A stretch of DNA of 64,000 nucleotides from Lysobacteraceae bacterium NML95-0200 (GTDB lineage Bacteria > Pseudomonadota > Gammaproteobacteria > Xanthomonadales > Xanthomonadaceae). Shown here piece by piece: positions 1 through 64,000 of this stretch. Both the position numbers and the translations under genes were made by a program. The stretch lies in NCBI GenBank assembly GCA_002798255.1, contig NWQQ01000017.1, positions 62,001-126,000 of the forward strand. The letters run 5' to 3'. How positions within the stretch are numbered: the first letter of the stretch is position 1; each line of letters opens with the position of its first letter. A model generated the notes under the pieces. It did no database searches and had not been told where the DNA came from. It saw only the letters and a program-made list of their open reading frames with translations.

Positions 1-19
1 TAGTCATGCTCCCGTGATC

Positions 20-394
20 ATGAATACCGTCATCAAGCCCGAGCCTTCTGCTGCCTATGTACTGACCCGTGCCACGGTACGGGCTGCTGATGCGCTTGGG
101 CTTTCGGGCAGCGAGTTGGCGCGCATCATCGGGGTCAGCAATGCCACGGTGTCGCGTTATCGCAGCGGCAGCAGCGAATTGCAGCCGCACAGCAAGGCCG
201 GGGAGCTGGCCTTGTTGTTGGTACGGGTGTTTCGCTCGCTTGACCCCTTGGTTGGCTCGGACAGCGATATGCGCAAGCAATGGATGAGCGCCCGCAATCA
301 GGCATTGGATGCCATCCCCGCAGAACTGTTGCGCAGCCCGGAAGGCTTGGTGAGAACCTTGGCCTATCTGGACGGGATGCGGGCAGTGGCATGA
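20..394 (+). CDS. Xre/MbcA/ParS-type antitoxin
   Basis: Small helix-turn-helix protein of about 125 residues. An HTH segment (SGSELARIIGVSNATVSRYR, about residues 30-49) is followed by a C-terminal half of the MbcA/ParS/Xre toxin-binding type (a DPLVGSD stretch, then a leucine-rich tail). The stop codon overlaps the ATG of the RES-domain gene (ATGA at 391-394), the usual antitoxin-toxin arrangement. By family knowledge it should neutralise the RES toxin and repress its own promoter. The frame is open to the window edge, so the start could be GTG at 14, ATG at 20, or further upstream outside the window. No clear ribosome binding site is seen. Confidence 0.8.
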   Translation: MNTVIKPEPSAAYVLTRATVRAADALGLSGSELARIIGVSNATVSRYRSGSSELQPHSKAGELALLLVRVFRSLDPLVGSDSDMRKQWMSARNQALDAIPAELLRSPEGLVRTLAYLDGMRAVA

Positions 395-1125
395 GCGCAC
401 GCTGGCCAAAAAAATGGCTGGCTGATGCCGGATTTGTCATTGAACGCTGCCTGTGGCGTGGCGTGGAAAGCCAATATGCCAGTGCCACGCGGGTGCTGGT
501 GGATACATTGGACGAGCACGATGTGCTGGAAGCACTGCTGGAGGCGAGCAAGCCGCGCTTTGTACAAGCTGTGCGCAAAGGCGCACAAAAACATTTTTTG
601 TTGACAACACCGTTTCGCTATTACCCGGCACATGACAGCCGCTTTCGCAAGGCCGGGCATCCGGGCATCTGGTATGGCGCACGCCAGTTACGCACCGCCT
701 GTGCAGAAGTTGCCTATTGGCGGATGCGTTTTATCCGCGATAGCGAGGCATTGGCTGCATGCAACATCACCACACACCACACTTTTTTTGCTGCCAGCGC
801 CGAGGGTCGCGGTATCGACCTTGCCGCCCCGCCCTGGAATGCGCTGCGCAAGTATTGGTTGGCAGATGATTATCAGGCTACACAGCGCCTGGCAGAAAGC
901 GCCTGTGAAAATGGTATCGATCTCATTTGTTATGAGTCCGCCCGCGATAATGGCGGCATTTGTGTAGCCGTTTTTAACCCGGAAATCTTGAGTGAGCCAC
1001 GTGGCGGGCTGGACGCCTCCCGTCAGCAATGGGTTTGCACTGCCAGCGCCCGCCATGTGTTTCTAGTGAGTATGGATGGCAGCCAGCGTTTTGAGTGGCA
1101 ATATGAGATGGACATATCCAATTGA
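391..1125 (+). CDS. RES-domain toxin (NAD-depleting type)
   Basis: A 244-residue protein of the RES family, whose characterised members degrade NAD+ or ADP-ribosylate targets. Visible landmarks are an early arginine in LWRGVES, the GIWYGARQLRTACAEVAYWR stretch with the conserved glutamate, and the ESARDNGG serine region. These are the Arg-Glu-Ser elements that name the family. The start was placed at the ATG overlapping the antitoxin stop, not at the upstream end of the open frame, because translational coupling is typical of this module. The length fits the family (about 150-250). Function is inferred from family and pairing; the NAD-degrading activity is not proven here. Confidence 0.8.
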   Translation: MSARWPKKWLADAGFVIERCLWRGVESQYASATRVLVDTLDEHDVLEALLEASKPRFVQAVRKGAQKHFLLTTPFRYYPAHDSRFRKAGHPGIWYGARQLRTACAEVAYWRMRFIRDSEALAACNITTHHTFFAASAEGRGIDLAAPPWNALRKYWLADDYQATQRLAESACENGIDLICYESARDNGGICVAVFNPEILSEPRGGLDASRQQWVCTASARHVFLVSMDGSQRFEWQYEMDISN

Positions 1126-1452
1126 GAGCACAACCTAGGTATTGAGTTGTGCAGGATTGTGCCAAGATGTCGTTTGGATAACTGTTGGCCAGGATCAACG
1201 ACATTTGTGGTGCGCCGGGGCTTGTATATCCGGATGCTTGGAGTTGCAAGGCAGATGACCTGCCTGCACTTGAAACCCTGCAAAACCACAAGCATTGGAT
1301 GTTGTGGTACTGGATGTTTTGCGTCATGGCCGCCCGCCACTTTGTCCCAGCTTGCCAATGAAGTCTGTGAATCAGGGTTTGGGTGAGCTTGGCTGGCAAT
1401 GAAAGTTTTGCGTGATGGCGTACGGGGCAAATCCTGTTGCAATGCGCAATGA

Positions 1453-1472
1453 AACTTGAGCTGACTCAAGTT
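1453..1472. promoter_or_regulatory. FNR/DNR-like operator upstream of norB
   Basis: A perfect inverted repeat, AACTTGAG, then CTGA, then CTCAAGTT, matches the CRP/FNR-superfamily pattern TTGA-N6-TCAA. Its centre lies about 64 bases before the preferred norB start at 1527. With a class II geometry (centre near -41.5) transcription would start near 1504 with a -10-like TAGATG around 1490-1495. FNR/DNR/NnrR-type control of nitric oxide reductase is well established; which regulator acts here is inference. Confidence 0.7.
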
Positions 1473-1526
1473 AAGGGATTCACGACAGGTAGATGATGGC
1501 TGCACTTGATCTGAATGAGGTGGGTC

Positions 1527-3776
1527 ATGTCGACAACCAGGCGGCTGTGGATAGGTCTTGCAACGCTCTTGATTGCAAGTTTCGGCATCATGTTGTGGCT
1601 GGGCGCGGATCTGCACCAGACGGCGCCGCCGGTGCCCAGGCAGGTGGTGACCCAGAGCGGGCAAGTCGTTTATACCGAGGATGACATCAAGAAAGGCCGT
1701 CAGGTCTGGCAGCGCATGGGCGGCATGCAGCTTGGTTCGATCTGGGGACATGGTGCGCTGATTGCTCCGGACTGGTCAGCCGACTGGCTGCACCGGGAAG
1801 CTGAAGCATTGCTGGAAATGACGGCGCAGGCAGAAGGCTTGGGCAGTTATGCCGGGCTTGATGTTGGGCAGCAAGCACGCTTGCAGGCGTTGATAAAGCC
1901 GCAGATGCGCAGTAATACTTATGATCCGGTCACCGGCACGATCACCGTCAGCGACATGCGTGCGGCGGCCATTAAAACGGTCTCGGCGCACTATGAAAGT
2001 GTGTTTTCTGCCGACCCGGCCACGGCCGATTTGCGTGAAACCTACGCAATGAAAAACAACACCGTGCCTGATGCCGAGCATCGTCGCCTGATGGGGGCTT
2101 TCTTCTGGTGGACGGCATGGGCGGCCACGACAGATCGTCCGGGTAAAAGCAACCAGACCTATACCAATAATTGGCCGTATGAGCCGCTGGTAGGTAATGC
2201 GCCAACCTCCGGAGCGTTCATGTGGTCGATGTTTTCACTGCTGTTCCTGATTGGGGGGGTGGGGCTGCTTGCCTGGCACTATGCGGTGTGGCATGGGCGT
2301 GAACCTGCGGTAGTGCCGCCTGCCGAAGATCCGCTGAAAAACTTAAGAATCACTCCGTCAATGCGAGCCACAGCCAAGTATTTTTGGGTAGTGATTGCGT
2401 TATTTCTGGTACAGATCCTGTTGGGTGCGACCACTGCGCACTACCAGGTAGAAGGCCAGGAGGCCTATGGCTTCAAAATTGCCGAGGTGCTGCCGTATTC
2501 GCTGACGCGCAGTTGGCATACCCAGCTTGCCGTGCTGTGGATTGCCACGGCGTGGCTGGCTACCGGCCTGTACATTGCGCCCGCCATTTCCGGGCATGAG
2601 CCAAAATTTCAGCGAGCGGGTGTGAATTTCCTGTTTGTCTGTCTTTTGATCATCGTAGTGGGCGCTTTTGCCGGGCAATGGTTCGCGGTGATGCAGAAAA
2701 TGGATTTGAAGTACAACTTCTGGTTTGGCCATCAGGGCTGGGAATACACCGATATCGGCCGCTTTTGGCAAGCATTTTTGATGGTGGGGCTGGTACTGTG
2801 GTTGGTATTGGTTGGTCGTGCTTTGTGGCCGGCCTTGCGTCGCAAGGATGAAATGTCTTCCATCGTCGGTTTGCTATTCCTCTCCACCATCGCCATTGGC
2901 CTGTTCTATGGCGCGGGTTTGATGTGGGGCGAGCACACACATATCTCGTTGGTGGAATACTGGCGCTGGTGGGTGGTGCATCTGTGGGTGGAAGGCTTCT
3001 TTGAAGTGTTTGCGGTGGCCGTCATCAGCTTTTTGTTCGTGAAACTCGGCCTCATCCGTGGCAAGTCGGCTACCATCAATGTGTTGTTCGCCACCATCGT
3101 TTACCTGACCGGTGGCGTGCTTGGCATGTTCCACCACCTGTATTTTGCCGGCGCAACCACAGCTGCTGTGGCGTTTGGTGCCAGCTTCTCCGCACTGGAA
3201 GTAGTACCGCTGGCGCTGATCGGGCTGGAAGCCTACGAAACTTGGAGCCATGGTCGTGCTACGCCATGGATGGAGCGTTATCGCTGGCCGATCATGTTCT
3301 TCTTGGCCGTCAGCTTCTGGAATCTGGTGGGTGCGGGTCTGTTTGGCTTCCTCATCAATACGCCGCTGGCGCTGTATTACATGCAAGGCTTGAACCTGAC
3401 CCCGCTACATGGGCACACGGCATTGTTTGGTGTGTACGGCATGCTGGGCATCGGTTTGATGCTGTTCTGCCTGCGTGGGCTGAAGTCTGATACCCAATGG
3501 GCTACCGGTATTCTCAAAGGGGCATTCTGGAGCTTCAATATCGGCCTGATGTTGATGGCATTGCTCACCCTGTTGCCCATGGGCGTGCTGCAATTGCAGG
3601 CTGCACTGGAAAACGGCTACTGGTACGCACGTTCAGCCGAATTCATGAGCAAGCCGATTATTGAAATCCTGGTGTGGATGCGCATGCCTGGCGATATCAT
3701 CTTCAGTGCCGGCGCGGTGCTGCTGGCCTGGTTCGCTTTCCGCCAGTGGATCAAGCCCAAAATCGTCCATGCTTGA
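1527..3776 (+). CDS. norB: quinol-dependent nitric oxide reductase (qNOR)
   Basis: A 749-residue inner-membrane enzyme reducing 2 NO to N2O with quinol electrons. It is single-subunit: the N-terminal periplasmic region (about 25-215, including EDDIKKGRQVWQRMGGMQLG) resembles the cytochrome c-like NorC part but has no CxxCH haem motif, which identifies the quinol type. The rest has about a dozen membrane spans with haem/iron-ligand histidines in HTQLAVLW, HHLYFAGAT and HGHTALFG. Length fits qNOR (about 750). I chose ATG 1527 over ATG 1515 because a GAGG lies six bases before it. The gene is followed by a strong terminator. An FNR-like box upstream suggests induction under low oxygen or NO. Confidence 0.95.
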   Translation: MSTTRRLWIGLATLLIASFGIMLWLGADLHQTAPPVPRQVVTQSGQVVYTEDDIKKGRQVWQRMGGMQLGSIWGHGALIAPDWSADWLHREAEALLEMTAQAEGLGSYAGLDVGQQARLQALIKPQMRSNTYDPVTGTITVSDMRAAAIKTVSAHYESVFSADPATADLRETYAMKNNTVPDAEHRRLMGAFFWWTAWAATTDRPGKSNQTYTNNWPYEPLVGNAPTSGAFMWSMFSLLFLIGGVGLLAWHYAVWHGREPAVVPPAEDPLKNLRITPSMRATAKYFWVVIALFLVQILLGATTAHYQVEGQEAYGFKIAEVLPYSLTRSWHTQLAVLWIATAWLATGLYIAPAISGHEPKFQRAGVNFLFVCLLIIVVGAFAGQWFAVMQKMDLKYNFWFGHQGWEYTDIGRFWQAFLMVGLVLWLVLVGRALWPALRRKDEMSSIVGLLFLSTIAIGLFYGAGLMWGEHTHISLVEYWRWWVVHLWVEGFFEVFAVAVISFLFVKLGLIRGKSATINVLFATIVYLTGGVLGMFHHLYFAGATTAAVAFGASFSALEVVPLALIGLEAYETWSHGRATPWMERYRWPIMFFLAVSFWNLVGAGLFGFLINTPLALYYMQGLNLTPLHGHTALFGVYGMLGIGLMLFCLRGLKSDTQWATGILKGAFWSFNIGLMLMALLTLLPMGVLQLQAALENGYWYARSAEFMSKPIIEILVWMRMPGDIIFSAGAVLLAWFAFRQWIKPKIVHA

Positions 3777-3798
3777 TTGATGCACGCAAACGGCAATC

Positions 3799-3837
3799 CA
3801 ACGCCTGCCAGCGTCATCCGGCAGGCGTTGCGTTTTT
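3799..3837 (+). terminator. rho-independent terminator after norB
   Basis: An 11-bp stem (CAACGCCTGCC pairing with GGCAGGCGTTG across a 10-base loop) is followed by CGTTTTT. It sits 22 bases after the norB stop and only 24 bases before the SirB-family start, so it also spans that gene's leader. Confidence 0.85.
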
Positions 3838-3861
3838 CCCGTGCATCAAGGGGATATCGTC

Positions 3862-4278
3862 ATGATGGAGTTTTATCCGCAAATCAAATCCGTGCATGTG
3901 CATCTGGTGATGCTTTCGGGTCTGCTGTTTTTCATTCGTGGTGGGGCGGCCTCTATGCTGGGCGCCACTTGGCCGCGTCATGCACTGCTGCGCTACGCCA
4001 GCTACAGCATTGATACCTGTCTTTTGACATCCGCCGCCATGCTGCTGACGGCTTTATACAGTGCAGGTGCAGTAGCTGGGGGTATCTTTGCCAATGGCTG
4101 GCTCGCGGTAAAAATGTTGCTGCTGGTGTTGTATGTACTGCTGGGCATTTTTGCCATGCGCGCCAAGTTCAAGCGTATAGCCCGAGTGGCGTGCTATGTG
4201 GCGGCACTACTGGTGTTTGCCTTTATGTACACAGTGGCTCGACTACATCACCCGCTGGGTGTGTTGCTGTATTTTTGA
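3862..4278 (+). CDS. SirB-family inner membrane protein
   Basis: A 138-residue very hydrophobic protein with four predicted membrane spans. It starts MMEFYPQIKSVHVHLVMLSG and contains FFIRGGAAS, the pattern of the SirB/SirB2 family (YchQ in enterobacteria). Its biochemical role is unknown. The start at 3862 is chosen because AAGGGGAT lies six bases upstream; the frame is open from a GTG at 3841. It follows norB after a terminator, and SirB-like genes are sometimes found near nitric oxide genes. Its last 56 bases overlap the 3' end of the convergent kinase gene. Confidence 0.75.
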   Translation: MMEFYPQIKSVHVHLVMLSGLLFFIRGGAASMLGATWPRHALLRYASYSIDTCLLTSAAMLLTALYSAGAVAGGIFANGWLAVKMLLLVLYVLLGIFAMRAKFKRIARVACYVAALLVFAFMYTVARLHHPLGVLLYF

Positions 4279-5419
4279 CGTGCGCTTCGGGCAGTTCAAT
4301 CACAAAGCGCGCGCCGCCACCTTCGCGGTCTTCGTAGAACAGGTGTCCGCCTGCGGCGGCGATGATTTGTCGTGCCAGTGCCAGACCAAGGCCGGATGAC
4401 AGGCCATTGGCCGGGTCGTGTTCGGAAAGCCGGGTGAAGGGTTTGAACAGTTCGCGCTGCCGCGCAGGCGCGATGCCAGGGCCGCGATCCTGTACCACCA
4501 GCTGCCAGTAACCGGGGGCGCCGGTGCGTACCCAGAACATCAGCTCGCCGCCGCTGGCGGCGTATTTGCTGGCATTGGTCACCAGGTTTTCGGCGACCTG
4601 ACGCAGCACCTTGGGTGCAATGGACACCATGGCCGCTTGCTCCGGCAAGCGGGTGCTCACCGCAATGCCCCGCGCTTCCAGTTGCAGGGTATAGCGCTCA
4701 AGCAGCCAGTCCACGACTTTGTGCAGCGATGCGTGTTGCTGTCGTTTGCTGTCAGGTGGCTTGGACTGCGACTCCAGATAACTCTTGATGTAACCCAGCG
4801 CATCCTGTGTGGCTTCGTGGATGATTTTTTGATAGCGCGCCTTGCGCGCGTCTTCCACGTCGGCAAGCATCAGCATTTCACTGGCAAACAGCACGCTGGT
4901 CAGCGGGTTTTTCAAGTCGTGAGCGACCAGGTTGACCAGATTTTGGCGCTCCGCGGCTACGCGCTCCAGGCGGTCGCGGGTCAGTTTCAATACCAGATGG
5001 GCATTGACACGGGCGAGCAATTCTTCGGCCAGAAACGGCTTGGTGACGTAATCCACCACGCCGCTTTCAAAGGCGCGCAGCAAGAGTTCCTGGTCTTGGG
5101 CGGCGGTGAGAAAAATGGCCGGGATGCTGGCCAGCTTCGGATTCTTGCGGATTTGCCCTAGCAGCTCAAAGCCATCCATGCCGGGCATCATCATGTCCAG
5201 CAGAATCAAATCCGGTGGATGGGCAAGACACTCGGCCAGTGCATCTTCACCACGGGTGCAACTGCTGACTTCATGCCCCTGGCGCTGCAATAGCTGCGTG
5301 ACCACTCGCAGGCTGACGGGCTGGTCGTCAACCAGAAGAATGCGGCCTGTCGTAGTGGTGAGGCTGGGCAAGCAGGTCTCTTGGTCAAGGGCATGGGGGC
5401 TGGGGCAGATTATAGGCAT
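4223..5419 (-). CDS. response regulator-histidine kinase hybrid
   Basis: A 398-residue soluble signalling protein. An N-terminal receiver domain (about 25-145) has acidic D31-D32, phospho-acceptor D75 in LILLDMMMPGMDG, T105 and K127. A HisKA domain follows with H167 in LVAHDLKNPL, and a C-terminal HATPase domain with N box (LVTNASKYA), G1 (DRGPGIA) and G2 (GLGLAL). No membrane segment is seen, so it is probably activated by phosphotransfer from another kinase or by partner binding. It is the only minus-strand gene in this stretch and no partner regulator is adjacent. The ATG at 5419 has no good ribosome binding site and lies inside the upstream region of the divergent TolC-like gene. Confidence 0.85.
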   Translation of the reverse strand: MPIICPSPHALDQETCLPSLTTTTGRILLVDDQPVSLRVVTQLLQRQGHEVSSCTRGEDALAECLAHPPDLILLDMMMPGMDGFELLGQIRKNPKLASIPAIFLTAAQDQELLLRAFESGVVDYVTKPFLAEELLARVNAHLVLKLTRDRLERVAAERQNLVNLVAHDLKNPLTSVLFASEMLMLADVEDARKARYQKIIHEATQDALGYIKSYLESQSKPPDSKRQQHASLHKVVDWLLERYTLQLEARGIAVSTRLPEQAAMVSIAPKVLRQVAENLVTNASKYAASGGELMFWVRTGAPGYWQLVVQDRGPGIAPARQRELFKPFTRLSEHDPANGLSSGLGLALARQIIAAAGGHLFYEDREGGGARFVIELPEAHVKNTATHPAGDVVEPLCT

Positions 5420-5485
5420 GCGGCTGGCGATGTCATGGGCTCACCTATTTTTCCGCCCTCGAAAACTTCACTAGAATCGGTAGCC

Positions 5486-6904
5486 ATGTCCTTGAGTCGT
5501 TTTTCCCTGCTGACTACCACCATGTCTGGCCTGCTGGCCGGCGCGTTGCTGGTCGCGCCGCCGCTGTATGCACAAGCATCGCCACAGCCGCTGGACTTTG
5601 CCGCTGCACGCCGCCTGATGCAGCAGAACGCGCCGAAACTGGCGGCCAGCGAGGCGGCGCTGGAGAGCCGTCGTTTGCAGGCACAGGCGTTGCGCAATCT
5701 GGGGGCGCCCAGCGTCCATCTATCGTTGCAGGCAGGCCGTTATCACCTGCACTCGCAGCTGGACACCAGCAGCCTGCAACACGGCATTGCCGATGGCCTC
5801 GGCGGCTCATTGCCGATGTTTCAGCCGATGGTGCCGCGCCTGCCGGGCGAGCTGGAAGTCGAGCGCGAGAAAAACTTCCATGGCCGCAGTCTGGGCGCGG
5901 TCTGGCCGCTTTATACCGGCGGCCTGTTGCAGGCCGCCAAGGCGCTTTCGGCGGCCAAACGTGACGAGGCGCAGGCCGATGTCCGGCAGACGGCGGCGGA
6001 GCTGGACAGCTTGCTGGTACAGCGTTATTTCGGTGCGCAATTGGCACGTCAGGCGGCGGCCTTGCGCGCCGAGGCCTTGCGCACCATCGCCGAGCATGAC
6101 CATGCGGCGCAGCGGATGATGGAAGAAGGCATGATTGCCCGGGTGCAGCGCCTGCAGGCGCAGGTGGCGCTGGAGTCCGCCCGGCGTGAGGCCTTGAAAG
6201 CACAAAGCGATGCCGAGCTTGCCGAGATTGCACTGCAACGGCTGTTGCAGCAGACGCAGCCACTGCAACTGATGACGCCATTGTTTGTCGATACCCGGCC
6301 ACTGCCGTCACTGGCCGAGTTTCAGGCATTGGCCGCTGCGCATCATCCGGGGCTTGAAAAGGTGAATGCCCTGGCCGCGCAGGCCGAGCAGCTGCGCGAA
6401 GTCTCGGCCTCACGGCTCAAGCCGACGTTGGCGCTTTATGGCAGCCGCCAATTGCAAAGCGGCAGCCATGCCAATTGGGTGCTGGGGCTGCAAGCCAGCT
6501 GGACGTTGTTTTCGCCGATAGACCGGCGGCAGATGCTGGCTGCGAACCAGCAGCGGCTGCTGCAAGCCGACTACAGCCGGGTGGAGGCGCAGGAAAACAT
6601 TGCGCTTTTGGTGGAAAAGAACTGGCGCAGCGTCGAGGATGCCCGGCAGCAATATCTGGCCAGTCTGCCTGCGGTGACCTTGGCCGAAGAAGTGGCGCGG
6701 CTGCATCGGGCAGGGTTGCGCGAGGGCACCAGCACGGCCAGTGAGTTGATGGACGCGCAGACGCAGCTGGCCAAAGTCCGGACCGAAAGCGCGCGAGCCG
6801 CCCATGACTATGTACTGGCACTGGCCGCCCTGCTGGAAAGCGCCGGGGTGTCAGAGCAATTTTCACATTACGCACAACGAGCCGATGTGCGCATTGCCCC
6901 ATGA
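5486..6904 (+). CDS. TolC-family outer membrane efflux protein
   Basis: A 472-residue outer-membrane factor. The signal peptide runs MSLSRFSLL to a cleavage site near LYAQA. After it come two tandem repeats of coiled-coil helices typical of TolC/OEP proteins (for example LVQRYFGAQLARQAAALRAE in the first half and LVEKNWRSVEDARQQYLAS in the second). ATG 5486 was chosen because the signal peptide starts there; the open frame extends 105 bases upstream. It is first in an apparent operon with an HlyD-type adaptor and two ABC-2 permeases, so it should form the exit duct of a tripartite exporter. The substrate cannot be read from sequence. Confidence 0.85.
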   Translation: MSLSRFSLLTTTMSGLLAGALLVAPPLYAQASPQPLDFAAARRLMQQNAPKLAASEAALESRRLQAQALRNLGAPSVHLSLQAGRYHLHSQLDTSSLQHGIADGLGGSLPMFQPMVPRLPGELEVEREKNFHGRSLGAVWPLYTGGLLQAAKALSAAKRDEAQADVRQTAAELDSLLVQRYFGAQLARQAAALRAEALRTIAEHDHAAQRMMEEGMIARVQRLQAQVALESARREALKAQSDAELAEIALQRLLQQTQPLQLMTPLFVDTRPLPSLAEFQALAAAHHPGLEKVNALAAQAEQLREVSASRLKPTLALYGSRQLQSGSHANWVLGLQASWTLFSPIDRRQMLAANQQRLLQADYSRVEAQENIALLVEKNWRSVEDARQQYLASLPAVTLAEEVARLHRAGLREGTSTASELMDAQTQLAKVRTESARAAHDYVLALAALLESAGVSEQFSHYAQRADVRIAP

Positions 6905-6920
6905 ATGACCGGAGACTGTA

Positions 6921-7919
6921 ATGACGGCTAACTCTGCCCCTTCTTCTTCTCGGCGTCGGCTGGCGATGATTGCGGCCTTGTTGCTGCTGGGCATTCTGGG
7001 CTATGGCCTTTGGCGCAGCGCAAAACCTGAAGCTGTGATTCTGCAAGGGCAGATGGAAGCCGAGGAAATCGACATCGCGCCGAAAATCAGTGGCCGGGTG
7101 GCCGAGGTATTGGTGCAGGAGGGGCAACAGATAAGCGTGGGAACGCCGCTGTTGCGTATGGATAGCCCGGAGTTGGAAGCCAAGTTGGCGCAGGCCGAGG
7201 CCGCACACGATGCCGCGCTTGCGGTGGCCGAAAAGGCCGCGCATGGCGCGCGTCCTCAAGAAGTGGAAATGGCGCGTGCCAATGCACGGCGAGCCCAAGC
7301 CGCAGCCGAGCTTGCACAAAAAAGCTGGCAGCGGGTGGCAAGGCTGGCCGATGAGGGGCTGCTCTCGGCACAAAAGCGCGATGAGGCGCTGGCCAATTAT
7401 CAGGCGGCGCGCGACCAGGCGCAGGCGGCGCAGGCACAGTATTCGATGGCGCGCGCTGGCAGTCGCAGCGAAGACCAAAAAGCTGCCAATGCACAGGCTG
7501 CCCAGGTGGCCGCGGTGGTGCGTGAGGCCGAAGTCGCACGCGCCGAGTCGCAGTTGCAAAGCCCGGTGGCCGGGCAGGTGGCCAAGGTGCTGGCCAAGCG
7601 GGGCGAAATCAATCCGCAGGGCGTGCCGGCGGTGACGGTGGTGGACTTGTCGCAGCAGTGGCTGGTGCTCAATGTGCGTGAAACGCAGCTGTCGCAGTTT
7701 GCCATCGGTGCGCATTTTCATGGCCGGATTCCGGCGCTGCCCGAGCAGGGCAAGCTGCGCTTCACTGTTTTTCAAAGCCAGGTGCTGCCGGATTTTGCCA
7801 CTTGGCGCGCAACCCGCAGCGACCGCGGCTTTGATGTGCGCAGCTTTGAAATCAAGGCGCGCCCGGATGCGCCCATTCCCGGCATGCGCCCTGGCATGAG
7901 CGTGCTGGTTGAGCTTTGA
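6921..7919 (+). CDS. HlyD-family membrane fusion protein
   Basis: A 332-residue periplasmic adaptor. One N-terminal membrane anchor (about 14-32, LAMIAALLLLGILGYGLW) is followed by the first lipoyl half (AEEIDIAPKISGRVAEVLVQ), an alanine-rich coiled-coil hairpin (about 85-205), the second lipoyl half (LQSPVAGQVAKVLAKRGEI) and a beta-barrel end (PGMRPGMSVLVEL). It resembles the YhiI/YbhG adaptors that serve ABC-2 exporters. It lies 16 bases after the TolC-like gene and its stop is one base from the next start, so the four genes are probably one transcript. Confidence 0.88.
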   Translation: MTANSAPSSSRRRLAMIAALLLLGILGYGLWRSAKPEAVILQGQMEAEEIDIAPKISGRVAEVLVQEGQQISVGTPLLRMDSPELEAKLAQAEAAHDAALAVAEKAAHGARPQEVEMARANARRAQAAAELAQKSWQRVARLADEGLLSAQKRDEALANYQAARDQAQAAQAQYSMARAGSRSEDQKAANAQAAQVAAVVREAEVARAESQLQSPVAGQVAKVLAKRGEINPQGVPAVTVVDLSQQWLVLNVRETQLSQFAIGAHFHGRIPALPEQGKLRFTVFQSQVLPDFATWRATRSDRGFDVRSFEIKARPDAPIPGMRPGMSVLVEL

Positions 7920-7920
7920 G

Positions 7921-9132
7921 ATGTCGGCTGCCGCCCCTGGATTGTTAGCGGTTTTCCGTCGCGCGGCGGCGGTGGAAGCACGGCAGTTGCGGCAGCGCCC
8001 GCGCGAGTGGGCGATGTTTTCCTGGGTGCCGGCACTGACATTGCTGCTGGTGATGTGGATGTTTTCTGCCGGATTGCCCGGGCCGATGCCGCTGGCGGTG
8101 CTGGATTTGGACGGCAGCCTGCTCTCAAGACAGCTGCTGCGGATGCTGGATGAAAGCCCGGGGCTTGCGGTAACGCATCAGCCACTGGATGCGGCAGAGG
8201 CCGAAGGGCAGATAAAAAGTGGCGCGGTTGCGGCGCTGTTGGTGGTTCCGGCGGATTTTTCCCGCAACCTCAAGCGCGGCCAGGACAGTGAGCTGGCGCT
8301 TTTGCATAACGCGCAATGGAATGCTTATTCCGGCCTGCTGCAACGCGATGTGCGCATGGCAAGCGCTACGCTTTCTGCCGGGATTGAGCTGCGCGTCCGA
8401 GAAAAACTGGGGCAAAGTCCGGCTACGGCGCGCGCCCGCTTCAATCCGCTGCAAAGCCGGATGTACAGCCTGTTCAATACCGCTGGCAATTACCGGCAGT
8501 TTCTGGGCAACAGCCTGATGCCCGCGCTGCTGTTCATCCTGGCCATGACCGCCGGCGTTTGGAGCTTTGGCCGCAAATTGCGCGATGCCAGTCTGGGCGA
8601 GTGGTGGCAGCAGAGCGGTGTTGGACTACCCGGTGATGGCCGCCAGCGTCTTGCCGCCATTGGCGGCAGCCTGCTTTGGCCGTGGCTGGGATTGTCGGCC
8701 AATGCCCTGTTGGCGCTTGGGCTGATGGCCAGCAGCGTGGATGCGGCATTCTCCAGCTGGCTATGGTTGGCGGCACTGCTGCTTGCCTTTGTCAGCCTCT
8801 CGCTGCTGCTTGGGGTATTGCTGGTACTGGCGAGCCTGTCCCTGCGCATGGCACTGTCGATGACCGGCTTTGTCAGCGCGCCGGCTTATGCCTTCTCTGG
8901 TGTGGTCTTTCCGCTGCTGGCGATGCCCGAAGGCGCTCGGTTGTGGGCCAACGCCTTGCCACTGACGCATTATCTGCACGCGCAGATACGCCTGCTGGAC
9001 ATGCAGGCCGCGCCTGCCCAGCTGCTGCCGGTATTGTTGGCTTTTGTCATGCTCATCGTGCTGCTGCTTTGGCTGGCGAATCTGCTGCTTGCCCGCGCGC
9101 TGCGCCTGCCGGAGCGCTGGGGCGCGCGATGA
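7921..9132 (+). CDS. ABC-2 type transporter permease (first)
   Basis: A 403-residue inner-membrane protein of the ABC2_membrane_3 type. An N-terminal span (about 38-55) is followed by a large periplasmic domain of about 150 residues (VLDLDGSLLSRQLLRML) and then five C-terminal spans. The ATG at 7921 is one base after the adaptor's stop; the open frame begins at TTG 7909 but would overlap. The stop overlaps the next permease start (ATGA at 9129-9132). It resembles YhhJ/YbhS/YbhR, which normally pair with a nucleotide-binding subunit. No ATPase gene is in the operon. Confidence 0.85.
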   Translation: MSAAAPGLLAVFRRAAAVEARQLRQRPREWAMFSWVPALTLLLVMWMFSAGLPGPMPLAVLDLDGSLLSRQLLRMLDESPGLAVTHQPLDAAEAEGQIKSGAVAALLVVPADFSRNLKRGQDSELALLHNAQWNAYSGLLQRDVRMASATLSAGIELRVREKLGQSPATARARFNPLQSRMYSLFNTAGNYRQFLGNSLMPALLFILAMTAGVWSFGRKLRDASLGEWWQQSGVGLPGDGRQRLAAIGGSLLWPWLGLSANALLALGLMASSVDAAFSSWLWLAALLLAFVSLSLLLGVLLVLASLSLRMALSMTGFVSAPAYAFSGVVFPLLAMPEGARLWANALPLTHYLHAQIRLLDMQAAPAQLLPVLLAFVMLIVLLLWLANLLLARALRLPERWGAR

Positions 9133-10247
9133 AGCACGGCTTTTTCTCTCATCTCATCCATACCCTGAAAACGGCGCTGACCGACAAGGGGGTGCTGCTG
9201 TTATGGCTGATTGCGCCGCTGCTGTACGGGTTCTTCTATCCCTGGCCATATCAGCACGAGCGGGTAGAGCAGGTGCCGGTGGCGGTGGTGGACATGGATA
9301 ACAGCAGCCTGTCGCGGCAAATCATCCGTTATGCAGCGGCCAGCCCGGAATTGCAGGTGAATGTGCTACCTTCGGAGGGCGCAGCCCGAGATGCGCTGGC
9401 ACAGCGGCGCATCGAGGGTTATGCCCTGATTCCGGCAGGCCTCAAGCGCGATGTCAGCCACGGGCGGCCGGTGGAAATCGCCCTTATCGGTAATGGCAGC
9501 TATTTCATGTTGAACAAGAGCGCATTGTCCGGCTTGGCCACTGCGGTGGCGACCGTGTCAGCGGGCATTGAAATCCGCCAATTGCGCGCGCTGGGTTTAC
9601 CCGAGGACAAGGCGCAGGCCTTGCGTGAGCCGGTCAAGCTGCACGCTGCGGCGCTGTTCAACCGTCATCAGGGCTATGGCAGCTCGCTGGTGCCTGCGGT
9701 GGCGGTGCTGATTTTGCAGCAGACCTTGCTGATGGCAGCGGGCATGTGGGTGGCCGGGCAGCGCGAGCGGGGTGAGCGCCATGTGCCAGTAGCCATCTGG
9801 GCTGCCCGCATCAGCGCACTGGCGCTACCCAATACGCTGATAGGTCTGTTCTATTTTGGCTGGCTGTTTGTATTTCAGGGCTATGCCCATGGCGGCAATC
9901 TGGCCGGTGCTGCTGTACTGCTGCCGGTTTTCAGCCTAGCCGTGGCGGGTATTGGCTGTCTTTTCGGCCTGTGGCTGGCCGAGCGTGAAGCGGTGATGCA
10001 GGTGCTGCTGGTCACCGCCTTGCCGCTGTTTTTCCTGAGTGGCTATTCCTGGCCGGCTGCGGCGTTGCCGGAAGTCTTGCAATGGCTGCGCTGGCTGACG
10101 CCTTCCACACCGGCAATTCATGCCAGTGTGGCGCTTAACCAGATGGGCGCTACGCTGGCCATGGTGGCGCCGCTGCTGGGCGTGCTGCTTGTTCAGGGGC
10201 TGCTGGCGTTTGCGCTGCTGTGCCTGATCACCCGGCGCGCGCGCTGA
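9129..10247 (+). CDS. ABC-2 type transporter permease (second)
   Basis: A 372-residue permease paralogous to the preceding one. It has an N-terminal span (GVLLLWLIAPLLYGFFYPW), a periplasmic domain starting VPVAVVDMDNSSLSRQIIRY, and five C-terminal membrane spans. The start overlaps the previous stop by four bases, indicating translational coupling. Together the two permeases would form a heterodimeric inner-membrane channel with the HlyD-like and TolC-like proteins. The energy source is unresolved because no ABC ATPase is encoded here; it may be supplied from elsewhere in the genome. Confidence 0.85.
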   Translation: MKHGFFSHLIHTLKTALTDKGVLLLWLIAPLLYGFFYPWPYQHERVEQVPVAVVDMDNSSLSRQIIRYAAASPELQVNVLPSEGAARDALAQRRIEGYALIPAGLKRDVSHGRPVEIALIGNGSYFMLNKSALSGLATAVATVSAGIEIRQLRALGLPEDKAQALREPVKLHAAALFNRHQGYGSSLVPAVAVLILQQTLLMAAGMWVAGQRERGERHVPVAIWAARISALALPNTLIGLFYFGWLFVFQGYAHGGNLAGAAVLLPVFSLAVAGIGCLFGLWLAEREAVMQVLLVTALPLFFLSGYSWPAAALPEVLQWLRWLTPSTPAIHASVALNQMGATLAMVAPLLGVLLVQGLLAFALLCLITRRAR

Positions 10248-10256
10248 AGCTGGGCG

Positions 10257-10790
10257 TTAGAGCCTGCGCCATTGCCCCGGCTGCAAATCGCCCAAGTGGT
10301 ACTCGCCGATCGCCACCCGTACCAGCCGCAGGGTGGGCAGGCCAACGGCGGCGGTCATGCGCCGCACCTGGCGGTTGCGGCCTTCGCGCAGGGTAATTTC
10401 CAGCCAGACATCGGGCACGGTCTTGCGAAAGCGTACCGGCGGGGTGCGCGGCCAAAGCACTGGCGGGTCAATTTGGCGCGCGCGCGCGGGCAGGGTCAGG
10501 CCGTCTTTCAATTGCACGCCGCGTTGCAGCGCGCCGAGCTTATCCGCATCGGGCACGCCTTCCACCTGTACCCAATAGGTTTTCGGCGCCTTGTGGCGCG
10601 GGTCAGTCAGGCGATGCGCCAGCGCGCCGTCATCGGTCAAGAGCAGCAGGCCTTCGGAGTCATAGTCCAGCCGGCCTGCGGCATACACATGCGGCGGCAG
10701 GCCAAAAGCCGCCAGGGTTGGCCTTGGCGGCTGGCTTTGGTCAGTGAACTGGCACAGCACATTGAAGGGTTTGTTGAGGGCAATCAGCAC
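10257..10790 (-). CDS. rluE: 23S rRNA pseudouridine synthase, RluE type
   Basis: A 177-residue RsuA/RluB/E/F-family synthase without the N-terminal S4 domain, as in RluE, which modifies U2457 of 23S rRNA. It starts MLIALNKPFNVLCQF, has the catalytic aspartate in AGRLDYDSEGLLLLTDDG, and carries the conserved LREGRNRQVRRMTAAVG near its C-terminus. Length fits RluE (about 180-220). It is convergent with the export operon, with nine bases between stops, and follows the methyltransferase gene on the same strand. Confidence 0.88.
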   Translation of the reverse strand: MLIALNKPFNVLCQFTDQSQPPRPTLAAFGLPPHVYAAGRLDYDSEGLLLLTDDGALAHRLTDPRHKAPKTYWVQVEGVPDADKLGALQRGVQLKDGLTLPARARQIDPPVLWPRTPPVRFRKTVPDVWLEITLREGRNRQVRRMTAAVGLPTLRLVRVAIGEYHLGDLQPGQWRRL

Positions 10791-10799
10791 GGGCGCAGG

Positions 10800-11636
10800 T
10801 CAGGGTTTGACAAAGCGCAGGGTCATGCGGTCGCTCTCGCCGATGGCGCGGTATTTTTCCGCATCGGCCGCCTCATGCCGGGCAACCGGCAGCAGCGTCC
10901 ACACGCCATTGGCATGGTCGGTGCTGTCCGCTGGATTGGCATTGACCTCGCTCTTGGCATCAAGCCGGAAACCGGCGCGGGTGGCGTATTCAATCACCAG
11001 CGCCTCGGTGAGATAGCCGGATTTCTTCATTGCCTCAAGGTCGGTGCCGGGCTTGGCGCGGTGATCCACCACCCCCAGTACGCCGCCGGGCTTCAACACC
11101 TCAAAAAACGCCTTGAAGTAGGCATCGGCGCTGCCTGCCGCCACCCAGTTGTGCACATTGCGGAAGGTCAGCACCGCATCGGCTGAGCCCGCCTCGCCCA
11201 GCACCGGATTGCGTGGGTCATAGCTGTGCCAGTGTGGCTGGCCAAAATGCGCCGGGTCTTGCGCCATTTTGGCTTGCAACTCGCTATGCAATCGCTGGTA
11301 GGGGCTTTCAGCGCGCACCTTGGGCAGCGCACCGACATAACGGCCAGCACGCAGATAGGGGGCGAGGATTTCGCTGTACCAGCCGCCCGCCGGGCTGATT
11401 TCAATCACCGTTTGCGTTGGGCTGATGCCAAAGAATTGCAGGGTTTGCTGCGGGTGCCGGTACACATCACGGGCACGGTTTTGCGCGCTTCTGGCCGGGC
11501 TGGACAATGCGGCAGTGAGTGCGGCGTCATGCGCTTCGGCATGGTTTGCGGCCAGCGGCGCAGCAGTTTTTTCAGATGCCGTGCTGCAGGCGGCCAGCAG
11601 AGCCGCAGCCAGCAGAGCAAGACTCAGGTTTTTCAT
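10800..11636 (-). CDS. lipoprotein-type class I SAM methyltransferase
   Basis: A 278-residue protein with a lipoprotein signal (MKNLSLALLAAALLAAC, lipobox LLAAC) followed by a Rossmann methyltransferase fold: motif I around VIEISPAGGWYSEILAPYLR and a later FEVLKPGGVLGVVDHR. Similar envelope methyltransferase-like proteins are common in Xanthomonadales and Alphaproteobacteria but their substrate is unknown. ATG 11636 is chosen because the lipoprotein signal starts exactly there; the frame is open 60 bases further upstream. The catalytic role outside the cytoplasm is puzzling because SAM is cytosolic, so it may act in another way. Confidence 0.75.
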   Translation of the reverse strand: MKNLSLALLAAALLAACSTASEKTAAPLAANHAEAHDAALTAALSSPARSAQNRARDVYRHPQQTLQFFGISPTQTVIEISPAGGWYSEILAPYLRAGRYVGALPKVRAESPYQRLHSELQAKMAQDPAHFGQPHWHSYDPRNPVLGEAGSADAVLTFRNVHNWVAAGSADAYFKAFFEVLKPGGVLGVVDHRAKPGTDLEAMKKSGYLTEALVIEYATRAGFRLDAKSEVNANPADSTDHANGVWTLLPVARHEAADAEKYRAIGESDRMTLRFVKP

Positions 11637-11750
11637 GCGATTTACCTTGATGACAAAACATGCAGGCTTTTTACCCGCCATTGCTGGAGGGTGCAAATCG
11701 GTTGTCCCCCTCGATGCACACGGCGAGAAGCTTGCGTGTTGTGGGTGATG

Positions 11751-12707
11751 TCAGTGTGGCGCAGGTTTGCGCCAGTGACGCCACAGGCGGTGTAGCGGCA
11801 CGGCAAGGATGGCCAGCAGCAGCCAGAGCGGCCACAGATACGCCATGCCCACCAAAATATCGACAAACACGCACCAGCCGGTTTGCAGTGCGACACCGAT
11901 GCGCTGGCTGAAGCTCGGCTTGGCCAGCCAGGCTGCAGCGTCCGGGTCAGGCTCTATGGCCGTGCGGGTTTGCATGGCCTGCTCAAACTGCAAGGTCAAG
12001 GTGGCAAAGGCAACCTTGTCTGCCAATTCGCGGCGTTTGACTTCCGCCTCGTCGCGGGCGCGCAGTGCCAGCGCACGGGCACCTGCGGCATCCACTTTTT
12101 CATCCACGCTGCCAGGCGCTTCAGCGGCACGGCCAATGTCCCGGCTGATTTGTTGCTCGCGCTGCCAGGCCAGTTGTTGGCGCAGAAGCTGGAACTGGAT
12201 GTCCTCGGCACGGAAGTTGCGCTCGTCAAGGAATTCCATCTGCTGGGCAAGGGTGCGCAAAAATGGCAGCGTGCGCTCGCTGGGCACGCGCACGGTCAAG
12301 CGGGCTATCGTTCGGTAGCTTTCCACCCTCTTGCGCTGGCTGCCCAATGGGAAATAGCGTGAGGCATGCAGCTGGTTGTTGATGCGGTTTTCCACGACAA
12401 AACCGCCTTCTGCGGCAACGGCATCTTCAATCGCCAGCGCAGATTGATACACGTTTTTGACCTGGAAACGCATATCGGCGGTGCGTACCAGCTGTCGCCC
12501 GCTGACCTCATCGCTGGCTGCCCGGGATGAAAGCGCAAGCCCGGCATCCACGGGGGCAGCCGTGTCCGTGGCTTCATGGCGTTCGGCCTGCAACATTTCG
12601 GCTGCGGGTGCATGGGCAGCGGTCTCTTGCGAGTGCGGGCGTTGCTGACCACAGGCTGCCAGCAGCAGGGCGAATGTCAACGCAGGGATAGAGCGAGATA
12701 TGGACAT
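11751..12707 (-). CDS. DUF4349 lipoprotein
   Basis: A 318-residue envelope protein. The lipoprotein signal ends in LLLAACG. The body from about residue 70 (QLVRTADMRFQVKNVYQSAL) to 250 contains a long coiled coil (RAEDIQFQLLRQQLAWQREQ and on), and one membrane segment near the C-terminus (about 275-300, YLWPLWLLLAILAVPL) precedes a basic tail. This is the DUF4349 architecture. Function is unknown; by analogy with other coiled-coil envelope proteins a structural or signalling role is possible. It is on the same strand as its neighbours, with a 115-base gap to the methyltransferase gene. Confidence 0.8.
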   Translation of the reverse strand: MSISRSIPALTFALLLAACGQQRPHSQETAAHAPAAEMLQAERHEATDTAAPVDAGLALSSRAASDEVSGRQLVRTADMRFQVKNVYQSALAIEDAVAAEGGFVVENRINNQLHASRYFPLGSQRKRVESYRTIARLTVRVPSERTLPFLRTLAQQMEFLDERNFRAEDIQFQLLRQQLAWQREQQISRDIGRAAEAPGSVDEKVDAAGARALALRARDEAEVKRRELADKVAFATLTLQFEQAMQTRTAIEPDPDAAAWLAKPSFSQRIGVALQTGWCVFVDILVGMAYLWPLWLLLAILAVPLHRLWRHWRKPAPH

Positions 12708-12779
12708 GGCAAGCCTCGATATGAACCCCGATGGATGTTAACCGGTACAGAGGGTGTGCGGAAAACCGGGGTGAGGGCT

Positions 12780-13577
12780 TTATTGCCCTGTAGGGCTGGC
12801 CGCTTGCTTGCGTGCCGCCAATGTCTCCAGCAGCGCGGTGAGCCGGTCAAGCTGCGCGGCATACTGCGGTCGTCCTGCTGGGGTATAGACATCCAGCCGG
12901 ATTTCATAGCCGGGGCTAATCCAGGACAGCATGGTTTCCACGCTGCCCGAGCCGCTGGGGAAAGTCATTTCGCGCACCTTGTAGCGGCCATCGGGGTGTT
13001 TTTCATGACCACTGGCATCAATCGTGACCCGGCCACGCAGCGGACGCGAATAATCCCATTCGTAGGCCAGCAAATGGAAATTCTCGCAGCGGTATAGCGA
13101 CAGGTTGCCATTCAAACCGCCTTCGCGCAGTTCACGCCCCGAAGGCATACTGAGCGCCAGCGCGCAGCCCTCGTCCAGCAGTGGCTGCCGAGTCAACGGC
13201 GTGGGCAGCTTGGCCCCATCCGCGAATTTGGAGATTTCGGCCATGGGCGCTGGCATGTTTTGCAAGGCTTCCTGCAAACGCGCCAGCATCGCATCGAAAG
13301 CAGGGAAGCGTTCAGGCAAGGTGTTTCCATCGGCTTGCGCTGCCATGCTGGCCTGCTTGCGCTGTTGCAGGGTGGGCAGGCCGCGCGCGGCCAGCAGTGC
13401 ATCCTTTTGCGCTTGACGGCGATACGCCTGTGCCTGCTGCTTCTGATATGGCGTGCCATTGCGCTCCATCTGCTGCAAGGTGGCTTCGTCCGGCGGATTG
13501 CTGAAATCGACAATCACGGCCTGTGCCATTCCGGTGGCGGGTAACAGGGCAAGCATCAGGGCGGCAAGCGGCTTCAT
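12780..13577 (-). CDS. hypothetical periplasmic protein
   Basis: A 265-residue protein with a clear signal peptide ([20 protein letters not shown]). A glutamine- and alanine-rich helical region follows (about 30-110) and then a beta-rich half ([20 protein letters not shown]). I do not recognise the family. ATG 13577 is chosen because the signal peptide begins there, although the frame is open further upstream. It sits between isocitrate dehydrogenase and the DUF4349 lipoprotein on the same strand. Secretion is well supported; function is not. Confidence 0.6.
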
Positions 13578-13654
13578 GGTGTGCACTCCATCTGGTTGCA
13601 ATCGGTTGTGATGGTGGACGGGGATGCCGGAAGTTTCAAGGAACAGCGGGGCAG

Positions 13655-13686
13655 AAAAACAACAGCCTGCCATTTCTGGCAGGCTG
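13655..13686 (-). terminator. terminator after icd
   Basis: A 10-bp stem (CAGCCTGCCA with TGGCAGGCTG, loop TTTC) read on the minus strand is followed by a T-rich TTGTTTTT. It lies 28 bases beyond the icd stop codon. Confidence 0.8.
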
Positions 13687-13713
13687 CGGATGTGGTTGCC
13701 GGATGCGCGCGGT

Positions 13714-16065
<2,352 letters not shown>

Positions 16066-16155
16066 TTATTTTGTATTCATAAATGTTTATGCTCGCACAG
16101 ATTGCGAGAAGGGGTTTGAATGCTTGTGCAGCATGCCATGACGGAGGAAAACGCA

Positions 16156-17043
16156 ATGTCTTGGGGGGCTTTGCCGCCGGGGCCAATGCTGCGTTGTCAT
16201 CTGCGTGTGCAACCGCTGCGACCACTGGCAAATATTGATTACCCCGGCTCAATGCTTCGGGGCGCTTTTGGTCATGCCCTGCGTCGTTTGGCCTGTCGCT
16301 GTGGAACGGAGCGCCATGCGGATGACTGTGTGTATGCACGGATTTTCGAGCCTGAAGGTCTGGGTGGCCACTGTGGGAAAAACCGTGTTTCTCCGCCGTT
16401 TGTCATTACTCCGCCATTCACCCGGGCATCCGAACGCGAAGGCTTCGATTTTTCCATGACCCTGATGGGCGCTGCACGCGAGCACTTTCATTGGGTGGCA
16501 GAAGCTTGGGAGTTGGCCGGGCAAACCGGTCTGGGGGCTGGCAAGGTCAAGTGTCTGGTGTTGTTTGAGGGTATGGAGCAGAACCCGGAGCGGGTGTTGC
16601 CTGCCCGCTGGCTGGAGCTGCATACCACCAGCCCATTGTTCTTGAAAAAACAGGGGCACTGTATGCCGCCGGAAAGCCTTGAATTGAGCGATGTGCTGGC
16701 CGCACTGCAGCGGAGGCTGGAAATCACCTCAAGGCTGTACCTGACTCCGCCGACACTGCCCGACTGGGATGCGTGGCATCAAGCCTGTGCGCGGCTTGAA
16801 ATGGAAACTCTCTTGCGTGTGGCCCGCTACCAGCGCTATTCCAACCGGCAAAAGCAGTATGTGCCGGTTGAAGGTCTCCAGGGCGCCATCCGTATTTCCG
16901 GCTTGATCCCGGACACGTTGCTGAATGCTTTTGCCCTGGGGCAATGGCTGCATATCGGCGGCAAAACCTCATTGGGTATGGGCGCTTATCGCGTCCATAC
17001 CCCGCATCACTTGCGCAGTGCACTGACCCCGTGCGTATTCCCG
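16156..17043 (+). CDS. cas6: CRISPR pre-crRNA endoribonuclease Cas6
   Basis: A RAMP-fold protein of about 296 residues heading the cmr operon. The C-terminal glycine-rich loop GQWLHIGGKTSLGMGAYRV (about 270-288) is typical of Cas6 proteins with a C-terminal Cas6-like (DUF2276) domain. The four-cysteine region near the N-terminus (CRCGTERHADDC then HCGKN) may bind metal, a feature of some members. ATG 16156 is chosen over ATGs at 16120 and 16138 because GGAGG lies eight bases before it. It should cut the repeat hairpin transcribed from the array at 32.8-34.4 kb, leaving the AUUAAGAC tag. The stop is at 17044-17046. Confidence 0.85.
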
Positions 17044-17061
17044 TAATCAACACAAGGAAAG

Positions 17062-18120
17062 ATGAACATCATGCTGGATTTGAAAAAGCCCAAAGAAGCC
17101 ATACTTCACTATCGCATCACCACACCGATGTTTCTGGGGGAGGCGGATGCCAAGAGTGTGGATGCAAAAATCTTCCGCAATGCCTCCTACAAGGGTGCCC
17201 TGCGTTTTTGGTGGCGCGCCACGCAATGGGGAAAATTTTTGAGCGAGGCAGGAGGGGATGTACGTACAGCATTATCCTCGCTGCACAAAAAAGAAGGCGA
17301 GCTGTTTGGTCTGGCCAGTGATGGCGAAGACTCCAGGCAAAGCCGGGTGCGCATTCAGACCTCATTACTACCAGAAATTTCTAGAATAGAAAAAGAATAT
17401 ATTGGAAGCGAAAAAGATTTTGGAGTGACTGGAATAAAATATTTGCTTGGGCAGGGGGCTGATGGTCGGAAATATATAAAATCGCGCACACTGCAAGTCA
17501 CTTTGCAATTTCATGAAGTTAATGATGAAGGCAAGAAAATCAGTGCTGATGACATTCAAAGCATTGAGTCTGCTGCCATCGCTTTGGGATTGTTCGGTGG
17601 CCTTGGCAGCCGTGCGCGCAAGGGGCTGGGCTCGCTGTCGCTGCAGACCATGACTCCTGTTGTTGGCGAGGAAGCAAGCTTTACCAAATTGTCGGAGATC
17701 GAAACCTTCATTGGCAAGTTGGATTTTTCTGCAAGTGCCGAGGCGCCGCTGACGGCATTCAGTAAAGGCAGTGACATTGTCATCACAAACCAAGGCAGTG
17801 ATGCACTGAAATTACTTGGGGAAGTTGGCGTAAAAATGAGTGAATTCCGAAAGGCTCCCGAGAACAAGAAAGAGCCGCGAGGGGAATTGCCCATGCGTGC
17901 GGTATTTGGTTTGCCTCACAAGCACATCAGCGAAAGGCGTGCCTCTCCGTTGTTTATCCATGTCCACGCCCTGGAAGGAGGTGAGCTGGCTGTCATCCAA
18001 ACTCTGCTGCCTGCTCAATTTTTGCCAGGCAATACGGGAACGAAGAAGGTCGATTTTGGCTTGATTCGCAAATACCTGAAAACTTTTGAAAACACCCGGG
18101 AGCTTCGCCGTCATGATTGA
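17062..18120 (+). CDS. cmr1: type III-B RAMP protein Cmr1
   Basis: A 352-residue subunit of the Cmr effector that helps contact the target RNA near the crRNA 3' end. The N-terminal RAMP signature is clear: ILHYRITTPMFLGEADAK, then SYKGALRFWWRA, and a glycine-rich loop LGLFGGLGSRARKGLGS (about 175-190). A ribosome binding site (AAGGAAAG) lies just before ATG 17062. Bases 17370-17530 are noticeably AT-richer than the rest of the gene. The end overlaps cmr2 by eight bases, so the genes are translationally coupled. Confidence 0.93.
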   Translation: MNIMLDLKKPKEAILHYRITTPMFLGEADAKSVDAKIFRNASYKGALRFWWRATQWGKFLSEAGGDVRTALSSLHKKEGELFGLASDGEDSRQSRVRIQTSLLPEISRIEKEYIGSEKDFGVTGIKYLLGQGADGRKYIKSRTLQVTLQFHEVNDEGKKISADDIQSIESAAIALGLFGGLGSRARKGLGSLSLQTMTPVVGEEASFTKLSEIETFIGKLDFSASAEAPLTAFSKGSDIVITNQGSDALKLLGEVGVKMSEFRKAPENKKEPRGELPMRAVFGLPHKHISERRASPLFIHVHALEGGELAVIQTLLPAQFLPGNTGTKKVDFGLIRKYLKTFENTRELRRHD

Positions 18121-20200
18121 TACCGACAATACGCAAATCTTTCAGTTCACGCTGGGGCCGGTACAGGGCTTTGTGGCACAGGCGCGTCGTACCCGTGATT
18201 TCTGGGCGGGCTCGTTCATCCTGTCCTGGCTTTCCAGCGTTGCGATTGCCGCCATCCAACGCCAGGGCGGTGAAGTGCTATTCCCCGTGCCGGATGAAAA
18301 CTATCTGGAATACCTCTACGTCAAACACCGTGACAATTCCAATAAGGACGCCTCAAAATCCAAGTTTCCGCAGCAGGGCAGTATCCCCAATCGCTTCCGC
18401 GCCGCCACGGCAAAAGTGCCGCTGGGTTTCGAACCCGAGCGTGTCGGCAAAGCCGTGCAAGATGCTTGGAAGGCACTGGCTGATGCCGTATGGGAACAAG
18501 ACCTCAAGGCGGTTTCCCGGCAAGAAACCAAAAAGATTTGGAACCGACAGGTCGCCAATTTCTGGGAAATCTCCTGGGTGCTGAGCGATAAAGCAACATC
18601 CGGCAACCTGCTTGACCGCCGCAAGAACTGGCGCAATACCGTGCCGCCACAAGAGCCCGGCCATAAATGCATGATGATGGACGGCTGGCAGGAGCTTTCC
18701 GGTGTTGCTGAAACCAATCTCAGCGAGGTGGACAAGTTCTGGAACGGGCTGCGTCAGTCGGGCAGCCCTGGCATTGCCACCGATCTGCGTAAGGGCGAGC
18801 GCCTGTGTGCGATGGCCTTTATCAAGCGCCGCTTCTCGCGCTGTTTCGATACTATCAGCGTGCTTTTGCCCGGCCCTGCTGCCGATGCCACACCCAATGC
18901 CCAACCAGGTAAACCCGGCTACATCCCCAGCCATGTTCATGGCTGGAAATTGCCGCATGCCGTGCCCTCGGTTTCCTTCTTGGCCGCCGCGCCTTGGCTG
19001 GCCGAGGTCATCCGCAATGCGCCGGCAGAGGTTTTTGAAGACTTTTACATCGCTGCCCGTGAGCTGACAGGTCTGAATGAAAAAGACCATGTAGGCACGG
19101 ATAGTGCATTCAGTATTGATATTCGTTGTGTCAGCGAAGCGGTAACGGAACGCCGTGCCGATCGCCTTCAGCGCCTTTGGGCGGGGCTGGACGGGCAGGT
19201 GTATTTCCCGTCAGCCTTGGAAAACCCGCGTATTTTTGGCGCAGACATGCAGCCCCAGGCACGCAAGGTGCTGCAGCAACTGCACAAGCTGCGCAATGCC
19301 GCCGGGCAAAAAGACCTGCCTTCGCCCTATTACGCCATCCTGTTGATGGATGGCGACCAGTTGGGCAAGCATATGGGCGATGAGGACAAGCAAAACCCCA
19401 TCAGCCAGGCGCTCAATGCCTTCACCCAGGCCGTGGGCGATATCGTGCGCGCGCACAACGGCTTTCTCATCTACGCCGGCGGTGATGATGTGTTGGCCTT
19501 GTTGCCGCTGGAAGACGCCCTGCCTGCCGCTGCTGCACTGCAGGCCATGTATTGTGACCTGTTTGCGCAACACAGCCCCAAGGGCAAGCCCATCGACTCC
19601 ACGCTCTCCGGCGCCATCGAATACGTACATATCCGCACCCCGCTGACCCGGGTGCTGCAGGATGCGCACAAGTTGCTGGACGATATTGCCAAGGAAAAAA
19701 CCGGCCGCAATGCCATCGCCGTGCGTGTATGGAAGCCTTCCGGTCTTGCCCTGCAATGGGCCATGCCGTGGGAGAAGGCGCTGGATGCCAATGGCGATGT
19801 GCAAATCGCACGGCTTGCCCGTGACTTTGCCCAACAAGCCGCCGCGGCCGATGGTGAGCGCTTCTCCAACAAGTTCTTCTTCCGTATGCAGCAAATCCTG
19901 GAGCGTTTTGGCGAGGTCGAGGAGACCAAGGAGACCAAGGAGACCAACGTGGTCAATGAGGCCACCCTGCAAAAACTTTTGCTGGCCGAATATCTGCACT
20001 CCTGGGGCGGGCTGGACAAACGCACCGGGCTGGATAGCGGAAGCCTGAAAAAGCAGCTTGAGCAGCTGCTGGCGCAATGCCATCAGTGGCGGCGCGAGGA
20101 GGCCGGTGGTGAGGCGGTGCCTGACAAGAAATCTCCCTTCAACCCCGAGGCAGCGCTCCTGGTGCGTTTCCTCGCCCAAAAAGGTCTGGACAAGGAATAA
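18113..20200 (+). CDS. cmr2: Cas10/Cmr2, HD domain absent
   Basis: A 695-residue signature subunit of the type III-B complex. It starts directly with the Cmr2 N-terminal fold (FQFTLGPVQGFVAQARRTRD, residues 11-30). The roughly 200-residue HD nuclease domain present in Pyrococcus Cmr2 is not there and no HD dyad is seen. The cyclase Palm motif GGDD is intact at about 456-459 (LIYAGGDDVLALL). A lysine/glutamate-rich insert (ETKETKETN, near 605) precedes the C-terminal helical domain. By family knowledge it should make cyclic oligoadenylate on target RNA binding but not cut DNA. ATG 18113 overlaps the cmr1 stop. Confidence 0.95.
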   Translation: MIDTDNTQIFQFTLGPVQGFVAQARRTRDFWAGSFILSWLSSVAIAAIQRQGGEVLFPVPDENYLEYLYVKHRDNSNKDASKSKFPQQGSIPNRFRAATAKVPLGFEPERVGKAVQDAWKALADAVWEQDLKAVSRQETKKIWNRQVANFWEISWVLSDKATSGNLLDRRKNWRNTVPPQEPGHKCMMMDGWQELSGVAETNLSEVDKFWNGLRQSGSPGIATDLRKGERLCAMAFIKRRFSRCFDTISVLLPGPAADATPNAQPGKPGYIPSHVHGWKLPHAVPSVSFLAAAPWLAEVIRNAPAEVFEDFYIAARELTGLNEKDHVGTDSAFSIDIRCVSEAVTERRADRLQRLWAGLDGQVYFPSALENPRIFGADMQPQARKVLQQLHKLRNAAGQKDLPSPYYAILLMDGDQLGKHMGDEDKQNPISQALNAFTQAVGDIVRAHNGFLIYAGGDDVLALLPLEDALPAAAALQAMYCDLFAQHSPKGKPIDSTLSGAIEYVHIRTPLTRVLQDAHKLLDDIAKEKTGRNAIAVRVWKPSGLALQWAMPWEKALDANGDVQIARLARDFAQQAAAADGERFSNKFFFRMQQILERFGEVEETKETKETNVVNEATLQKLLLAEYLHSWGGLDKRTGLDSGSLKKQLEQLLAQCHQWRREEAGGEAVPDKKSPFNPEAALLVRFLAQKGLDKE

Positions 20201-20203
20201 GCC

Positions 20204-21370
20204 ATGCTGGTTTGTAACTTCACCCCGTTTGATACCTGGTTTTTTCGCGAATCGCGCCCGCATGGCAGTATCGGCAGCAACGAGCTGGGCAGTGTTTTCC
20301 CGCCGCCGGTGCGCACCTTGGCTGGCGCGCTGCGCACCCTGATTGGCGATACCTGGCACCAGCGCAACGGCAGCGACTGGCGCAGCTTTAATGAACAAAG
20401 CCCACTGGCTCAGATCATCGGCTTTGGCGATGACCTGGGGTCGCTGCGCCTGCAAGGCCCGTTCATTGCCCTGGATGAAAAGCGCCTTTATCCGGCGCCT
20501 GCCAACCTGATGTGCAAACAGCAGGGCGATACCAAACACTATTTTTTGCTGGAGCTGGGTGCGCCAATGCAGTGTGACTTGGGCAGAGTGCGTCTGCCGC
20601 AGTTTCCTTCCAAGGTCGATGGCTTGGAGGAGCTGGCCGGTAGCGCCCCGGTAGAAAACGCTTGGCTTACCCATGCCGGTATGCAAGCCGTGCTGAATGG
20701 CAACGCCCCCGAGCCCGGCGATGTCATCGAAAGCAACCAGCTATTCCAGCAAGAGCCGCGCCTTGGCATTGGCCGTGACAACAGCAGCCACTTCGTAAAA
20801 GATGGCCTGCTCTACCAAACCCGCCATCTGCGCCTGCAGCCGGGTGTAAGTGTGCAACTGTATCTACACGGGCTGCAGGATGCCAGCCTATTGCCCGAGC
20901 GCAGCGTTATCCGCCTGGGGGGCGAAGGCCGTCAGGCTGCACTGCAAGTCAGCCGCCAGAACCAGATGGAATTGCCACAAGCCAAGGTCACGTCCAAGAG
21001 CTGTGCCGTGCTGTATGCGCTGACTCCCATGCCTTGCGCCGATGGCCTGCCAGCGGGGATTCCGCAAGGCTTCCAAGCGGTCAAGCACAACGAAGCCGAT
21101 GTTTGGGAAGGCCGCCTCAACGGCCAATCCTTGCGCATTCTTGCCGTGGCCTGTCCGCGTGTGCTGCGTGAAGGCGGCTGGGATTTGGCCAGCCATAAAG
21201 CCCGCCCGGTGCAAAGCCTGCTGGCGCCCGGCAGCGTGCTGTATGTGGAAAGCACCGACAACAGCCCGCTCAAAATCGACAAATTGACCACCGCCGATGC
21301 CGATGCCGATGCCACCGGCCGCAGCCAGTTCCTGGCAGGCGTTCTGAAACCCTCTTGCCAATATCCATGA
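20204..21370 (+). CDS. cmr3: type III-B RAMP protein Cmr3
   Basis: A 388-residue Cas5-like subunit that binds the crRNA 5' tag next to Cas10. The start MLVCNFTPFDTWFFRESRPH is the family signature, followed by FPPPVRTLAGALRTLIGD. The ATG is three bases after the cmr2 stop. The C-terminus (ADADADATGRSQFLAGVLKP) fits the family apart from a short alanine-aspartate repeat. Bases 21355-21370 also contain a short ATG-led frame, but the good ribosome binding site belongs to cmr4 at 21388. Confidence 0.93.
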   Translation: MLVCNFTPFDTWFFRESRPHGSIGSNELGSVFPPPVRTLAGALRTLIGDTWHQRNGSDWRSFNEQSPLAQIIGFGDDLGSLRLQGPFIALDEKRLYPAPANLMCKQQGDTKHYFLLELGAPMQCDLGRVRLPQFPSKVDGLEELAGSAPVENAWLTHAGMQAVLNGNAPEPGDVIESNQLFQQEPRLGIGRDNSSHFVKDGLLYQTRHLRLQPGVSVQLYLHGLQDASLLPERSVIRLGGEGRQAALQVSRQNQMELPQAKVTSKSCAVLYALTPMPCADGLPAGIPQGFQAVKHNEADVWEGRLNGQSLRILAVACPRVLREGGWDLASHKARPVQSLLAPGSVLYVESTDNSPLKIDKLTTADADADATGRSQFLAGVLKPSCQYP

Positions 21371-21387
21371 CTGACAAGGAAACCATC

Positions 21388-22278
21388 ATGTCCAATCAAT
21401 CCGCATTGCTGCTGCTCACTACCGAAACCGCCCTGCATGCCGGTACGGGTCAATCTGTTTCAGGCATTGACCTGCCCATCCAGCGCGAAGTCCACACCGG
21501 TTGGCCTTGTGTCTATGGCTCCTCCGTCAAAGGGGCATTGCGCGCCCATGCTTTCCACCATGAAACCGGCAAAGACTACGCTGTGGAATTGTTTGGCCCC
21601 GAACTTGGCCGCACCTTGGGCGAAGGAGAAGGCCATGCCGGCGCCCTGCTGATTGGCGACGCCCTGCTGCTGGCTTTGCCGGTACGTTCCCTGCAAAGCG
21701 CCTTCAAATGGGTCACTTGCCCGCAAGCGGTCGAGCGTTTCTTCAAGCACGCCGAACGTCTTGGCCTGCAAGTTGATGCAGTGAAAGTTTCCAAGCCCGA
21801 CAAAGATGCAGCCTTCGGCAATGGTGAAGGCACGTTGTTCCTGCAAGAGTTCCGCTTTGAGCAAACCGGCAACGAAGCCATCAATACGCTGGCGCAAACG
21901 CTTGCGCAAATGAGCGGTGGTGCTCTGCAACAAGAGGCATTGCAACAGCAATTGGTCATTGTCCACGACGATATCTTTACTTTCTTGAGCCAAAATGCCA
22001 CCGCCGTCAATGCCCATATCGCCATTGATGCACAAACCAAAACCGTCAAAGACGGCGCACTCTGGTACGAAGAAACCCTGCCGCCGGAAACCATCCTCTA
22101 TGTACCGCTGACCGCCACCGCATCCCGCAAGCGTGGTAGCAACAAAAGCGCTGCCGAAGTGCTGGCATGCTTTGAAACCCTGCTGCCTGCTGGCAACAAC
22201 TGGCTGCAATTGGGGGGCAATGAAACCACTGGCATGGGCTGGTGCCGCGTGGGTATCAACAAGGGACAGCAAGTCTGA
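21388..22278 (+). CDS. cmr4: type III-B RAMP protein Cmr4
   Basis: A 296-residue backbone subunit (Cas7 family) that in other Cmr complexes cuts target RNA at 6-nt steps using a loop aspartate. The family start is present (LLLTTETALHAGTGQSVSGIDLPIQREVHTG), with the aspartate of GIDLPIQRE in the expected loop, and GSSVKGALRAHAF follows. The C-terminal GGNETTGMGWCRV is the RAMP glycine loop. ATG 21388 has AAGGA seven bases upstream; the frame also contains an earlier ATG at 21367 overlapping cmr3. Confidence 0.93.
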   Translation: MSNQSALLLLTTETALHAGTGQSVSGIDLPIQREVHTGWPCVYGSSVKGALRAHAFHHETGKDYAVELFGPELGRTLGEGEGHAGALLIGDALLLALPVRSLQSAFKWVTCPQAVERFFKHAERLGLQVDAVKVSKPDKDAAFGNGEGTLFLQEFRFEQTGNEAINTLAQTLAQMSGGALQQEALQQQLVIVHDDIFTFLSQNATAVNAHIAIDAQTKTVKDGALWYEETLPPETILYVPLTATASRKRGSNKSAAEVLACFETLLPAGNNWLQLGGNETTGMGWCRVGINKGQQV

Positions 22279-22289
22279 GGAGCCACATC

Positions 22290-22694
22290 ATGACCACCCA
22301 AAACCTGCCCACCATGGATCAAGAACGCGCCCGTTTTGCACTGGAGCAGATTGAATTTATTCGCAATAAAGACGCCACCATCCGGGCTGAAGTATACCGC
22401 TATATCAACGGCCTGCCGGCACTTATCCATATGAACGGCCTGGGACAAGCCGCAGCGTTTTACTTCAGCAAAACCGACAGCCACAAGCGCATTTACCAGA
22501 TGCTCGGGCAATGGCTGTGCGGCAAGGACAGTAAAGGCCGCATTTTCAGCAGTAGCAGCGACCTGCTGGCTGCCATCACCCAGTCCGACATGCAGCATTA
22601 CATGGCTGCCCAGAACGAGGCGCAAGCCGTGCTGGAATGGCTGAAGAAATTTGCCGTGGCTCTGCTCGCAACCGAGGAGGCAAAACATGAGTAA
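22290..22694 (+). CDS. cmr5: type III-B small subunit Cmr5
   Basis: A 134-residue all-helical small subunit lining the target RNA in the Cmr complex. The sequence MDQERARFALEQIEFIRNK and LPALIHMNGLGQAAAFYFSK match the Cmr5 family. GAGGAG lies seven bases before ATG 22290. The stop overlaps the cmr6 start by eight bases. Size and operon position between cmr4 and cmr6 are standard. Confidence 0.92.
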   Translation: MTTQNLPTMDQERARFALEQIEFIRNKDATIRAEVYRYINGLPALIHMNGLGQAAAFYFSKTDSHKRIYQMLGQWLCGKDSKGRIFSSSSDLLAAITQSDMQHYMAAQNEAQAVLEWLKKFAVALLATEEAKHE

Positions 22695-23835
22695 ACACCT
22701 GCCGCTATACCAAGGTGCCGATTTCAAAGCTGCACAAGGGCAACATCACGGCCTGAAGTTCGAGCGCTTTTTTGATGCCTATAAAGGTGACTATTCGGAT
22801 ACCGACACCAAGGAACGCACAGACTGGCTGAATGAGTTTTGCAACAAGAGCATTGGTAATAGTCAGGCCTTGCAGGCCAAAGCCCTGCAACTGCGGCAAC
22901 TGGCGGAATCCCGCAGTGGTGAGGCGCGCATCTATCACTGCGCAGGCAACTTTGTCACCGGCCTTGGCAACCCGCACCCGCTGAAAAACGGTTTCCTTTG
23001 GCACCCCACCCTCGGCACCCCCTACCTGCCCGGCAGCGCGGTCAAAGGCTTGCTGCGTGCGGTGATTGAAACCGCTTATCAAGGTAATGAAGAAGACCGC
23101 AAAGCCCTGCTTAAGCGTTGGTTTGGCACTGCCGAAAAGGGCGAGGTGGCAGAACACAGCGGCAGCTTTGTTTTTATGGATGCATTACCAGTGGAGCCCT
23201 GCCGATTGCATGTGGAAGTCATGACCCCGCACATGGGCAGGTGGTATGAAAAAGGCGGGAAAAACCCGCTCGCTGCCGATACCCAGCCCGGTGATTGGCA
23301 TATCCCTGTGCCTATCAACTACTTGACCACCCGCAATATCAAACTGCAATTTGCCATCCTGCCACGCCCTGGCGCAGACGATATCGCCATCCTGAAACAG
23401 GAGCTGCAAGACCTTTGGCAAGCACTCGACCACGGCCTGGAATATCTGGGTGCAGGCGCCAAGACCGCCATTGGTTTTGGCATCATGCAGCGCGATAAAA
23501 AACAGGAAGATGACCTGCAAGAAGACCTGCAAGCGCAACAACGCCAGTCGCAAATGCAAAGCCTGAGCCCGGCCATGCAAGAAATCACTATTATCGAAGG
23601 ACAGTGGCAAGCTCGCCATCAAAAATTGCGGGGTAAAAAAGAAGCCCTCAATGGCACCATTCATAATCAGGCACGTGCACTGGCAAAAAAGGCTCATGAA
23701 TCTATTGAATGGAGTGCAGAAGAAAAGCAGGCCGTGGCACGTCTCATTGAAGAGTGGATTCCCAAGCTGGTCAATAATCTGAATGTCAAGGACATGAGTA
23801 AACAACTGAAATTGGGCACTCTTAAAGGAAGCTGA
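22687..23835 (+). CDS. cmr6: type III-B RAMP protein Cmr6
   Basis: A 382-residue capping RAMP subunit. Family landmarks are NFVTGLGNPHPLKNGFLWHP, LPGSAVKGLLRAVIE and LEYLGAGAKTAIGFGIM, the last being the glycine loop at about 255-272. After it there is an extra charged and glutamine-rich helical tail of about 110 residues (DLQEDLQAQQRQSQMQ, then a lysine-rich coiled stretch) not found in compact Cmr6 proteins. ATG 22687 overlaps the cmr5 stop. It is the last gene before a 106-base gap that holds a palindromic element. Confidence 0.92.
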   Translation: MSKHLPLYQGADFKAAQGQHHGLKFERFFDAYKGDYSDTDTKERTDWLNEFCNKSIGNSQALQAKALQLRQLAESRSGEARIYHCAGNFVTGLGNPHPLKNGFLWHPTLGTPYLPGSAVKGLLRAVIETAYQGNEEDRKALLKRWFGTAEKGEVAEHSGSFVFMDALPVEPCRLHVEVMTPHMGRWYEKGGKNPLAADTQPGDWHIPVPINYLTTRNIKLQFAILPRPGADDIAILKQELQDLWQALDHGLEYLGAGAKTAIGFGIMQRDKKQEDDLQEDLQAQQRQSQMQSLSPAMQEITIIEGQWQARHQKLRGKKEALNGTIHNQARALAKKAHESIEWSAEEKQAVARLIEEWIPKLVNNLNVKDMSKQLKLGTLKGS

Positions 23836-23862
23836 GCCTTGTGGCCGCTTCTTGCTACGAAG

Positions 23863-23887
23863 CCGGGGTGCAATATTGCAACCCCGG
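23863..23887. promoter_or_regulatory. TGCAATATTGCA palindrome (site 2) inside a longer hairpin
   Basis: The 12-bp palindrome at 23869-23880 is flanked by CCGGGG and ACCCCGG, making a near-perfect 25-base inverted repeat. It sits between cmr6 and the ring-nuclease-type gene, 61 bases before the latter's start. It could act as an operator, or as a weak terminator or attenuator; there is no T tract. Confidence 0.6.
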
Positions 23888-23941
23888 TATCGCAGACAGT
23901 ACAGCGCATACTACATACCCAATCCATATCGACAACCGATT

Positions 23942-25153
23942 ATGCAAACTCAAGAGCAACTCCAACCGCACCAATACGCCAAGCGCATTCTGGTCGTAGT
24001 CAGCGGCATGTCCCCGCAAATTCTGACCGAAACCCTGTATGCACTGACCCAGCGCCAGCAGCCGGCTTTTGTGCCTACTGAAGTCCATCTGGTCAGCACC
24101 ACCAGCGGTGCTTGTCGTGCGCGCCTTGCTCTGCTCAAAGATGATGCCCAGTTTTATTGCCTGTGCAATGACTACGGTCTGGATCCGGCCATCTTTACGG
24201 CAGCCAATATCCATACCATCCGCGACGCCCTGGGCAATCCTCTGGACGACATCCGTACCCCGGCGGACAATGAAGCGGCTGCCGACTTCATCACCGGCTT
24301 CATCCGCAAACAGACTGCCAACCCGGAAAGCGCCGTGCATGTTTCAATGGCAGGCGGACGCAAGACCATGGGTTATTACGCCGGCTATGGACTTTCCCTG
24401 TATGGCCGTCCACAAGACCGCCTCTCGCATGTACTGGTTTCCGAAGGCTTTGAAGGCCATCCCGAATTTTACTATCCCACGCCTGCCAGCAAGACCATTT
24501 ATCGTGGTGAGGGTAAGCCTGCCCTTGATGCCCGTGAGGCAGAAGTGGATTTGGCAGAAATCCCGTTTGTGCGCATGCGCGAAGAGTTGCCGGAAAAAGT
24601 GCTTGAAGCAAACCCTTTGCTAAGCGGAAAGCATGGGTTTGCCGATACCGTGCGAGCTGCCGAAGAAGCGCGCCAGCCGCAGCATATTGTGCTTGACATG
24701 GAAAATATGCAGTTCACTTGTAATGATAAACCCTTGAGGTTACCTGCTGTAAGTTTATTGTTTCTATGTTGGCTTGCTCATCGGCAGAAAACGGGGGAAG
24801 AACAGTTGTCCTATGGCAAGCAAAAAGAAGACTTCGAAAAAGAAAGGCAGTCCTTTGAGGAATTTTGTAAAAAATTTGAAAGGCTTGATCAGTATATTGC
24901 ATCCCGAAGAAATGAAAATCAGAAGTCCTGGCTTGGTGATATAGATAGAACAAAAAAGGCATTGAAAAGCAAGTCTTTTGATAGAAACGATATTCAGATA
25001 AGAAAAAATCGTCTTGAAAAAGATATGGCTAGATTGCTTGGCAAGCAGGTTGCTGAAAAAATGGCTCCGAAAAACATAGGTAAATATGGGGAGGCGAGTC
25101 TCTCCATAGTTGACTTTGAAGAAAACTACACAGTAATCCCCCTGCAAGATTGA
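23942..25153 (+). CDS. CARF ring-nuclease-type protein (NE0113/TIGR02584 family) with C-terminal winged-helix-like tail
   Basis: A 403-residue protein. The N-terminal about 210 residues match the NE0113 CRISPR family (annotated as Csm6-type ring nuclease): ILVVVSGMSPQILTETLYAL at about 16-35 and HVSMAGGRKTMGYYAGYGLS at about 134-153. After about residue 250 comes IVLDMENMQFTCNDKPLRLP and LLFLCWLAHRQ, which looks like the start of an OmpR-type winged helix, then a long lysine/glutamate-rich helical insert. The last third is AT-rich compared with its neighbours. No Shine-Dalgarno is seen before ATG 23942. By family knowledge it should bind or degrade cyclic tetra-adenylate; a DNA-binding role is inferred. 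Confidence 0.8.
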   Translation: MQTQEQLQPHQYAKRILVVVSGMSPQILTETLYALTQRQQPAFVPTEVHLVSTTSGACRARLALLKDDAQFYCLCNDYGLDPAIFTAANIHTIRDALGNPLDDIRTPADNEAAADFITGFIRKQTANPESAVHVSMAGGRKTMGYYAGYGLSLYGRPQDRLSHVLVSEGFEGHPEFYYPTPASKTIYRGEGKPALDAREAEVDLAEIPFVRMREELPEKVLEANPLLSGKHGFADTVRAAEEARQPQHIVLDMENMQFTCNDKPLRLPAVSLLFLCWLAHRQKTGEEQLSYGKQKEDFEKERQSFEEFCKKFERLDQYIASRRNENQKSWLGDIDRTKKALKSKSFDRNDIQIRKNRLEKDMARLLGKQVAEKMAPKNIGKYGEASLSIVDFEENYTVIPLQD

Positions 25154-25184
25154 CCTTGCTGGCTCCTTGAATCAGGAAAAAATA

Positions 25185-26363
25185 ATGACCACACTAATCA
25201 GCCTGCTTGGGAAAAGCCAGCTTGATTCAAAAAGCGGCTATCGCCCGGCCAACTATCGGCTTCCTGACGGCAGCATCCATCCATCCCCCTACTTTGGAAT
25301 GGCACTGGCAAAGAATATCAAAGCTAACAAGCTGGTTCTTGTCGGCACCAGTGGCAGCATGTGGGATGTGTTTTTTGACCATCAAGGCAGTGATGATGAA
25401 GCCCTGCTGTCCCTGGTCGATGCGGTCAGGGACAGCAAAGTGACAGCGGAAATGCTCGCCATCCATCGCGAATATCTCAGCCAGAAGCTGGGGATGGAGG
25501 TCAAGTGCCTGATTATCCCGCATGCCCGCAACCAGGATGAGCAGGTACTTGTTTTGACGGAACTTGCCAAAGTGGTGAAATCCGGCGAGAAAGTCGTTCT
25601 GGATGTTACCCATGGATTCCGTCACCTTCCGATGCTGGCATTGGTGGCTGCACGTTATCTTGCCCATGTTAAAAAAGTGACGGTGCAGGATGTTTATTAC
25701 GGCGCACTGGAAATGACCGACACAAATACTGGAGAAACGCCAGTGCTGAATCTTGGCGGCATGCTTGAAATGCTCGACTGGGTAGAGGCGCTGGCAGCCT
25801 ATGAAAACAGCGGTGACTATGGAGTGTTCGCTCCATTGTTTACAGCAGATGGCATGCCTGAGCAGCAAGCAAGATTGCTTTCGAAGGCGGCTTTTTTCGA
25901 GCGCACCCACAACCCGGAAAATGCCAAACAAAGCCTTACTGGTGCCATAAAAGATGTCCAGGGACACTCCGGCACACTGGGGAGGCTTTTCAGCCACCAT
26001 TTGAGTGAGAATGTTGGATGGTTCAGAAAAGGCCAGCGTCCGGAATGGGAGTTGGCTTTGGCGGATCGTTATCTGGAACGCAGGGACTATTTGCGCGCAA
26101 TTACCTATATGTTCGAAAGCTATATTTCACACTCTGTGCGGCAAGATGGCAGCAACGCCGTCAATGAATTTGAATGTCGTGAAAAAGCGCTCGGTAGAAT
26201 CAGGGAAAGCGACAATCAGCAATTCAGATTGCTTTCCAATTTGCGCAACGCTATGGCGCATGGTGTCCGTCAGAGGGACAAAACCATAGAAAAGCTTCTG
26301 GGTGATGAAGACTCCCTGGACAAGGAATTGAAAAAATTGCGAAAGGTGCTTTTCAAGCATTAG
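25185..26363 (+). CDS. CARF-HEPN ribonuclease (Csx1/Csx2, TM1812 family)
   Basis: A 392-residue type III accessory effector. The CARF half (about 1-185) contains the DxTHG motif of the TM1812 family, DVTHGFRHLP at about 140-149. The C-terminal half is helical and carries a HEPN RNase motif Rx4H as RNAMAH at about 354-359. By family knowledge cyclic oligoadenylate binding activates non-specific RNA cleavage. ATG 25185 is chosen because AGGAAA lies about seven bases upstream; the frame is also open from TTG 25167. It follows the ring-nuclease gene by 31 bases and ends the plus-strand operon. Confidence 0.87.
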   Translation: MTTLISLLGKSQLDSKSGYRPANYRLPDGSIHPSPYFGMALAKNIKANKLVLVGTSGSMWDVFFDHQGSDDEALLSLVDAVRDSKVTAEMLAIHREYLSQKLGMEVKCLIIPHARNQDEQVLVLTELAKVVKSGEKVVLDVTHGFRHLPMLALVAARYLAHVKKVTVQDVYYGALEMTDTNTGETPVLNLGGMLEMLDWVEALAAYENSGDYGVFAPLFTADGMPEQQARLLSKAAFFERTHNPENAKQSLTGAIKDVQGHSGTLGRLFSHHLSENVGWFRKGQRPEWELALADRYLERRDYLRAITYMFESYISHSVRQDGSNAVNEFECREKALGRIRESDNQQFRLLSNLRNAMAHGVRQRDKTIEKLLGDEDSLDKELKKLRKVLFKH

Positions 26364-26420
26364 CCTGTCCCGGGTGAGCTCGGTTTCTGGTGAGGCTGGA
26401 TTGGCAGGGCGGATGGTGGT

Positions 26421-26454
26421 TTCCGATTTTCCTGCCTTGGCAGGAAAATCGGAA
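26421..26454. terminator. bidirectional hairpin terminator
   Basis: A 16-bp perfect stem (TTCCGATTTTCCTGCC and its complement) with a two-base TT loop lies between the convergent CARF-HEPN and Fic genes. It is A-rich upstream and could stop transcription from both sides. Confidence 0.65.
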
Positions 26455-26476
26455 AGACTGGCGTTGTTTGAGCAAA

Positions 26477-27595
26477 TCAAGTCAGCTTGCTTAATACATA
26501 GCGAGTGCTGCGCCCGGCATTGATTTTTTGCAGGATGCCGCGTGCTACCAGGTCATTGATATCACGCAGGGCAGTATCGGCCGAGCATTTGGCCAATGCT
26601 GCCCATTTGCGGTTGGTCAGGTGGCTGTCCAGACCCTCAAGCAGTTTGCCCAGAACTTTGGCTTGCCTTGGATTGAGTGGTTGTGTGCCCCATTGCTGCC
26701 AAAAGCGGGCACGACCAAGGCTGGCATCGACCGCGATATGTGCTTGCTCGATGGCGCATTGCAATGCTTGCAAGAACCATTGCAGCCAGGCGGTGACATC
26801 CATCGTGCCTTTTTGGGTGTGTTCGAGTATTTGGTAATAGCTTTTGCGCTCGCGCTGAATCTGTGCCGACAGGCTGTAAAAGCGCTGCGGGCTGCCATCG
26901 GCGCGTGCCAGCAGCAAATCTCCAATGGCGCGGGCAATGCGGCCATTGCCATCATCAAAGGGATGCAGGGTGACAAACCATAGATGCGCCAGCGCGGCCT
27001 TTATCAGTGCTGGCTCTGGTGTTTTTGCATTCATCCAGCCGAGAAACTGCTGCATCTGTGCCTGTAAATACTGGGCGGGCGGAGCTTCAAAATGCACTTT
27101 TTGCCGCCCGTATGCACCAGAAACCACTTGCATTGGACCATTGGCATCATCGCGCCACTGGGCTACCCGGATTTTGTTGAGCCCGGAATAGCCGCTAGGA
27201 AATAACGCCGCATGCCAGCCCATGAGTCGAGCTTCATCCAGTGGCGCTGTGCAGTTGCTGGTGGCATCCAGCACCATGCTGACCAAGCCGTCCACATGTC
27301 GGTCTATTGGCGCAAGCGCCCCAATATCCACGCCCAGACGGCGAGCGATGCTGGAGCGGACGGAATTTGCCTGCAACAGCTCACCTTCGATTTCACTGGT
27401 TTTCATCGCTTCCTGGGTGAGCGCAGTGAGCGTGGCCTCATCGCGCAAGGCAAGCCCGGCATCGGTCAAACGCCCGATTAGCAAGCCTTGCGCCTGACTC
27501 ACTTCAGCCAATGGCGTTGCCAGTGCCGCTAGGTCATAGCGCCAGTTGGGCCAGTCTTCGGCTTGCCAGATATAGTTGTAATCGCCGCATTTCAT
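26477..27595 (-). CDS. Fic-family protein (AMPylase type), in CRISPR island
   Basis: A 372-residue Fic protein. The complete active-site motif HPFDDGNGRIAR is at about 211-222. An N-terminal inhibitory helix motif (T-x3-E-G in TSEIEG, 66-71) indicates a self-inhibited class. A C-terminal winged-helix segment (TNRKWAALAKCSADTALRDI, then LVARGILQ) suggests DNA binding. Such proteins usually transfer AMP to partner proteins; the target is unknown. ATG 27595 (MKCGDYNYIW) was chosen because the family N-terminus starts there; the frame is open another 189 bases upstream. It lies between the cmr operon and the cas1-cas2 operon. Confidence 0.85.
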   Translation of the reverse strand: MKCGDYNYIWQAEDWPNWRYDLAALATPLAEVSQAQGLLIGRLTDAGLALRDEATLTALTQEAMKTSEIEGELLQANSVRSSIARRLGVDIGALAPIDRHVDGLVSMVLDATSNCTAPLDEARLMGWHAALFPSGYSGLNKIRVAQWRDDANGPMQVVSGAYGRQKVHFEAPPAQYLQAQMQQFLGWMNAKTPEPALIKAALAHLWFVTLHPFDDGNGRIARAIGDLLLARADGSPQRFYSLSAQIQRERKSYYQILEHTQKGTMDVTAWLQWFLQALQCAIEQAHIAVDASLGRARFWQQWGTQPLNPRQAKVLGKLLEGLDSHLTNRKWAALAKCSADTALRDINDLVARGILQKINAGRSTRYVLSKLT

Positions 27596-27674
27596 GCGGT
27601 GATTGTCTGACTTATTCACCGCATGAGCAAATCCGGGCGTAAGCGCCTGTTGAAGCCCTGCCTGTGTTTTGTGG

Positions 27675-28010
27675 CTATGGCTTTTGCAAAGTCGTGGGTA
27701 TTTGCTGGAAGCCTTGCAGCTTCTGCATGGGAGGCAGTCCCAGATCAACAATGCCCCGGTCGTTGGCAATCTGTCCGGCAACATAGATTGGGCTGCCTTG
27801 CCGTAGCCGATACATCACGACATTTTGAGCCGAGGCTTTGGCTTCGTGGCGGAGTTGTTGAAGCAACTGCGCAGCACTTTCGGCATTGCCCTGATGCAGA
27901 TAGAGAGACTCCAGTAGCATCTGCGCCTGCTTGCGAATCAGGCGATGCACTCGCCGCCCCAATCTGCTGCCCTTGATGTCGTAACTTAGAAAATACCAGC
28001 CTGGCTGCAT
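27675..28010 (-). CDS. divergent Cas2-like protein (second copy)
   Basis: A 111-residue protein. The start QPGWYFLSYDIKGSRLGRRV has the beta strand and YDI aspartate of Cas2, but the sequence then differs from the standard fold: VHRLIRKQAQMLLESLYLHQ is helical and DRGIVDLGLPP is near the end. Its start overlaps the cas1 3' end by 25 bases and it is the third gene of the minus-strand adaptation operon. A Cas2-type structural role in spacer integration is likely from position. A divergent or non-catalytic variant is possible. Confidence 0.7.
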   Translation of the reverse strand: MQPGWYFLSYDIKGSRLGRRVHRLIRKQAQMLLESLYLHQGNAESAAQLLQQLRHEAKASAQNVVMYRLRQGSPIYVAGQIANDRGIVDLGLPPMQKLQGFQQIPTTLQKP

Positions 28011-28936
28011 GGCGGAGTCTCCTCAATTTGCTGTAAATGCCGACTGAAAAGCCGGGCATAGCGGCGCAGTCTGCGTTGGATGATGGTCATGTTTTTCTGC
28101 CAGAGCCGATAGAAGATTTCCCGCCCTTGTTTGCCCATCATGCAACCGCCATTGGCGGTTGAAAAATGCCGCAAGTCCAGATGCCCCTGATTGAATTGCT
28201 GCACCACCCATTGCTCCAGAGCCGGCCGCAGGGGCTCCATCAAGTCACAAGCCAGCGACTGTCGCCCCGGAGTCAATGTGTGATAGAAGCCTAGCCAGGG
28301 GTCTAGCCCGTGAACCAGGCATTGGCGCACGGCTTCATGGTGCGTCAGTGTTGCGCTCAATGAGAGCACGGCATTAACCGGGTCGGGCGGTGGCCTGCGT
28401 TCGCGGCGAACAAAGCCAAGTTCGGGGCGTAACTGTTGCTTCCAATGGCTGAACATGATGCGTTGGGCAATGCCTTCGTGCCCACGAAGAACATCCAGGC
28501 GCTGTGCATTGGCAGCGGCATGCCATTGCTCGCGCAAGGTTTGATGCAGCGCTTTATCGGCATGGCTTCGGGTGCAGTGGATGGATAGCAAAATCTTGTG
28601 CAGTACCAGACGTTTGGAAAGATTGAAGGCCAACTCTGGATCGGTGCTGATGCGGTATTGAGCTACACGGCGTTGCGCCTGACGCAAATGGTTGGCATGG
28701 ATGGCAAAAGAATGCTCGCTATAGCGCTGGTTGAGCACGACGAAGTCAATGCCAAAGCGCTGGCATTGTCCTATCAGCTTGGTGTCGATATTCACCCCAT
28801 GCTGGCAGATGATCCTGCCAATTCGGCGCATTGGCAGCGAGCGTGTGGTTAGCTCCTTGTGGCGGATAATCAAGCACTCCCCCTCATAGGTTAGCGAAAA
28901 ACCTTTGCGGTCAAGTATCAGGTCTGCCACGCTCAC
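27986..28936 (-). CDS. cas1: CRISPR integrase Cas1
   Basis: A 316-residue integrase of new spacers. Metal-binding residues are all in place: E154 in GHEGIAQRIMF, H219 in GLDPWLGFYH, and the acidic D231/E234 in LACDLMEPLRP. DPVNAVLSLSATL is the family signature. The start is GTG 28936, overlapping the upstream cas2 stop (GTGA); GTG 28930 is a credible alternative because GGAG lies five bases before it. The ATG-led frame extends 51 bases further but inside the cas2 gene. Adaptation genes are separated from the cmr genes by the Fic gene and run in the opposite direction. Confidence 0.93.
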   Translation of the reverse strand: MSVADLILDRKGFSLTYEGECLIIRHKELTTRSLPMRRIGRIICQHGVNIDTKLIGQCQRFGIDFVVLNQRYSEHSFAIHANHLRQAQRRVAQYRISTDPELAFNLSKRLVLHKILLSIHCTRSHADKALHQTLREQWHAAANAQRLDVLRGHEGIAQRIMFSHWKQQLRPELGFVRRERRPPPDPVNAVLSLSATLTHHEAVRQCLVHGLDPWLGFYHTLTPGRQSLACDLMEPLRPALEQWVVQQFNQGHLDLRHFSTANGGCMMGKQGREIFYRLWQKNMTIIQRRLRRYARLFSRHLQQIEETPPCSQAGIF

Positions 28937-29199
28937 TCCAGGTAGTGAATGCCATCGATGGTCATGCAGGCCGGAGCCAGCGCCCAATCGTTCTCGGGTG
29001 GGTGCACTTGGGCAAGCAGCAGACTGTCGTAATCTGGATTCAAATAATCTGCAAGCTCATTGCAAAGCGAGAGTGCTTCTTTTTCACTTATGTCGCAAAC
29101 AAAAAAGGATGCTTGCCAATAGGGCGTAACACGACGCAGCCTGCGCATTATCGGTAGTCTGCATTCATTGTCATGGATGTCATAGCCGATGATATGCAT
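28933..29199 (-). CDS. cas2: Cas2 protein
   Basis: An 88-residue Cas2-like protein heading the adaptation operon. MHIIGYDIHDNECRLPIMRR carries the catalytic-type aspartate after the first strand, and YWQASFFVCDISEKEAL matches the YQxSVF region of Cas2. ATG 29199 is chosen because GGAGAGG lies just upstream; the frame is open 216 bases earlier without Cas2 similarity. It would form the Cas1-Cas2 integration complex. With the 111-residue copy downstream, cas1 is flanked by two Cas2-type genes. Confidence 0.82.
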   Translation of the reverse strand: MHIIGYDIHDNECRLPIMRRLRRVTPYWQASFFVCDISEKEALSLCNELADYLNPDYDSLLLAQVHPPENDWALAPACMTIDGIHYLE

Positions 29200-29271
29200 A
29201 TGCCTCTCCAATCCTTCGTAAGCTTTTGTAGCTGACGAGAAGCATGCCGTACCTTGCGCCTGTAGTTCGGA

Positions 29272-29285
29272 TTGCAATATTGCAA
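29272..29285. promoter_or_regulatory. TTGCAATATTGCAA palindrome (site 3), cas2-cas1 promoter
   Basis: A 14-bp perfect extension of the repeated palindrome, centred about 79 bases upstream of the minus-strand cas2 start. The placement suggests that the adaptation operon shares regulation with the cmr operon. Confidence 0.6.
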
Positions 29286-29544
29286 AGCAACTCGGAAGAG
29301 CCGGGCTGTTTTCAATGGTTTGCGTGTGTATTTTTAATTTTCCGAAGTGGGTTATGAAATGCATTTGCCGCCACAACCAATCCTTAAGGCAATTGCCGGA
29401 AAGATGGCCTGCCATTCACCTTTCGAGATAATGGCGCTGGGGATATTGTTTTTAGTATTTTTATAAGTCAGTATGGCTTTTATTTCAGTGTAGGGAATGC
29501 CTTTTGCATAATGACTGATCTGGGCGGATTGGCTGTTTCAGTGG

Positions 29545-29556
29545 TGCAATATTGCA
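29545..29556. promoter_or_regulatory. TGCAATATTGCA palindrome (site 4)
   Basis: Perfect copy, 42 bases upstream of the decayed glycine-zipper remnant at 29598-29668 and presumably belonging to its former promoter. Confidence 0.55.
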
Positions 29557-29597
29557 AGGCGCGGATGGGATGATGCTTTTGTCAGAATGCAGGTCTG

Positions 29598-29668
29598 GTG
29601 ACGGAGGCTGCATTCCCGCTGGCACTGGGTGTATTGCCTATGGTCTTTACAAATGGGTGGATGATTGA
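29598..29668 (+). pseudogene. decayed glycine-zipper copy (C-terminal remnant)
   Basis: About 70 bases align with the 3' end of the neighbouring 82-aa genes: VTEAAFPLALG in one frame, then after a one-base loss IAYGLYKWVDD and stop in the next. The N-terminal half is missing. The 29200-29747 stretch otherwise holds only palindrome sites 3-5 and promoter sequence. Confidence 0.7.
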
Positions 29669-29678
29669 GGCGGGCAGC

Positions 29679-29688
29679 GCAATATTGC
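29679..29688. promoter_or_regulatory. GCAATATTGC site 5 upstream of glycine-zipper gene A
   Basis: A 10-bp palindromic core in GCGCAATATTGCAAAGC. Its centre is 33 bases before a -10-like CATAAT at 29716-29721, thus about -44 from a predicted start near 29728, a typical activator position. Confidence 0.55.
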
Positions 29689-29747
29689 AAAGCATTTATT
29701 GAATCCGTAGTGCTTCATAATCACTGTATCCAAACAGGAGAGACATC

Positions 29748-29996
29748 ATGAGCAACGAAAACAAAGCAAAAGTGGCAGGTGCAGCGGGGGGTGCAACGGG
29801 TGTGGCTGGCTCCATTGGAACGGTGGCAGCGGCCGGTGCGGTGAAGGGATTGAGTGCTGCGGGCATTACTTCCGGCTTGGCTACTGTTGGTGGCGTGGTT
29901 GGCGGCGGCATGGCGGCAGGTTTGGTGACAGTGGCGGCGGCTCCGCTGGCGCTGGGCGGTATTGCCTATGGCCTTTACAAATGGCTGGATGATTGA
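29748..29996 (+). CDS. glycine-zipper small membrane protein A
   Basis: An 82-residue protein starting MSNENKAKVAGAAGG. It consists almost wholly of glycine/alanine-spaced hydrophobic helices (GVAGSIGTVAAAGAVKGLSA, then GVVGGGMAAGLVTVAAAPLA) and ends GGIAYGLYKWLDD. GAGAGAC precedes the ATG by a few bases. Repeated GxxxG and GGG spacing implies membrane insertion and helix packing. The SAAGITSGLATVGGVVGGGM segment resembles the ISG12/IFI6 (Ifi-6-16) pattern. It is one of six close paralogues in tandem beside the CRISPR array. No function is known; membrane effector or bacteriocin-like roles are speculative. Confidence 0.75.
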   Translation: MSNENKAKVAGAAGGATGVAGSIGTVAAAGAVKGLSAAGITSGLATVGGVVGGGMAAGLVTVAAAPLALGGIAYGLYKWLDD

Positions 29997-30006
29997 GGCA
30001 GGTGGC

Positions 30007-30017
30007 GCAACATTGCA
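30007..30017. promoter_or_regulatory. GCAACATTGCA, degenerate site 6 upstream of copy B
   Basis: One mismatch to the palindrome core (C for T). It is in the same position relative to the gene start as site 5, followed by the same CATAAT and CAGGAGAGACATC leader. Confidence 0.45.
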
Positions 30018-30075
30018 AAGCGTTTATCGAGTCTGCATCACTTCATAATCACTTTATTCAAACAGGAGAGACATC

Positions 30076-30324
30076 ATGAGCAACGAAAACAAAGCAAAAG
30101 TGGCAGGTGCAGCGGGGGGTGCAACGGGTGTGGCTGGCTCCATTGGAACGGTGGCAGCGGCCGGTGCGGTCAAGGGGTTGGGGGCTGCGGGTATCACTTC
30201 TGGCCTGGCTGCTGTTGGCAGCGTGGTTGGCGGCGGCATGGCGGCAGGTTTGGTGACAGTGGCGGCGGCTCCGCTGGCGCTGGGCGGTATTGCCTATGGC
30301 CTTTACAAATGGCTGGATGATTGA
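30076..30324 (+). CDS. glycine-zipper small membrane protein B
   Basis: An 82-residue paralogue of copy A with only four substitutions in the middle (GLGAAGITSGLAAVGSVVGG instead of GLSAAGITSGLATVGGVVGG). The leader, start codon context and C-terminal LYKWLDD are the same. The near identity at DNA level shows recent duplication. Both hydrophobic blocks are kept, so it is presumably functional. Confidence 0.75.
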   Translation: MSNENKAKVAGAAGGATGVAGSIGTVAAAGAVKGLGAAGITSGLAAVGSVVGGGMAAGLVTVAAAPLALGGIAYGLYKWLDD

Positions 30325-30334
30325 GGCGGGCAGC

Positions 30335-30344
30335 GCAATATTGC
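30335..30344. promoter_or_regulatory. GCAATATTGC site 7 upstream of the 54-aa gene
   Basis: Core palindrome followed by the same CATAAT and CAGGAGAGACATC leader as copies A, B and E, ending at ATG 30404. Confidence 0.5.
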
Positions 30345-30403
30345 AAAGCGTTTATCGAGTCTGCATCACTTCATAATCACTTTATCCAAACAGGAGAGAC
30401 ATC

Positions 30404-30568
30404 ATGAGCAACGGAGTCAACGCAAACATGGTAGGGGTAGCTGGCGTCGCAGCCGGTATGGCAGGTTCCATTGGTGCGGCGACTTTAGCAGGCTTGGTTT
30501 GCAAAATTGCGAGACGCATCAAGGTGTTTTTGAATGCCAAAATGCATTTGATTAGGGCGGGGTTGTAG
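30404..30568 (+). CDS. 54-aa chimeric glycine-zipper peptide
   Basis: A small open frame that shares promoter, leader and MSN start with copies A/B. It has a short glycine/alanine helix (VGVAGVAAGMAGSIGAATLA, residues 10-29) and then a strongly basic amphipathic tail (CKIARRIKVFLNAKMHLIRA). It looks like a paralogue whose second half was replaced. The cationic tail suggests membrane or nucleic-acid contact. Expression is likely given the intact leader, but the function is unknown. It is too short for standard gene calling. Confidence 0.5.
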   Translation: MSNGVNANMVGVAGVAAGMAGSIGAATLAGLVCKIARRIKVFLNAKMHLIRAGL

Positions 30569-30621
30569 ATGGCGTTTTATCTTAATGGAAATTTTATCAG
30601 TCAAAAATATGGGGGTGTTTT

Positions 30622-30798
30622 GTGAGTGACAATGGCGATTGTTTTGAAAATGTTTTTGGTGTGATGGCGGAAGAAAAAGACAATTTTTGGGTTGTAGATG
30701 ATTCGACTTTGGAAATCTCTCGTGGGCTGGGGTTGGGTGCGGTCGTGAGTGCCGCAGTGTTTTCTTGCCTTGCCACTTATTTCTATTGCAGAGATTGA
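30622..30798 (+). CDS. 58-aa acidic single-span protein (copy 1)
   Basis: A 58-residue frame starting at GTG with GGGGG six bases upstream. The acidic N-terminal half (DNGDCFENVFGVMAEEKDN) is followed by one alanine/glycine-rich membrane span ending SAAVFSCLATYFYCRD. It directly precedes glycine-zipper copy C. Two relatives (31148, 32002) share the ending ATYFYCRD and each precedes another zipper gene, so the pair behaves as a two-gene unit. This copy is the most diverged at its N-terminus. Confidence 0.55.
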   Translation: MSDNGDCFENVFGVMAEEKDNFWVVDDSTLEISRGLGLGAVVSAAVFSCLATYFYCRD

Positions 30799-30845
30799 TT
30801 GCCTGGTGGGTCTGTATTTGATGGGTTGCTGACAGGAGAATGATT

Positions 30846-31094
30846 ATGAGTAATGAAGCAGGTGCAAAGGCGGCAGGTGTGGCAAGTGGCGCAACGGGTG
30901 TGGTCGGTTCCATCGGAACGGTGGCAGCGGCCGGTGCGGTCAAGGGATTGAGTGCTGCGGGCATTACTTCCGGCTTGGCTACTGTTGGTGGCGTGGTTGG
31001 CGGTGGCATGGCGGCAGGTTTGGTGACAGTGGCGGCGGCTCCGCTGGCACTGGGCGGTATTGCCTATGGCCTTTACAAATGGCTGGATGATTGA
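30846..31094 (+). CDS. glycine-zipper small membrane protein C
   Basis: An 82-residue paralogue of the second subtype, starting MSNEAGAKAAGVASG. AGGAG seven bases upstream marks ATG 30846 as the start instead of the ATG six bases earlier. The central and C-terminal part (GLSAAGITSGLATVGGVVGG to LYKWLDD) is identical to copy A. It lies 47 bases after the 58-aa gene without its own TGCAATATTGCA site, so it is probably co-transcribed with it. Confidence 0.75.
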   Translation: MSNEAGAKAAGVASGATGVVGSIGTVAAAGAVKGLSAAGITSGLATVGGVVGGGMAAGLVTVAAAPLALGGIAYGLYKWLDD

Positions 31095-31147
31095 GGTGGT
31101 ATTGCGGGCGTGTTTGAAAATTATTAATGGCTGACTAGGGGTTTTTT

Positions 31148-31324
31148 ATGAGTAGTAGTGCTGATTTTCTTGATGAGATTTTTGGCGTGGGGTCGGGGGA
31201 TAAAGAAGATGCCCGGGATGGAAATGGCGCGGCTGTGGAAATTGCTGCTGGGGCGATAATGGGTGCAACTGTGAGTGCAGCGGTGTTTTATTGCCTTGCC
31301 ACTTATTTCTATTGCAGAGATTGA
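31148..31324 (+). CDS. 58-aa acidic single-span protein (copy 2)
   Basis: A 58-residue frame from ATG 31148. The N-terminus MSSSADFLDEIFGVGSGDKE is acidic; residues 30-52 form one alanine-rich membrane span (AAGAIMGATVSAAVFYCLAT), ending YFYCRD. Its neighbour 47 bases downstream is glycine-zipper copy D. It is nearly identical to the copy at 32002, which shows that the 58-aa/zipper pair was duplicated as a block. Confidence 0.6.
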   Translation: MSSSADFLDEIFGVGSGDKEDARDGNGAAVEIAAGAIMGATVSAAVFYCLATYFYCRD

Positions 31325-31371
31325 TTGCTTGATGGGTCTGTATTTGATGGGTTGCTGACAGGAGAATGATT

Positions 31372-31620
31372 ATGAGTAATGAAGCAGGTGCAAAGGCGGC
31401 AGGTGTGGCAAGTGGCGCAACGGGTGTAGTCGGTTCCATCGGAACGGTGGCAGCGGCAGGTGCGGTCAAGGGGTTGGGGGCTGCGGGCATTACTTCTGGT
31501 CTGGCGGCCATTGGCAGCGCGGTTGGCGGTGGCATGGCGGCAGGTTTGGTGACAGTGGCGGCGGCTCCGCTGGCGCTGGGCGGTATTGCCTATGGCCTTT
31601 ACAAATGGCTGGATGATTGA
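31372..31620 (+). CDS. glycine-zipper small membrane protein D
   Basis: An 82-residue MSNEAGAK-subtype paralogue with central GLGAAGITSGLAAIGSAVGG. The ATG preceded by CAGGAGAATGATT was taken. It pairs with the 58-aa gene at 31148. The C-terminal 35 residues equal those of copies A-C. Confidence 0.75.
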   Translation: MSNEAGAKAAGVASGATGVVGSIGTVAAAGAVKGLGAAGITSGLAAIGSAVGGGMAAGLVTVAAAPLALGGIAYGLYKWLDD

Positions 31621-31630
31621 GGCGGGCAGC

Positions 31631-31640
31631 GCAATATTGC
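31631..31640. promoter_or_regulatory. GCAATATTGC site 8 upstream of copy E
   Basis: Core palindrome in the same leader arrangement as site 5, ten bases after copy D's stop. Confidence 0.5.
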
Positions 31641-31699
31641 AAAGCGTTTATCGAGTCTGCATCACTTCATAATCACTTTATTCAAACAGGAGAGACATC

Positions 31700-31948
31700 A
31701 TGAGCAACGAAAACAAAGCAAAAGTGGCAGGTGCAGCGGGAGGTGCAACGGGTGTGGCTGGCTCCATTGGAACGGTGGCAGCGGCCGGTGCGGTGAAGGG
31801 ATTGAGTGCTGCAGGCATTACTTCCGGCTTGGCTACTGTTGGTGGCGTGGTTGGCGGTGGCATGGCGGCAGGTTTGGTGACAGTGGCGGCGGCTCCGCTG
31901 GCGCTGGGTGGTATTGCCTATGGCCTTTACAAATGGCTGGATGATTGA
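31700..31948 (+). CDS. glycine-zipper small membrane protein E
   Basis: Its protein sequence is identical to copy A (MSNENKAK subtype), with only a few silent DNA differences. It has its own palindrome and CATAAT promoter. Protein identity despite silent changes suggests selection or gene conversion keeping the copies the same. Confidence 0.75.
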   Translation: MSNENKAKVAGAAGGATGVAGSIGTVAAAGAVKGLSAAGITSGLATVGGVVGGGMAAGLVTVAAAPLALGGIAYGLYKWLDD

Positions 31949-32001
31949 GGTGGCATTGCGGGCGTGTTTGAAAATTATTAATGGCTGACTAGGGGGTTTT
32001 T

Positions 32002-32178
32002 ATGAGTAGTAGTGCTGATTTTCTTGATGAGATTTTTGGCGTGGGGTCGGGGGATAAAGAAGATGCCCGGGATGGAAATGGCACGGCTGTGGAAATTGCT
32101 GCTGGGGCGATAATGGGTGCAACTGTGAGTGCAGCGGTGTTTTATTGCCTTGCCACTTATTTCTATTGCAGAGATTGA
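32002..32178 (+). CDS. 58-aa acidic single-span protein (copy 3)
   Basis: A 58-residue frame differing from the copy at 31148 by about one residue (GTAVE for GAAVE). The preceding intergenic DNA (from the zipper stop through GGCTGACTAGGGG) is also nearly identical to that before copy 2, so it arose by segmental duplication. It precedes glycine-zipper copy F by 47 bases. Confidence 0.6.
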   Translation: MSSSADFLDEIFGVGSGDKEDARDGNGTAVEIAAGAIMGATVSAAVFYCLATYFYCRD

Positions 32179-32225
32179 TTGCTTGATGGGTCTGTATTTG
32201 ATGGATTGTTGACAGGAGAATGATT

Positions 32226-32474
32226 ATGAGTAATGAAGCAGGTGCAAAGGCGGCAGGTGTGGCGGGTGGCGTGACCGGGGTGGCTGGCTCGATTGGTACC
32301 GTGGCAGCGGCAGGTGCGGTCAAGGGGCTGGGGGCTGCGGGTATTACCTCTGGTCTGGCGGCCATTGGCAGCGTGGTTGGCGGCGGCATGGCAGCTGGTG
32401 TGGCCTGCACGGCAGCTGCACCCCTGGCAATTGGCGGGCTTGCCTATGGGCTCTACAAATGGCTGAGCGATTGA
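32226..32474 (+). CDS. glycine-zipper small membrane protein F
   Basis: The most diverged 82-residue copy: MSNEAGAKAAGVAGGVTGVA at the start, central GLGAAGITSGLAAIGSVVGG, and a changed second helix (GVACTAAAPLAIGGLAYGLY) ending KWLSD. It is the last member, followed by a terminator and the CRISPR array. Confidence 0.75.
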   Translation: MSNEAGAKAAGVAGGVTGVAGSIGTVAAAGAVKGLGAAGITSGLAAIGSVVGGGMAAGVACTAAAPLAIGGLAYGLYKWLSD

Positions 32475-32620
32475 GTCTATTTGTGGGGCTGCAAGCGGTT
32501 TTCTGATTTCAATAAAAAAGGCGGGCTTCTTGGGCATGGGGACAATTGGCATACCAGGGGCTCCTGATGAACTCGCTGCTGCCTGGCTTGCACCGGGACT
32601 GTTTTTCTGAAATTTTTTGT

Positions 32621-32654
32621 ACGCCTGCCAAGGTCACTTGGGCAGGCGTTTTTT
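32621..32654 (+). terminator. terminator after the glycine-zipper array
   Basis: The stem ACGCCTGCCAAG pairs with CTTGGGCAGGCGT (one bulged G) and is followed by TTTTTT. The 32475-32826 stretch otherwise shows no gene; its distal part borders the trailer end of the CRISPR array. Confidence 0.85.
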
Positions 32655-32826
32655 ATGGGGCTGGTTTGCTTTCGGGCGTTTTGGTTTGAGAAGACTCTGA
32701 AAATTGGATGGGCGAAGCACTGTGTTTTTTGCTACAGCTATTGGAGCAATTATTGGGTTGTGGCGTGACAAAAAGCATCAAGTGGCTGCGTTGCAGAAAA
32801 AACGCTGAACTGTTACGACGTATGGC

Positions 32827-34390
32827 GCTGGAGCGCCCTCAAAGTCGGGGCAGTGAGGGGACCGACATCGCCGCAAAATTGGCCGCTCGGCGAGCGTCTT
32901 AATCCCCTCAAAGTTGGGGCAGTGAGGGGACGGCGAACAATGAGTAAGCACACGCCGGGGCCGTGGGTCTTAATCCCCTCAAGGTCGGGGCAGTGAGGGG
33001 ACGTGGCTCTACATCCGCCAGCAGAAAACCGGGGCGTCTTAATCCCCTCAAAGTCGGGGCAGTGAGGGGACGCCAAGGGGGCGCTTGTCCATATCCACGG
33101 CGATCCGTCTTAATCCCCTCAAAGTCGGGGCAGTGAGGGGACATTTGCCACGAGTTGAAGTGCCGGGGTGTTAAGGTCTTAATCCCCTCAAAGTCGGGGC
33201 AGTGAGGGGACTCACGACTCATCCGTGTCATCCTCATCTGTTAATGTCTTAATCCCCTCAAAGTCGGGGCAGTGAGGGGACTAACAGCGCAGCGGAAAAC
33301 ATCCGCACCATCATGGTCTTAATCCCCTCAAAGTCGGGGCAGTGAGGGGACTTACAACCAATGGAAACGGTGCCGCTCCAGCGGGTCTTAATCCCCTCAA
33401 AGTCGGGGCAGTGAGGGGACTCTCTGTGCCGACGATGAGTCGGCAAGTGAAGCGTCTTAATCCCCTCAAAGTCGGGGCAGTGAGGGGACTGAGACAAGCA
33501 CTCGGGTACGATGAGAGTAACGTCTTAATCCCCTCAAAGTCGGGGCAGTGAGGGGACTTCATCGAGTAATCGATCGACTTCTTGTACTAGGTCTTAATCC
33601 CCTCAAAGTCGGGGCAGTGAGGGGACGCGTACAGGCGCTCTACGCTTTCTCCAAGCGGGGTCTTAATCCCCTCAAAGTCGGGGCAGTGAGGGGACGCATT
33701 ACGACCCTAAACTGGTAGCAAATAAGAAAGTCTTAATCCCCTCAAAGTCGGGGCAGTGAGGGGACCTAATGAATGCGTACTTCGATGAGGTATGCGAGTC
33801 TTAATCCCCTCAAAGTCGGGGCAGTGAGGGGACGGTCAAACTCACGGGTCCCAAAGATGACGTTACCGGTCTTAATCCCCTCAAAGTCGGGGCAGTGAGG
33901 GGACCTAAATGAGTACGGTACTGCTGAATTCCTACGTGCGTCTTAATCCCCTCAAAGTCGGGGCAGTGAGGGGACAAACAGCGCGGATTGACCCGTACTG
34001 GACACCCGAGTCTTAATCCCCTCAAAGTCGGGGCAGTGAGGGGACGATGACTACACCCAGCACATTGTCAACATTGTGTCTTAATCCCCTCAAAGTCGGG
34101 GCAGTGAGGGGACAAGACTTTACGGTCTTTGGACTGCGCAATCGCTGTCTTAATCCCCTCAAAGTCGGGGCAGTGAGGGGACGCAACGCGGTCTATTTGG
34201 ACATCGTGGGCGTGCGTCTTAATCCCCTCAAAGTCGGGGCAGTGAGGGGACCCTGTTCAAGGTCCACTTCGCCATAACCCGTATTGTCTTAATCCCCTCA
34301 AAGTCGGGGCAGTGAGGGGACACATAAAGGAGTTCTTCAGACTCCTACCGTACTGTCTTAATCCCCTCAAAGTCGGGGCAGTGAGGGGAC
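32827..34390 (-). CRISPR. CRISPR array, 23 repeats of 36 nt and 22 spacers
   Basis: Repeats recur every 69-71 bases with 33-35-nt unique spacers. Read on the minus strand each repeat begins GTCCCCTCACTG and ends GAGGGGATTAAGAC. CCCCTCA/TGAGGGG forms a hairpin followed by the eight-base tag ATTAAGAC expected for Cas6-processed type III crRNA. The repeats at the 32827 end are degenerate: the first has lost the last 14 bases of the minus-strand repeat, and the second and third have single changes. That marks the old, leader-distal end, so the leader lies above 34390. Twenty repeats are identical. Confidence 0.98.
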
Positions 34391-34650
34391 TCTACCGCAG
34401 AAAATTTTGTTTGACAATCAATTGCTTGCAATGCTGTTTGGGGTGGTCGTTTTTTCGCCAAACAGTTGGCTAAAATTTCGCCAGAATTTGCCGGTTGCCC
34501 TGCTTCTAAAAGGTATCGCAAGTCATTGTTTTTATGGATTTTTGTTGTCTGACAAGGCGCGCTGTCTGCTGGCTGTGGCTTTTTTTGCGAAAAGTTGGCT
34601 AAAAAATCACCAGGCCTATCGAAGAAGCCGACTGTACTCGCCCCCCTGGC
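34391..34650 (-). promoter_or_regulatory. CRISPR leader
   Basis: This gene-free stretch of about 300 bases beside the intact repeat end is AT-richer than its surroundings. It contains two related stretches of about 34 bases (34450-34484 and 34580-34613) sharing AGTTGGCTAAAA. Orientation follows from the repeat tag and the degenerate far end. The exact promoter was not resolved; minus-strand TTGCAA with a 17-base gap to AAAATT near 34405-34435 is a weak candidate. Confidence 0.7.
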
Positions 34651-34697
34651 GGGGGGCGGCATGAGGTATTTCTGGGGGGCAAGGCCGGGCGGAAGCA

Positions 34698-36053
34698 TTA
34701 TCTGTGCTGCCGGGGAAGGGGGAGACGGCCTTGCGTCATCCACTCTTCAATACGGGCACGGAACTGTGCCGGCGGGATGGGGGCGGGCGTTTTGTTGTCG
34801 CTGGTTTCCGGATGAGCCACCACATGCAGTGCGCCCTGCCGGGCACGGTCAAGTGCTTTGGAGCTAAGCGGCTGCCAGGAAAGCAGCATCTTGGTGCCAT
34901 AGGCCTGATGAGACAGGCGGCTGGCGATCTCGCCAATCTTGTACATGACATCGGCTTCTTTGGCGTCTCTTTTGCTGCCACCCCTTTTGTTCTTTTGTCC
35001 CTTGAGTGTGGCGGTCTTGGCTTCTACCACCAGCAGGCGGTTGCGATGACAGAGCACCAGATCGAGTTCGTTGGGGGTTTCTCCTCTCTTGATCCTGACG
35101 CCCAGCCCACGGCTCAGGCCGGGAATATCCTCGACCTGCCACCAGGCCCATTCTTCCAGCCAGCCGCCGGAGAGGTAGCGCGCCCAGTCGGCATTGGCAA
35201 AGGTGATGCTGGCGAGTTTCCCGTCATTGAGTTTGAAGCTGAGGATGCCTCTGTCTTTGAGTTCTTCAAGAATATGGCGGGGGAAGTAATCGGGCAGCCC
35301 TGACGCCTTGTCGGCGCGCACATTGTTTTTGATGGTTTCAGGGCGAGGGTGATTTTTATGCGGGTTGTAGGCTGCGTTTGCCCAGGCATTGAGAATGCTG
35401 ATGTGGTTGGGCTCCTGCCGAGCCATGAAGTTTTCGGTCAATTCACGGCGTGCTGCCATGGCTTCAAGCTGACGCGGCTGATCGGAAAGCATGGATTCGA
35501 CTTCATAGCCACTGACTTCCAGAAACTGGCGAATATCCAGTGCAACCTGCATGGGTTCTTCGTGTTGATCGGGAAGCAGCCACTGGAATTCTTCGGTTTC
35601 GGTACTGGTATAGGTGATTTGCGTGTCGAACCGATTATCCGGGTCATCGCGAAGGTCTTTCGCGATATCGTGCAGCACCAGCGCCATGATCTTGGTGCCG
35701 CCGGTGATATCAAAGACCAGTTGATGATCGCGGTGGCGATCAGCCCAGCTGCGAAGGCGGGGTGCCAGATCTTGCTTCAGCCTGGCGTAGCTTTCGCCGT
35801 TGTGATCGAGCTTGATGTCCTTGCAGTCAATTTGCCAGCCATGCGCTTGCCGCAGATATTCGGCCTGTTTCTTGACGGCGCCCACCTGGCCGCGCTTGGA
35901 TCTGGTTTCGATCAGCAGCAGGGTGTCGATGAGTGCGCCGTACTGGTGCATGGCCAGTACCAGTGGCATGACGTAGTCGCTGATGACGTAAATCCGTAGT
36001 TGGCACTTTTCTTCAGTGTTGCCGGCCGGTGGCTGGGTATCGGCATGGGACAT
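34698..36053 (-). CDS. Card1/Can2-like CARF nuclease (DUF1887 family)
   Basis: A 451-residue type III effector. The CARF domain (about 15-165) has the loop FDITGGTK (114-121), a middle winged-helix-like region follows, and a C-terminal PD-(D/E)xK nuclease has E300 in GGWLEEW, D331 in NELD, and E344/K346 in VVEAKT. This is the Card1/Can2 arrangement; characterised members cut DNA and RNA when cyclic tetra-adenylate binds. ATG 36053 has AAGGA eight bases upstream; the frame is open 108 bases further. It is divergent from csx16 with palindrome site 9 between them. Confidence 0.88.
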   Translation of the reverse strand: MSHADTQPPAGNTEEKCQLRIYVISDYVMPLVLAMHQYGALIDTLLLIETRSKRGQVGAVKKQAEYLRQAHGWQIDCKDIKLDHNGESYARLKQDLAPRLRSWADRHRDHQLVFDITGGTKIMALVLHDIAKDLRDDPDNRFDTQITYTSTETEEFQWLLPDQHEEPMQVALDIRQFLEVSGYEVESMLSDQPRQLEAMAARRELTENFMARQEPNHISILNAWANAAYNPHKNHPRPETIKNNVRADKASGLPDYFPRHILEELKDRGILSFKLNDGKLASITFANADWARYLSGGWLEEWAWWQVEDIPGLSRGLGVRIKRGETPNELDLVLCHRNRLLVVEAKTATLKGQKNKRGGSKRDAKEADVMYKIGEIASRLSHQAYGTKMLLSWQPLSSKALDRARQGALHVVAHPETSDNKTPAPIPPAQFRARIEEWMTQGRLPLPRQHR

Positions 36054-36111
36054 GGGCAAATTCCTTATCAGAAGCGTTAGTTTGAGCCGGTGCCAGACAG
36101 GCATGGCAGCT

Positions 36112-36123
36112 TGCAATGTTGCA
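36112..36123. promoter_or_regulatory. TGCAATGTTGCA, site 9 between card1-like gene and csx16
   Basis: One-mismatch copy of the palindrome, about 59 bases upstream of the CARF nuclease start and 68 bases upstream of csx16, so it could serve both divergent promoters. Confidence 0.5.
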
Positions 36124-36190
36124 GGATACGAAGGCTTTATGGCTTTTGCCATCATTGCCACCGGTTTAAATTGAAAACGAGGCAGATGCC

Positions 36191-36484
36191 ATGACGCAGT
36201 ATTTCATTTCCCGCCATCCCGGCGCGATTATTTGGGCACGCAAGCAGGGGTTTGAGGCGGTGCAGATCGCGCATCTGGATTGCGCGCTGATCCAGCCCGG
36301 CGATACGGTGATGGGGACGCTGCCAGTGCATCTGGCGGCGGAAGTTTGCCGCCGCGGTGCGCGTTATCTGCATTTGCAGGTGAATATTCCGGCGGAGCTG
36401 CGCGGTCAGGAGTTGGATGCGGAAACACTGGAACAGCTGGGGGCTTGCCTGACTGCTTTCGAGGTGCGGCGTATTGACGATTGA
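36191..36484 (+). CDS. csx16: Csx16 (VVA1548-family) CRISPR accessory protein
   Basis: A 97-residue protein. YFISRHPGAIIWARKQGF, HLDCALIQPGDTVMGTLPVH and AAEVCRRGARYLHLQVNIPA are the signature of the VVA1548/Csx16 family, found only beside type III CRISPR loci. It has been proposed to be a ring nuclease degrading cyclic oligoadenylate, which would fit its divergent position next to a CARF nuclease. ATG 36191 starts at the family N-terminus. Enzymatic role here is inference. Confidence 0.87.
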   Translation: MTQYFISRHPGAIIWARKQGFEAVQIAHLDCALIQPGDTVMGTLPVHLAAEVCRRGARYLHLQVNIPAELRGQELDAETLEQLGACLTAFEVRRIDD

Positions 36485-36547
36485 AAAAGCCAAGGCGCGG
36501 GATGGCCGCGCCTTGGCTTGGGGGAGCTGCCAATAATGGCGGGTATT

Positions 36548-37012
36548 TTATTGCACGGTGAAGTCGCGGCTTTGCAGCGGCTGGCCGTTCAGGCTGATTT
36601 CCACCTTGTAGTTGCCGGTCGGCCAGGGGTTGGTGTTGCTGATTTTGAAGGCATAGATACTGTCGTTGCCGACCATGTCCACGACTTCTTCATGCACCAG
36701 GGTGCCGTCCTGATAAGTCCAGCGTGCGCCGAGCTTTTTGCCTGCGCCATCGCCCTGGGTGTTGACCGAGGCATGGATGGTGTCCTGGGTGCCGAACTGG
36801 GTGCTGGCTTCGGCCACGCGCTTGTCATCGGCCAGGCCCTTGCCCAGCTCCAGCGCGACGATATTGATGGATGCCTGTGTTGCTGGCGGCGTGGCCAGCG
36901 CAGGTGCCGAGGCCGGCGGCGCGACCACGGCGGGTTCTTCTTTCTTTTTGCAGCCGGTGATGGCGAGTGCCGAAACCAGCGTAGCGGCAAAAATGGCGTG
37001 AGTCTTGTTCAT
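36548..37012 (-). CDS. hypothetical lipoprotein
   Basis: A 154-residue protein with lipoprotein signal (LAITGC lipobox, C21) and a KKKEEP linker followed by an alanine/proline-rich stretch. A beta-rich domain (IHASVNTQGDGAGKKLGARW, then NPWPTGNYKVEISLNGQPL) resembles Ig-like or carbohydrate-binding folds. The function is not known. It is followed upstream on the same strand by the LysM gene. Confidence 0.65.
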   Translation of the reverse strand: MNKTHAIFAATLVSALAITGCKKKEEPAVVAPPASAPALATPPATQASINIVALELGKGLADDKRVAEASTQFGTQDTIHASVNTQGDGAGKKLGARWTYQDGTLVHEEVVDMVGNDSIYAFKISNTNPWPTGNYKVEISLNGQPLQSRDFTVQ

Positions 37013-37035
37013 GGAGATTCCTTCAGGAGAGATTG

Positions 37036-37308
37036 TCAGGGCAGGCGCAGCACTTGGCCGGGGAAAATCTTGTCCGGGTCTTTGATTTCTTCCCGGTTGG
37101 CCTCGTGGATTTCTTTCCAGCGGTTGGCATCACCGTACAGGTTCTTGGCAATCTTGGACAGCGAATCGCCCGGCTTTACGGTGTAGGTTTTTTCTTGCTG
37201 CACGGTTTGGGCGCCGCCAGCGCCTTCAGCGATTTCAACACCGCCGGTGACACCGGCAAAACGCGGGTCTTTGCCGCCGTTGTTTTCAGGGGTTTGCGGG
37301 TGAGACAT
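37036..37308 (-). CDS. LysM-domain protein
   Basis: A 90-residue protein ending in one LysM domain ([20 protein letters not shown], about 42-61, through FPGQVLRLP). No signal peptide is present, like cytoplasmic LysM proteins of the Kbp/YgaU group. ATG 37308 is chosen because GGAG lies just upstream; the frame has an earlier ATG at 37320. Peptidoglycan or ligand binding is inferred from the domain. Confidence 0.8.
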
Positions 37309-37373
37309 GGTGAGCTCCATAAGAGTGGAGCGATGAGCATGGCAGCAGCCTTGTTAAAACCGCATCATCAAGC

Positions 37374-38198
37374 TCATTGGCGCAGGTCGCGCTGTGCAAC
37401 CGGTGGCGGGTAGCCGGGAGTGGCGCGCCAGGGGTTGATGTCGAGGCCGCCACGGCGGGTGTAACGGGCTCCAACCGAGAGTTGCTGCGGGCGGCAGTGC
37501 TGCATGATTTCGATGAAGATGCGCTCGACGCATTGCTCGTGGAACTCGCGGTGGTTGCGGAAACTCACCAGATAGCGCAGCAGCCCGGCCGGGTCGATGC
37601 GCGCGCCGTGGTAGCGGATGATGACGGTGGCCCAGTCGGGCTGGCCGGTCACCGGGCAGTTGGATTTCAACAGCTGTGATGAAAGTGCCTGCTGCACGAT
37701 TGCATCGCTGACGCTCAGATAGGCCGGGTTGGGCGGGCCGTAGTCGTCGATGTCTATTTCAATATCGTCAATGCTTTCGTGGCTGTCGGCGGCGATGGGC
37801 GCCATCGGCGGCAGGCCAAATTGCAGGCTGACCGGCGCTCCGGCGGCGGCGGATAGGTCTTGGCAGAGGCGCTCGGCCAGTGCGGCTTGGCTTGCCATAC
37901 GCTCGGCGTTGAAGGAGTTGAGATAGAGCTTGAAGGATTTGGACTCGATGAGATTGGGCGAGTCGGCAGGCACGGTGATGCGCGCCACGGCCACGCGCGG
38001 TTTGCCGCGTGCATCCAGCCAGCTCAGCTCATAAGCATTCCAGGCATCAAAGCCGATGAAGGGCAGGGCATCGCCGGCAATGCCGATGGCATCGCGGGCG
38101 CTTTGCCGCGGAATGGGAAACAAAAGGCCGGCGTCGTAGCGATCGGGATAGGCGGTTTCGCGGCCAAGTTGGCTGGTTTCCGGGCGGTTCGGGTTCAT
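37374..38198 (-). CDS. queF: NADPH-dependent 7-cyano-7-deazaguanine reductase
   Basis: A 274-residue bimodular QueF enzyme reducing preQ0 to preQ1 in queuosine synthesis. The family motif [13 protein letters not shown] is at about 85-97 and the active-site cysteine is in [14 protein letters not shown]. Length and the N-terminal half ([16 protein letters not shown]) match the YqcD/QueF long form. It is co-directional with zapE, starting 18 bases beyond its stop. Confidence 0.95.
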
Positions 38199-38215
38199 GA
38201 GCGCTCCTGTGCCGG

Positions 38216-39310
38216 TCAGGCCGGCAAGTGTTCGCGCGCCAGATATTCGGCGCTTTGCATTTCAATCAGCCGCGATGCGGTGCGCTCGAAGGCATGGGCC
38301 AGACGCTCGCCCTGATACAGCGCCACCGGCGGATGGGCTGCGGTGATGATGACATTGACATGGCGGTCGTAAAACTCGTCGATGGCATTGACCAAGCGCC
38401 GCGCCGGGTCATCATTGCTGCCGTTGAAATCCGGAATGCCGCCAATCAGCACGGTGTGGAATTCCTGGGCGATTTCGATGTAGTCGGCGGCCGCGCGCGG
38501 GCCTTCGCACAGGGCGCTGAAGTCGAACCAAACAAAGCCGTGATGGCGGGCGCGGCAGGGAATCGGGCGGCCATCAACATCCAGCACCTCGGGCTTGGGC
38601 GGGGTGTGGGTCAGGGTCTGCCAACGCTCGGCCAGCCAGTCGTCGGCTTGCTGGCCGGAGATGACCTGATAGACCGGCGAGCGGGTCAACTCGCGCAGCC
38701 GGTAGTCAGTGCTGGACTGGATTTCGAACACCACGCAGTGCTGCTCCAGCAGGGCGATGGCGGGCAGGAAGCGTGCCCGTTGCAGACCATCCTTGTAGAG
38801 ATTGGCCGGTACGGTATTGGAGGTGGTCACCAGTACCACACCTTCGGCAAACAGATGCTCCAGAAGGCGTGCCAGCAGCATGGCATCGCCGATGTCGGTG
38901 ACGAAAAACTCGTCCAGCACCAGTACCCGCATTTCCTGCCGCCACTGCCGGGCGATGGCGGCCATCGGGTCGCGCTCGCCACTATGCTGCTTGAGGCGCT
39001 CGTGCAGTTCGCGCATGAAGCGGTGGAAATGGGCGCGGCGTTTTTCCGCAAAATCGAGCGAATCAAAAAACAAATCGACCATGAAGGTCTTGCCGCGCCC
39101 CACGCCACCCCAGAGGTACAGCCCTTGTGGGGCGGTGGCAGTCGGTTTGTTGCCAAACAGCCGGGCGATGAGTCCGGGGGATTCGGCCGGGCGGGAGAGT
39201 TCACGGTGCAGACGGTCAAGCTCGACCATCACTGCGCGCTGCGCCGGGTCGTCCTGCCATTGGCCGCGCTCGATACCGGCCTGATAAAGCTGGCTGGGGG
39301 ATGCGCTCAT
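38216..39310 (-). CDS. zapE: cell division protein ZapE (AFG1-like ATPase)
   Basis: A 364-residue P-loop ATPase. Walker [14 protein letters not shown] is at about 67-79 and Walker [12 protein letters not shown] at about 128-138. The AFG1/ZapE family in bacteria associates with the Z ring under low oxygen or heat stress. The start overlaps the preceding hydrolase stop by four bases. Confidence 0.92.
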
Positions 39311-39993
39311 TGCGACACTTCGCTCTCAGCCAGTGGCAGCGGCAGCCAGTGTCTGGCGGTGTTTTTGATAACGCCGCGCAGATCCACCAGCTTGCCGTGG
39401 AAAAAGTGCGAGGCGCCGGGCATGCGTACCAGGGTCAATTGCGGCGGCTGGCTGTCTTCCAGCCAGTGATATACCGCATCCGGGTCAACCACTTCGTCTT
39501 CTTCACCCTGTACCACCAGCCACGGCATTGAAGGCGTGGGCGCGGCAAAATCCCAGCGCCCGGCAGGCGGTGCCAATGAAATCAGTGCATCAGGCTGGAG
39601 TGTGGCGCTGGCCTGGATGGAGACGTAAGCGCCAAAGCTGAAACCCGCCAGCCATAGCGCGCTGTCGGGGTGATGCTGGCGCACCCAGTCGGCCACTACC
39701 GCCAAGTCTTGTTGTTCGCCCTGGCCGTGGTCGAACTGCCCCGCCGAATGGCCAGTGCCACGGAAATTGAAGCGTACAGTGACGATGCCGAGCTCACGCA
39801 GCGCGCGCGCGCTCATCGTCACTACCTTGTTGTTCATGGTGCCGCCTGCGGTGGGCAGCGGGTGGCAGAGGATGGCGATGAGCGGCTGGCGGCGGGCTGT
39901 GGCAGCGGGAAATTCGACTATGGCTTCCAGCCGCCCGGCAGGGCCGGAAAGCTCAAGCGTGGCGTCTTGGCTGGGGAATGCAGGTTGATTCAT
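39307..39993 (-). CDS. alpha/beta hydrolase (dienelactone hydrolase-like)
   Basis: A 228-residue cytoplasmic hydrolase. CHPLPTAGGTMNNKVV is near the N-terminus, the nucleophile elbow is AGFSFGAY (GxSxG, about residue 115), and aspartate and histidine lie in GEEDEVVDPDAV and ASHFFHGK. This small family is widespread and its substrate unknown. The stop overlaps zapE's start. Confidence 0.82.
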   Translation of the reverse strand: MNQPAFPSQDATLELSGPAGRLEAIVEFPAATARRQPLIAILCHPLPTAGGTMNNKVVTMSARALRELGIVTVRFNFRGTGHSAGQFDHGQGEQQDLAVVADWVRQHHPDSALWLAGFSFGAYVSIQASATLQPDALISLAPPAGRWDFAAPTPSMPWLVVQGEEDEVVDPDAVYHWLEDSQPPQLTLVRMPGASHFFHGKLVDLRGVIKNTARHWLPLPLAESEVSQ

Positions 39994-40002
39994 GCGGGCA
40001 TT

Positions 40003-41706
40003 TTAATGGCGCGGGTTGAAGTCCAGCAGCAGCGGGTCATGGTCGGAGCTGCGCAGTGGCGAGGCCTCGGGCTTACGGCTGCCTTCGGCTTCATCGGCAT
40101 TGATATGCCATTCGTACGCGGCGGTGAGCCATGTGCGCATGAGGGGATTCACGAAAGCATGATCCAGTCGCCCGGCCTGGCCTTCATACACATAGGAGTA
40201 CGGCTGTTGCACGCCAAGTGCGGCAAAGGCGTCTTGCCAGCCATGCGCCAGCAGCCAGCGCGGCGGGTCTTCCATGGCATAGGCATTGAAGTCACCGAGC
40301 ATCACCACTGGCTGTCCGGCGTATTGGCTCTGCACCCAGCCATCGAGCTGCCTGACCGATTCAAGCCGGGTGGCATTCCAGCATGACTGTCCATCGCGCT
40401 GGTTGCTATCGGCAGCGCGTGCATTGCGGCAACCCTTGGATTTGAGATGGTTGGCAATCACCACGAAGGGTGCGCTGGCATCGGTGCGGAAACGTGCAGC
40501 GATGGCGGGGCGGCTGAAGCGGGCAAACGGTCCGCGATCAAGCACCTTGGGCGGCTCCAGAAGCTGCACCTTGCTGCTGCGATAAATCATGCCATTGCGG
40601 ATGGCGTCTTGATTGGCATTGGCCGCCACCGGCACGGCGCGCCAGTCGCCGCCGTGGCGGGCATTGAGTGCCGCCAGCAGTTGCGATTCGGCAGCCAGTG
40701 CGTCCTGGCCGTCATTTTCCAGCTCCATCAGGGCGATGATGTCGGCATCCAGTGCGGTCAGCGCTGCGATATGCCCGGCCAATTGCTGCTGGTAGCGCTC
40801 ATGGTTTTGGGCGCCGCGCGGGGTAGGAAAACCGCCGCCCTGACCATCACCATTGAACAGGTTCTCCAGATTGAACGCGGCTATGCGCAGGCGACCCTGG
40901 CGGATTGGGGCTGTCGGTGCAGCTTGCGGCTGGATGTTCAGTGCCTGCCCCAGTTGCAGGTGATAGCGGCCAAAGCGCTCATCGATGATGCCCTCGGCAG
41001 CATGCAGCTGGCTGCCCAGGCGCGGGATTTCATGGCGCATCGCGCTGCGACCTTCGGCATCGGCCAGCCACAGGCTGCGGGCGCGGTTCTCGGCGGCCAG
41101 CTGGTTGGCCGCAGCACCGGGCAGAGCCAGCTCGGTGGGCGTCCATAGCCGTCCGCCAAAAGCAGCCTGCCAGCGTCCAAAGCGGGCGGCATGCTGGCTG
41201 CCGGTCAGGGTCAGCGGTACGCTGATTTTGACGCGCATGGCCTCGAGCCTTTCCCAATCGGCTTCGCGCTCAGGTGCCTGGCGGATTTCTCGTGCGGCGG
41301 GCATTGCGCGGGCGCGCATGGGCAGGGTGTTTGTCACCTGCACGGCGGTGATATGGCTGTTGTTCTGGGTATCAAGCTCAAGCACCGTGCCAGTGACGGC
41401 AAGGCTGGTGCCGACTTGCAGATTATCGGGCGCTCCCAGCAGAAACACCGCATCGGAGGTGCTGTCATCGCCATCGCCCGCATCCTGCAGGCTGAACATC
41501 CAGCCGTCTTTGGTTTTGATGCGCGCAGTGATGACGCCTGTCACCTGCACTTGCTGCCCCTGCAATGGGCTTGTATTGCCAGAGCCTTGTAGTTGACCAA
41601 TGGCAAGCCCCTTGCCGGGGGCTATCTGGCTGGCAGCAAGGCAGCCGGCAAGGGCAAGGCTAAGTGCCGCAGTCAGCGGCAGTTTCGGTGCAACGGAGAT
41701 TTTCAT
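40003..41706 (-). CDS. ExeM/NucH-family extracellular endonuclease/phosphatase, lipoprotein
   Basis: A 567-residue exported nuclease-type protein. The lipoprotein signal ends LALAGC. An OB-fold-like part (QQVQVTGVITARIKTKDGWM) is followed by an endonuclease/exonuclease/phosphatase domain from about 270: FNLENLFNGDG, then LMELENDG, HLKSKG, MLGDFNAY and SDHDPLLLDF carry the metal and catalytic residues. ATG 41706 is chosen because the lipoprotein signal starts there. Extracellular DNA or phosphoester cleavage is expected from the family. Confidence 0.88.
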   Translation of the reverse strand: MKISVAPKLPLTAALSLALAGCLAASQIAPGKGLAIGQLQGSGNTSPLQGQQVQVTGVITARIKTKDGWMFSLQDAGDGDDSTSDAVFLLGAPDNLQVGTSLAVTGTVLELDTQNNSHITAVQVTNTLPMRARAMPAAREIRQAPEREADWERLEAMRVKISVPLTLTGSQHAARFGRWQAAFGGRLWTPTELALPGAAANQLAAENRARSLWLADAEGRSAMRHEIPRLGSQLHAAEGIIDERFGRYHLQLGQALNIQPQAAPTAPIRQGRLRIAAFNLENLFNGDGQGGGFPTPRGAQNHERYQQQLAGHIAALTALDADIIALMELENDGQDALAAESQLLAALNARHGGDWRAVPVAANANQDAIRNGMIYRSSKVQLLEPPKVLDRGPFARFSRPAIAARFRTDASAPFVVIANHLKSKGCRNARAADSNQRDGQSCWNATRLESVRQLDGWVQSQYAGQPVVMLGDFNAYAMEDPPRWLLAHGWQDAFAALGVQQPYSYVYEGQAGRLDHAFVNPLMRTWLTAAYEWHINADEAEGSRKPEASPLRSSDHDPLLLDFNPRH

Positions 41707-41715
41707 GAACTTGGC

Positions 41716-41742
41716 AAAAACAAACGCCGCCCGAAGGCGGCG
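41716..41742 (-). terminator. terminator after cytochrome c gene
   Basis: A 7-bp GC stem (CGCCGCC/GGCGGCG, tetraloop) followed on the minus strand by TTTGTTTTT. It lies between the cytochrome stop and the ExeM-like start. Confidence 0.8.
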
Positions 41743-41760
41743 CATGCAATAGATGAGGGC

Positions 41761-42255
41761 TTACTTGCTTTGCGCAACCATCCAGTCAACGCTGGCAATC
41801 ACTTGCTCGTCGGTCAGTGCCGGATTGCCGCCGCGGGCGGGCATCGTGCCGGTAGCGCCGGTGAAGCCCTCGATGGCGTGCCTGTGCAGGGTTTCAAGGC
41901 CGGACTTGGCAAGACGTGCGCCAATGCCTGCAGCGTTCAGCATCGGGGCGCCACCTGCGCCCGAGGTATGGCAGCCGGTGCACAGGCTGTTGTAGATGAC
42001 TTCGCCATCAAGCGTGCCGCCATAAGCTGCCTGCGAAGTCGCGGCTTTGGCCGCCGCCGCCGCAGCAGCCGCGGCCAGCGCTGCACCAGTGGAGCCCGAA
42101 TACACCGCGCCAATCGGTGACAAGCGTTCAGCGGTCTGAGCTTTGACCTCGGGCGCCATTTTTTGCGGCAACAGCGTGTCGGTATTGCGCACAAACAAAA
42201 CCAATGCCACGGCTGCAACGGCCAAGGGAACGATCAGCGAGGAAAACTTTTTCAT
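41761..42255 (-). CDS. cytochrome c5-like c-type cytochrome
   Basis: A 164-residue periplasmic or membrane-anchored electron carrier. An N-terminal span (about 8-24) is followed by an alanine-rich linker, a single haem motif CTGCH at about 92-96 and the axial methionine in TMPARGG. It matches the cytochrome c5 family. A partner oxidase or reductase cannot be identified from position. Confidence 0.88.
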   Translation of the reverse strand: MKKFSSLIVPLAVAAVALVLFVRNTDTLLPQKMAPEVKAQTAERLSPIGAVYSGSTGAALAAAAAAAAAKAATSQAAYGGTLDGEVIYNSLCTGCHTSGAGGAPMLNAAGIGARLAKSGLETLHRHAIEGFTGATGTMPARGGNPALTDEQVIASVDWMVAQSK

Positions 42256-42350
42256 AAGCTCTAAGGAGTGCTTTTCACGGACGGACTTCTCCGAATGACC
42301 ATAAGGACAAACGGGCGGTTGACAAGTATAAGGCCGCAGGCAGGCCGGGA

Positions 42351-43208
42351 CTAGGGTGTGGCGAGGAACTGGGTCAATACTGCAGCCACCTCTGCCGGTG
42401 TTTCCATGTGCAGATGGTGGCTGCCGGGCAGGAAATGCGCCTGACCGTTGCCAAGTGCGGCCACCAGGCGACGGCGCTGGTCATCGGGCAAATAGGGCTG
42501 TGCGGGCGTGGCGAACACCACTTGGGTGGGGCATTCAATGCTGGCCAGCAGGGCGGCGATTTGCGCTTCGACTGGGCGCAGGAAGGTCGGCACCATCAGC
42601 CGCTGGTCACTGGACCAGACCAGCCCTTCCGGCACCTGCTGCACGCCACGCTCGACAAGCAGCCGCGCGACCGGCTCGCTCATCTGGTTGGCGGCCATGC
42701 GAGCCGAGATGGCAGGCGCGATTTGGCTGAACACGCGCTTGTTTTTGCCGCGCAGGGCGCGTGCGGCAGTCACCGATTCACGCATCCGTTGCCCGGCTTC
42801 TTCTGCCGGGTGGGTCAGGCTGCCCAGGGCTTCGATGCAGGCAAGTTTTTCCACGCGCTCGGGTGCCGCGGCCGCCACCAGACTGGCAATGGCCGCGCCC
42901 ATGGAGTGCCCCAGCAGGCCAAAACGCTCCCAGCCCAAGGCATCGGCGACATCCAGCACATGGTGTACCGCAAGCTCGAAGGTATAGGGGATGCCGGCAG
43001 GCAGATGCACGCTATGCCCGTGGCCGGGCAGGTCGATGGCAACCAGCTCGATATCGTGCAGATGCTGTGCCAGCGGCAGGAAGCTGGCGGCATTGTCCAG
43101 CCAGCCATGCAGTGCCAGCACACGCGGCTGGCCGCTTTGGCCGCCACGCAATGCCGCAATCGGGCCAATGGCGATATCGATACGGGTTTCTTGCAGGGAG
43201 ATGGACAA
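42351..43208 (-). CDS. alpha/beta hydrolase fold protein
   Basis: A 285-residue hydrolase. LALHGWLDNAASFLPLAQHL is near the N-terminus, the oxyanion region is AIDLPGHGHS, the GHSMG nucleophile elbow is at about 103-107, and the catalytic histidine lies in LPGSHHLHMETP. The reading frame continues upstream into hemH, but TTG at 43208 (preceded by GAGAG) gives a normal N-terminus, so I chose that rare start. An ATG at 43262 would overlap hemH by 29 bases. Substrate unknown. Confidence 0.78.
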   Translation of the reverse strand: MSISLQETRIDIAIGPIAALRGGQSGQPRVLALHGWLDNAASFLPLAQHLHDIELVAIDLPGHGHSVHLPAGIPYTFELAVHHVLDVADALGWERFGLLGHSMGAAIASLVAAAAPERVEKLACIEALGSLTHPAEEAGQRMRESVTAARALRGKNKRVFSQIAPAISARMAANQMSEPVARLLVERGVQQVPEGLVWSSDQRLMVPTFLRPVEAQIAALLASIECPTQVVFATPAQPYLPDDQRRRLVAALGNGQAHFLPGSHHLHMETPAEVAAVLTQFLATP

Positions 43209-43233
43209 GGCAGACTCTCGTTGGCAGGACAGT

Positions 43234-44202
43234 TCAGCGCGGCAGCAGCGCTGCCAGCGCATCGACATGTGCCGGGCTATCGTTGAGGCAGGGGATATAG
43301 CGCAATGCGGCGCCACCGGCAGCGCGGAAGGCCTCGGCGTTTTGCTCGGTGATTTCTTCCAGCGTTTCCAGGCAGTCCACGGCAAAACCGGGGCAGACCA
43401 CATCCAAGGTGCGGGTGCCGTCACGCCCCAGTTGCTCCAGCGTTGGCAGGGTATAGGGCTGCAGCCAGCGCTCGCGGCCAAAGCGCGACTGGTAGGTCAG
43501 CAGGATTTCCTCGCGGGGAATATCCAGCGCGGCGGCAATCGCGGCGGTGCTGGCCTCGCATTGTGCGGCATAAGGGTCGCCCGCTCGCACCAGACGCTCG
43601 GGGATACCGTGGTAGGAGAACACCAGCTTTTCGCCACGCCCATGCTGCGCCCAGTGTTGCCGGATGCGCCCGGCAATGGCCGCTGCCCAGGCCGGATGCT
43701 GGTGATAATCGCGTATCAGCTGCAGGCGGGTATCGGCAAAACGCTGTTGCAGGGCGGCCACGGCATCCTCCACCGAGCCGGTGGTGGTGGTGGAATATTG
43801 CGGATACAGCGGCAATACGGTGATGTCCCGATGGCCCTCGTCGTGCAGTGCTTGCACCACCTTGGCAAGCGCCGGCTCGCCATAGCGCATTGCTGTGCGT
43901 ACTTGCCAGCCATCCAGTGCGTTGTCCATGGCCTTGGCAAGACGCAGGCCATAGGCCAGCAGTGGTGAACCTTCGGGCATCCAGATTTCGGCATATTTTT
44001 CTGCCACCGCCGGGCTTCTGCGCGGCAGGATGACCCAGTCCAGCAAGGGCTTCCAGATGAAATGCGGAATCTGCACCACACGCTTGTCGGTGAGAAATTC
44101 ACGCAAATAACGGCGCACGGCCTCGGCCGTGGGGGCGGAGGGGGTGCCGAGGTTGACAATAACCAGGGCGCGCGACTTCGGGGCTGGCATGGGGGCTGGC
44201 AT
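43234..44202 (-). CDS. hemH: ferrochelatase
   Basis: About 322 residues; inserts iron into protoporphyrin IX in the last step of haem synthesis. Family sequences are ALVIVNLGTPSAPTAEAVRR near the N-terminus, VFSYHGIPERL with the catalytic histidine at about 205-210, and CPGFAVDCLETLEEI with the conserved glutamate. The start was set at ATG 44202, shortly before the conserved core; ATG 44235 would add eleven residues of unlikely sequence. It probably shares a transcript with the downstream hydrolase. Confidence 0.93.
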   Translation of the reverse strand: MPAPMPAPKSRALVIVNLGTPSAPTAEAVRRYLREFLTDKRVVQIPHFIWKPLLDWVILPRRSPAVAEKYAEIWMPEGSPLLAYGLRLAKAMDNALDGWQVRTAMRYGEPALAKVVQALHDEGHRDITVLPLYPQYSTTTTGSVEDAVAALQQRFADTRLQLIRDYHQHPAWAAAIAGRIRQHWAQHGRGEKLVFSYHGIPERLVRAGDPYAAQCEASTAAIAAALDIPREEILLTYQSRFGRERWLQPYTLPTLEQLGRDGTRTLDVVCPGFAVDCLETLEEITEQNAEAFRAAGGAALRYIPCLNDSPAHVDALAALLPR

Positions 44203-44314
44203 AGGTGGGCAAGCATACCTGCCTTGGCCGGGCAATGCGCGGTTTACCTTCTGGCCGGGATTATGGTCAGCGCTGCCGTTATGCTGATACGCAACTTTTT
44301 ACGGATTCAGGCTC

Positions 44315-45178
44315 ATGCGCAAAATCAAGGCTTTGGCGTTTGCCGCCGCACTTTCAGTTGCGGTGCCGGTCATGGCAGGCCAGCACGAAGATGCCCGCGC
44401 TCGCGATGCGGTACGGGTATTGAACGAGAATCTGGCGATTCCCGAGTCAGCGATTCCCGACAAGCTGTTCGACGAGGCGCGCGGGATTATCGTGGTGCCG
44501 GAAACCATCAAGGCCGGGTTGATTTTTGGTGGCCGTCGCGGCCTTGGCCTGATGTCGGTGAAAACCACCGACGGCAGCTGGTCCAATCCGGTATTCATCA
44601 AACTGATTGGTGGCAGCGTGGGTTTCCAGGCCGGGGTGCAGGCTTCGGACATCATCCTGGTGATTCGCAATGACCGGGGCGTGCAGAACATCGTCAACGG
44701 TAAATTCACCCTGGGTGCGGATGCGGCAGCGGCGGCCGGGCCGGTGGGGCGCAATGCCTCGGCCATGACCGATGCGCAGTTCAAGGCGGAAATCTGGTCA
44801 TGGTCGCGCTCGCGCGGGCTGTTTGCCGGGGTGGCTTTGGATGGCGCGGTACTGAGAATCGACGATGACGCCAATCAGGCCGTGTATGGTCAGGGCGTGA
44901 CCCCGCGCATGATTTTTGAAAACCGCGCGCCGCAGCCGGGCAGCCAGGCCACTGTAGCCATGCGCGATGCGCTGGAAGAAGCCAGCGCCACGGCGCGCAG
45001 CCGTCGCGCCCCGGTACAGCAACAGGCGCCGCAGTATGCCCCGGTGGCGCAGCCTGATGGGCACATGCCCACGCCCGGCATACCGCAGCCCGCACTACAA
45101 GCTGTGCAGCCGCAGCAGCCACAAAATCCACCGCAACAGGGGGGCGTGGTGACCACACCATTGCCACCGGTTGAATGA
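44315..45178 (+). CDS. SYLF-domain (YSC84-like) lipid-binding protein
   Basis: A 287-residue exported protein with signal peptide ending VPVMA. The SYLF domain (about 30-210) shows AIPDKLFDEARGIIVVP, IFGGRRGLGLMSVKT and GGSVGFQAGVQASDIILVI. SYLF proteins bind phosphoinositides or other lipids. The C-terminal 60 residues are proline/glutamine-rich and probably disordered. It precedes the tat genes on the same strand but is separated by 42 bases. Confidence 0.85.
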   Translation: MRKIKALAFAAALSVAVPVMAGQHEDARARDAVRVLNENLAIPESAIPDKLFDEARGIIVVPETIKAGLIFGGRRGLGLMSVKTTDGSWSNPVFIKLIGGSVGFQAGVQASDIILVIRNDRGVQNIVNGKFTLGADAAAAAGPVGRNASAMTDAQFKAEIWSWSRSRGLFAGVALDGAVLRIDDDANQAVYGQGVTPRMIFENRAPQPGSQATVAMRDALEEASATARSRRAPVQQQAPQYAPVAQPDGHMPTPGIPQPALQAVQPQQPQNPPQQGGVVTTPLPPVE

Positions 45179-45220
45179 TGCTGCGTTATCCTTGCCGTTT
45201 CAGCTTTCTAGTGGGTGGCA

Positions 45221-45448
45221 ATGATGGTCGGTTGGCGTGAACTTCTGATTCTGCTGGTCATCGTGCTGGTGGTTTTCGGCACCACGCGATTGACCCGTGG
45301 CATGCGCGACCTTGGCAAAGGGGTGCGCGAATTCAAAAAAGGCATGCGCGAGCCGGAGGACGAGCCGCAGGCGCTTGAGGATGCGCGCAACAAAGCCACA
45401 TCTGCCACGGCGCAAAGCCGCGAGGATAGCCATCAGCACAAGCCCTGA
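45221..45448 (+). CDS. tatA: Sec-independent translocase protein TatA
   Basis: A 75-residue membrane protein that forms the Tat channel. The short N-terminal span ([13 protein letters not shown]) is followed by an amphipathic helix with [20 protein letters not shown], then an acidic tail. ATG 45221 is preferred over GTG 45215. First gene of tatABC. Confidence 0.9.
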
Positions 45449-45473
45449 TGGCTGACCGCGCAGGCATTGGGCG

Positions 45474-45782
45474 ATGTTTGAAGTCAGTTTCCCCGAACTC
45501 ATCATCCTGGCAGTGATTGTGCTGCTGGTGCTGGGGCCTGAGCGGCTGCCGCGTGCGGCGCGGTTTGCCGGGCTGTGGGTGCGCCGTGCGCGTGCGCACT
45601 GGCACAAGCTCAAGAGCGAGTTTGAAGAAGAGCTGCATCTCGAGGAGATGCGCCGCAATATGGAAGCCACGCGCAAGGCTTTGGCACAGATGGAGGCCGA
45701 AGCCCGTCAATTGGAGGCAGAAACCGCAGCCAAGGCCGCAGCAGGTGAAAGCCAGCGTACTGATGGCGGAGAGCGTCGATGA
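45474..45782 (+). CDS. tatB: Sec-independent translocase protein TatB
   Basis: A 102-residue subunit recruiting twin-arginine signals. MFEVSFPELIILAVIVLLVL and GPERLPRAARFAGLWVRRAR match TatB (the E and the GPERLP hinge). A charged coiled-coil tail follows. The stop overlaps tatC's start by four bases. Confidence 0.92.
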   Translation: MFEVSFPELIILAVIVLLVLGPERLPRAARFAGLWVRRARAHWHKLKSEFEEELHLEEMRRNMEATRKALAQMEAEARQLEAETAAKAAAGESQRTDGGERR

Positions 45783-46525
45783 GCCAGAATGAGGCTACAG
45801 GCTGGCTCTCGCATCTGGTTGAGCTGCGGGCGCGGCTTTTGAAAGTCATTATTACTGTGGTGGTGCTGTTTGCAGGCCTGGCGGCCTTCAGTGGCCAACT
45901 CTACAGCTTGCTGGCCGCGCCGATGGTGGCCGCTCTGCCCGCAGGTAGCCAACTGGTCGCCATCGACCCGCTGACCCCGTTTTCCACGCCGCTGCGGCTG
46001 GCTCTGTATCTGTCCATCCTGCTGGCCGCCCCGGTATTGCTTTACCAGCTCTGGGCGTTCATCGCCCCCGGTCTTTACCGGCATGAAAAACGTCTGGCCA
46101 TGCCGCTGATGGCCTCGTCCATGCTGCTGTTTTACGCCGGCTGCGCCTTTGCTTACTTTTTGCTGCTGCCGATGATGTTCAAGTTTCTGGCCATGACCCG
46201 GCCAGAAGCGGTGGCGATGATGCCCGATATCGCCCGCTATCTGGATTTTGTCGCGGTCATTTCGCTGGCCGCAGGTTTCAGCTTTGAAGTGCCGGTGGCA
46301 CTGGTGATTCTGGCTGCGCTGGGCTGGGTGAAGCCCGCACAGCTGCGCTCAATCCGTGGCTATGCGCTGATTGCCATCGCCGTGATAGCCATGCTGGTTA
46401 CGCCCGGCGATGGCGTGACCATGATTTTGCTGATGGTTCCGATGTATCTCCTGTATGAGGTCGGGATAGTCGCCGCCGCTCTGCTGGCGCCGGGTGAAAA
46501 ACATGCGTCCGCCGATTCCGCCTGA
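45779..46525 (+). CDS. tatC: Sec-independent translocase protein TatC
   Basis: A 248-residue, six-span core receptor of the Tat pathway. The N-terminus GWLSHLVELRARLLKVIITV and the loop SFEVPVALVILAALGWVKPA carry conserved residues. It is translationally coupled to tatB. The RDD gene begins inside its 3' end (22-base overlap). Confidence 0.95.
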   Translation: MSQNEATGWLSHLVELRARLLKVIITVVVLFAGLAAFSGQLYSLLAAPMVAALPAGSQLVAIDPLTPFSTPLRLALYLSILLAAPVLLYQLWAFIAPGLYRHEKRLAMPLMASSMLLFYAGCAFAYFLLLPMMFKFLAMTRPEAVAMMPDIARYLDFVAVISLAAGFSFEVPVALVILAALGWVKPAQLRSIRGYALIAIAVIAMLVTPGDGVTMILLMVPMYLLYEVGIVAAALLAPGEKHASADSA

Positions 46526-47207
46526 GTTGCCTGCAACAGCTGGGTTGTGGCCGCGCACGGCCGCCTGGTGCGCGGATGCCCTGCTGCTGGCTATGCCTAC
46601 CGCACTGATTTCTGCTGCCCTGCCCGTGGTGCGTGATGCCAGGTTGCTGCAGCATTGGCGCGCCCTGGGCGAGGCGATGGGCTGGCAAATGCAGCGGAGC
46701 ATCCGCCAGGGAGATGATTTTCTGGGCTATATGCGCGATGTGTGGGCAGCAGATGGGCTTGTCCGGGCGCATGTTGAAAACTTCCACCACGCCCTGCTGC
46801 AAGGGCTGGGCATCCCGCTGCTGATATTCATCCTGTTGGGGCTGCTGTACTGGCCACTGCTGGAGTCTGGCCGCAAACACGCCACCTTGGGCAAGCGCTG
46901 GGTGGGTCTGCAAGTGCGCGCCGGGCATGCACCGCTTGGCCTTGGCCGTGCATTCAAACGTCATCTGGCGGGCGGCTTGTCCTGGCTCACGCTCAATATT
47001 GGTCATTTGCTGATAGCCACAGGCGAGCACCGCGCCCTGCATGACCGCATTGCCGATACCTATGTGGTGTGGCGCCCGAATGCCGCGCAACGCACCCCGT
47101 GGTGGGGCTGGTTGCTGATCGCGCTGGTGATGGCATTGCCATGGCTGCTTGCCGTACTGGCGGGTGCGCAACTGAGTGCCGCGATGGCGGCCTCTTTGGC
47201 AGCCTGA
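46503..47207 (+). CDS. RDD-family membrane protein
   Basis: A 234-residue protein with four to five membrane spans. The RDD signature is present as an arginine-aspartate pattern: WCADALLLAMP near the N-terminus and HATLGKRWVGLQV with a later HDRIADTYVV. ATG 46503 is used; the frame is open from GTG 46494. The RDD family has transport or ion-homeostasis roles in some species. It is the fourth gene of the tat transcript by position. Confidence 0.85.
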   Translation: MRPPIPPELPATAGLWPRTAAWCADALLLAMPTALISAALPVVRDARLLQHWRALGEAMGWQMQRSIRQGDDFLGYMRDVWAADGLVRAHVENFHHALLQGLGIPLLIFILLGLLYWPLLESGRKHATLGKRWVGLQVRAGHAPLGLGRAFKRHLAGGLSWLTLNIGHLLIATGEHRALHDRIADTYVVWRPNAAQRTPWWGWLLIALVMALPWLLAVLAGAQLSAAMAASLAA

Positions 47208-48122
47208 TTAAAGCTCGATACGGCCTTGCGTTGCAGGGGCGGGGGCTTCGGGCGCAGCGGCAAAGGTGTCGCGCCAGATGAGGTAGCCGCCACCGCAGAC
47301 GATGACCAACAGCACGGCGGCAAAGCACATGCCGAGCACGAAGGTGACCAGCAGTGCCAGCGGCATGAACAGGGCACCCAGCAGCAACATCACCATGCTG
47401 AGCACCATCGACAGCAGTACCGCGCTGAGCATCGTCAGCACAAAAAACAGGGTGATGGCCAAAAAATTGGCAGCCAAATTGCGCACTGCGGCAAGCGCTG
47501 CGGACTTGATGGCGGCCAGTACACTGCTGTTGGAAAGGGCGATCAGCGCGATGCCCAGCAGCATGGTGATGGCGGTGAAGTAGTTGAGGCAGACCTGCCA
47601 GACAAACATCAATACCGGGTGCGCCGGCGCAGGCAGCTGGGTAGGGGCTTGTTGCGGATTCTGCATGATGCTGTTCAGCGCCTCGTTGTAGGCGGCCATA
47701 TAGGCCTCGCCAGCCAGTTGCCGGGTGATGAGCATGCCAGCGGCCATCAGCAGGATTTGCAGGCCGCCAAGTGCGGCCAGCCGGCCGGCGCGTCCCAGTG
47801 CAAATGGCCGGTACAAGTCGCGTGCGGCGGTCGGGCGTCCGGCTTCGGCCTCGGCAATCACATGCATCAGCCCGCCGGCCAGAATCGGCATCATCATGAA
47901 AATCGCCACCACCATCAGCAGGGTGATGAGCAGGGTCGGGGTGCTGACTTCGCCACCGCCAAACAGCGCAATCAGTACGCCGCCTGCCATCACCATGGCG
48001 TACAGGCTGCCGACCAAAAGCAGCGCCGCGCCAAAAATTGCACGCGGGTTGCGCATGCCAAGATTGATGGCCTGGGTAAGCCAATGCCAGGCTTGAAGCG
48101 GCGGAAGCGGACGGATGGGCAT
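47208..48122 (-). CDS. BPSS1780-like inner membrane protein
   Basis: A 304-residue multispan protein with about six hydrophobic segments. The N-terminus MPIRPLPPLQAWHWLTQAIN and NPRAIFG follow the BPSS1780 family pattern. Function is unknown. The stop abuts the RDD gene's stop (47207/47208). ATG 48122 is chosen because the family N-terminus starts there. Confidence 0.75.
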   Translation of the reverse strand: MPIRPLPPLQAWHWLTQAINLGMRNPRAIFGAALLLVGSLYAMVMAGGVLIALFGGGEVSTPTLLITLLMVVAIFMMMPILAGGLMHVIAEAEAGRPTAARDLYRPFALGRAGRLAALGGLQILLMAAGMLITRQLAGEAYMAAYNEALNSIMQNPQQAPTQLPAPAHPVLMFVWQVCLNYFTAITMLLGIALIALSNSSVLAAIKSAALAAVRNLAANFLAITLFFVLTMLSAVLLSMVLSMVMLLLGALFMPLALLVTFVLGMCFAAVLLVIVCGGGYLIWRDTFAAAPEAPAPATQGRIEL

Positions 48123-48201
48123 GATGGCAGTCGGGGTAAATGCAAGAGTGCGGTGATGACTGCGAATTGTCGCAGAATGCCGCTGCAAACGGGCTGGCCG
48201 C

Positions 48202-48207
48202 TATAAT
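48202..48207 (+). promoter_or_regulatory. -10 box of the glyQS promoter
   Basis: A consensus TATAAT lies 29 bases before the glyQ start. The -35 is weak. Confidence 0.55.
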
Positions 48208-48236
48208 TTGCGGCTGTTTTTCGTGATTTCAGATTG

Positions 48237-49154
48237 ATGTCTGCCGACCGCGTTTCCATCACCTTTCAGGAACTCATCCAGCGCCTCAATGCCTATTGGG
48301 CAGCGCAGGGCTGTGTTCTGATTCAGCCGCTCGACCTTGAGGTCGGTGCCGGCACCTTTCATCCGGCCACCTTCCTGCGCGCGCTGGGGCCTGAGCCGTG
48401 GAATGCCGCCTATGTGCAGCCCTCGCGCCGTCCCACCGATGGTCGCTATGGCGAGAACCCGAACCGCCTGCAGCGCTATTACCAGTTTCAGGTGGTGATG
48501 AAGCCCTCGCCGGACAATATCGTCGAGCTGTACTTCGATTCGCTCAAGGCGCTGGGCGTTGACCCTGAAGTGCATGACCTGCGGCTGGTCGAGGACAACT
48601 GGGAATCGCCCACGCTGGGTGCCTGGGGACTGGGCTGGGAAGTGTGGTTGAACGGCATGGAAGTCACCCAGTTCACCTATTTCCAGCAGGCGGGCGGGCT
48701 GGAATGCAAGCCGGTGCTGGGCGAAATCACCTACGGCCTTGAGCGGCTGTGCATGTATCTGCAGAACGTCGATAATGTGTTTGACCTGGTGTGGACTTAT
48801 GGCCCGGACGGCGCGCCGGTGCATTACCGCGATGTCTATCACCAGAACGAGGTGGAGCAGAGCACCTACAATTTTGAATATGCCGACGTGGCCGAGCTGT
48901 TCCATCGCTTTGATGCCTGCGAGCGCGAGGCGCTGGCGCTGGTGGAGGCGGGGCTGCCGCTGCCGGCCTACGAGCAGGTGATGAAGGCCAGCCACAGCTT
49001 CAACCTGCTGGATGCGCGCCGCGCGATTTCGGTCACCGAACGCCAGCGCTATATCCTGCGGGTGCGCAATCTGGCGCGCGCGGTGGCTGAAGGTTATTAC
49101 GCACAGCGAGAAAAACTGGGCTTTCCCGGTTTGCACAAGGAGGCCGCCCGATGA
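48237..49154 (+). CDS. glyQ: glycyl-tRNA synthetase alpha chain
   Basis: A 305-residue catalytic subunit of the tetrameric GlyRS. It starts with [18 protein letters not shown] and contains [20 protein letters not shown] and the class II motif 3 region [11 protein letters not shown]. It charges tRNA-Gly with glycine. ATG 48237 gives the usual N-terminus. The stop overlaps glyS (ATGA). Confidence 0.97.
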
Positions 49155-51217
49155 GCAGCAACATGCAACCCTTGTTGATTGAACTGGGTACCGAAGAATT
49201 GCCGGTCAAGGCTTTGCCGGGACTGGCCAAGGCGTTTTTTGACGGCGTACTGGCCGGGCTGGAAAAGCGCGGTATCGCCGTAGACAAGGGCGATGCCAAG
49301 CCGCTGTACACACCGCGCCGTCTGGCGGTGTTGCTGCCGGGCGTGGCCGATATGCAGCCGGAGCAGCGCAGTGAAGTGCTGGGGCCGTATCTGTCTATTG
49401 CGTTGGATGATGCCGGGCAGCCCACCAGGGCGCTGCAAGGCTTTGCCGCCAAGGCCGGGATTGACTGGCAGCAGCTTGAAAAAACCACCGATGCCAAGGG
49501 CGAGCGTTTCGTCTACCGCAGCGTGAAGCCCGGCGCGGCCACCCGTGATTTGCTGGCGGCCATCGTCAATGAGGCCATCATTGCCATGCCCATCCCCAAG
49601 CCGATGCGCTGGGGCGCACACGACTACGCCTTTGCCCGCCCGCTGCACTGGCTGGTGATGTTGCTGGGCGAGGACATCGCCCCCGGCGAAGTGATGGGCA
49701 TTGCCGCAGGTCGCCACAGCCGCGGTCATCGCTTCATGCATGCGGCTGAAGTGGAAATCGCCTCGCCCGGCGCCTATGTGGAAACCCTGCGCAGTGCGAA
49801 AGTGCTGGTCGATGCCGATGAGCGCCGCGCGCGCATTGTGGACGGGGCGCAGGCGGCCGCAGCCAAGGCCGGTGGCAGGGTGCGTATCGACGCCGACATC
49901 CTGGAAGAAGTCAATGGCCTCACCGAATGGCCGCAGGCGGTGGCCTGCACCTTTGGCCGCGAGTTCCTGGCCGTGCCGCAGGAGGCGCTGATTTCCACCA
50001 TGGAGGCCAACCAGAAGTTCTTCCCGGTGCTGGATGCGCAAGGCCGCCTCACCGAGCACTTCATCGGTACCAGCAATATCGAATCGAAGGACGAGGCCGA
50101 AGTGCGCAAGGGCTATGAGCGCGTGATTCGCCCGCGCTTTGCCGATGCCAAGTTCTTCTTTGACGAAGACCTGAAGCAGGGGCTGGCCTCGATGAACGCG
50201 GGGCTTGCCAGCGTCAAATATCAGGACAAGCTCGGCAGCATCGCCGACAAGGTGCAGCGTGTTGAGCAGCTTGCCGCAAGCATCGCCGCGCAACTGGGCG
50301 TGGATGCGGCGGCGGCACAGCGCGCGGCCATGCTCTCCAAGGCCGACCTGCAATCGCGCATGGTCGGCGAGTTTCCGGAATTGCAGGGCATCGCCGGTCG
50401 CCATTACGCCGCCGCGATGGGTGAAAGCGCGGAAGTTGCCCAGGCCATTGATGAAGGCTGGATGCCGCGCAATGCCAGCGACAGTATCGCGCCGTCAAAA
50501 CTCGGCCAGGTACTGGCGGTGGCCGAACGCCTGGATACCCTGGCAGGCGGCTTTGCCGCAGGGCTGAAACCCACCGGCAACAAAGACCCGTTCGCGCTGC
50601 GCCGCAATGCGCTGGGGCTGGCGCGTACCCTGATTGAAGGCGGCTTGAATCTGGATTTGCCGGCATTGCTGGCACAGGCAGGCACTGCGCTGCCGACTGC
50701 GGCGAGCAGCAGTGACGAGCTGTACGACTTTATCCTTGAGCGCCTGCGCAGCTATTACGAAGAACGCGGCTTGGGCGCGCAGCCGTTTGATGCCGTGGCC
50801 GCGCTGCGCCCGGCCTCGCTGACCGATTTCGATGCCCGTCTGAAGGCGATTGCCGAGTTCACCCGCTTGCCGGAAGCCGCGGCGCTGGCCGCAGCCAACA
50901 AGCGCGCGCGCAATATCCTGAAAAAAGCCGAGGGCGGTATCGCGGCCAATGTCGATGCGGCATTACTGCAAGAGCCTGCCGAACAGGCACTGGCTACGGC
51001 GCTGGATGAAGTCATCGCCGCCACCGACCCGCTGCTGCAAGCGCGCGACTATGTGGCCGCGCTGGCAAAAATGGCCGCATTGCGTCCGGTGGTGGATGGC
51101 TTCTTTGAAAACGTCATGGTCAATGCCGACGACCCGGCAGTGCGCGGCAACCGTCTGGCACTTCTGAAAAAGCTCGCTGACCGTCTGGGCAGCGTTGCCG
51201 CCATTGAGCATCTGTAG
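49151..51217 (+). CDS. glyS: glycyl-tRNA synthetase beta chain
   Basis: A 688-residue tRNA-binding subunit of the alpha2-beta2 enzyme. It begins [20 protein letters not shown], contains [20 protein letters not shown], and has a C-terminal anticodon-binding DALR-like domain ([18 protein letters not shown]). It is coupled to glyQ by a four-base overlap and followed by a 12-bp hairpin before hslV. Confidence 0.97.
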
Positions 51218-51227
51218 CAGTGTTGAT

Positions 51228-51259
51228 GCGCTGTCTTGAGCTTGGGTTCAAGACAGCGC
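51228..51259 (+). terminator. hairpin between glyS and hslV
   Basis: 12-bp perfect arms (GCGCTGTCTTGA and complement) with an eight-base loop, but no T tract. It could be a weak terminator or an attenuation/processing element. Confidence 0.55.
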
Positions 51260-51335
51260 CGACTGAAAGCCAGTCAACAAGCCGGCTTGATTTTGTTCGT
51301 GCCTGCCCCATCTCCTGGGTTCACAAGGAGTCATC

Positions 51336-51887
51336 ATGAACCCAGCAGACAATCCCAATGTGTTTCATGCCACCACCATTGTCTCGGTGCGCCGTGGCGA
51401 TCAGGTGGTCATCGCCGGAGACGGCCAGGTCACGCTCGGCCATACCGTGATGAAGGCCAATGCCCGCAAGATACGCCGTCTGGGCGAAGGCGGGCGAGTG
51501 CTGGCTGGCTTTGCCGGGGCCGCGGCCGATGCCTTCACCCTGTTCGAGCTGTTCGAGGCCAAGCTGCAAAAGCACGGCCAGCTGACCCGCGCGGCGGTGG
51601 AAATGGCCAAGGACTGGCGTACCGAGCGCCGCTTCGGCAAGCTCGAAGCGCTGCTGGCGGTGGCCGACCGCGATACTTCGCTGATTATCAGCGGCACGGG
51701 TGATGTCATCGAGCCGGAAGATGGCCTGATTGCGATTGGCTCCGGCGGCATGTTTGCCCTGTCCGCTGCACGCGGGCTGCTCAAGCACACCCAGCTTTCG
51801 GCGCGCGAAATCGCCACCGAAGCCCTGGGAATTGCCGGGGATGTCTGCATCTACACCAACCACAACATCGTGGTTGAAGAACTTTGA
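51336..51887 (+). CDS. hslV: ATP-dependent protease subunit HslV (ClpQ)
   Basis: A 183-residue proteasome-like peptidase. The mature catalytic threonine is T13 in [15 protein letters not shown], so a 12-residue leader must be removed; the leader is longer than in E. coli HslV, where Thr2 is used. GDGQVTLG and [12 protein letters not shown] follow. ATG 51336 follows AAGGAG. It pairs with hslU. Confidence 0.95.
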
Positions 51888-51891
51888 AGCA

Positions 51892-53274
51892 ATGACCATG
51901 CACAAGATTGACAACAGCTCCGCGTCGATGACCCCGCGCGAAATCGTCGCCGAACTCGACCGCCACATCATCGGCCAGCACGATGCCAAGCGTGCAGTCG
52001 CCATCGCTCTGCGCAACCGCTGGCGGCGTATGCAGCTCGATGCCGACATGCGCCGCGAGGTGATGCCGAAAAACATCCTGATGATTGGCCCCACCGGCGT
52101 TGGCAAGACCGAAATCGCCCGGCGTCTGGCCACGCTTGCCAATGCGCCGTTTGTGAAAGTGGAAGCCACCCGCTTTACCGAAGTGGGCTATGTCGGCAAG
52201 GACGTGGAGCAAATCATCCGCGATTTGGCCGATACCGCGGTCAAGCTGTACCGCGAGCAGGCCAAGCAACGGGTGCGCACCCAGGCCGAGGAAAACGCCG
52301 AAGACCGCATCCTCGATGCGCTGCTGCCGCGCCGTCAGGCCAGCAGCACGCCATTTGCCATCGACATCGGCGAGGCGGTGAAAAACGAGCCTTCGGCAGA
52401 AGAAAACGAAACCCGCCGCAAATTCCGCCAGCGCCTGCGCGCCGGGGAGCTGGACGAGCGCGAGATTGAAATCGACCTGGCAGTGAATGTCGGCGTGGAC
52501 ATCATGGCGCCGCCCGGCATGGAGGAAATGGGCCAGCAACTGCGGCAGATGTTCTCCAACCTCGCCGGCAGCAAGAGCCAGAGCAAGAAGCTCAGCATCA
52601 AGGCGGCGCGTACGCTGCTGATTGAAGAAGAAGCCGCCAAGCTGGTCAACGAGGACGAAGTGCGTGAAGCGGCGATCGAGGCCTGCGAGCAGCACGGCAT
52701 CGTGTTCATCGACGAAATCGACAAGGTCGCCAAGCGCAGTGAAGGCATAGGTGCCGATGTAAGCCGCGAAGGTGTGCAGCGCGACCTGCTGCCGTTGGTG
52801 GAAGGCTCCACCGTCAGCACCAAGTACGGCCCGGTCAAGACCGACCATATCCTGTTCATTGCCTCCGGTGCCTTCCATCTTGCCAAGCCCTCGGATCTGA
52901 TTCCGGAAATGCAGGGGCGCTTCCCGATCCGGGTGGAATTGAATGCGCTCACCAAGGATGACTTCGTGCGCATCCTGACCGAGCCGAAGGCGGCGCTGAC
53001 CCGCCAGTATGTAGAGCTGATGGGCACCGAAGGGGTGAAGCTCAGCTTTGCCGATGAGGCCATCGAGCGGCTTGCGGAGATTTCCGCTGCTGTCAACGAG
53101 CGTCAGGAAAACATTGGTGCTCGCCGCTTGCACACCGTGCTGGAGCGCCTGCTGGAGAGCCTGAGCTTTGATGCGCCGGACAAGGGCGGCGCCATCACCA
53201 TCGACCGCGCCTATGTGGACGAGCGCCTCGGAGGCCTGATCCAAGACCCGGACTTGTCGCGCTATATCCTTTGA
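51892..53274 (+). CDS. hslU: ATP-dependent protease ATPase subunit HslU (ClpY)
   Basis: A 460-residue AAA+ unfoldase. It starts around [20 protein letters not shown], with Walker [10 protein letters not shown], the pore motif GYVGKD, the I-domain of charged helices (about 110-240), Walker [10 protein letters not shown] and the C-terminal [11 protein letters not shown] that contacts HslV. ATG 51898 is an equally possible start. A strong terminator follows. Confidence 0.96.
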
Positions 53275-53294
53275 GCAAACGGTCGGGAGACAAC

Positions 53295-53332
53295 CACAAC
53301 GCCTGCGCCGCAACGCAGGCGTTGTGCTTTTT
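53295..53332 (+). terminator. terminator after hslU
   Basis: A 13-bp perfect stem (CACAACGCCTGCG) with a six-base loop followed by CTTTTT, 21 bases after the stop. Confidence 0.9.
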
Positions 53333-53337
53333 GTACC

Positions 53338-53412
53338 TCAGAACTGCTTGGTGATGCTGAAATACACATTGCGTCCAAGGCCGGTGTGCGAAGTGGTTTC
53401 TACCCCGCCAGC
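53338..53412 (-). pseudogene. possible TonB-dependent receptor C-terminal remnant
   Basis: About 25 codons on the minus strand read GGVETTSHTGLGRNVYFSIT then KQF and stop, which looks like the last beta strand of a TonB-dependent outer-membrane receptor (aromatic C-terminal residue). No receptor body exists upstream, where aceE starts. Short, so tentative. Confidence 0.35.
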
Positions 53413-53442
53413 GGGCAGGCGCTTTGGATTGAAAACAATTTT

Positions 53443-53456
53443 TGCCGCATGCGGCA
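53443..53456. promoter_or_regulatory. TGCCGCATGCGGCA palindrome upstream of aceE
   Basis: Perfect 14-bp palindrome about 71 bases before aceE. It could be an operator or a remnant terminator; the regulator is unknown. Confidence 0.35.
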
Positions 53457-53526
53457 GAATTCCGTGACCTTGTTCAGCATCCGGGCTAGACTGCCGACTT
53501 TCACTGGAATTAACGGCGGACTGTCC

Positions 53527-56217
53527 ATGCACTGGCTGAACGAATTGCTGCAAAACGACCCTGACCCGACCGAAACCCGCGAGTGGATTGAGTCCATTCA
53601 GGCGGTGTTGAATGTGCATGGCCCCGAGCGTGCGCATCATCTGTTGCAGAGCATGGTGGAGGTCAGCCGCCGTGCCGGGGCGCAGCTGCCGTTCTCGCCG
53701 ACCACCGAATACATCAATACCATCCCGGCACATTTGCAGCCGCAAATGCCCGGCGATGCCGACATGGAATGGCGCATCCGTTCGATGATTCGCTGGAATG
53801 CGATGGCGATGGTGGTACGCGCCAACCGCAAGCCGGGGGATTTGGGCGGCCATATCGCCAGCTTTGCCAGCTCGGCGACCCTGTATGACGTGGGCTTCAA
53901 CCATTTCTGGCGCGCCCCCAGTGCCGACCATCCGGGTGATTTGATTGGCGTGCAGGGGCACAGCTCACCGGGCATCTATGCCCGCGCCTTCCTCGAAGGG
54001 CGGCTCAGCGAAGAGCAGCTCGACCACTTCCGCATGGAGGTCGATGGCAAGGGCATTTCCAGCTATCCGCACCCGTGGCTGATGCCGGATTTCTGGCAGT
54101 TGCCGACGGTATCGATGGGGTTGGGGCCGATTGCCGCAATCTATCAGGCGCGCGCCTGGAAATATCTGGAAGCGCGCGGGCTGATGCCCAAATCCGACCG
54201 CAAAGTGTGGTGTTTCCTGGGCGATGGCGAAACCGACGAACCGGAAAGCTTGGGTGCGATTTCCGTGGCCGGGCGCGAAGGGCTGGACAACCTGGTATTT
54301 GTCATCAACTGCAATCTGCAACGCCTGGACGGCCCGGTGCGCGGCAATGGCAAGATTATCCAGGAGCTGGAAGGCCAGTTCCGTGGCGCGGGCTGGAATG
54401 TCATCAAGCTGGTCTGGGGCAGTCTCTGGGATCCGCTGCTGGCGCGCGACAAGGATGGCGTACTGCGCCGCCTGATGATGGAAACGGTTGATGGCGAATA
54501 CCAGAACTGCAAGGCTTTTGGTGGCGCCTACACGCGCGAGCATTTCTTCGGCAAATACCCGGAAACCGCGGCGCTGGTGTCCAGCCTCTCCGATGCCGAC
54601 ATCTGGCGTCTCAACCGTGGCGGTCACGACCCGCACAAGGTGTATGCCGCCTATGACGCGGCGATGAAGCAAAAAGGCATGCCGACCGTCATCCTGGCCA
54701 AGACCGTCAAGGGCTATGGCATGGGTGATGCCGGTGAGGCGCTCAACCCCACCCACCAGACCAAGAAGCTCGATGGTGACGAAGTGCGCGCCTTCCGCGA
54801 CCGCTTCAATATCAATATCAGCGACGAGCAACTGGAAAGCGGCCAGATTCCGTTCCTGCATCCGGGCAAGGATTCGCCGGAAGTCGAATACATGCTGGCG
54901 CGCCGCAAGGCGCTGGGCGGCTTCCTGCCGCAGCGCAGGCAAAAATCCGACGAATCGCTGCCGGTACCCAAGCTGGAAGCTTTCGAGCGCCTGACCAAGA
55001 GCACCGGCGAGCGCGAAATCAGCACCACCATGGCCTTTGTGCAGGCGCTGTCCATCATCCTGCGCGACAAGCAGGTCGGCCCGCGCTGCGTACCGATTGT
55101 GGCTGACGAGGCACGCACTTTCGGCATGGAAGGGCTGTTCCGCCAGCTCGGCATCTATGCCCCGCAAGGCCAGAAATACAAGCCGGTGGACGCCGACCAG
55201 CTGATGTTCTACCGCGAGGATGCCGCAGGTCAGGTGCTGGAAGAAGGCATCAGCGAGGCCGGCGCCTTTGCCAGCTGGATGGCGCAGGCCACCAGCTACA
55301 GCACCAACAATTTGCAAATGCTGCCGTTCTACATCTATTACTCGATGTTCGGCTTCCAGCGCATTGGCGACTCGGCCTGGCAGGCCGCCGACATGCGCGC
55401 GCGCGGTTTTCTTCTGGGCGGCACCGCAGGCCGTACCACGCTCAATGGCGAGGGGCTGCAACACGAGGACGGCCAGAGCCATATCCAGACCAGCTTCATC
55501 CCCAATTGCCGCAGCTACGACCCGAGCTTCCATTACGAAGTGGTCACCCTGCTGCAACACGGCATGCAGCGCATGCTGACCGAGCAGCAGGACGAGTACT
55601 GGTATCTGACCCTGATGAACGAAAACTACCCGCACCCGGACATGCCCGAGGGCAGCGCCGAGGGCATCATCAAGGGCATGTATCTGCTGCGGGACGCAGG
55701 CAAAGCCAAGAAAGACGAGCTGCGCGTGCAACTGATGGGCAGCGGCACCATCCTGCGCGAGGCGATTGCCGCCGCTGATTTGTTGGAAGCGGAGTTCGGC
55801 ATCAAGGCCGACATCTGGAGCTGCCCGAGCTTCAACGAACTGGCGCGCGATGGTGAGGCGGCGACTCGCTTCAACCGCCTCAATCCTGAAGCCAAGCACA
55901 AGCAGCTGCCGTATGTCACCCAGCTGCTACAAGGCCGCCAGGGCCCGGCGATTGCCGCCACCGACTATATCCGCACCTTCGCCAACCAAATTCGCGAATT
56001 CGTGCCGATGCGCTATGTGGTGCTGGGTACCGACGGCTTTGGCCGCTCCGATACCCGCGCCAACCTGCGCCGCCACTTTGAGGTTGACCGCTTCCACATC
56101 GCCCAGGCAGCGGTGTACGCCCTGGCCGAAGAAGGCAAGCTCAAACCCGCGGACGTGGCGCGCGCCAACAAGGTGTGGAATATCGACAGCGACAAGCCGT
56201 ATCCGTTGTATCAGTAA
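53527..56217 (+). CDS. aceE: pyruvate dehydrogenase E1 component
   Basis: An 896-residue thiamine diphosphate enzyme of the homodimeric type. HIASFASSATLYDVGFNHFW lies near the N-terminus, the ThDP-binding motif GDGETDEPES is at about 233-242 with NCNLQRLDGPVRGNG following, and the C-terminal transketolase domain has VLGTDGFGRSD. The upstream frame is open but the family N-terminus starts at ATG 53527. No E2/E3 genes follow, so the complex genes are split, unless they lie elsewhere. Confidence 0.96.
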   Translation: MHWLNELLQNDPDPTETREWIESIQAVLNVHGPERAHHLLQSMVEVSRRAGAQLPFSPTTEYINTIPAHLQPQMPGDADMEWRIRSMIRWNAMAMVVRANRKPGDLGGHIASFASSATLYDVGFNHFWRAPSADHPGDLIGVQGHSSPGIYARAFLEGRLSEEQLDHFRMEVDGKGISSYPHPWLMPDFWQLPTVSMGLGPIAAIYQARAWKYLEARGLMPKSDRKVWCFLGDGETDEPESLGAISVAGREGLDNLVFVINCNLQRLDGPVRGNGKIIQELEGQFRGAGWNVIKLVWGSLWDPLLARDKDGVLRRLMMETVDGEYQNCKAFGGAYTREHFFGKYPETAALVSSLSDADIWRLNRGGHDPHKVYAAYDAAMKQKGMPTVILAKTVKGYGMGDAGEALNPTHQTKKLDGDEVRAFRDRFNINISDEQLESGQIPFLHPGKDSPEVEYMLARRKALGGFLPQRRQKSDESLPVPKLEAFERLTKSTGEREISTTMAFVQALSIILRDKQVGPRCVPIVADEARTFGMEGLFRQLGIYAPQGQKYKPVDADQLMFYREDAAGQVLEEGISEAGAFASWMAQATSYSTNNLQMLPFYIYYSMFGFQRIGDSAWQAADMRARGFLLGGTAGRTTLNGEGLQHEDGQSHIQTSFIPNCRSYDPSFHYEVVTLLQHGMQRMLTEQQDEYWYLTLMNENYPHPDMPEGSAEGIIKGMYLLRDAGKAKKDELRVQLMGSGTILREAIAAADLLEAEFGIKADIWSCPSFNELARDGEAATRFNRLNPEAKHKQLPYVTQLLQGRQGPAIAATDYIRTFANQIREFVPMRYVVLGTDGFGRSDTRANLRRHFEVDRFHIAQAAVYALAEEGKLKPADVARANKVWNIDSDKPYPLYQ

Positions 56218-56269
56218 AGCCGGAGTGGAAGGCTGCCTCAGATTCCATGCGCAGAGTGGATGAAGTAGT

Positions 56270-56293
56270 GGGGTTTGCAAAAATGCAAACCCC
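56270..56293 (+). terminator. hairpin after aceE
   Basis: 10-bp arms (GGGGTTTGCA and complement) with an AAAA loop; no T tract. It lies 52 bases after aceE and 57 before the next gene and could be a terminator or operator. Confidence 0.5.
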
Positions 56294-56349
56294 CGGCATC
56301 TGCTATCTTGCGACGCAGCCGACAATGGCTTTAACCCGAGGGCTGCATA

Positions 56350-56625
56350 ATGAAACTTGAGGTAAAGCAGCAAGAAGCAGTGATGGAAGCCTTGCGCATA
56401 CAGCAGCGTGCGGAGCGTGAGCACATTGAAAGATGCCGCTTGGCTCTGCCCGTGATACGCTTGAAAAGATACCGTCCAGGGTTCTTGCTGGGTGCTGCTC
56501 TGCTCGGTACAAGCTGTCTCGCGCTTTGGCATTTTGTGGGGTTGGCTTTTTATCCTCTGCTTCCGGTTATTCTGACAGGGGTCGCACTCTCGGGCTGGCA
56601 GGCTGAGAAGAGTCAAAAATGTTGA
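56350..56625 (+). CDS. hypothetical small membrane protein
   Basis: A 91-residue protein. The first third is a charged helix (QQEAVMEALRIQQRAEREHI), then two hydrophobic spans (about 45-62 and 66-82) and a short basic tail. ATG 56350 has no strong ribosome binding site. The family is not recognised. The following 278 bases to the Fic gene hold a terminator at 56706-56729 and a cluster of TATCAA/TTGATA motifs. Confidence 0.5.
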   Translation: MKLEVKQQEAVMEALRIQQRAEREHIERCRLALPVIRLKRYRPGFLLGAALLGTSCLALWHFVGLAFYPLLPVILTGVALSGWQAEKSQKC

Positions 56626-56705
56626 TACGTGTTTGCTGCGCGCGGCTTGCATAATCGCACCAGCCGCGTGAGCCCTGCTCCACCTGTCGTGAGCCAAACA
56701 ACAAG

Positions 56706-56729
56706 GGCAGCCCGATGGCTGCCTTTGTT
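56706..56729 (+). terminator. terminator downstream of the small membrane protein
   Basis: GGCAGCC and GGCTGCC stem with a CGAT loop followed by TTTGTTGTT. Confidence 0.65.
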
Positions 56730-56748
56730 GTTGGCGGGCTTTGGCATC

Positions 56749-56887
56749 TATCAATCAACTATCAAAACCTATCAAAATTGATAGGTTTTTCTTGAGTTTC
56801 CTTTTTAAGCCATTGATTTTTATGGAATAGATAGCCGGGATTTTGGAGGAAACTATCAATTTTGATATAAATTGATAGTTGTTGATA
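56749..56887. promoter_or_regulatory. TATCAA/TTGATA motif cluster upstream of the Fic gene
   Basis: Eight copies of TATCAA or its complement TTGATA lie in 139 bases. They form two long palindromes: 12-bp arms AAAACCTATCAA (56764-56789) and AACTATCAATTT (56851-56880, spacer TGATAT). The cluster ends 16 bases before the Fic start and is strongly AT-rich. Likely operators of an autoregulated or toxin-like gene. Confidence 0.6.
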
Positions 56888-56903
56888 GTTGAGAGTATCG
56901 GGC

Positions 56904-58253
56904 ATGAAATTACCGGTCAAAGCGCCTGCAATACTGAAGTTGATGGCCGACAAGGCAAGTATTGAGGGCGTGCTTCGGCAGCGGCAGGTCATCGGGCCGG
57001 AACTGGATGGCGACTATATCCATTGGGATAGGCTGCGGCACCGTACACCGCCGTCAGGCTTGAGCCATGAAGCATGGTGGCTGGGCATCAAGCTGGCACG
57101 GCAGGCGCGCGCTATCGTACTGCCGTTCAGGGAAAAGTCCGGCACGCGCTTCAAAGTCTCCATCACCGACAGCATGTTGCACAATCTGCATTTGCTTGAC
57201 CGGCAGGCGGCCGGGCGCATTCTGGGAACGGAAGCGCTGGATGCCGATAGCCTGAAAGCCAAGTATCTGCACCGTTCGCTGGTGGAAGAGGCCATGACTT
57301 CATCACAACTTGAAGGCGCCTCCACCACCCGTCGGGTGGCCAAGGAAATGCTGGATAGTGGCCGTGCGCCGCGCGACCGAAGTGAGCAGATGATTTACAA
57401 CAATTTTGCCATCATGCAGCTATTGGCGGATTGGAAAGCGCGAGAATTGACGCCGGAAATGCTGCTGGAGATTCATCGGCGCATGACGGTGGAGGCGATA
57501 GATGACCCGCAAGAAAGCAGGCGTTTCCGGCGGGCGGAAGATGACATCGTGGTTTATGACCGTAGCGACCCCAGCCGCATCCTGCATACCCCTCCCCCTG
57601 CCAGCGAGTTGCCCGAGCGTATCCAGACGCTCTGCGATTTTGCCAATGGCAGTGGTGCCAATGGACCGTTTCTGCATCCGGTAGTGCGTGCCATCGTGCT
57701 GCATTTCATGGTCGGCTATGACCACCCGTTTTGCGATGGCAATGGCCGTACTGCGCGGGCGCTGTTCTATTGGTCGATGCTTAAATCCGGCTATTGGTTG
57801 AGTGAATACTTTTCCATTTCCACCGTGCTCAAGCGCTCGCCAGGTGCTTATCTACAGGCCTATCTGTACAGCGAGAGTGATGAGGGCGATGCCAGCTATT
57901 TTGTGGCGCATCAATTACGGGTCATCATGACGGCCATCTCGCAGTTGGAAGCATACATTGGCAGAAAGACTGCCGAGCTGCGGCAGATCGAAGCCGTGCT
58001 CAAGCCCGGCGATGGGCTGGGTAGCAAGTTAAACCACCGCCAGCGTGAAATTCTGATGCAACTACTGGCCAAGCCCGATAGCCGCATCAGCATTGCTGCA
58101 CATCAGAAACGGCAAGGCGTGACGTATGCCACTGCGCGCGCCGACCTCTTGGGGCTGGAAGCACTCGGGCTGCTGTTGCGCTATCAGGAAGGCAAACGTT
58201 TCGAGTTCGAGGCAGTGACGGATTTGCCCGCTCGTGTGCGTTTGGGCAAGTGA
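56904..58253 (+). CDS. Fic-family protein (second, AMPylase type)
   Basis: A 449-residue Fic protein. The active site HPFCDGNGRTAR is at about 274-285. The inhibitory helix motif S-x3-E-G (S133 to G138, in TSSQLEGAST) precedes it. The N-terminal domain of about 120 residues and a C-terminal winged-helix-like region (ISIAAHQKRQGVTYATARAD) give a larger layout than the CRISPR-island Fic. ATG 56904 is chosen; the frame is open from TTG 56889. The target is unknown. Confidence 0.88.
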   Translation: MKLPVKAPAILKLMADKASIEGVLRQRQVIGPELDGDYIHWDRLRHRTPPSGLSHEAWWLGIKLARQARAIVLPFREKSGTRFKVSITDSMLHNLHLLDRQAAGRILGTEALDADSLKAKYLHRSLVEEAMTSSQLEGASTTRRVAKEMLDSGRAPRDRSEQMIYNNFAIMQLLADWKARELTPEMLLEIHRRMTVEAIDDPQESRRFRRAEDDIVVYDRSDPSRILHTPPPASELPERIQTLCDFANGSGANGPFLHPVVRAIVLHFMVGYDHPFCDGNGRTARALFYWSMLKSGYWLSEYFSISTVLKRSPGAYLQAYLYSESDEGDASYFVAHQLRVIMTAISQLEAYIGRKTAELRQIEAVLKPGDGLGSKLNHRQREILMQLLAKPDSRISIAAHQKRQGVTYATARADLLGLEALGLLLRYQEGKRFEFEAVTDLPARVRLGK

Positions 58254-58268
58254 TATTTCTATCCAATC

Positions 58269-58293
58269 AGGGCAACCTGATGGCTGCCCTTTT
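58269..58293 (+). terminator. terminator after the second Fic gene
   Basis: AGGGCA and TGCCCT stem followed by TTT, with inner CC/GG pairs, between the convergent Fic and YbhB genes. Confidence 0.55.
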
Positions 58294-58313
58294 CATTGGT
58301 GAGTCTTCGTCCG

Positions 58314-58916
58314 TTACGGATGCAGTGAATAACTACCCCATGTGCTGGCTTCGGCCAGTACATGCCCGTGCATGGCGTTGAAAACTTCGGCGGCGGTAAA
58401 GCGCTCGGGCAGGTCGAGTTTTTCCACATCCAGCGCAAACAGGCGGAAGAAATAACGGTGGGTGCGCAGGTCTTGCGGCGGCGGGTAGGGGCCGTCATAG
58501 CCGAAATAATCGCCGCGCATGCCGCCTTCGTCCTCGGCAAACCAGCCGGTGTAGTCGTTCAGCCCCTGGCGGGCGCTGCCAAGAAGCGGGGCAGCGGCTT
58601 TGCCGCCCTTGTTGACGCCATCGGATGAGGCGCCGGCGGGGACTTCACGGGCATCGGCCGGGAGGTCAATCACCACCCAGTGCACGAAATCGCCACGCGG
58701 ATGCGCCACCGGGATGTCCTGGCCGCTGGCGACCAATGCCGCATCGGTGGGCGCATCGGTATCGATGCACAGCAGGGCGAATGAGCGCGCGCCCTCGGGC
58801 ACATCCGTCCAGGTCAAATGCGGGCTGCGGTTGCCGCCAAAGCCGTCAGGTGCGCCGAGTGCAAACTCGGCGGGGATGGGCTGGCCGTGGGCAAAGCTGT
58901 TGCTGTGGATTTGCAT
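58314..58916 (-). CDS. YbhB/YbcL-family (Raf kinase inhibitor-like) protein
   Basis: A 200-residue protein with the PEBP signature: SPHLTWTDVPEGARSFALLC, then DTDAP and DFVHWVVIDLPAD, and the C-terminal HRYFFRLFALD. No signal peptide is evident, so it is probably cytoplasmic. ATG 58916 starts at the family N-terminus; the frame is open 48 bases upstream. The role is uncertain. Confidence 0.85.
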   Translation of the reverse strand: MQIHSNSFAHGQPIPAEFALGAPDGFGGNRSPHLTWTDVPEGARSFALLCIDTDAPTDAALVASGQDIPVAHPRGDFVHWVVIDLPADAREVPAGASSDGVNKGGKAAAPLLGSARQGLNDYTGWFAEDEGGMRGDYFGYDGPYPPPQDLRTHRYFFRLFALDVEKLDLPERFTAAEVFNAMHGHVLAEASTWGSYSLHP

Positions 58917-58964
58917 CTGAGATTTCCTGTGTGGTTGCAAAGGGATGCCCGCAGGGTAGCGCAA

Positions 58965-59972
58965 TCAGGACGGAGGCGGGTTTTGCAGCAGCGTGGCAAA
59001 ACGTACGGCCAGCCAGTGCTCGGCATAGCCATTCATTTGCCAGTCCAGCAAAAAGCCGCAATGGCCGCCATATTCGGCCAGTTCAACCCTGAGGTTGGGC
59101 AAGCGGGCGATGGCGTGAAAGTCTGCTACCGGCACGATGGGATCATCGGCGGCCATCAGGATGTCGGCGTTGACGGACAGGGCGGCCAATCGTTCACCGG
59201 CGATGTTGTAGGCATCGAAGTAATTTTCCAGCGAGCCGTAATCGGTATGGCGCTCGGCAAAATAACGGGTCAGCGGACGCATCCGCAGCTTCAAGACCGT
59301 ATCGTCAAAATCATGGCGCTCGGGGAACAGCTCACGTTTTTTCGCCAGCGAGCGCCGCCATTTATGTTCGAAATAGCGCAGATAAAGTGGCAGCCCGGCT
59401 TCCATCGCCTCCATGGTGCGCGCCGGGTCAATCGCCGGGCAGATGGCGGCAATGGCGGTCAGTGGCAGACGTGCAGCCCGGGCGGCAAGGCCAAGGCGCA
59501 GGGCGAAATTGCCGCCCAGCGACCAGCCAGCCACCGCCAGGCGCTGCACCTCAAGGCGTGTGAGCAAGTCGCTTGTAGCGGCCACGACCTCGGCAATCCG
59601 GCCGGAATGGAAAATCTCCTCGTTGAGATGATGGGTATCGCCGTGGTCGCGGAAATTGAGCCGGAAAACCCGGTGGCCCTCTTGCAGCAGGCGGGCCGCG
59701 GCGGCGCGGATATAGCTGGATTCGGCACTGCCCTCCCAGCCATGCAATAGCAGCACCAGTGCGTTGGACGGATGGTTTTGCGGCGCGCTCAAAACCCCTT
59801 GCAGGCGGATACCTTCACCGCCATCCAGGGTCAGGGTTTGATGGCTGGCAGCGGCTTCGGCCAGCTTGCGTGCCGCATGGCGGGCACGTGCCGGACTGGA
59901 AGCCAGTACCGACTGCATATGACCATTGCGCAGGCCGCGGGCGGGCAGGAATGGGCTGGATGCAAGACTCAC
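58965..59972 (-). CDS. YheT-family alpha/beta hydrolase
   Basis: A 335-residue hydrolase. LRNGHMQSVLASS is the family start, LLLHGWEGSAESSYIRAAAA is the oxyanion region, and AGWSLGGN is the nucleophile elbow at about 144-151. D in AADDPIVP and H in YGGHCGF complete the triad. Its start overlaps the acyltransferase stop by four bases, suggesting coupling. Substrate unknown. Confidence 0.87.
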   Translation of the reverse strand: MSLASSPFLPARGLRNGHMQSVLASSPARARHAARKLAEAAASHQTLTLDGGEGIRLQGVLSAPQNHPSNALVLLLHGWEGSAESSYIRAAAARLLQEGHRVFRLNFRDHGDTHHLNEEIFHSGRIAEVVAATSDLLTRLEVQRLAVAGWSLGGNFALRLGLAARAARLPLTAIAAICPAIDPARTMEAMEAGLPLYLRYFEHKWRRSLAKKRELFPERHDFDDTVLKLRMRPLTRYFAERHTDYGSLENYFDAYNIAGERLAALSVNADILMAADDPIVPVADFHAIARLPNLRVELAEYGGHCGFLLDWQMNGYAEHWLAVRFATLLQNPPPS

Positions 59973-60757
59973 GAGGTAGGCAGGACGGCAGCGATGCGTG
60001 CGCGTGCGGTTTCGGCGATGCGGCGACGGCCTTCGGCCTCGGTGCTGCCGGGCAGGATGGGGTCGAGAAAAATCACATCGGCATCAATCATCGGGTTGCC
60101 CAAAAGCCGCAGGAAGTTCTGCATGAAATTCTCGCGCGGGGCGAAGGCGACCCGGGTTTGCGCCGTGCCATCACGGCCATAACGTAACGCCACTGGCTGT
60201 ACCGGCACGGCGGCCTCTACCGCTGCGGTGAAGATGCGGGCATGGAATGGCCCCAGCTCGCGGCCATTGCGGGTGCCGCCTTCCGGGAAGGCGCCAACCG
60301 AATAGCCGGTCTTGAGCCGCTCGCTCATCAATGCTAGGACATCGCCCAGGGATTCCTGGCTGCCACGCTGGTGAAAAATGGTTTCTGCCTTGGAGGCCAT
60401 CCAGCCGACCAGCGGCCAGCTGGCGATTTCGCGCTTGGCGACAAAGCCCATCATCCGCTGGCTGTGCAGTACCACGATGTCCACCCAGCTGACATGATTG
60501 GCGACAAACAGGGTGGCGCCGGGCAGCGGCGCGCCCACGCTGCGCACGCGGATGCCAAATACCCGCATCAGCCAGCGTGACCACCAGTTGATGGCGCGAT
60601 ATTCCAGACGCATGCCGCGAATCTTGATATGCCGCACAGGCAGGGTGATAACCGCCAGCACGATGGGCAGGTTGATGCACACATGCCAAAGCAGGAATGG
60701 CACGCGCCACAGATAGCGGCCTGTACGCAGCAGGGATGAATCAGTGTGTCTGGGCAT
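59969..60757 (-). CDS. plsC: 1-acyl-sn-glycerol-3-phosphate acyltransferase
   Basis: A 262-residue membrane-associated acyltransferase of phospholipid synthesis. One N-terminal hydrophobic segment is followed by the catalytic block NHVSWVD (HX4D-like), then FPEGGTRNG and a conserved ALRYG. ATG 60757 begins a normal N-terminus; ATG 60826 would add 23 residues. It probably forms an operon with the YheT-like gene. Confidence 0.85.
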   Translation of the reverse strand: MPRHTDSSLLRTGRYLWRVPFLLWHVCINLPIVLAVITLPVRHIKIRGMRLEYRAINWWSRWLMRVFGIRVRSVGAPLPGATLFVANHVSWVDIVVLHSQRMMGFVAKREIASWPLVGWMASKAETIFHQRGSQESLGDVLALMSERLKTGYSVGAFPEGGTRNGRELGPFHARIFTAAVEAAVPVQPVALRYGRDGTAQTRVAFAPRENFMQNFLRLLGNPMIDADVIFLDPILPGSTEAEGRRRIAETARARIAAVLPTS

Positions 60758-60866
60758 TTGCGCACGATACCGGCAAGCGCGTTGCTGCGCTACAGCAGAA
60801 AGTAGGGTGAAGCGGTTGATGGACAAGCATCGCGCACGGGATTGATTGCATTTTCATTGAAATCAG

Positions 60867-62993
60867 TCAGTTACGGCGCACATCCTCGACGCCGGGCAGG
60901 GCGGCGAGTTTGCCGATGAGTTGCGAGAGCTGGTCAAAATCACGCACCTGTACCTGGATGGTCAGCCGGGTGCGGCCATCGCGCGTATTACTGTTGCCGT
61001 GGATATTGCCCACATGCAGGTTTTCCTGCGCGATGAGATTGCTGACATCGCGCAGCAGGTAGCGCCGGTCGATGGCGGTCATGGTGATTTCCACGCGCTG
61101 CCGGTTACCGGCATCCTCCCAGCTGACCGGCATCCAGCGCGCCGGGTCGGCGGCGACCATGCGCTGCAATGCCGGGCAATTGGCGCGATGCATGGCAAGC
61201 CCGCGGCGCTTGCTGAGGTAACCGGCTACCGGCTCGCCCGGCACCGGCTGGCAGCAGCGGGCGATATGTACCAGCAGGTTATCCACTCCGGCGACTGACA
61301 CACCGGGGCGGGCAGCCCCATCATCTGCCGTTTTGTGCGTGATGACGGCAGCCTGCGCTGGCTCGGGCGCCGCCGCTTGCATGGCCTTGCGCGCCTCGCC
61401 CAGTGCGCGAACGACCTGATGTGGGCTGGTTTCGCCCAGCGCCAACTGTATCCACAATGCCTCTATCGAGCTGGCGTGAAAGCGCGGCAAGATGCCATCC
61501 AGCACCGCATCGGCCTGTCCCAGGCGCTTTAATTCGCGCTCCAGAATCTCGCGCCCGGCCTGCTGGTTGCGTTCGCGGTCGAGTTTGTGGAACCAGGCGC
61601 GCACTTTGTCGCGTGAGCGTGCGCTCGCCAGAAAGCGGTTGCCGGGCAGCAGCCAGTCACGCCGTGGTTCGCTGACTTTGCCGGTCATGATTTCCACGCG
61701 CTCGCCAGTACGCAGCTTGTAATCCAGGGTCACGATGCGGCCATCGACTTTCGCCCCCCGGCAGCGATGCCCGACCTCGGTGTGCACGCGATAGGCAAAA
61801 TCCAGCGGCGTGGCGCCCTGTGGCAGGTCGATGACTTCACCCTTGGGCGAGAGCGCATAGATGCGGTCTTCGACCAGTTCATGGTCAAGCCCGGCTTGCA
61901 GGTCAGCGCCGCCTTCTTCACTGCTGGCATCAAGCAGTTTGCGCATCCACGCGACTTTGCGCTCCAGCGCCGCATCGCCTGCGCCGCCTTCTTTATAGCG
62001 CCAGTGTGCAGCTACACCCAGTTCGGCATGGGCATGCATTTCGCGGGTGCGGATTTGCACTTCCACCACCTTGCCGCCCGGCCCGACCACGCAGGTATGC
62101 AGCGAGCGATAGTCATTGGCCTTGGGGCGGGCGATGTAGTCATCGAACTCGCCCGGCACCGGCAGCCAACGCGCATGTACCAGTCCCAGCACGGTGTAGC
62201 ATTCGGCGGTTTCATCCACCAGCACCCGTACCGCACGCAGGTCGTACAAACCCTCGAACGGCAGGTTTTTCTTCTGCATCTTTCGCCAGATGCTGTAGAT
62301 ATGCTTGGGGCGGCCTGCCACATCGGCCTGGATGCCGGCAGCCGCCACTGCCTCGCCCAGCTCGCGCTTGAACTGGGCAATGTAATCTTCGCGGTCACGA
62401 CGCTTGTCATCCAGCAGCCGGGCGATGCGGCGATAGGCATCCGGCTCCAGCACGCGGAAGGCCAGGTCTTCCAGCTCCCATTTCAACTGCCAGATGCCCA
62501 GCCGGTTTGCCAGCGGCGCGTGGATATCGCGGGTCAGCCGCGCCAGGGCGCTGGCTTCTTCGCCGCTTTCAACCACGGCATGACGCAGCCTGGCCAGATG
62601 CCGCGCCAGCAGAATCGGCACCACGCGCAGATCCTGGCTCATCGCCAGCAACAGCCGGCGCAGCCCCTCCGGGTCGCTGCCCTGGCGCTGCTCGGCATGC
62701 AGGGCGCGGACTTGCTGCTCGGCGGCCAGCCCTTCCAGCAGCGCAGCTTCTCCCGTCTCCAGCGGCAAGGTTTTCAGAGCCTCCGGCGCCAGCCCTGCGG
62801 CATCCACAATCGCCGCAGCCAGCATCCGCGCATCGGCGCCCAACGTTGCCAGAAGCGCCAGCGTGTCCGCAAGGCACGGCCAGTCCGTGCCTTGCGGTAG
62901 CGCGGGCAGATGAGTTTGAAGACGTTGCCGGTCGGCATCACTCAAAACCGATGCGGCAGGCAGGGCAAGTACTTCATCAAGCATCAGGGACAT
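60867..62993 (-). CDS. relA: (p)ppGpp synthetase, RelA type
   Basis: A 708-residue stringent-response enzyme. The N-terminal HD region lacks the HD-ED hydrolase residues, so it should only synthesise. The synthetase domain has RPKHIYSIWRKMQKK, DLRAVRVLV and RPKANDYRSLHT; the TGS domain runs from about 385 (IYALSPKGEVIDLPQG); and a C-terminal ACT domain ends VEDVRRN. By family knowledge it makes pppGpp on starved ribosomes. Confidence 0.93.
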   Translation of the reverse strand: MSLMLDEVLALPAASVLSDADRQRLQTHLPALPQGTDWPCLADTLALLATLGADARMLAAAIVDAAGLAPEALKTLPLETGEAALLEGLAAEQQVRALHAEQRQGSDPEGLRRLLLAMSQDLRVVPILLARHLARLRHAVVESGEEASALARLTRDIHAPLANRLGIWQLKWELEDLAFRVLEPDAYRRIARLLDDKRRDREDYIAQFKRELGEAVAAAGIQADVAGRPKHIYSIWRKMQKKNLPFEGLYDLRAVRVLVDETAECYTVLGLVHARWLPVPGEFDDYIARPKANDYRSLHTCVVGPGGKVVEVQIRTREMHAHAELGVAAHWRYKEGGAGDAALERKVAWMRKLLDASSEEGGADLQAGLDHELVEDRIYALSPKGEVIDLPQGATPLDFAYRVHTEVGHRCRGAKVDGRIVTLDYKLRTGERVEIMTGKVSEPRRDWLLPGNRFLASARSRDKVRAWFHKLDRERNQQAGREILERELKRLGQADAVLDGILPRFHASSIEALWIQLALGETSPHQVVRALGEARKAMQAAAPEPAQAAVITHKTADDGAARPGVSVAGVDNLLVHIARCCQPVPGEPVAGYLSKRRGLAMHRANCPALQRMVAADPARWMPVSWEDAGNRQRVEITMTAIDRRYLLRDVSNLIAQENLHVGNIHGNSNTRDGRTRLTIQVQVRDFDQLSQLIGKLAALPGVEDVRRN

Positions 62994-63057
62994 GGCAGCG
63001 CCTGTTTGGCTTTCACTTGCGACTACACTAGCGGCAACTCACGCAATTGGAAGCCCC

Positions 63058-63549
63058 ATGAAGCCAATCCGCCATTGTTTTTTCATCGCCGCCATGTTGT
63101 TTGTCATGCCCCTGCAAGCGCAGCAGTTTGAGCCGATTGAAAAACGCATGAGCGCCGAGGCATTCAAGGCCGCCGGTCTGGACAAGTTGAGCGCAGCAGA
63201 ACTTGCCCACCTCAATGCCTGGCTGCAGGGCAATGCGCCAGATCAGGCGGCACTGGAAGCGGCGCGTGAACAAGGCCGACAAGAAGTGGTGCGCAAAAAC
63301 CGCGGCTTTTTTGATTTTGGCTCCAGCGAGCCTATCGTCAGCCGCTTGCAAGGCGAGTTTCGCGGCTTTGCCCGCAACCGCGAATACACCCTGGAAAACG
63401 GTCAAGTCTGGCAGCAAACCGACGATGCCACCCTGTACGGCGTGCGCGCGCAAAACCCGGAAGTGCGCATCCGCCCCGGCGCACTCGGCGCCTGGTGGCT
63501 GCGGGTGGGCAATAACGCCGTGCAAGCCAAAGTCAAACGCATCAAGTAA
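63058..63549 (+). CDS. hypothetical periplasmic protein
   Basis: A 163-residue exported protein. The signal peptide MKPIRHCFFIAAMLFVMPLQ ends at about LQAQQ. A helical part (SAAELAHLNAWLQGNAPDQA) is followed by a beta-rich domain (VSRLQGEFRGFARNREYTLE) and a basic C-terminus. ATG 63058 starts the signal; the frame is open another 66 bases upstream over relA. Not identified further. It is divergent from relA and convergent with hemF. Confidence 0.65.
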   Translation: MKPIRHCFFIAAMLFVMPLQAQQFEPIEKRMSAEAFKAAGLDKLSAAELAHLNAWLQGNAPDQAALEAAREQGRQEVVRKNRGFFDFGSSEPIVSRLQGEFRGFARNREYTLENGQVWQQTDDATLYGVRAQNPEVRIRPGALGAWWLRVGNNAVQAKVKRIK

Positions 63550-63566
63550 GCAAGACTGCAGCAGCG

Positions 63567-63604
63567 CCCGGATATTGGCGCAAGTGCTCGCGCCAATATC
63601 CGGG
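63567..63604. terminator. bidirectional hairpin between 63549 and hemF
   Basis: A perfect 15-bp stem (CCCGGATATTGGCGC) with an eight-base loop between convergent genes; no T tract, so its strength is uncertain. Confidence 0.6.
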
Positions 63605-63616
63605 GGAAACAGCAGC

Positions 63617-64000
<384 letters not shown>

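Follow-up and report, generated by a model that had tools for sequence, protein, structure and literature searches.

A tandem cluster of genes for small glycine-zipper membrane proteins, situated at 29598-32474 in a type III-B (Cmr) island, with cas2 on one side and the CRISPR array on the other, may be a transcriptionally deployed, membrane-acting effector battery of that CRISPR system, brought into play through NE0113 as the presumed sensor of cyclic oligoadenylate (cOA); we give this reading roughly an even chance. All coordinates are positions in the window, the 64,000-nt stretch of contig NWQQ01000017.1 that was analysed. The region contains six ORFs for 82-aa proteins (labelled gz, for glycine zipper), three for 58-aa proteins, one for a 54-aa protein and one decayed copy, all of which an earlier sequence-only reading had listed.

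29612..29665 (best stretch), plus strand: remnant of a decayed 82-aa gene, C-terminal part (residues 65-82 67% identical, E 0.05; DNA repeat family)
29748..29996, plus strand: gz1, 82-aa glycine-zipper membrane protein
30076..30324, plus strand: gz2, 82 aa
30404..30568, plus strand: 54-aa chimera; N-terminus gz-like (52% identity with the 82-aa protein in residues 1-33, E 0.6), C-terminus basic and unrelated
30622..30798, plus strand: 58-aa single-span partner, diverged copy, GTG start
30846..31094, plus strand: gz3, 82 aa (84 aa if the upstream ATG is used)
31148..31324, plus strand: 58-aa single-span partner
31372..31620, plus strand: gz4, 82 aa
31700..31948, plus strand: gz5, 82 aa; protein identical to gz1
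32002..32178, plus strand: 58-aa single-span partner
32226..32474, plus strand: gz6, 82 aa; nearest to the second copy in the sister species G001

Three of the six 82-aa ORFs could instead start two codons further upstream. Judged by eye, AGGAG-type ribosome-binding sequences are clear for the 82-aa and 54-aa ORFs and weaker for the 58-aa ORFs. The DNA of the six units is 74-90% identical to one reference unit over 300 nt; the 58-aa copy at 30622 has just 47-48% identity to the other two 58-aa copies. The alternation of two kinds of small glycine-rich membrane peptides would also suit two-peptide bacteriocin-like or secreted membrane peptides present in the island by chance. We consider this extremely unlikely, as no double-glycine leader was seen by eye and the palindrome described below is common to the cas genes.

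The earlier reading had suspected selection, which proved to be purifying: dN/dS was 0-0.26 in all 15 gz pairs, with dS of up to 1.17. Intact gz copies number six here and two in G001, where gz lies at the same position; G001 is the one other NE0113-bearing species among the 17 members of the genus examined. Decayed copies occur in both species, G001 having two similar C-terminal remnants. The decayed copies and the differing copy numbers would fit a selfish or hitchhiking tandem duplication with no immune role; this is very unlikely given the dN/dS and dS values, the exact spacing at which the palindromes are held and the recurrence of gz in a second III-B locus.

The proposed role draws chiefly on regulatory evidence. 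The palindrome GCAATATTGC or its variant GCAACATTGC was found at the following positions.

29546..29555: GCAATATTGC, upstream of the decayed copy
29679..29688: GCAATATTGC, 69 nt before gz1
30007..30016: variant GCAACATTGC, 69 nt before gz2
30335..30344: GCAATATTGC, 69 nt before the chimera
31631..31640: GCAATATTGC, 69 nt before gz5
15983..15992: GCAATATTGC, 137 nt before the first ORF of the cas6-like/cmr operon
23870..23879: GCAATATTGC, 72 nt before the NE0113 start used here
29274..29283: GCAATATTGC, 84 nt before cas2
36113..36122: one-base variant (GCAACATTGC on the minus strand), 69 nt before a Card1 ATG

The four units to which a site had been ascribed earlier each carry it exactly 69 nt before the start codon, and a fifth site precedes the decayed copy. 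The distance is again 69 nt at Card1, and 72, 84 and 137 nt at NE0113, cas2 and the cas6-like/cmr operon. The 2.38-Mb genome has 12 exact GCAATATTGC sites, seven of them in a 15.7-kb part of the island (binomial P about 4e-13, or 2e-7 with the gz duplicates counted once, for a region picked after the fact); this palindrome and the related CAAGCTTG are both post hoc finds. In G001 GCAATATTGC sites stand at the same places. At the level of sequence, this establishes a tandem family with a shared palindrome at near-constant spacing, kept in a sister species, and co-regulation of the gz units with the CRISPR genes is well supported. Two transcription units are proposed, chimera-58aa-gz3-58aa-gz4 from the site at 30335..30344 and gz5-58aa-gz6 from that at 31631..31640. 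A simple scan of the cluster for sigma-70 promoters returned none on the plus strand and one minus-strand site, versus 3.3 in shuffles.

The type III-B genes Cas10/Cmr2, Cmr1 and Cmr3-6 were all found, five over the cut-off and Cmr3 at 99.4 versus 100.4 bits. The adaptation genes and array named earlier as flanks were recovered as cas2-cas1 and a 23-repeat array.

18086..20200, plus strand: Cas10/Cmr2, GGDD present, HD dipeptide absent
23942..25153, plus strand: NE0113, proposed regulator, with CARF and a putative C-terminal OmpR-like winged-helix region (PF09623, TIGR02584, CARF fold, C-terminal profiles)
25167..26363, plus strand: Csx1/TM1812-type CARF protein (profile matches)
27986..28987, minus strand: cas1 (Pfam)
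28933..29199, minus strand: cas2 (Pfam Cas2 match starting at residue 73 of a longer ORF, the Met at 29199)
32827..34390, minus strand (probable crRNA strand): CRISPR array, 23 repeats (the first degenerate), 22 spacers
34698..36053, minus strand: Card1 (CARF and endonuclease; profile match), from an internal ATG chosen as start codon

The repeat here, in minus-strand reading, and the repeat of a second, diverged III-B locus (G154) both end in GGGATTAAGAC. In G154 the array comes after cas2 and cas1 and lies on their strand; the crRNA here is therefore taken to come from the minus strand, which would place the gz cluster at the array's trailer end.

CreTA modules are located near cas genes, and the cluster resembles them in having putative toxin genes beside cas genes and an array. 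A similar outcome by a different mechanism would arise if NE0113 repressed the gz genes, so that loss of the island or of NE0113 freed gz and the cell died. Such guarding or addiction would agree with the palindrome common to gz and cas genes and with the place beside the array, but is unlikely. The CreT toxins are RNAs controlled by the crRNA-like CreA, and gz is absent from most NE0113 systems examined. In 29401-32820, on both strands, no ectopic creA-like repeat was found by an ungapped search that a very degenerate or gapped repeat would escape (best 19 of 36 matches, versus 18-21 in 30 shuffles).

NE0113 carries a CARF domain. PF09623 and TIGR02584 matched over cut-off, and CARF structures headed the fold search with its model (Cad1-CARF, Z 15.7, rmsd 3.1, 163 aligned). 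Its C-terminus appears to resemble OmpR-type winged helices: all seven non-CARF profile matches in the PDB were to response-regulator DNA-binding domains or proteins, weak at E 0.05-0.54 and not independent, because three are KdpE and two ArlR. The C-terminal model has a strands-helices-hairpin topology; the whole-model fold search was filled by CARF matches. A Pfam scan of 29 NE0113 members gave no wHTH family and one Sigma70_r4_2 match (E 0.04, one member). PMC4012209 predicts that NE0113 regulates transcription.

Within 160 nt upstream of NE0113 genes, CAAGCTTG was found in 15 of 30 cases, from loci that are not phylogenetically independent; the runner-up among all 256 8-mer palindromes near these genes reached 2 of 30. 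CAAGCTTG likewise ranks first among the palindromes that precede cas6-like (4/22), cmr1 (3/7) and cmr4 (3/8) genes. It was outside the top four listed for card1 (6 loci), cas10 (11), cmr3 (8), cmr5 (6), cmr6 (8) and cas1 (3), and preceded one of 11 csx1 genes; much of that fits the absence expected inside operons. Card1 as a target of GCAATATTGC or CAAGCTTG is without support outside this genus. We infer that NE0113 would be the protein that binds the palindrome and that cOA would switch it, and we infer the direction of the switch likewise.

In the proposed sequence of events, infection would cause Cas10, with its cyclase-type GGDD and no HD, to make cyclic oligoadenylate, which the CARF domain of NE0113 would sense. 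The putative winged helix would bind GCAATATTGC (CAAGCTTG in many relatives) and so alter how strongly the cas operon, the adaptation genes, Card1 and the gz units are transcribed. The gz proteins and their 58-aa single-span partner would then build up in the membrane, perturb it, presumably to its harm, and arrest the infected cell. The control site shared with the CRISPR genes suggests that the immune alarm induces a set of membrane-acting proteins instead of triggering one already in place.

A ligand sensor is part of most known type III effectors, of which PMC11229360 gives a list. No CARF, SAVED or other ligand-binding domain was matched in the five cluster proteins searched (54-82 aa). 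The AlphaFold model of gz1 has three helices at low confidence (pLDDT 52), and pore formation is therefore without structural support. ISG12/IFI6 proteins are, like gz, small, glycine/alanine-rich and hydrophobic, and the sequence-only reading had noted a resemblance. The profile did not bear this out: PF06140 (Ifi-6-16/ISG12) gave no match at E<=10, and none over the curated cut-off, on the five cluster proteins searched (two gz proteins out of six, two 58-aa proteins out of three and the 54-aa protein). In a search of the whole own genome its two matches (E 0.29 and 0.39) both lay outside the cluster.

A membrane-acting type III output, only proposed for gz, is shared with Cam1, Csx23, Cap1 and CorA. 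Cam1 depolarises membranes (PMC10808066), and Csx23 and CorA (PMC11229360) and Cap1 (PMC12642688) are type III membrane effectors. Cam1, Csx23 and Cap1 have their own sensor or ligand-binding domain, whereas the 82-aa and 58-aa proteins lack one and their proposed switch is transcription. Csa3, described in PMC8844856, PMC8699464 and PMC7480081 as an archaeal CARF-wHTH, cOA-binding regulator of CRISPR genes, combines CARF with a winged helix as proposed for NE0113. NE0113 differs in being a separate CARF family, and the regulon proposed here includes non-cas membrane peptides. In CalpL-CalpT-CalpS a type III second messenger leads to sigma factor release and a transcriptional response. It is a precedent for transcriptional output, not for the proposed switch or output. 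There a cA4-activated protease acts on an anti-sigma factor; here a CARF-wHTH switch and a membrane battery are proposed. If real, such a membrane arm under transcriptional control would give the response a further wave, delayed and amplifiable. It could also help to explain loci seemingly without effectors; PMC11229360 counts 133 loci whose Cas10 is nuclease-deficient and contains a cyclase domain.

NE0113 occurs in two of the 17 members of the genus examined, and gz in the same two. In the class sample gz is present in 2 of 30 NE0113 genomes, and it was not found in 28 pieces from 26 other NE0113 genomes (best E 0.82). The earlier reading had taken occurrence at random positions in genomes without CRISPR, or likeness only to unrelated proteins outside defence loci, to count against its proposal, and this was partly observed: gz homologues also lie in pieces of other genomes where a search with eight of the island's type III proteins found no relative, some adjoining other defence-type genes and some not. 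Bacterial LRAT proteins with a glycine-zipper C-terminus contain the same module, the window proteins lacking the LRAT domain; it follows LRAT in Nostoc (Pfam; two copies, 54% and 51% identity to gz1) and in G1007 (by eye), and an HTH-like N-terminus in G567 (by eye). These architectures fit membrane association, and the gz proteins might accordingly serve as glycine-zipper anchors or scaffolds, co-regulated because they recruit immune components such as Card1 or the Cmr complex to the membrane. We find this somewhat unlikely, because the 82-aa form has no soluble interaction part and many near-identical copies would be more easily explained by dose than by scaffolding.

The suggested link to type III immunity was supported by the shared palindrome, by the same position of gz in G001 and by the locus in G154, where a gz gene (gz77) lies between cmr6 and cas2. 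Identities between the two loci are 31% over 213 residues for Cas10, 36% for NE0113 and 66% over 56 residues for gz. A gz gene with an NE0113-type palindrome recurs, by sequence, in a second diverged III-B locus. In G154 CAAGCTTG precedes gz77, a hydrophobic ORF of 60 aa, a gene for a radical SAM protein and a pair of tiny ORFs; five of the 27 genomic CAAGCTTG sites of G154 fall in 15.3 kb. Its NE0113 gene has no such palindrome within 160 nt upstream and the sole site of the cas6-like ORF is 670 nt before it; with the cas6-like, NE0113 and cmr genes lacking a palindrome close upstream, accessory genes alone carry it there. We tentatively suggest, a little short of even confidence, that the second messenger, besides activating stored effectors, switches on a sensor-less multi-copy membrane battery through a CARF-winged-helix regulator and a conserved operator, and that, on the evidence of the tiny ORFs in G154, unannotated peptide effectors are possibly a hidden output layer of some NE0113 systems. 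GCAATATTGC and CAAGCTTG offer a direct handle, predicting regulon members that include peptides too short for gene callers. The tiny ORFs that the proposed operator precedes in G154 encode hydrophobic and acidic peptides of 18-60 aa.

The type III-B CRISPR-Cas locus spans approximately 15.9–36.1 kb of the window and contains a cas6-like ORF (named by eye and without an NCBIfam hit), Cmr1, Cas10/Cmr2, Cmr3–Cmr6, NE0113 (a CARF protein proposed as a regulator), a Csx1/TM1812 CARF protein, a Fic gene, cas1, cas2, a 22-spacer array and Card1. GGDD is present in Cas10 and the HD dipeptide is absent, so that its output is presumably a second messenger rather than DNase activity. The cluster described in the sequence-only reading was located between cas2 and the array: six 82-aa glycine-zipper (gz) membrane proteins (gz1–gz6), three 58-aa single-span proteins, a 54-aa chimera and a decayed copy. 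Its order is palindrome–decayed copy, palindrome–gz1, palindrome–gz2, palindrome–chimera–58-aa–gz3–58-aa–gz4, palindrome–gz5–58-aa–gz6. Sigma-70 promoters and terminators in the cluster were not above those of shuffled sequences. Self-targeting spacers were rejected (best match of all 22 spacers elsewhere in the window, 24/34), as was a CreTA-like guard acting via an ectopic repeat, no such repeat being found. Two further ORFs of the window were recorded.

26477–27784, minus strand: DUF4172-Fic protein, flanked by Csx1 and the adaptation genes; the sister species G001 (same genus) has an ORF that matches it in length and is similar at its start
27675–28010, minus strand: 111-aa ORF adjoining cas1, resembling (by eye) a second Cas2-type protein

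The island palindrome GCAATATTGC occurs at 12 sites genome-wide, seven of them within 77983–93640 of the contig (C23). The earlier observation that four gz units carry this site or a variant was borne out: GCAATATTGC lies 69 nt ahead of three units and a one-base variant 69 nt ahead of gz2. A one-base variant is also found 69 nt upstream of Card1, and GCAATATTGC is spaced 72 nt from NE0113, 84 nt from cas2 and 137 nt from the ORF that opens the cmr operon. In G001, which carries a gz cluster at the same place, palindrome sites are at matching places. This footprint gives good support to the predicted co-regulation of gz and immune genes.

Upstream regions of NE0113 were compared in 30 loci (28 plus those of G001 and G154, a genome with a diverged III-B locus; the window's own was left out). 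The related palindrome CAAGCTTG was found within 160 nt upstream (51–156 nt) in 15/30 loci and the runner-up palindrome in 2/30; the chance of 15/30 is about 1e-19 from the loci's own frequency, with kinship ignored. GCAATATTGC and GCAAGCTTGC differ in the central two bases and are otherwise the same. Upstream of cas6-like (4/22), cmr1 (3/7) and cmr4 (3/8) genes as well, no palindrome was commoner than CAAGCTTG. It preceded csx1 in 1/11 cases and was absent from the four commonest palindromes listed for cas10, cmr3, cmr5, cmr6, cas1 and card1; among the matches listed, two cas2-like ORFs are preceded by it at 72–73 nt (by eye). CAAGCTTG near NE0113 (loci L075–L099) and near some cas6-like, cmr and cas2-like genes is likely to be a regulatory hallmark of type III systems that carry NE0113.

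Transcription regulation by NE0113 was predicted by Makarova et al. (PMC4012209, available part). The NE0113 model (pLDDT 84) has a CARF fold (best Z 15.7, r.m.s.d. 3.1, 163 aligned residues, Cad1-CARF; one Csa3 entry at Z 9.9) followed by a C-terminal region of strands, helices and a terminal hairpin. Outside CARF, all seven hits of the NE0113 profile in the PDB were response-regulator DNA-binding proteins, at E values of 0.05–0.54, and Pfam gave no wHTH family for the C-terminal region. The NCBIfam name of the family is ring nuclease Csm6, which does not settle its function; NE0113 is not named in the main text of a ring-nuclease survey (PMC12409355).

Linkage of gz to type III systems was assessed in genome samples. 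NE0113 is present in 2 of the 17 genus members examined and gz in the same two, in both between cas2 and the array. In the class sample (369 genomes) gz was found in two genomes, both among the 30 with NE0113. The second of these is G154, where the gene gz77 sits between cmr6 and cas2; in this locus Cas10, Cmr4 and Cmr6 scored above the NCBIfam cutoffs and Cmr3 below. Identities between G154 and the window are ∼31% over 213 residues for Cas10, 36% for NE0113, 41% for Csx1 and 37% for Cmr4, and 66% over 56 residues for gz. G154 represents a second gz/type III association, independent or acquired via exchange. Speaking against a general rule that joins gz to NE0113, no gz was found in 28 pieces drawn from 26 of the 28 remaining NE0113 genomes (all except G296 and G450, and without the second copies in G245 and G452); some of these pieces are short contigs, down to 4.6 kb. 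Conversely, tblastn with eight proteins representing the type III island only (Cas10, Cmr3, Cmr4, Cmr6, NE0113, Csx1, Cas1 and Card1) detected no relative in the 14 gz-bearing pieces other than those of G154 (L034/L035), six of the 14 (L036, L102–L106) being only ∼3 kb long.

Five of the 27 CAAGCTTG sites of G154 fall in its 15.3-kb III-B locus; its cas6-like, NE0113 and cmr genes have no CAAGCTTG close upstream.

CAAGCTTG sites in the III-B locus of G154
gz77: site 127 nt upstream
60-aa hydrophobic ORF: site 70 nt upstream
Radical SAM gene, L034:9736–10569
38-aa acidic ORF: site 143 nt upstream
30-aa ORF: site 73 nt upstream

Between the sites there are more tiny ORFs with ribosome-binding sites (18, 30 and 32 aa). 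The 32-aa ORF starts MFDFLEEVF, and the 58-aa proteins have a like DFLDEIF. The tiny ORFs are hypotheses as genes. The radical SAM gene scored 39 of 180 bits for the viperin family, far below the cutoff. Other observations in this locus are as follows.

L034:8553–9572 and L035:11552–15010: putative tiny ORFs (by eye) that have ribosome-binding sites and lie close to CAAGCTTG, encoding acidic peptides of 38 and 32 aa and hydrophobic ones of 60 aa, 30 aa and 18 aa (two of this last size, alike); a further putative 30-aa ORF and a 13-aa ORF (by eye) in the same pieces
L034:11130–11958: cas1 in two pieces, followed by a second cas2-like ORF (by eye)

The suggested kinship of the 82-aa proteins with ISG12 was rejected, the PF06140 (Ifi-6-16) profile having no hit on the cluster; no Pfam match was obtained at E ≤ 10. 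The core common to gz relatives resembles AAGITSGLA..G..VGGGMAAG. Among the matches listed, stand-alone relatives (∼76–95 aa) occur in Shewanella, Polaromonas, G154 (two) and G1085, in three genomes from a single further genus of this family and on viral-collection contigs (L025/L026 and L028); the module is a double repeat in Desulfoluna, and some relatives lie inside longer proteins. It is fused to LRAT in Nostoc (LRAT by Pfam) and in G1007 (by eye).

L018:9338–10159: Nostoc LRAT-domain protein with two glycine-zipper repeats; caspase gene nearby
L102:1498–2529: G1007 protein similar to the Nostoc LRAT protein (by eye)
L036:1417–2022, minus strand: G567 protein with an HTH-like N-terminus (by eye), then a glycine-zipper module

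The gz profile matched 6/398 genomes of the phylum sample, own genome included, the other five matches lying within longer ORFs (160–556 aa); that in a RadA-like protein is probably due to chance. In the order sample gz was likewise found in 6/398 genomes, own included. Among 312 class genomes the 58-aa family was confined to the source genome, apart from a single marginal hit (E = 0.009), and G001 has one 58-aa copy. BLAST searches of phages and plasmids with gz1, and of plasmids with the Shewanella protein, gave no match; the low-complexity filter may mask such proteins. The LRAT–gz protein matched 31 plasmid records: one Nostoc plasmid over the full length at 81%, and the other 30 at <60% identity in their best places. 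Among the 20 matches listed, the 19 beyond the Nostoc plasmid cover residues 1–103 (the LRAT part) only. No open-licence paper tying ISG12 or LRAT to a bacterial glycine zipper was found. The gz fold model was too weak for a fold search.

Neighbours of gz genes are sometimes defence genes (their frequency near arbitrary genes was not controlled): an XamI-type restriction-modification system adjoins the second gz copy of G154, a TIR protein is near gz in L025, a caspase gene lies alongside the Nostoc gene with a TIR-like gene farther off, and a KAP NTPase is beside the Shewanella gene.

In the mechanism proposed here, the signal would be cyclic oligoadenylate, as suggested by the CARF domain of NE0113, and the output may be membrane damage by the gz proteins. 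The latter rests on the make-up of these proteins, which are hydrophobic and of the glycine-zipper type, and on a parallel with Cam1 (PMC10808066), Csx23 (PMC11014256) and Cap1 (PMC12642688), as described in the available parts of these papers. Those effectors have sensors, whereas the gz and 58-aa small membrane proteins are sensor-less. The rival readings weighed against this mechanism are a scaffold, a guard, a bacteriocin and a hitchhiker. CalpL–CalpT–CalpS also has a transcriptional output, by another route. Csa3, a known CARF–wHTH regulator, has CRISPR genes as targets (PMC8844856, PMC8699464, PMC7480081, available parts), whereas the palindrome set proposed here also takes in small membrane proteins. 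The open-licence literature searched held no case in which small membrane proteins that lack a sensor are combined with the palindrome of a CARF regulator, which does not prove a new kind of system.

Pairwise comparison of the six 82-aa genes (15 pairs) gave dS of 0.06–1.17, dN of 0–0.15 and a dN/dS ratio of 0–0.26; gz1 and gz5 encode the identical protein with four silent differences. One pair of 58-aa copies (31148 and 30622) had a ratio near 0.9, and no selection is claimed from it. The nearest G001 copy is the last one for gz6 and the first one for gz1, gz2 and gz5. Because gz6 and gz1/gz2/gz5 thus pair with different G001 copies, two gz paralogues probably predate the split between the window and G001, the window locus having expanded afterwards.
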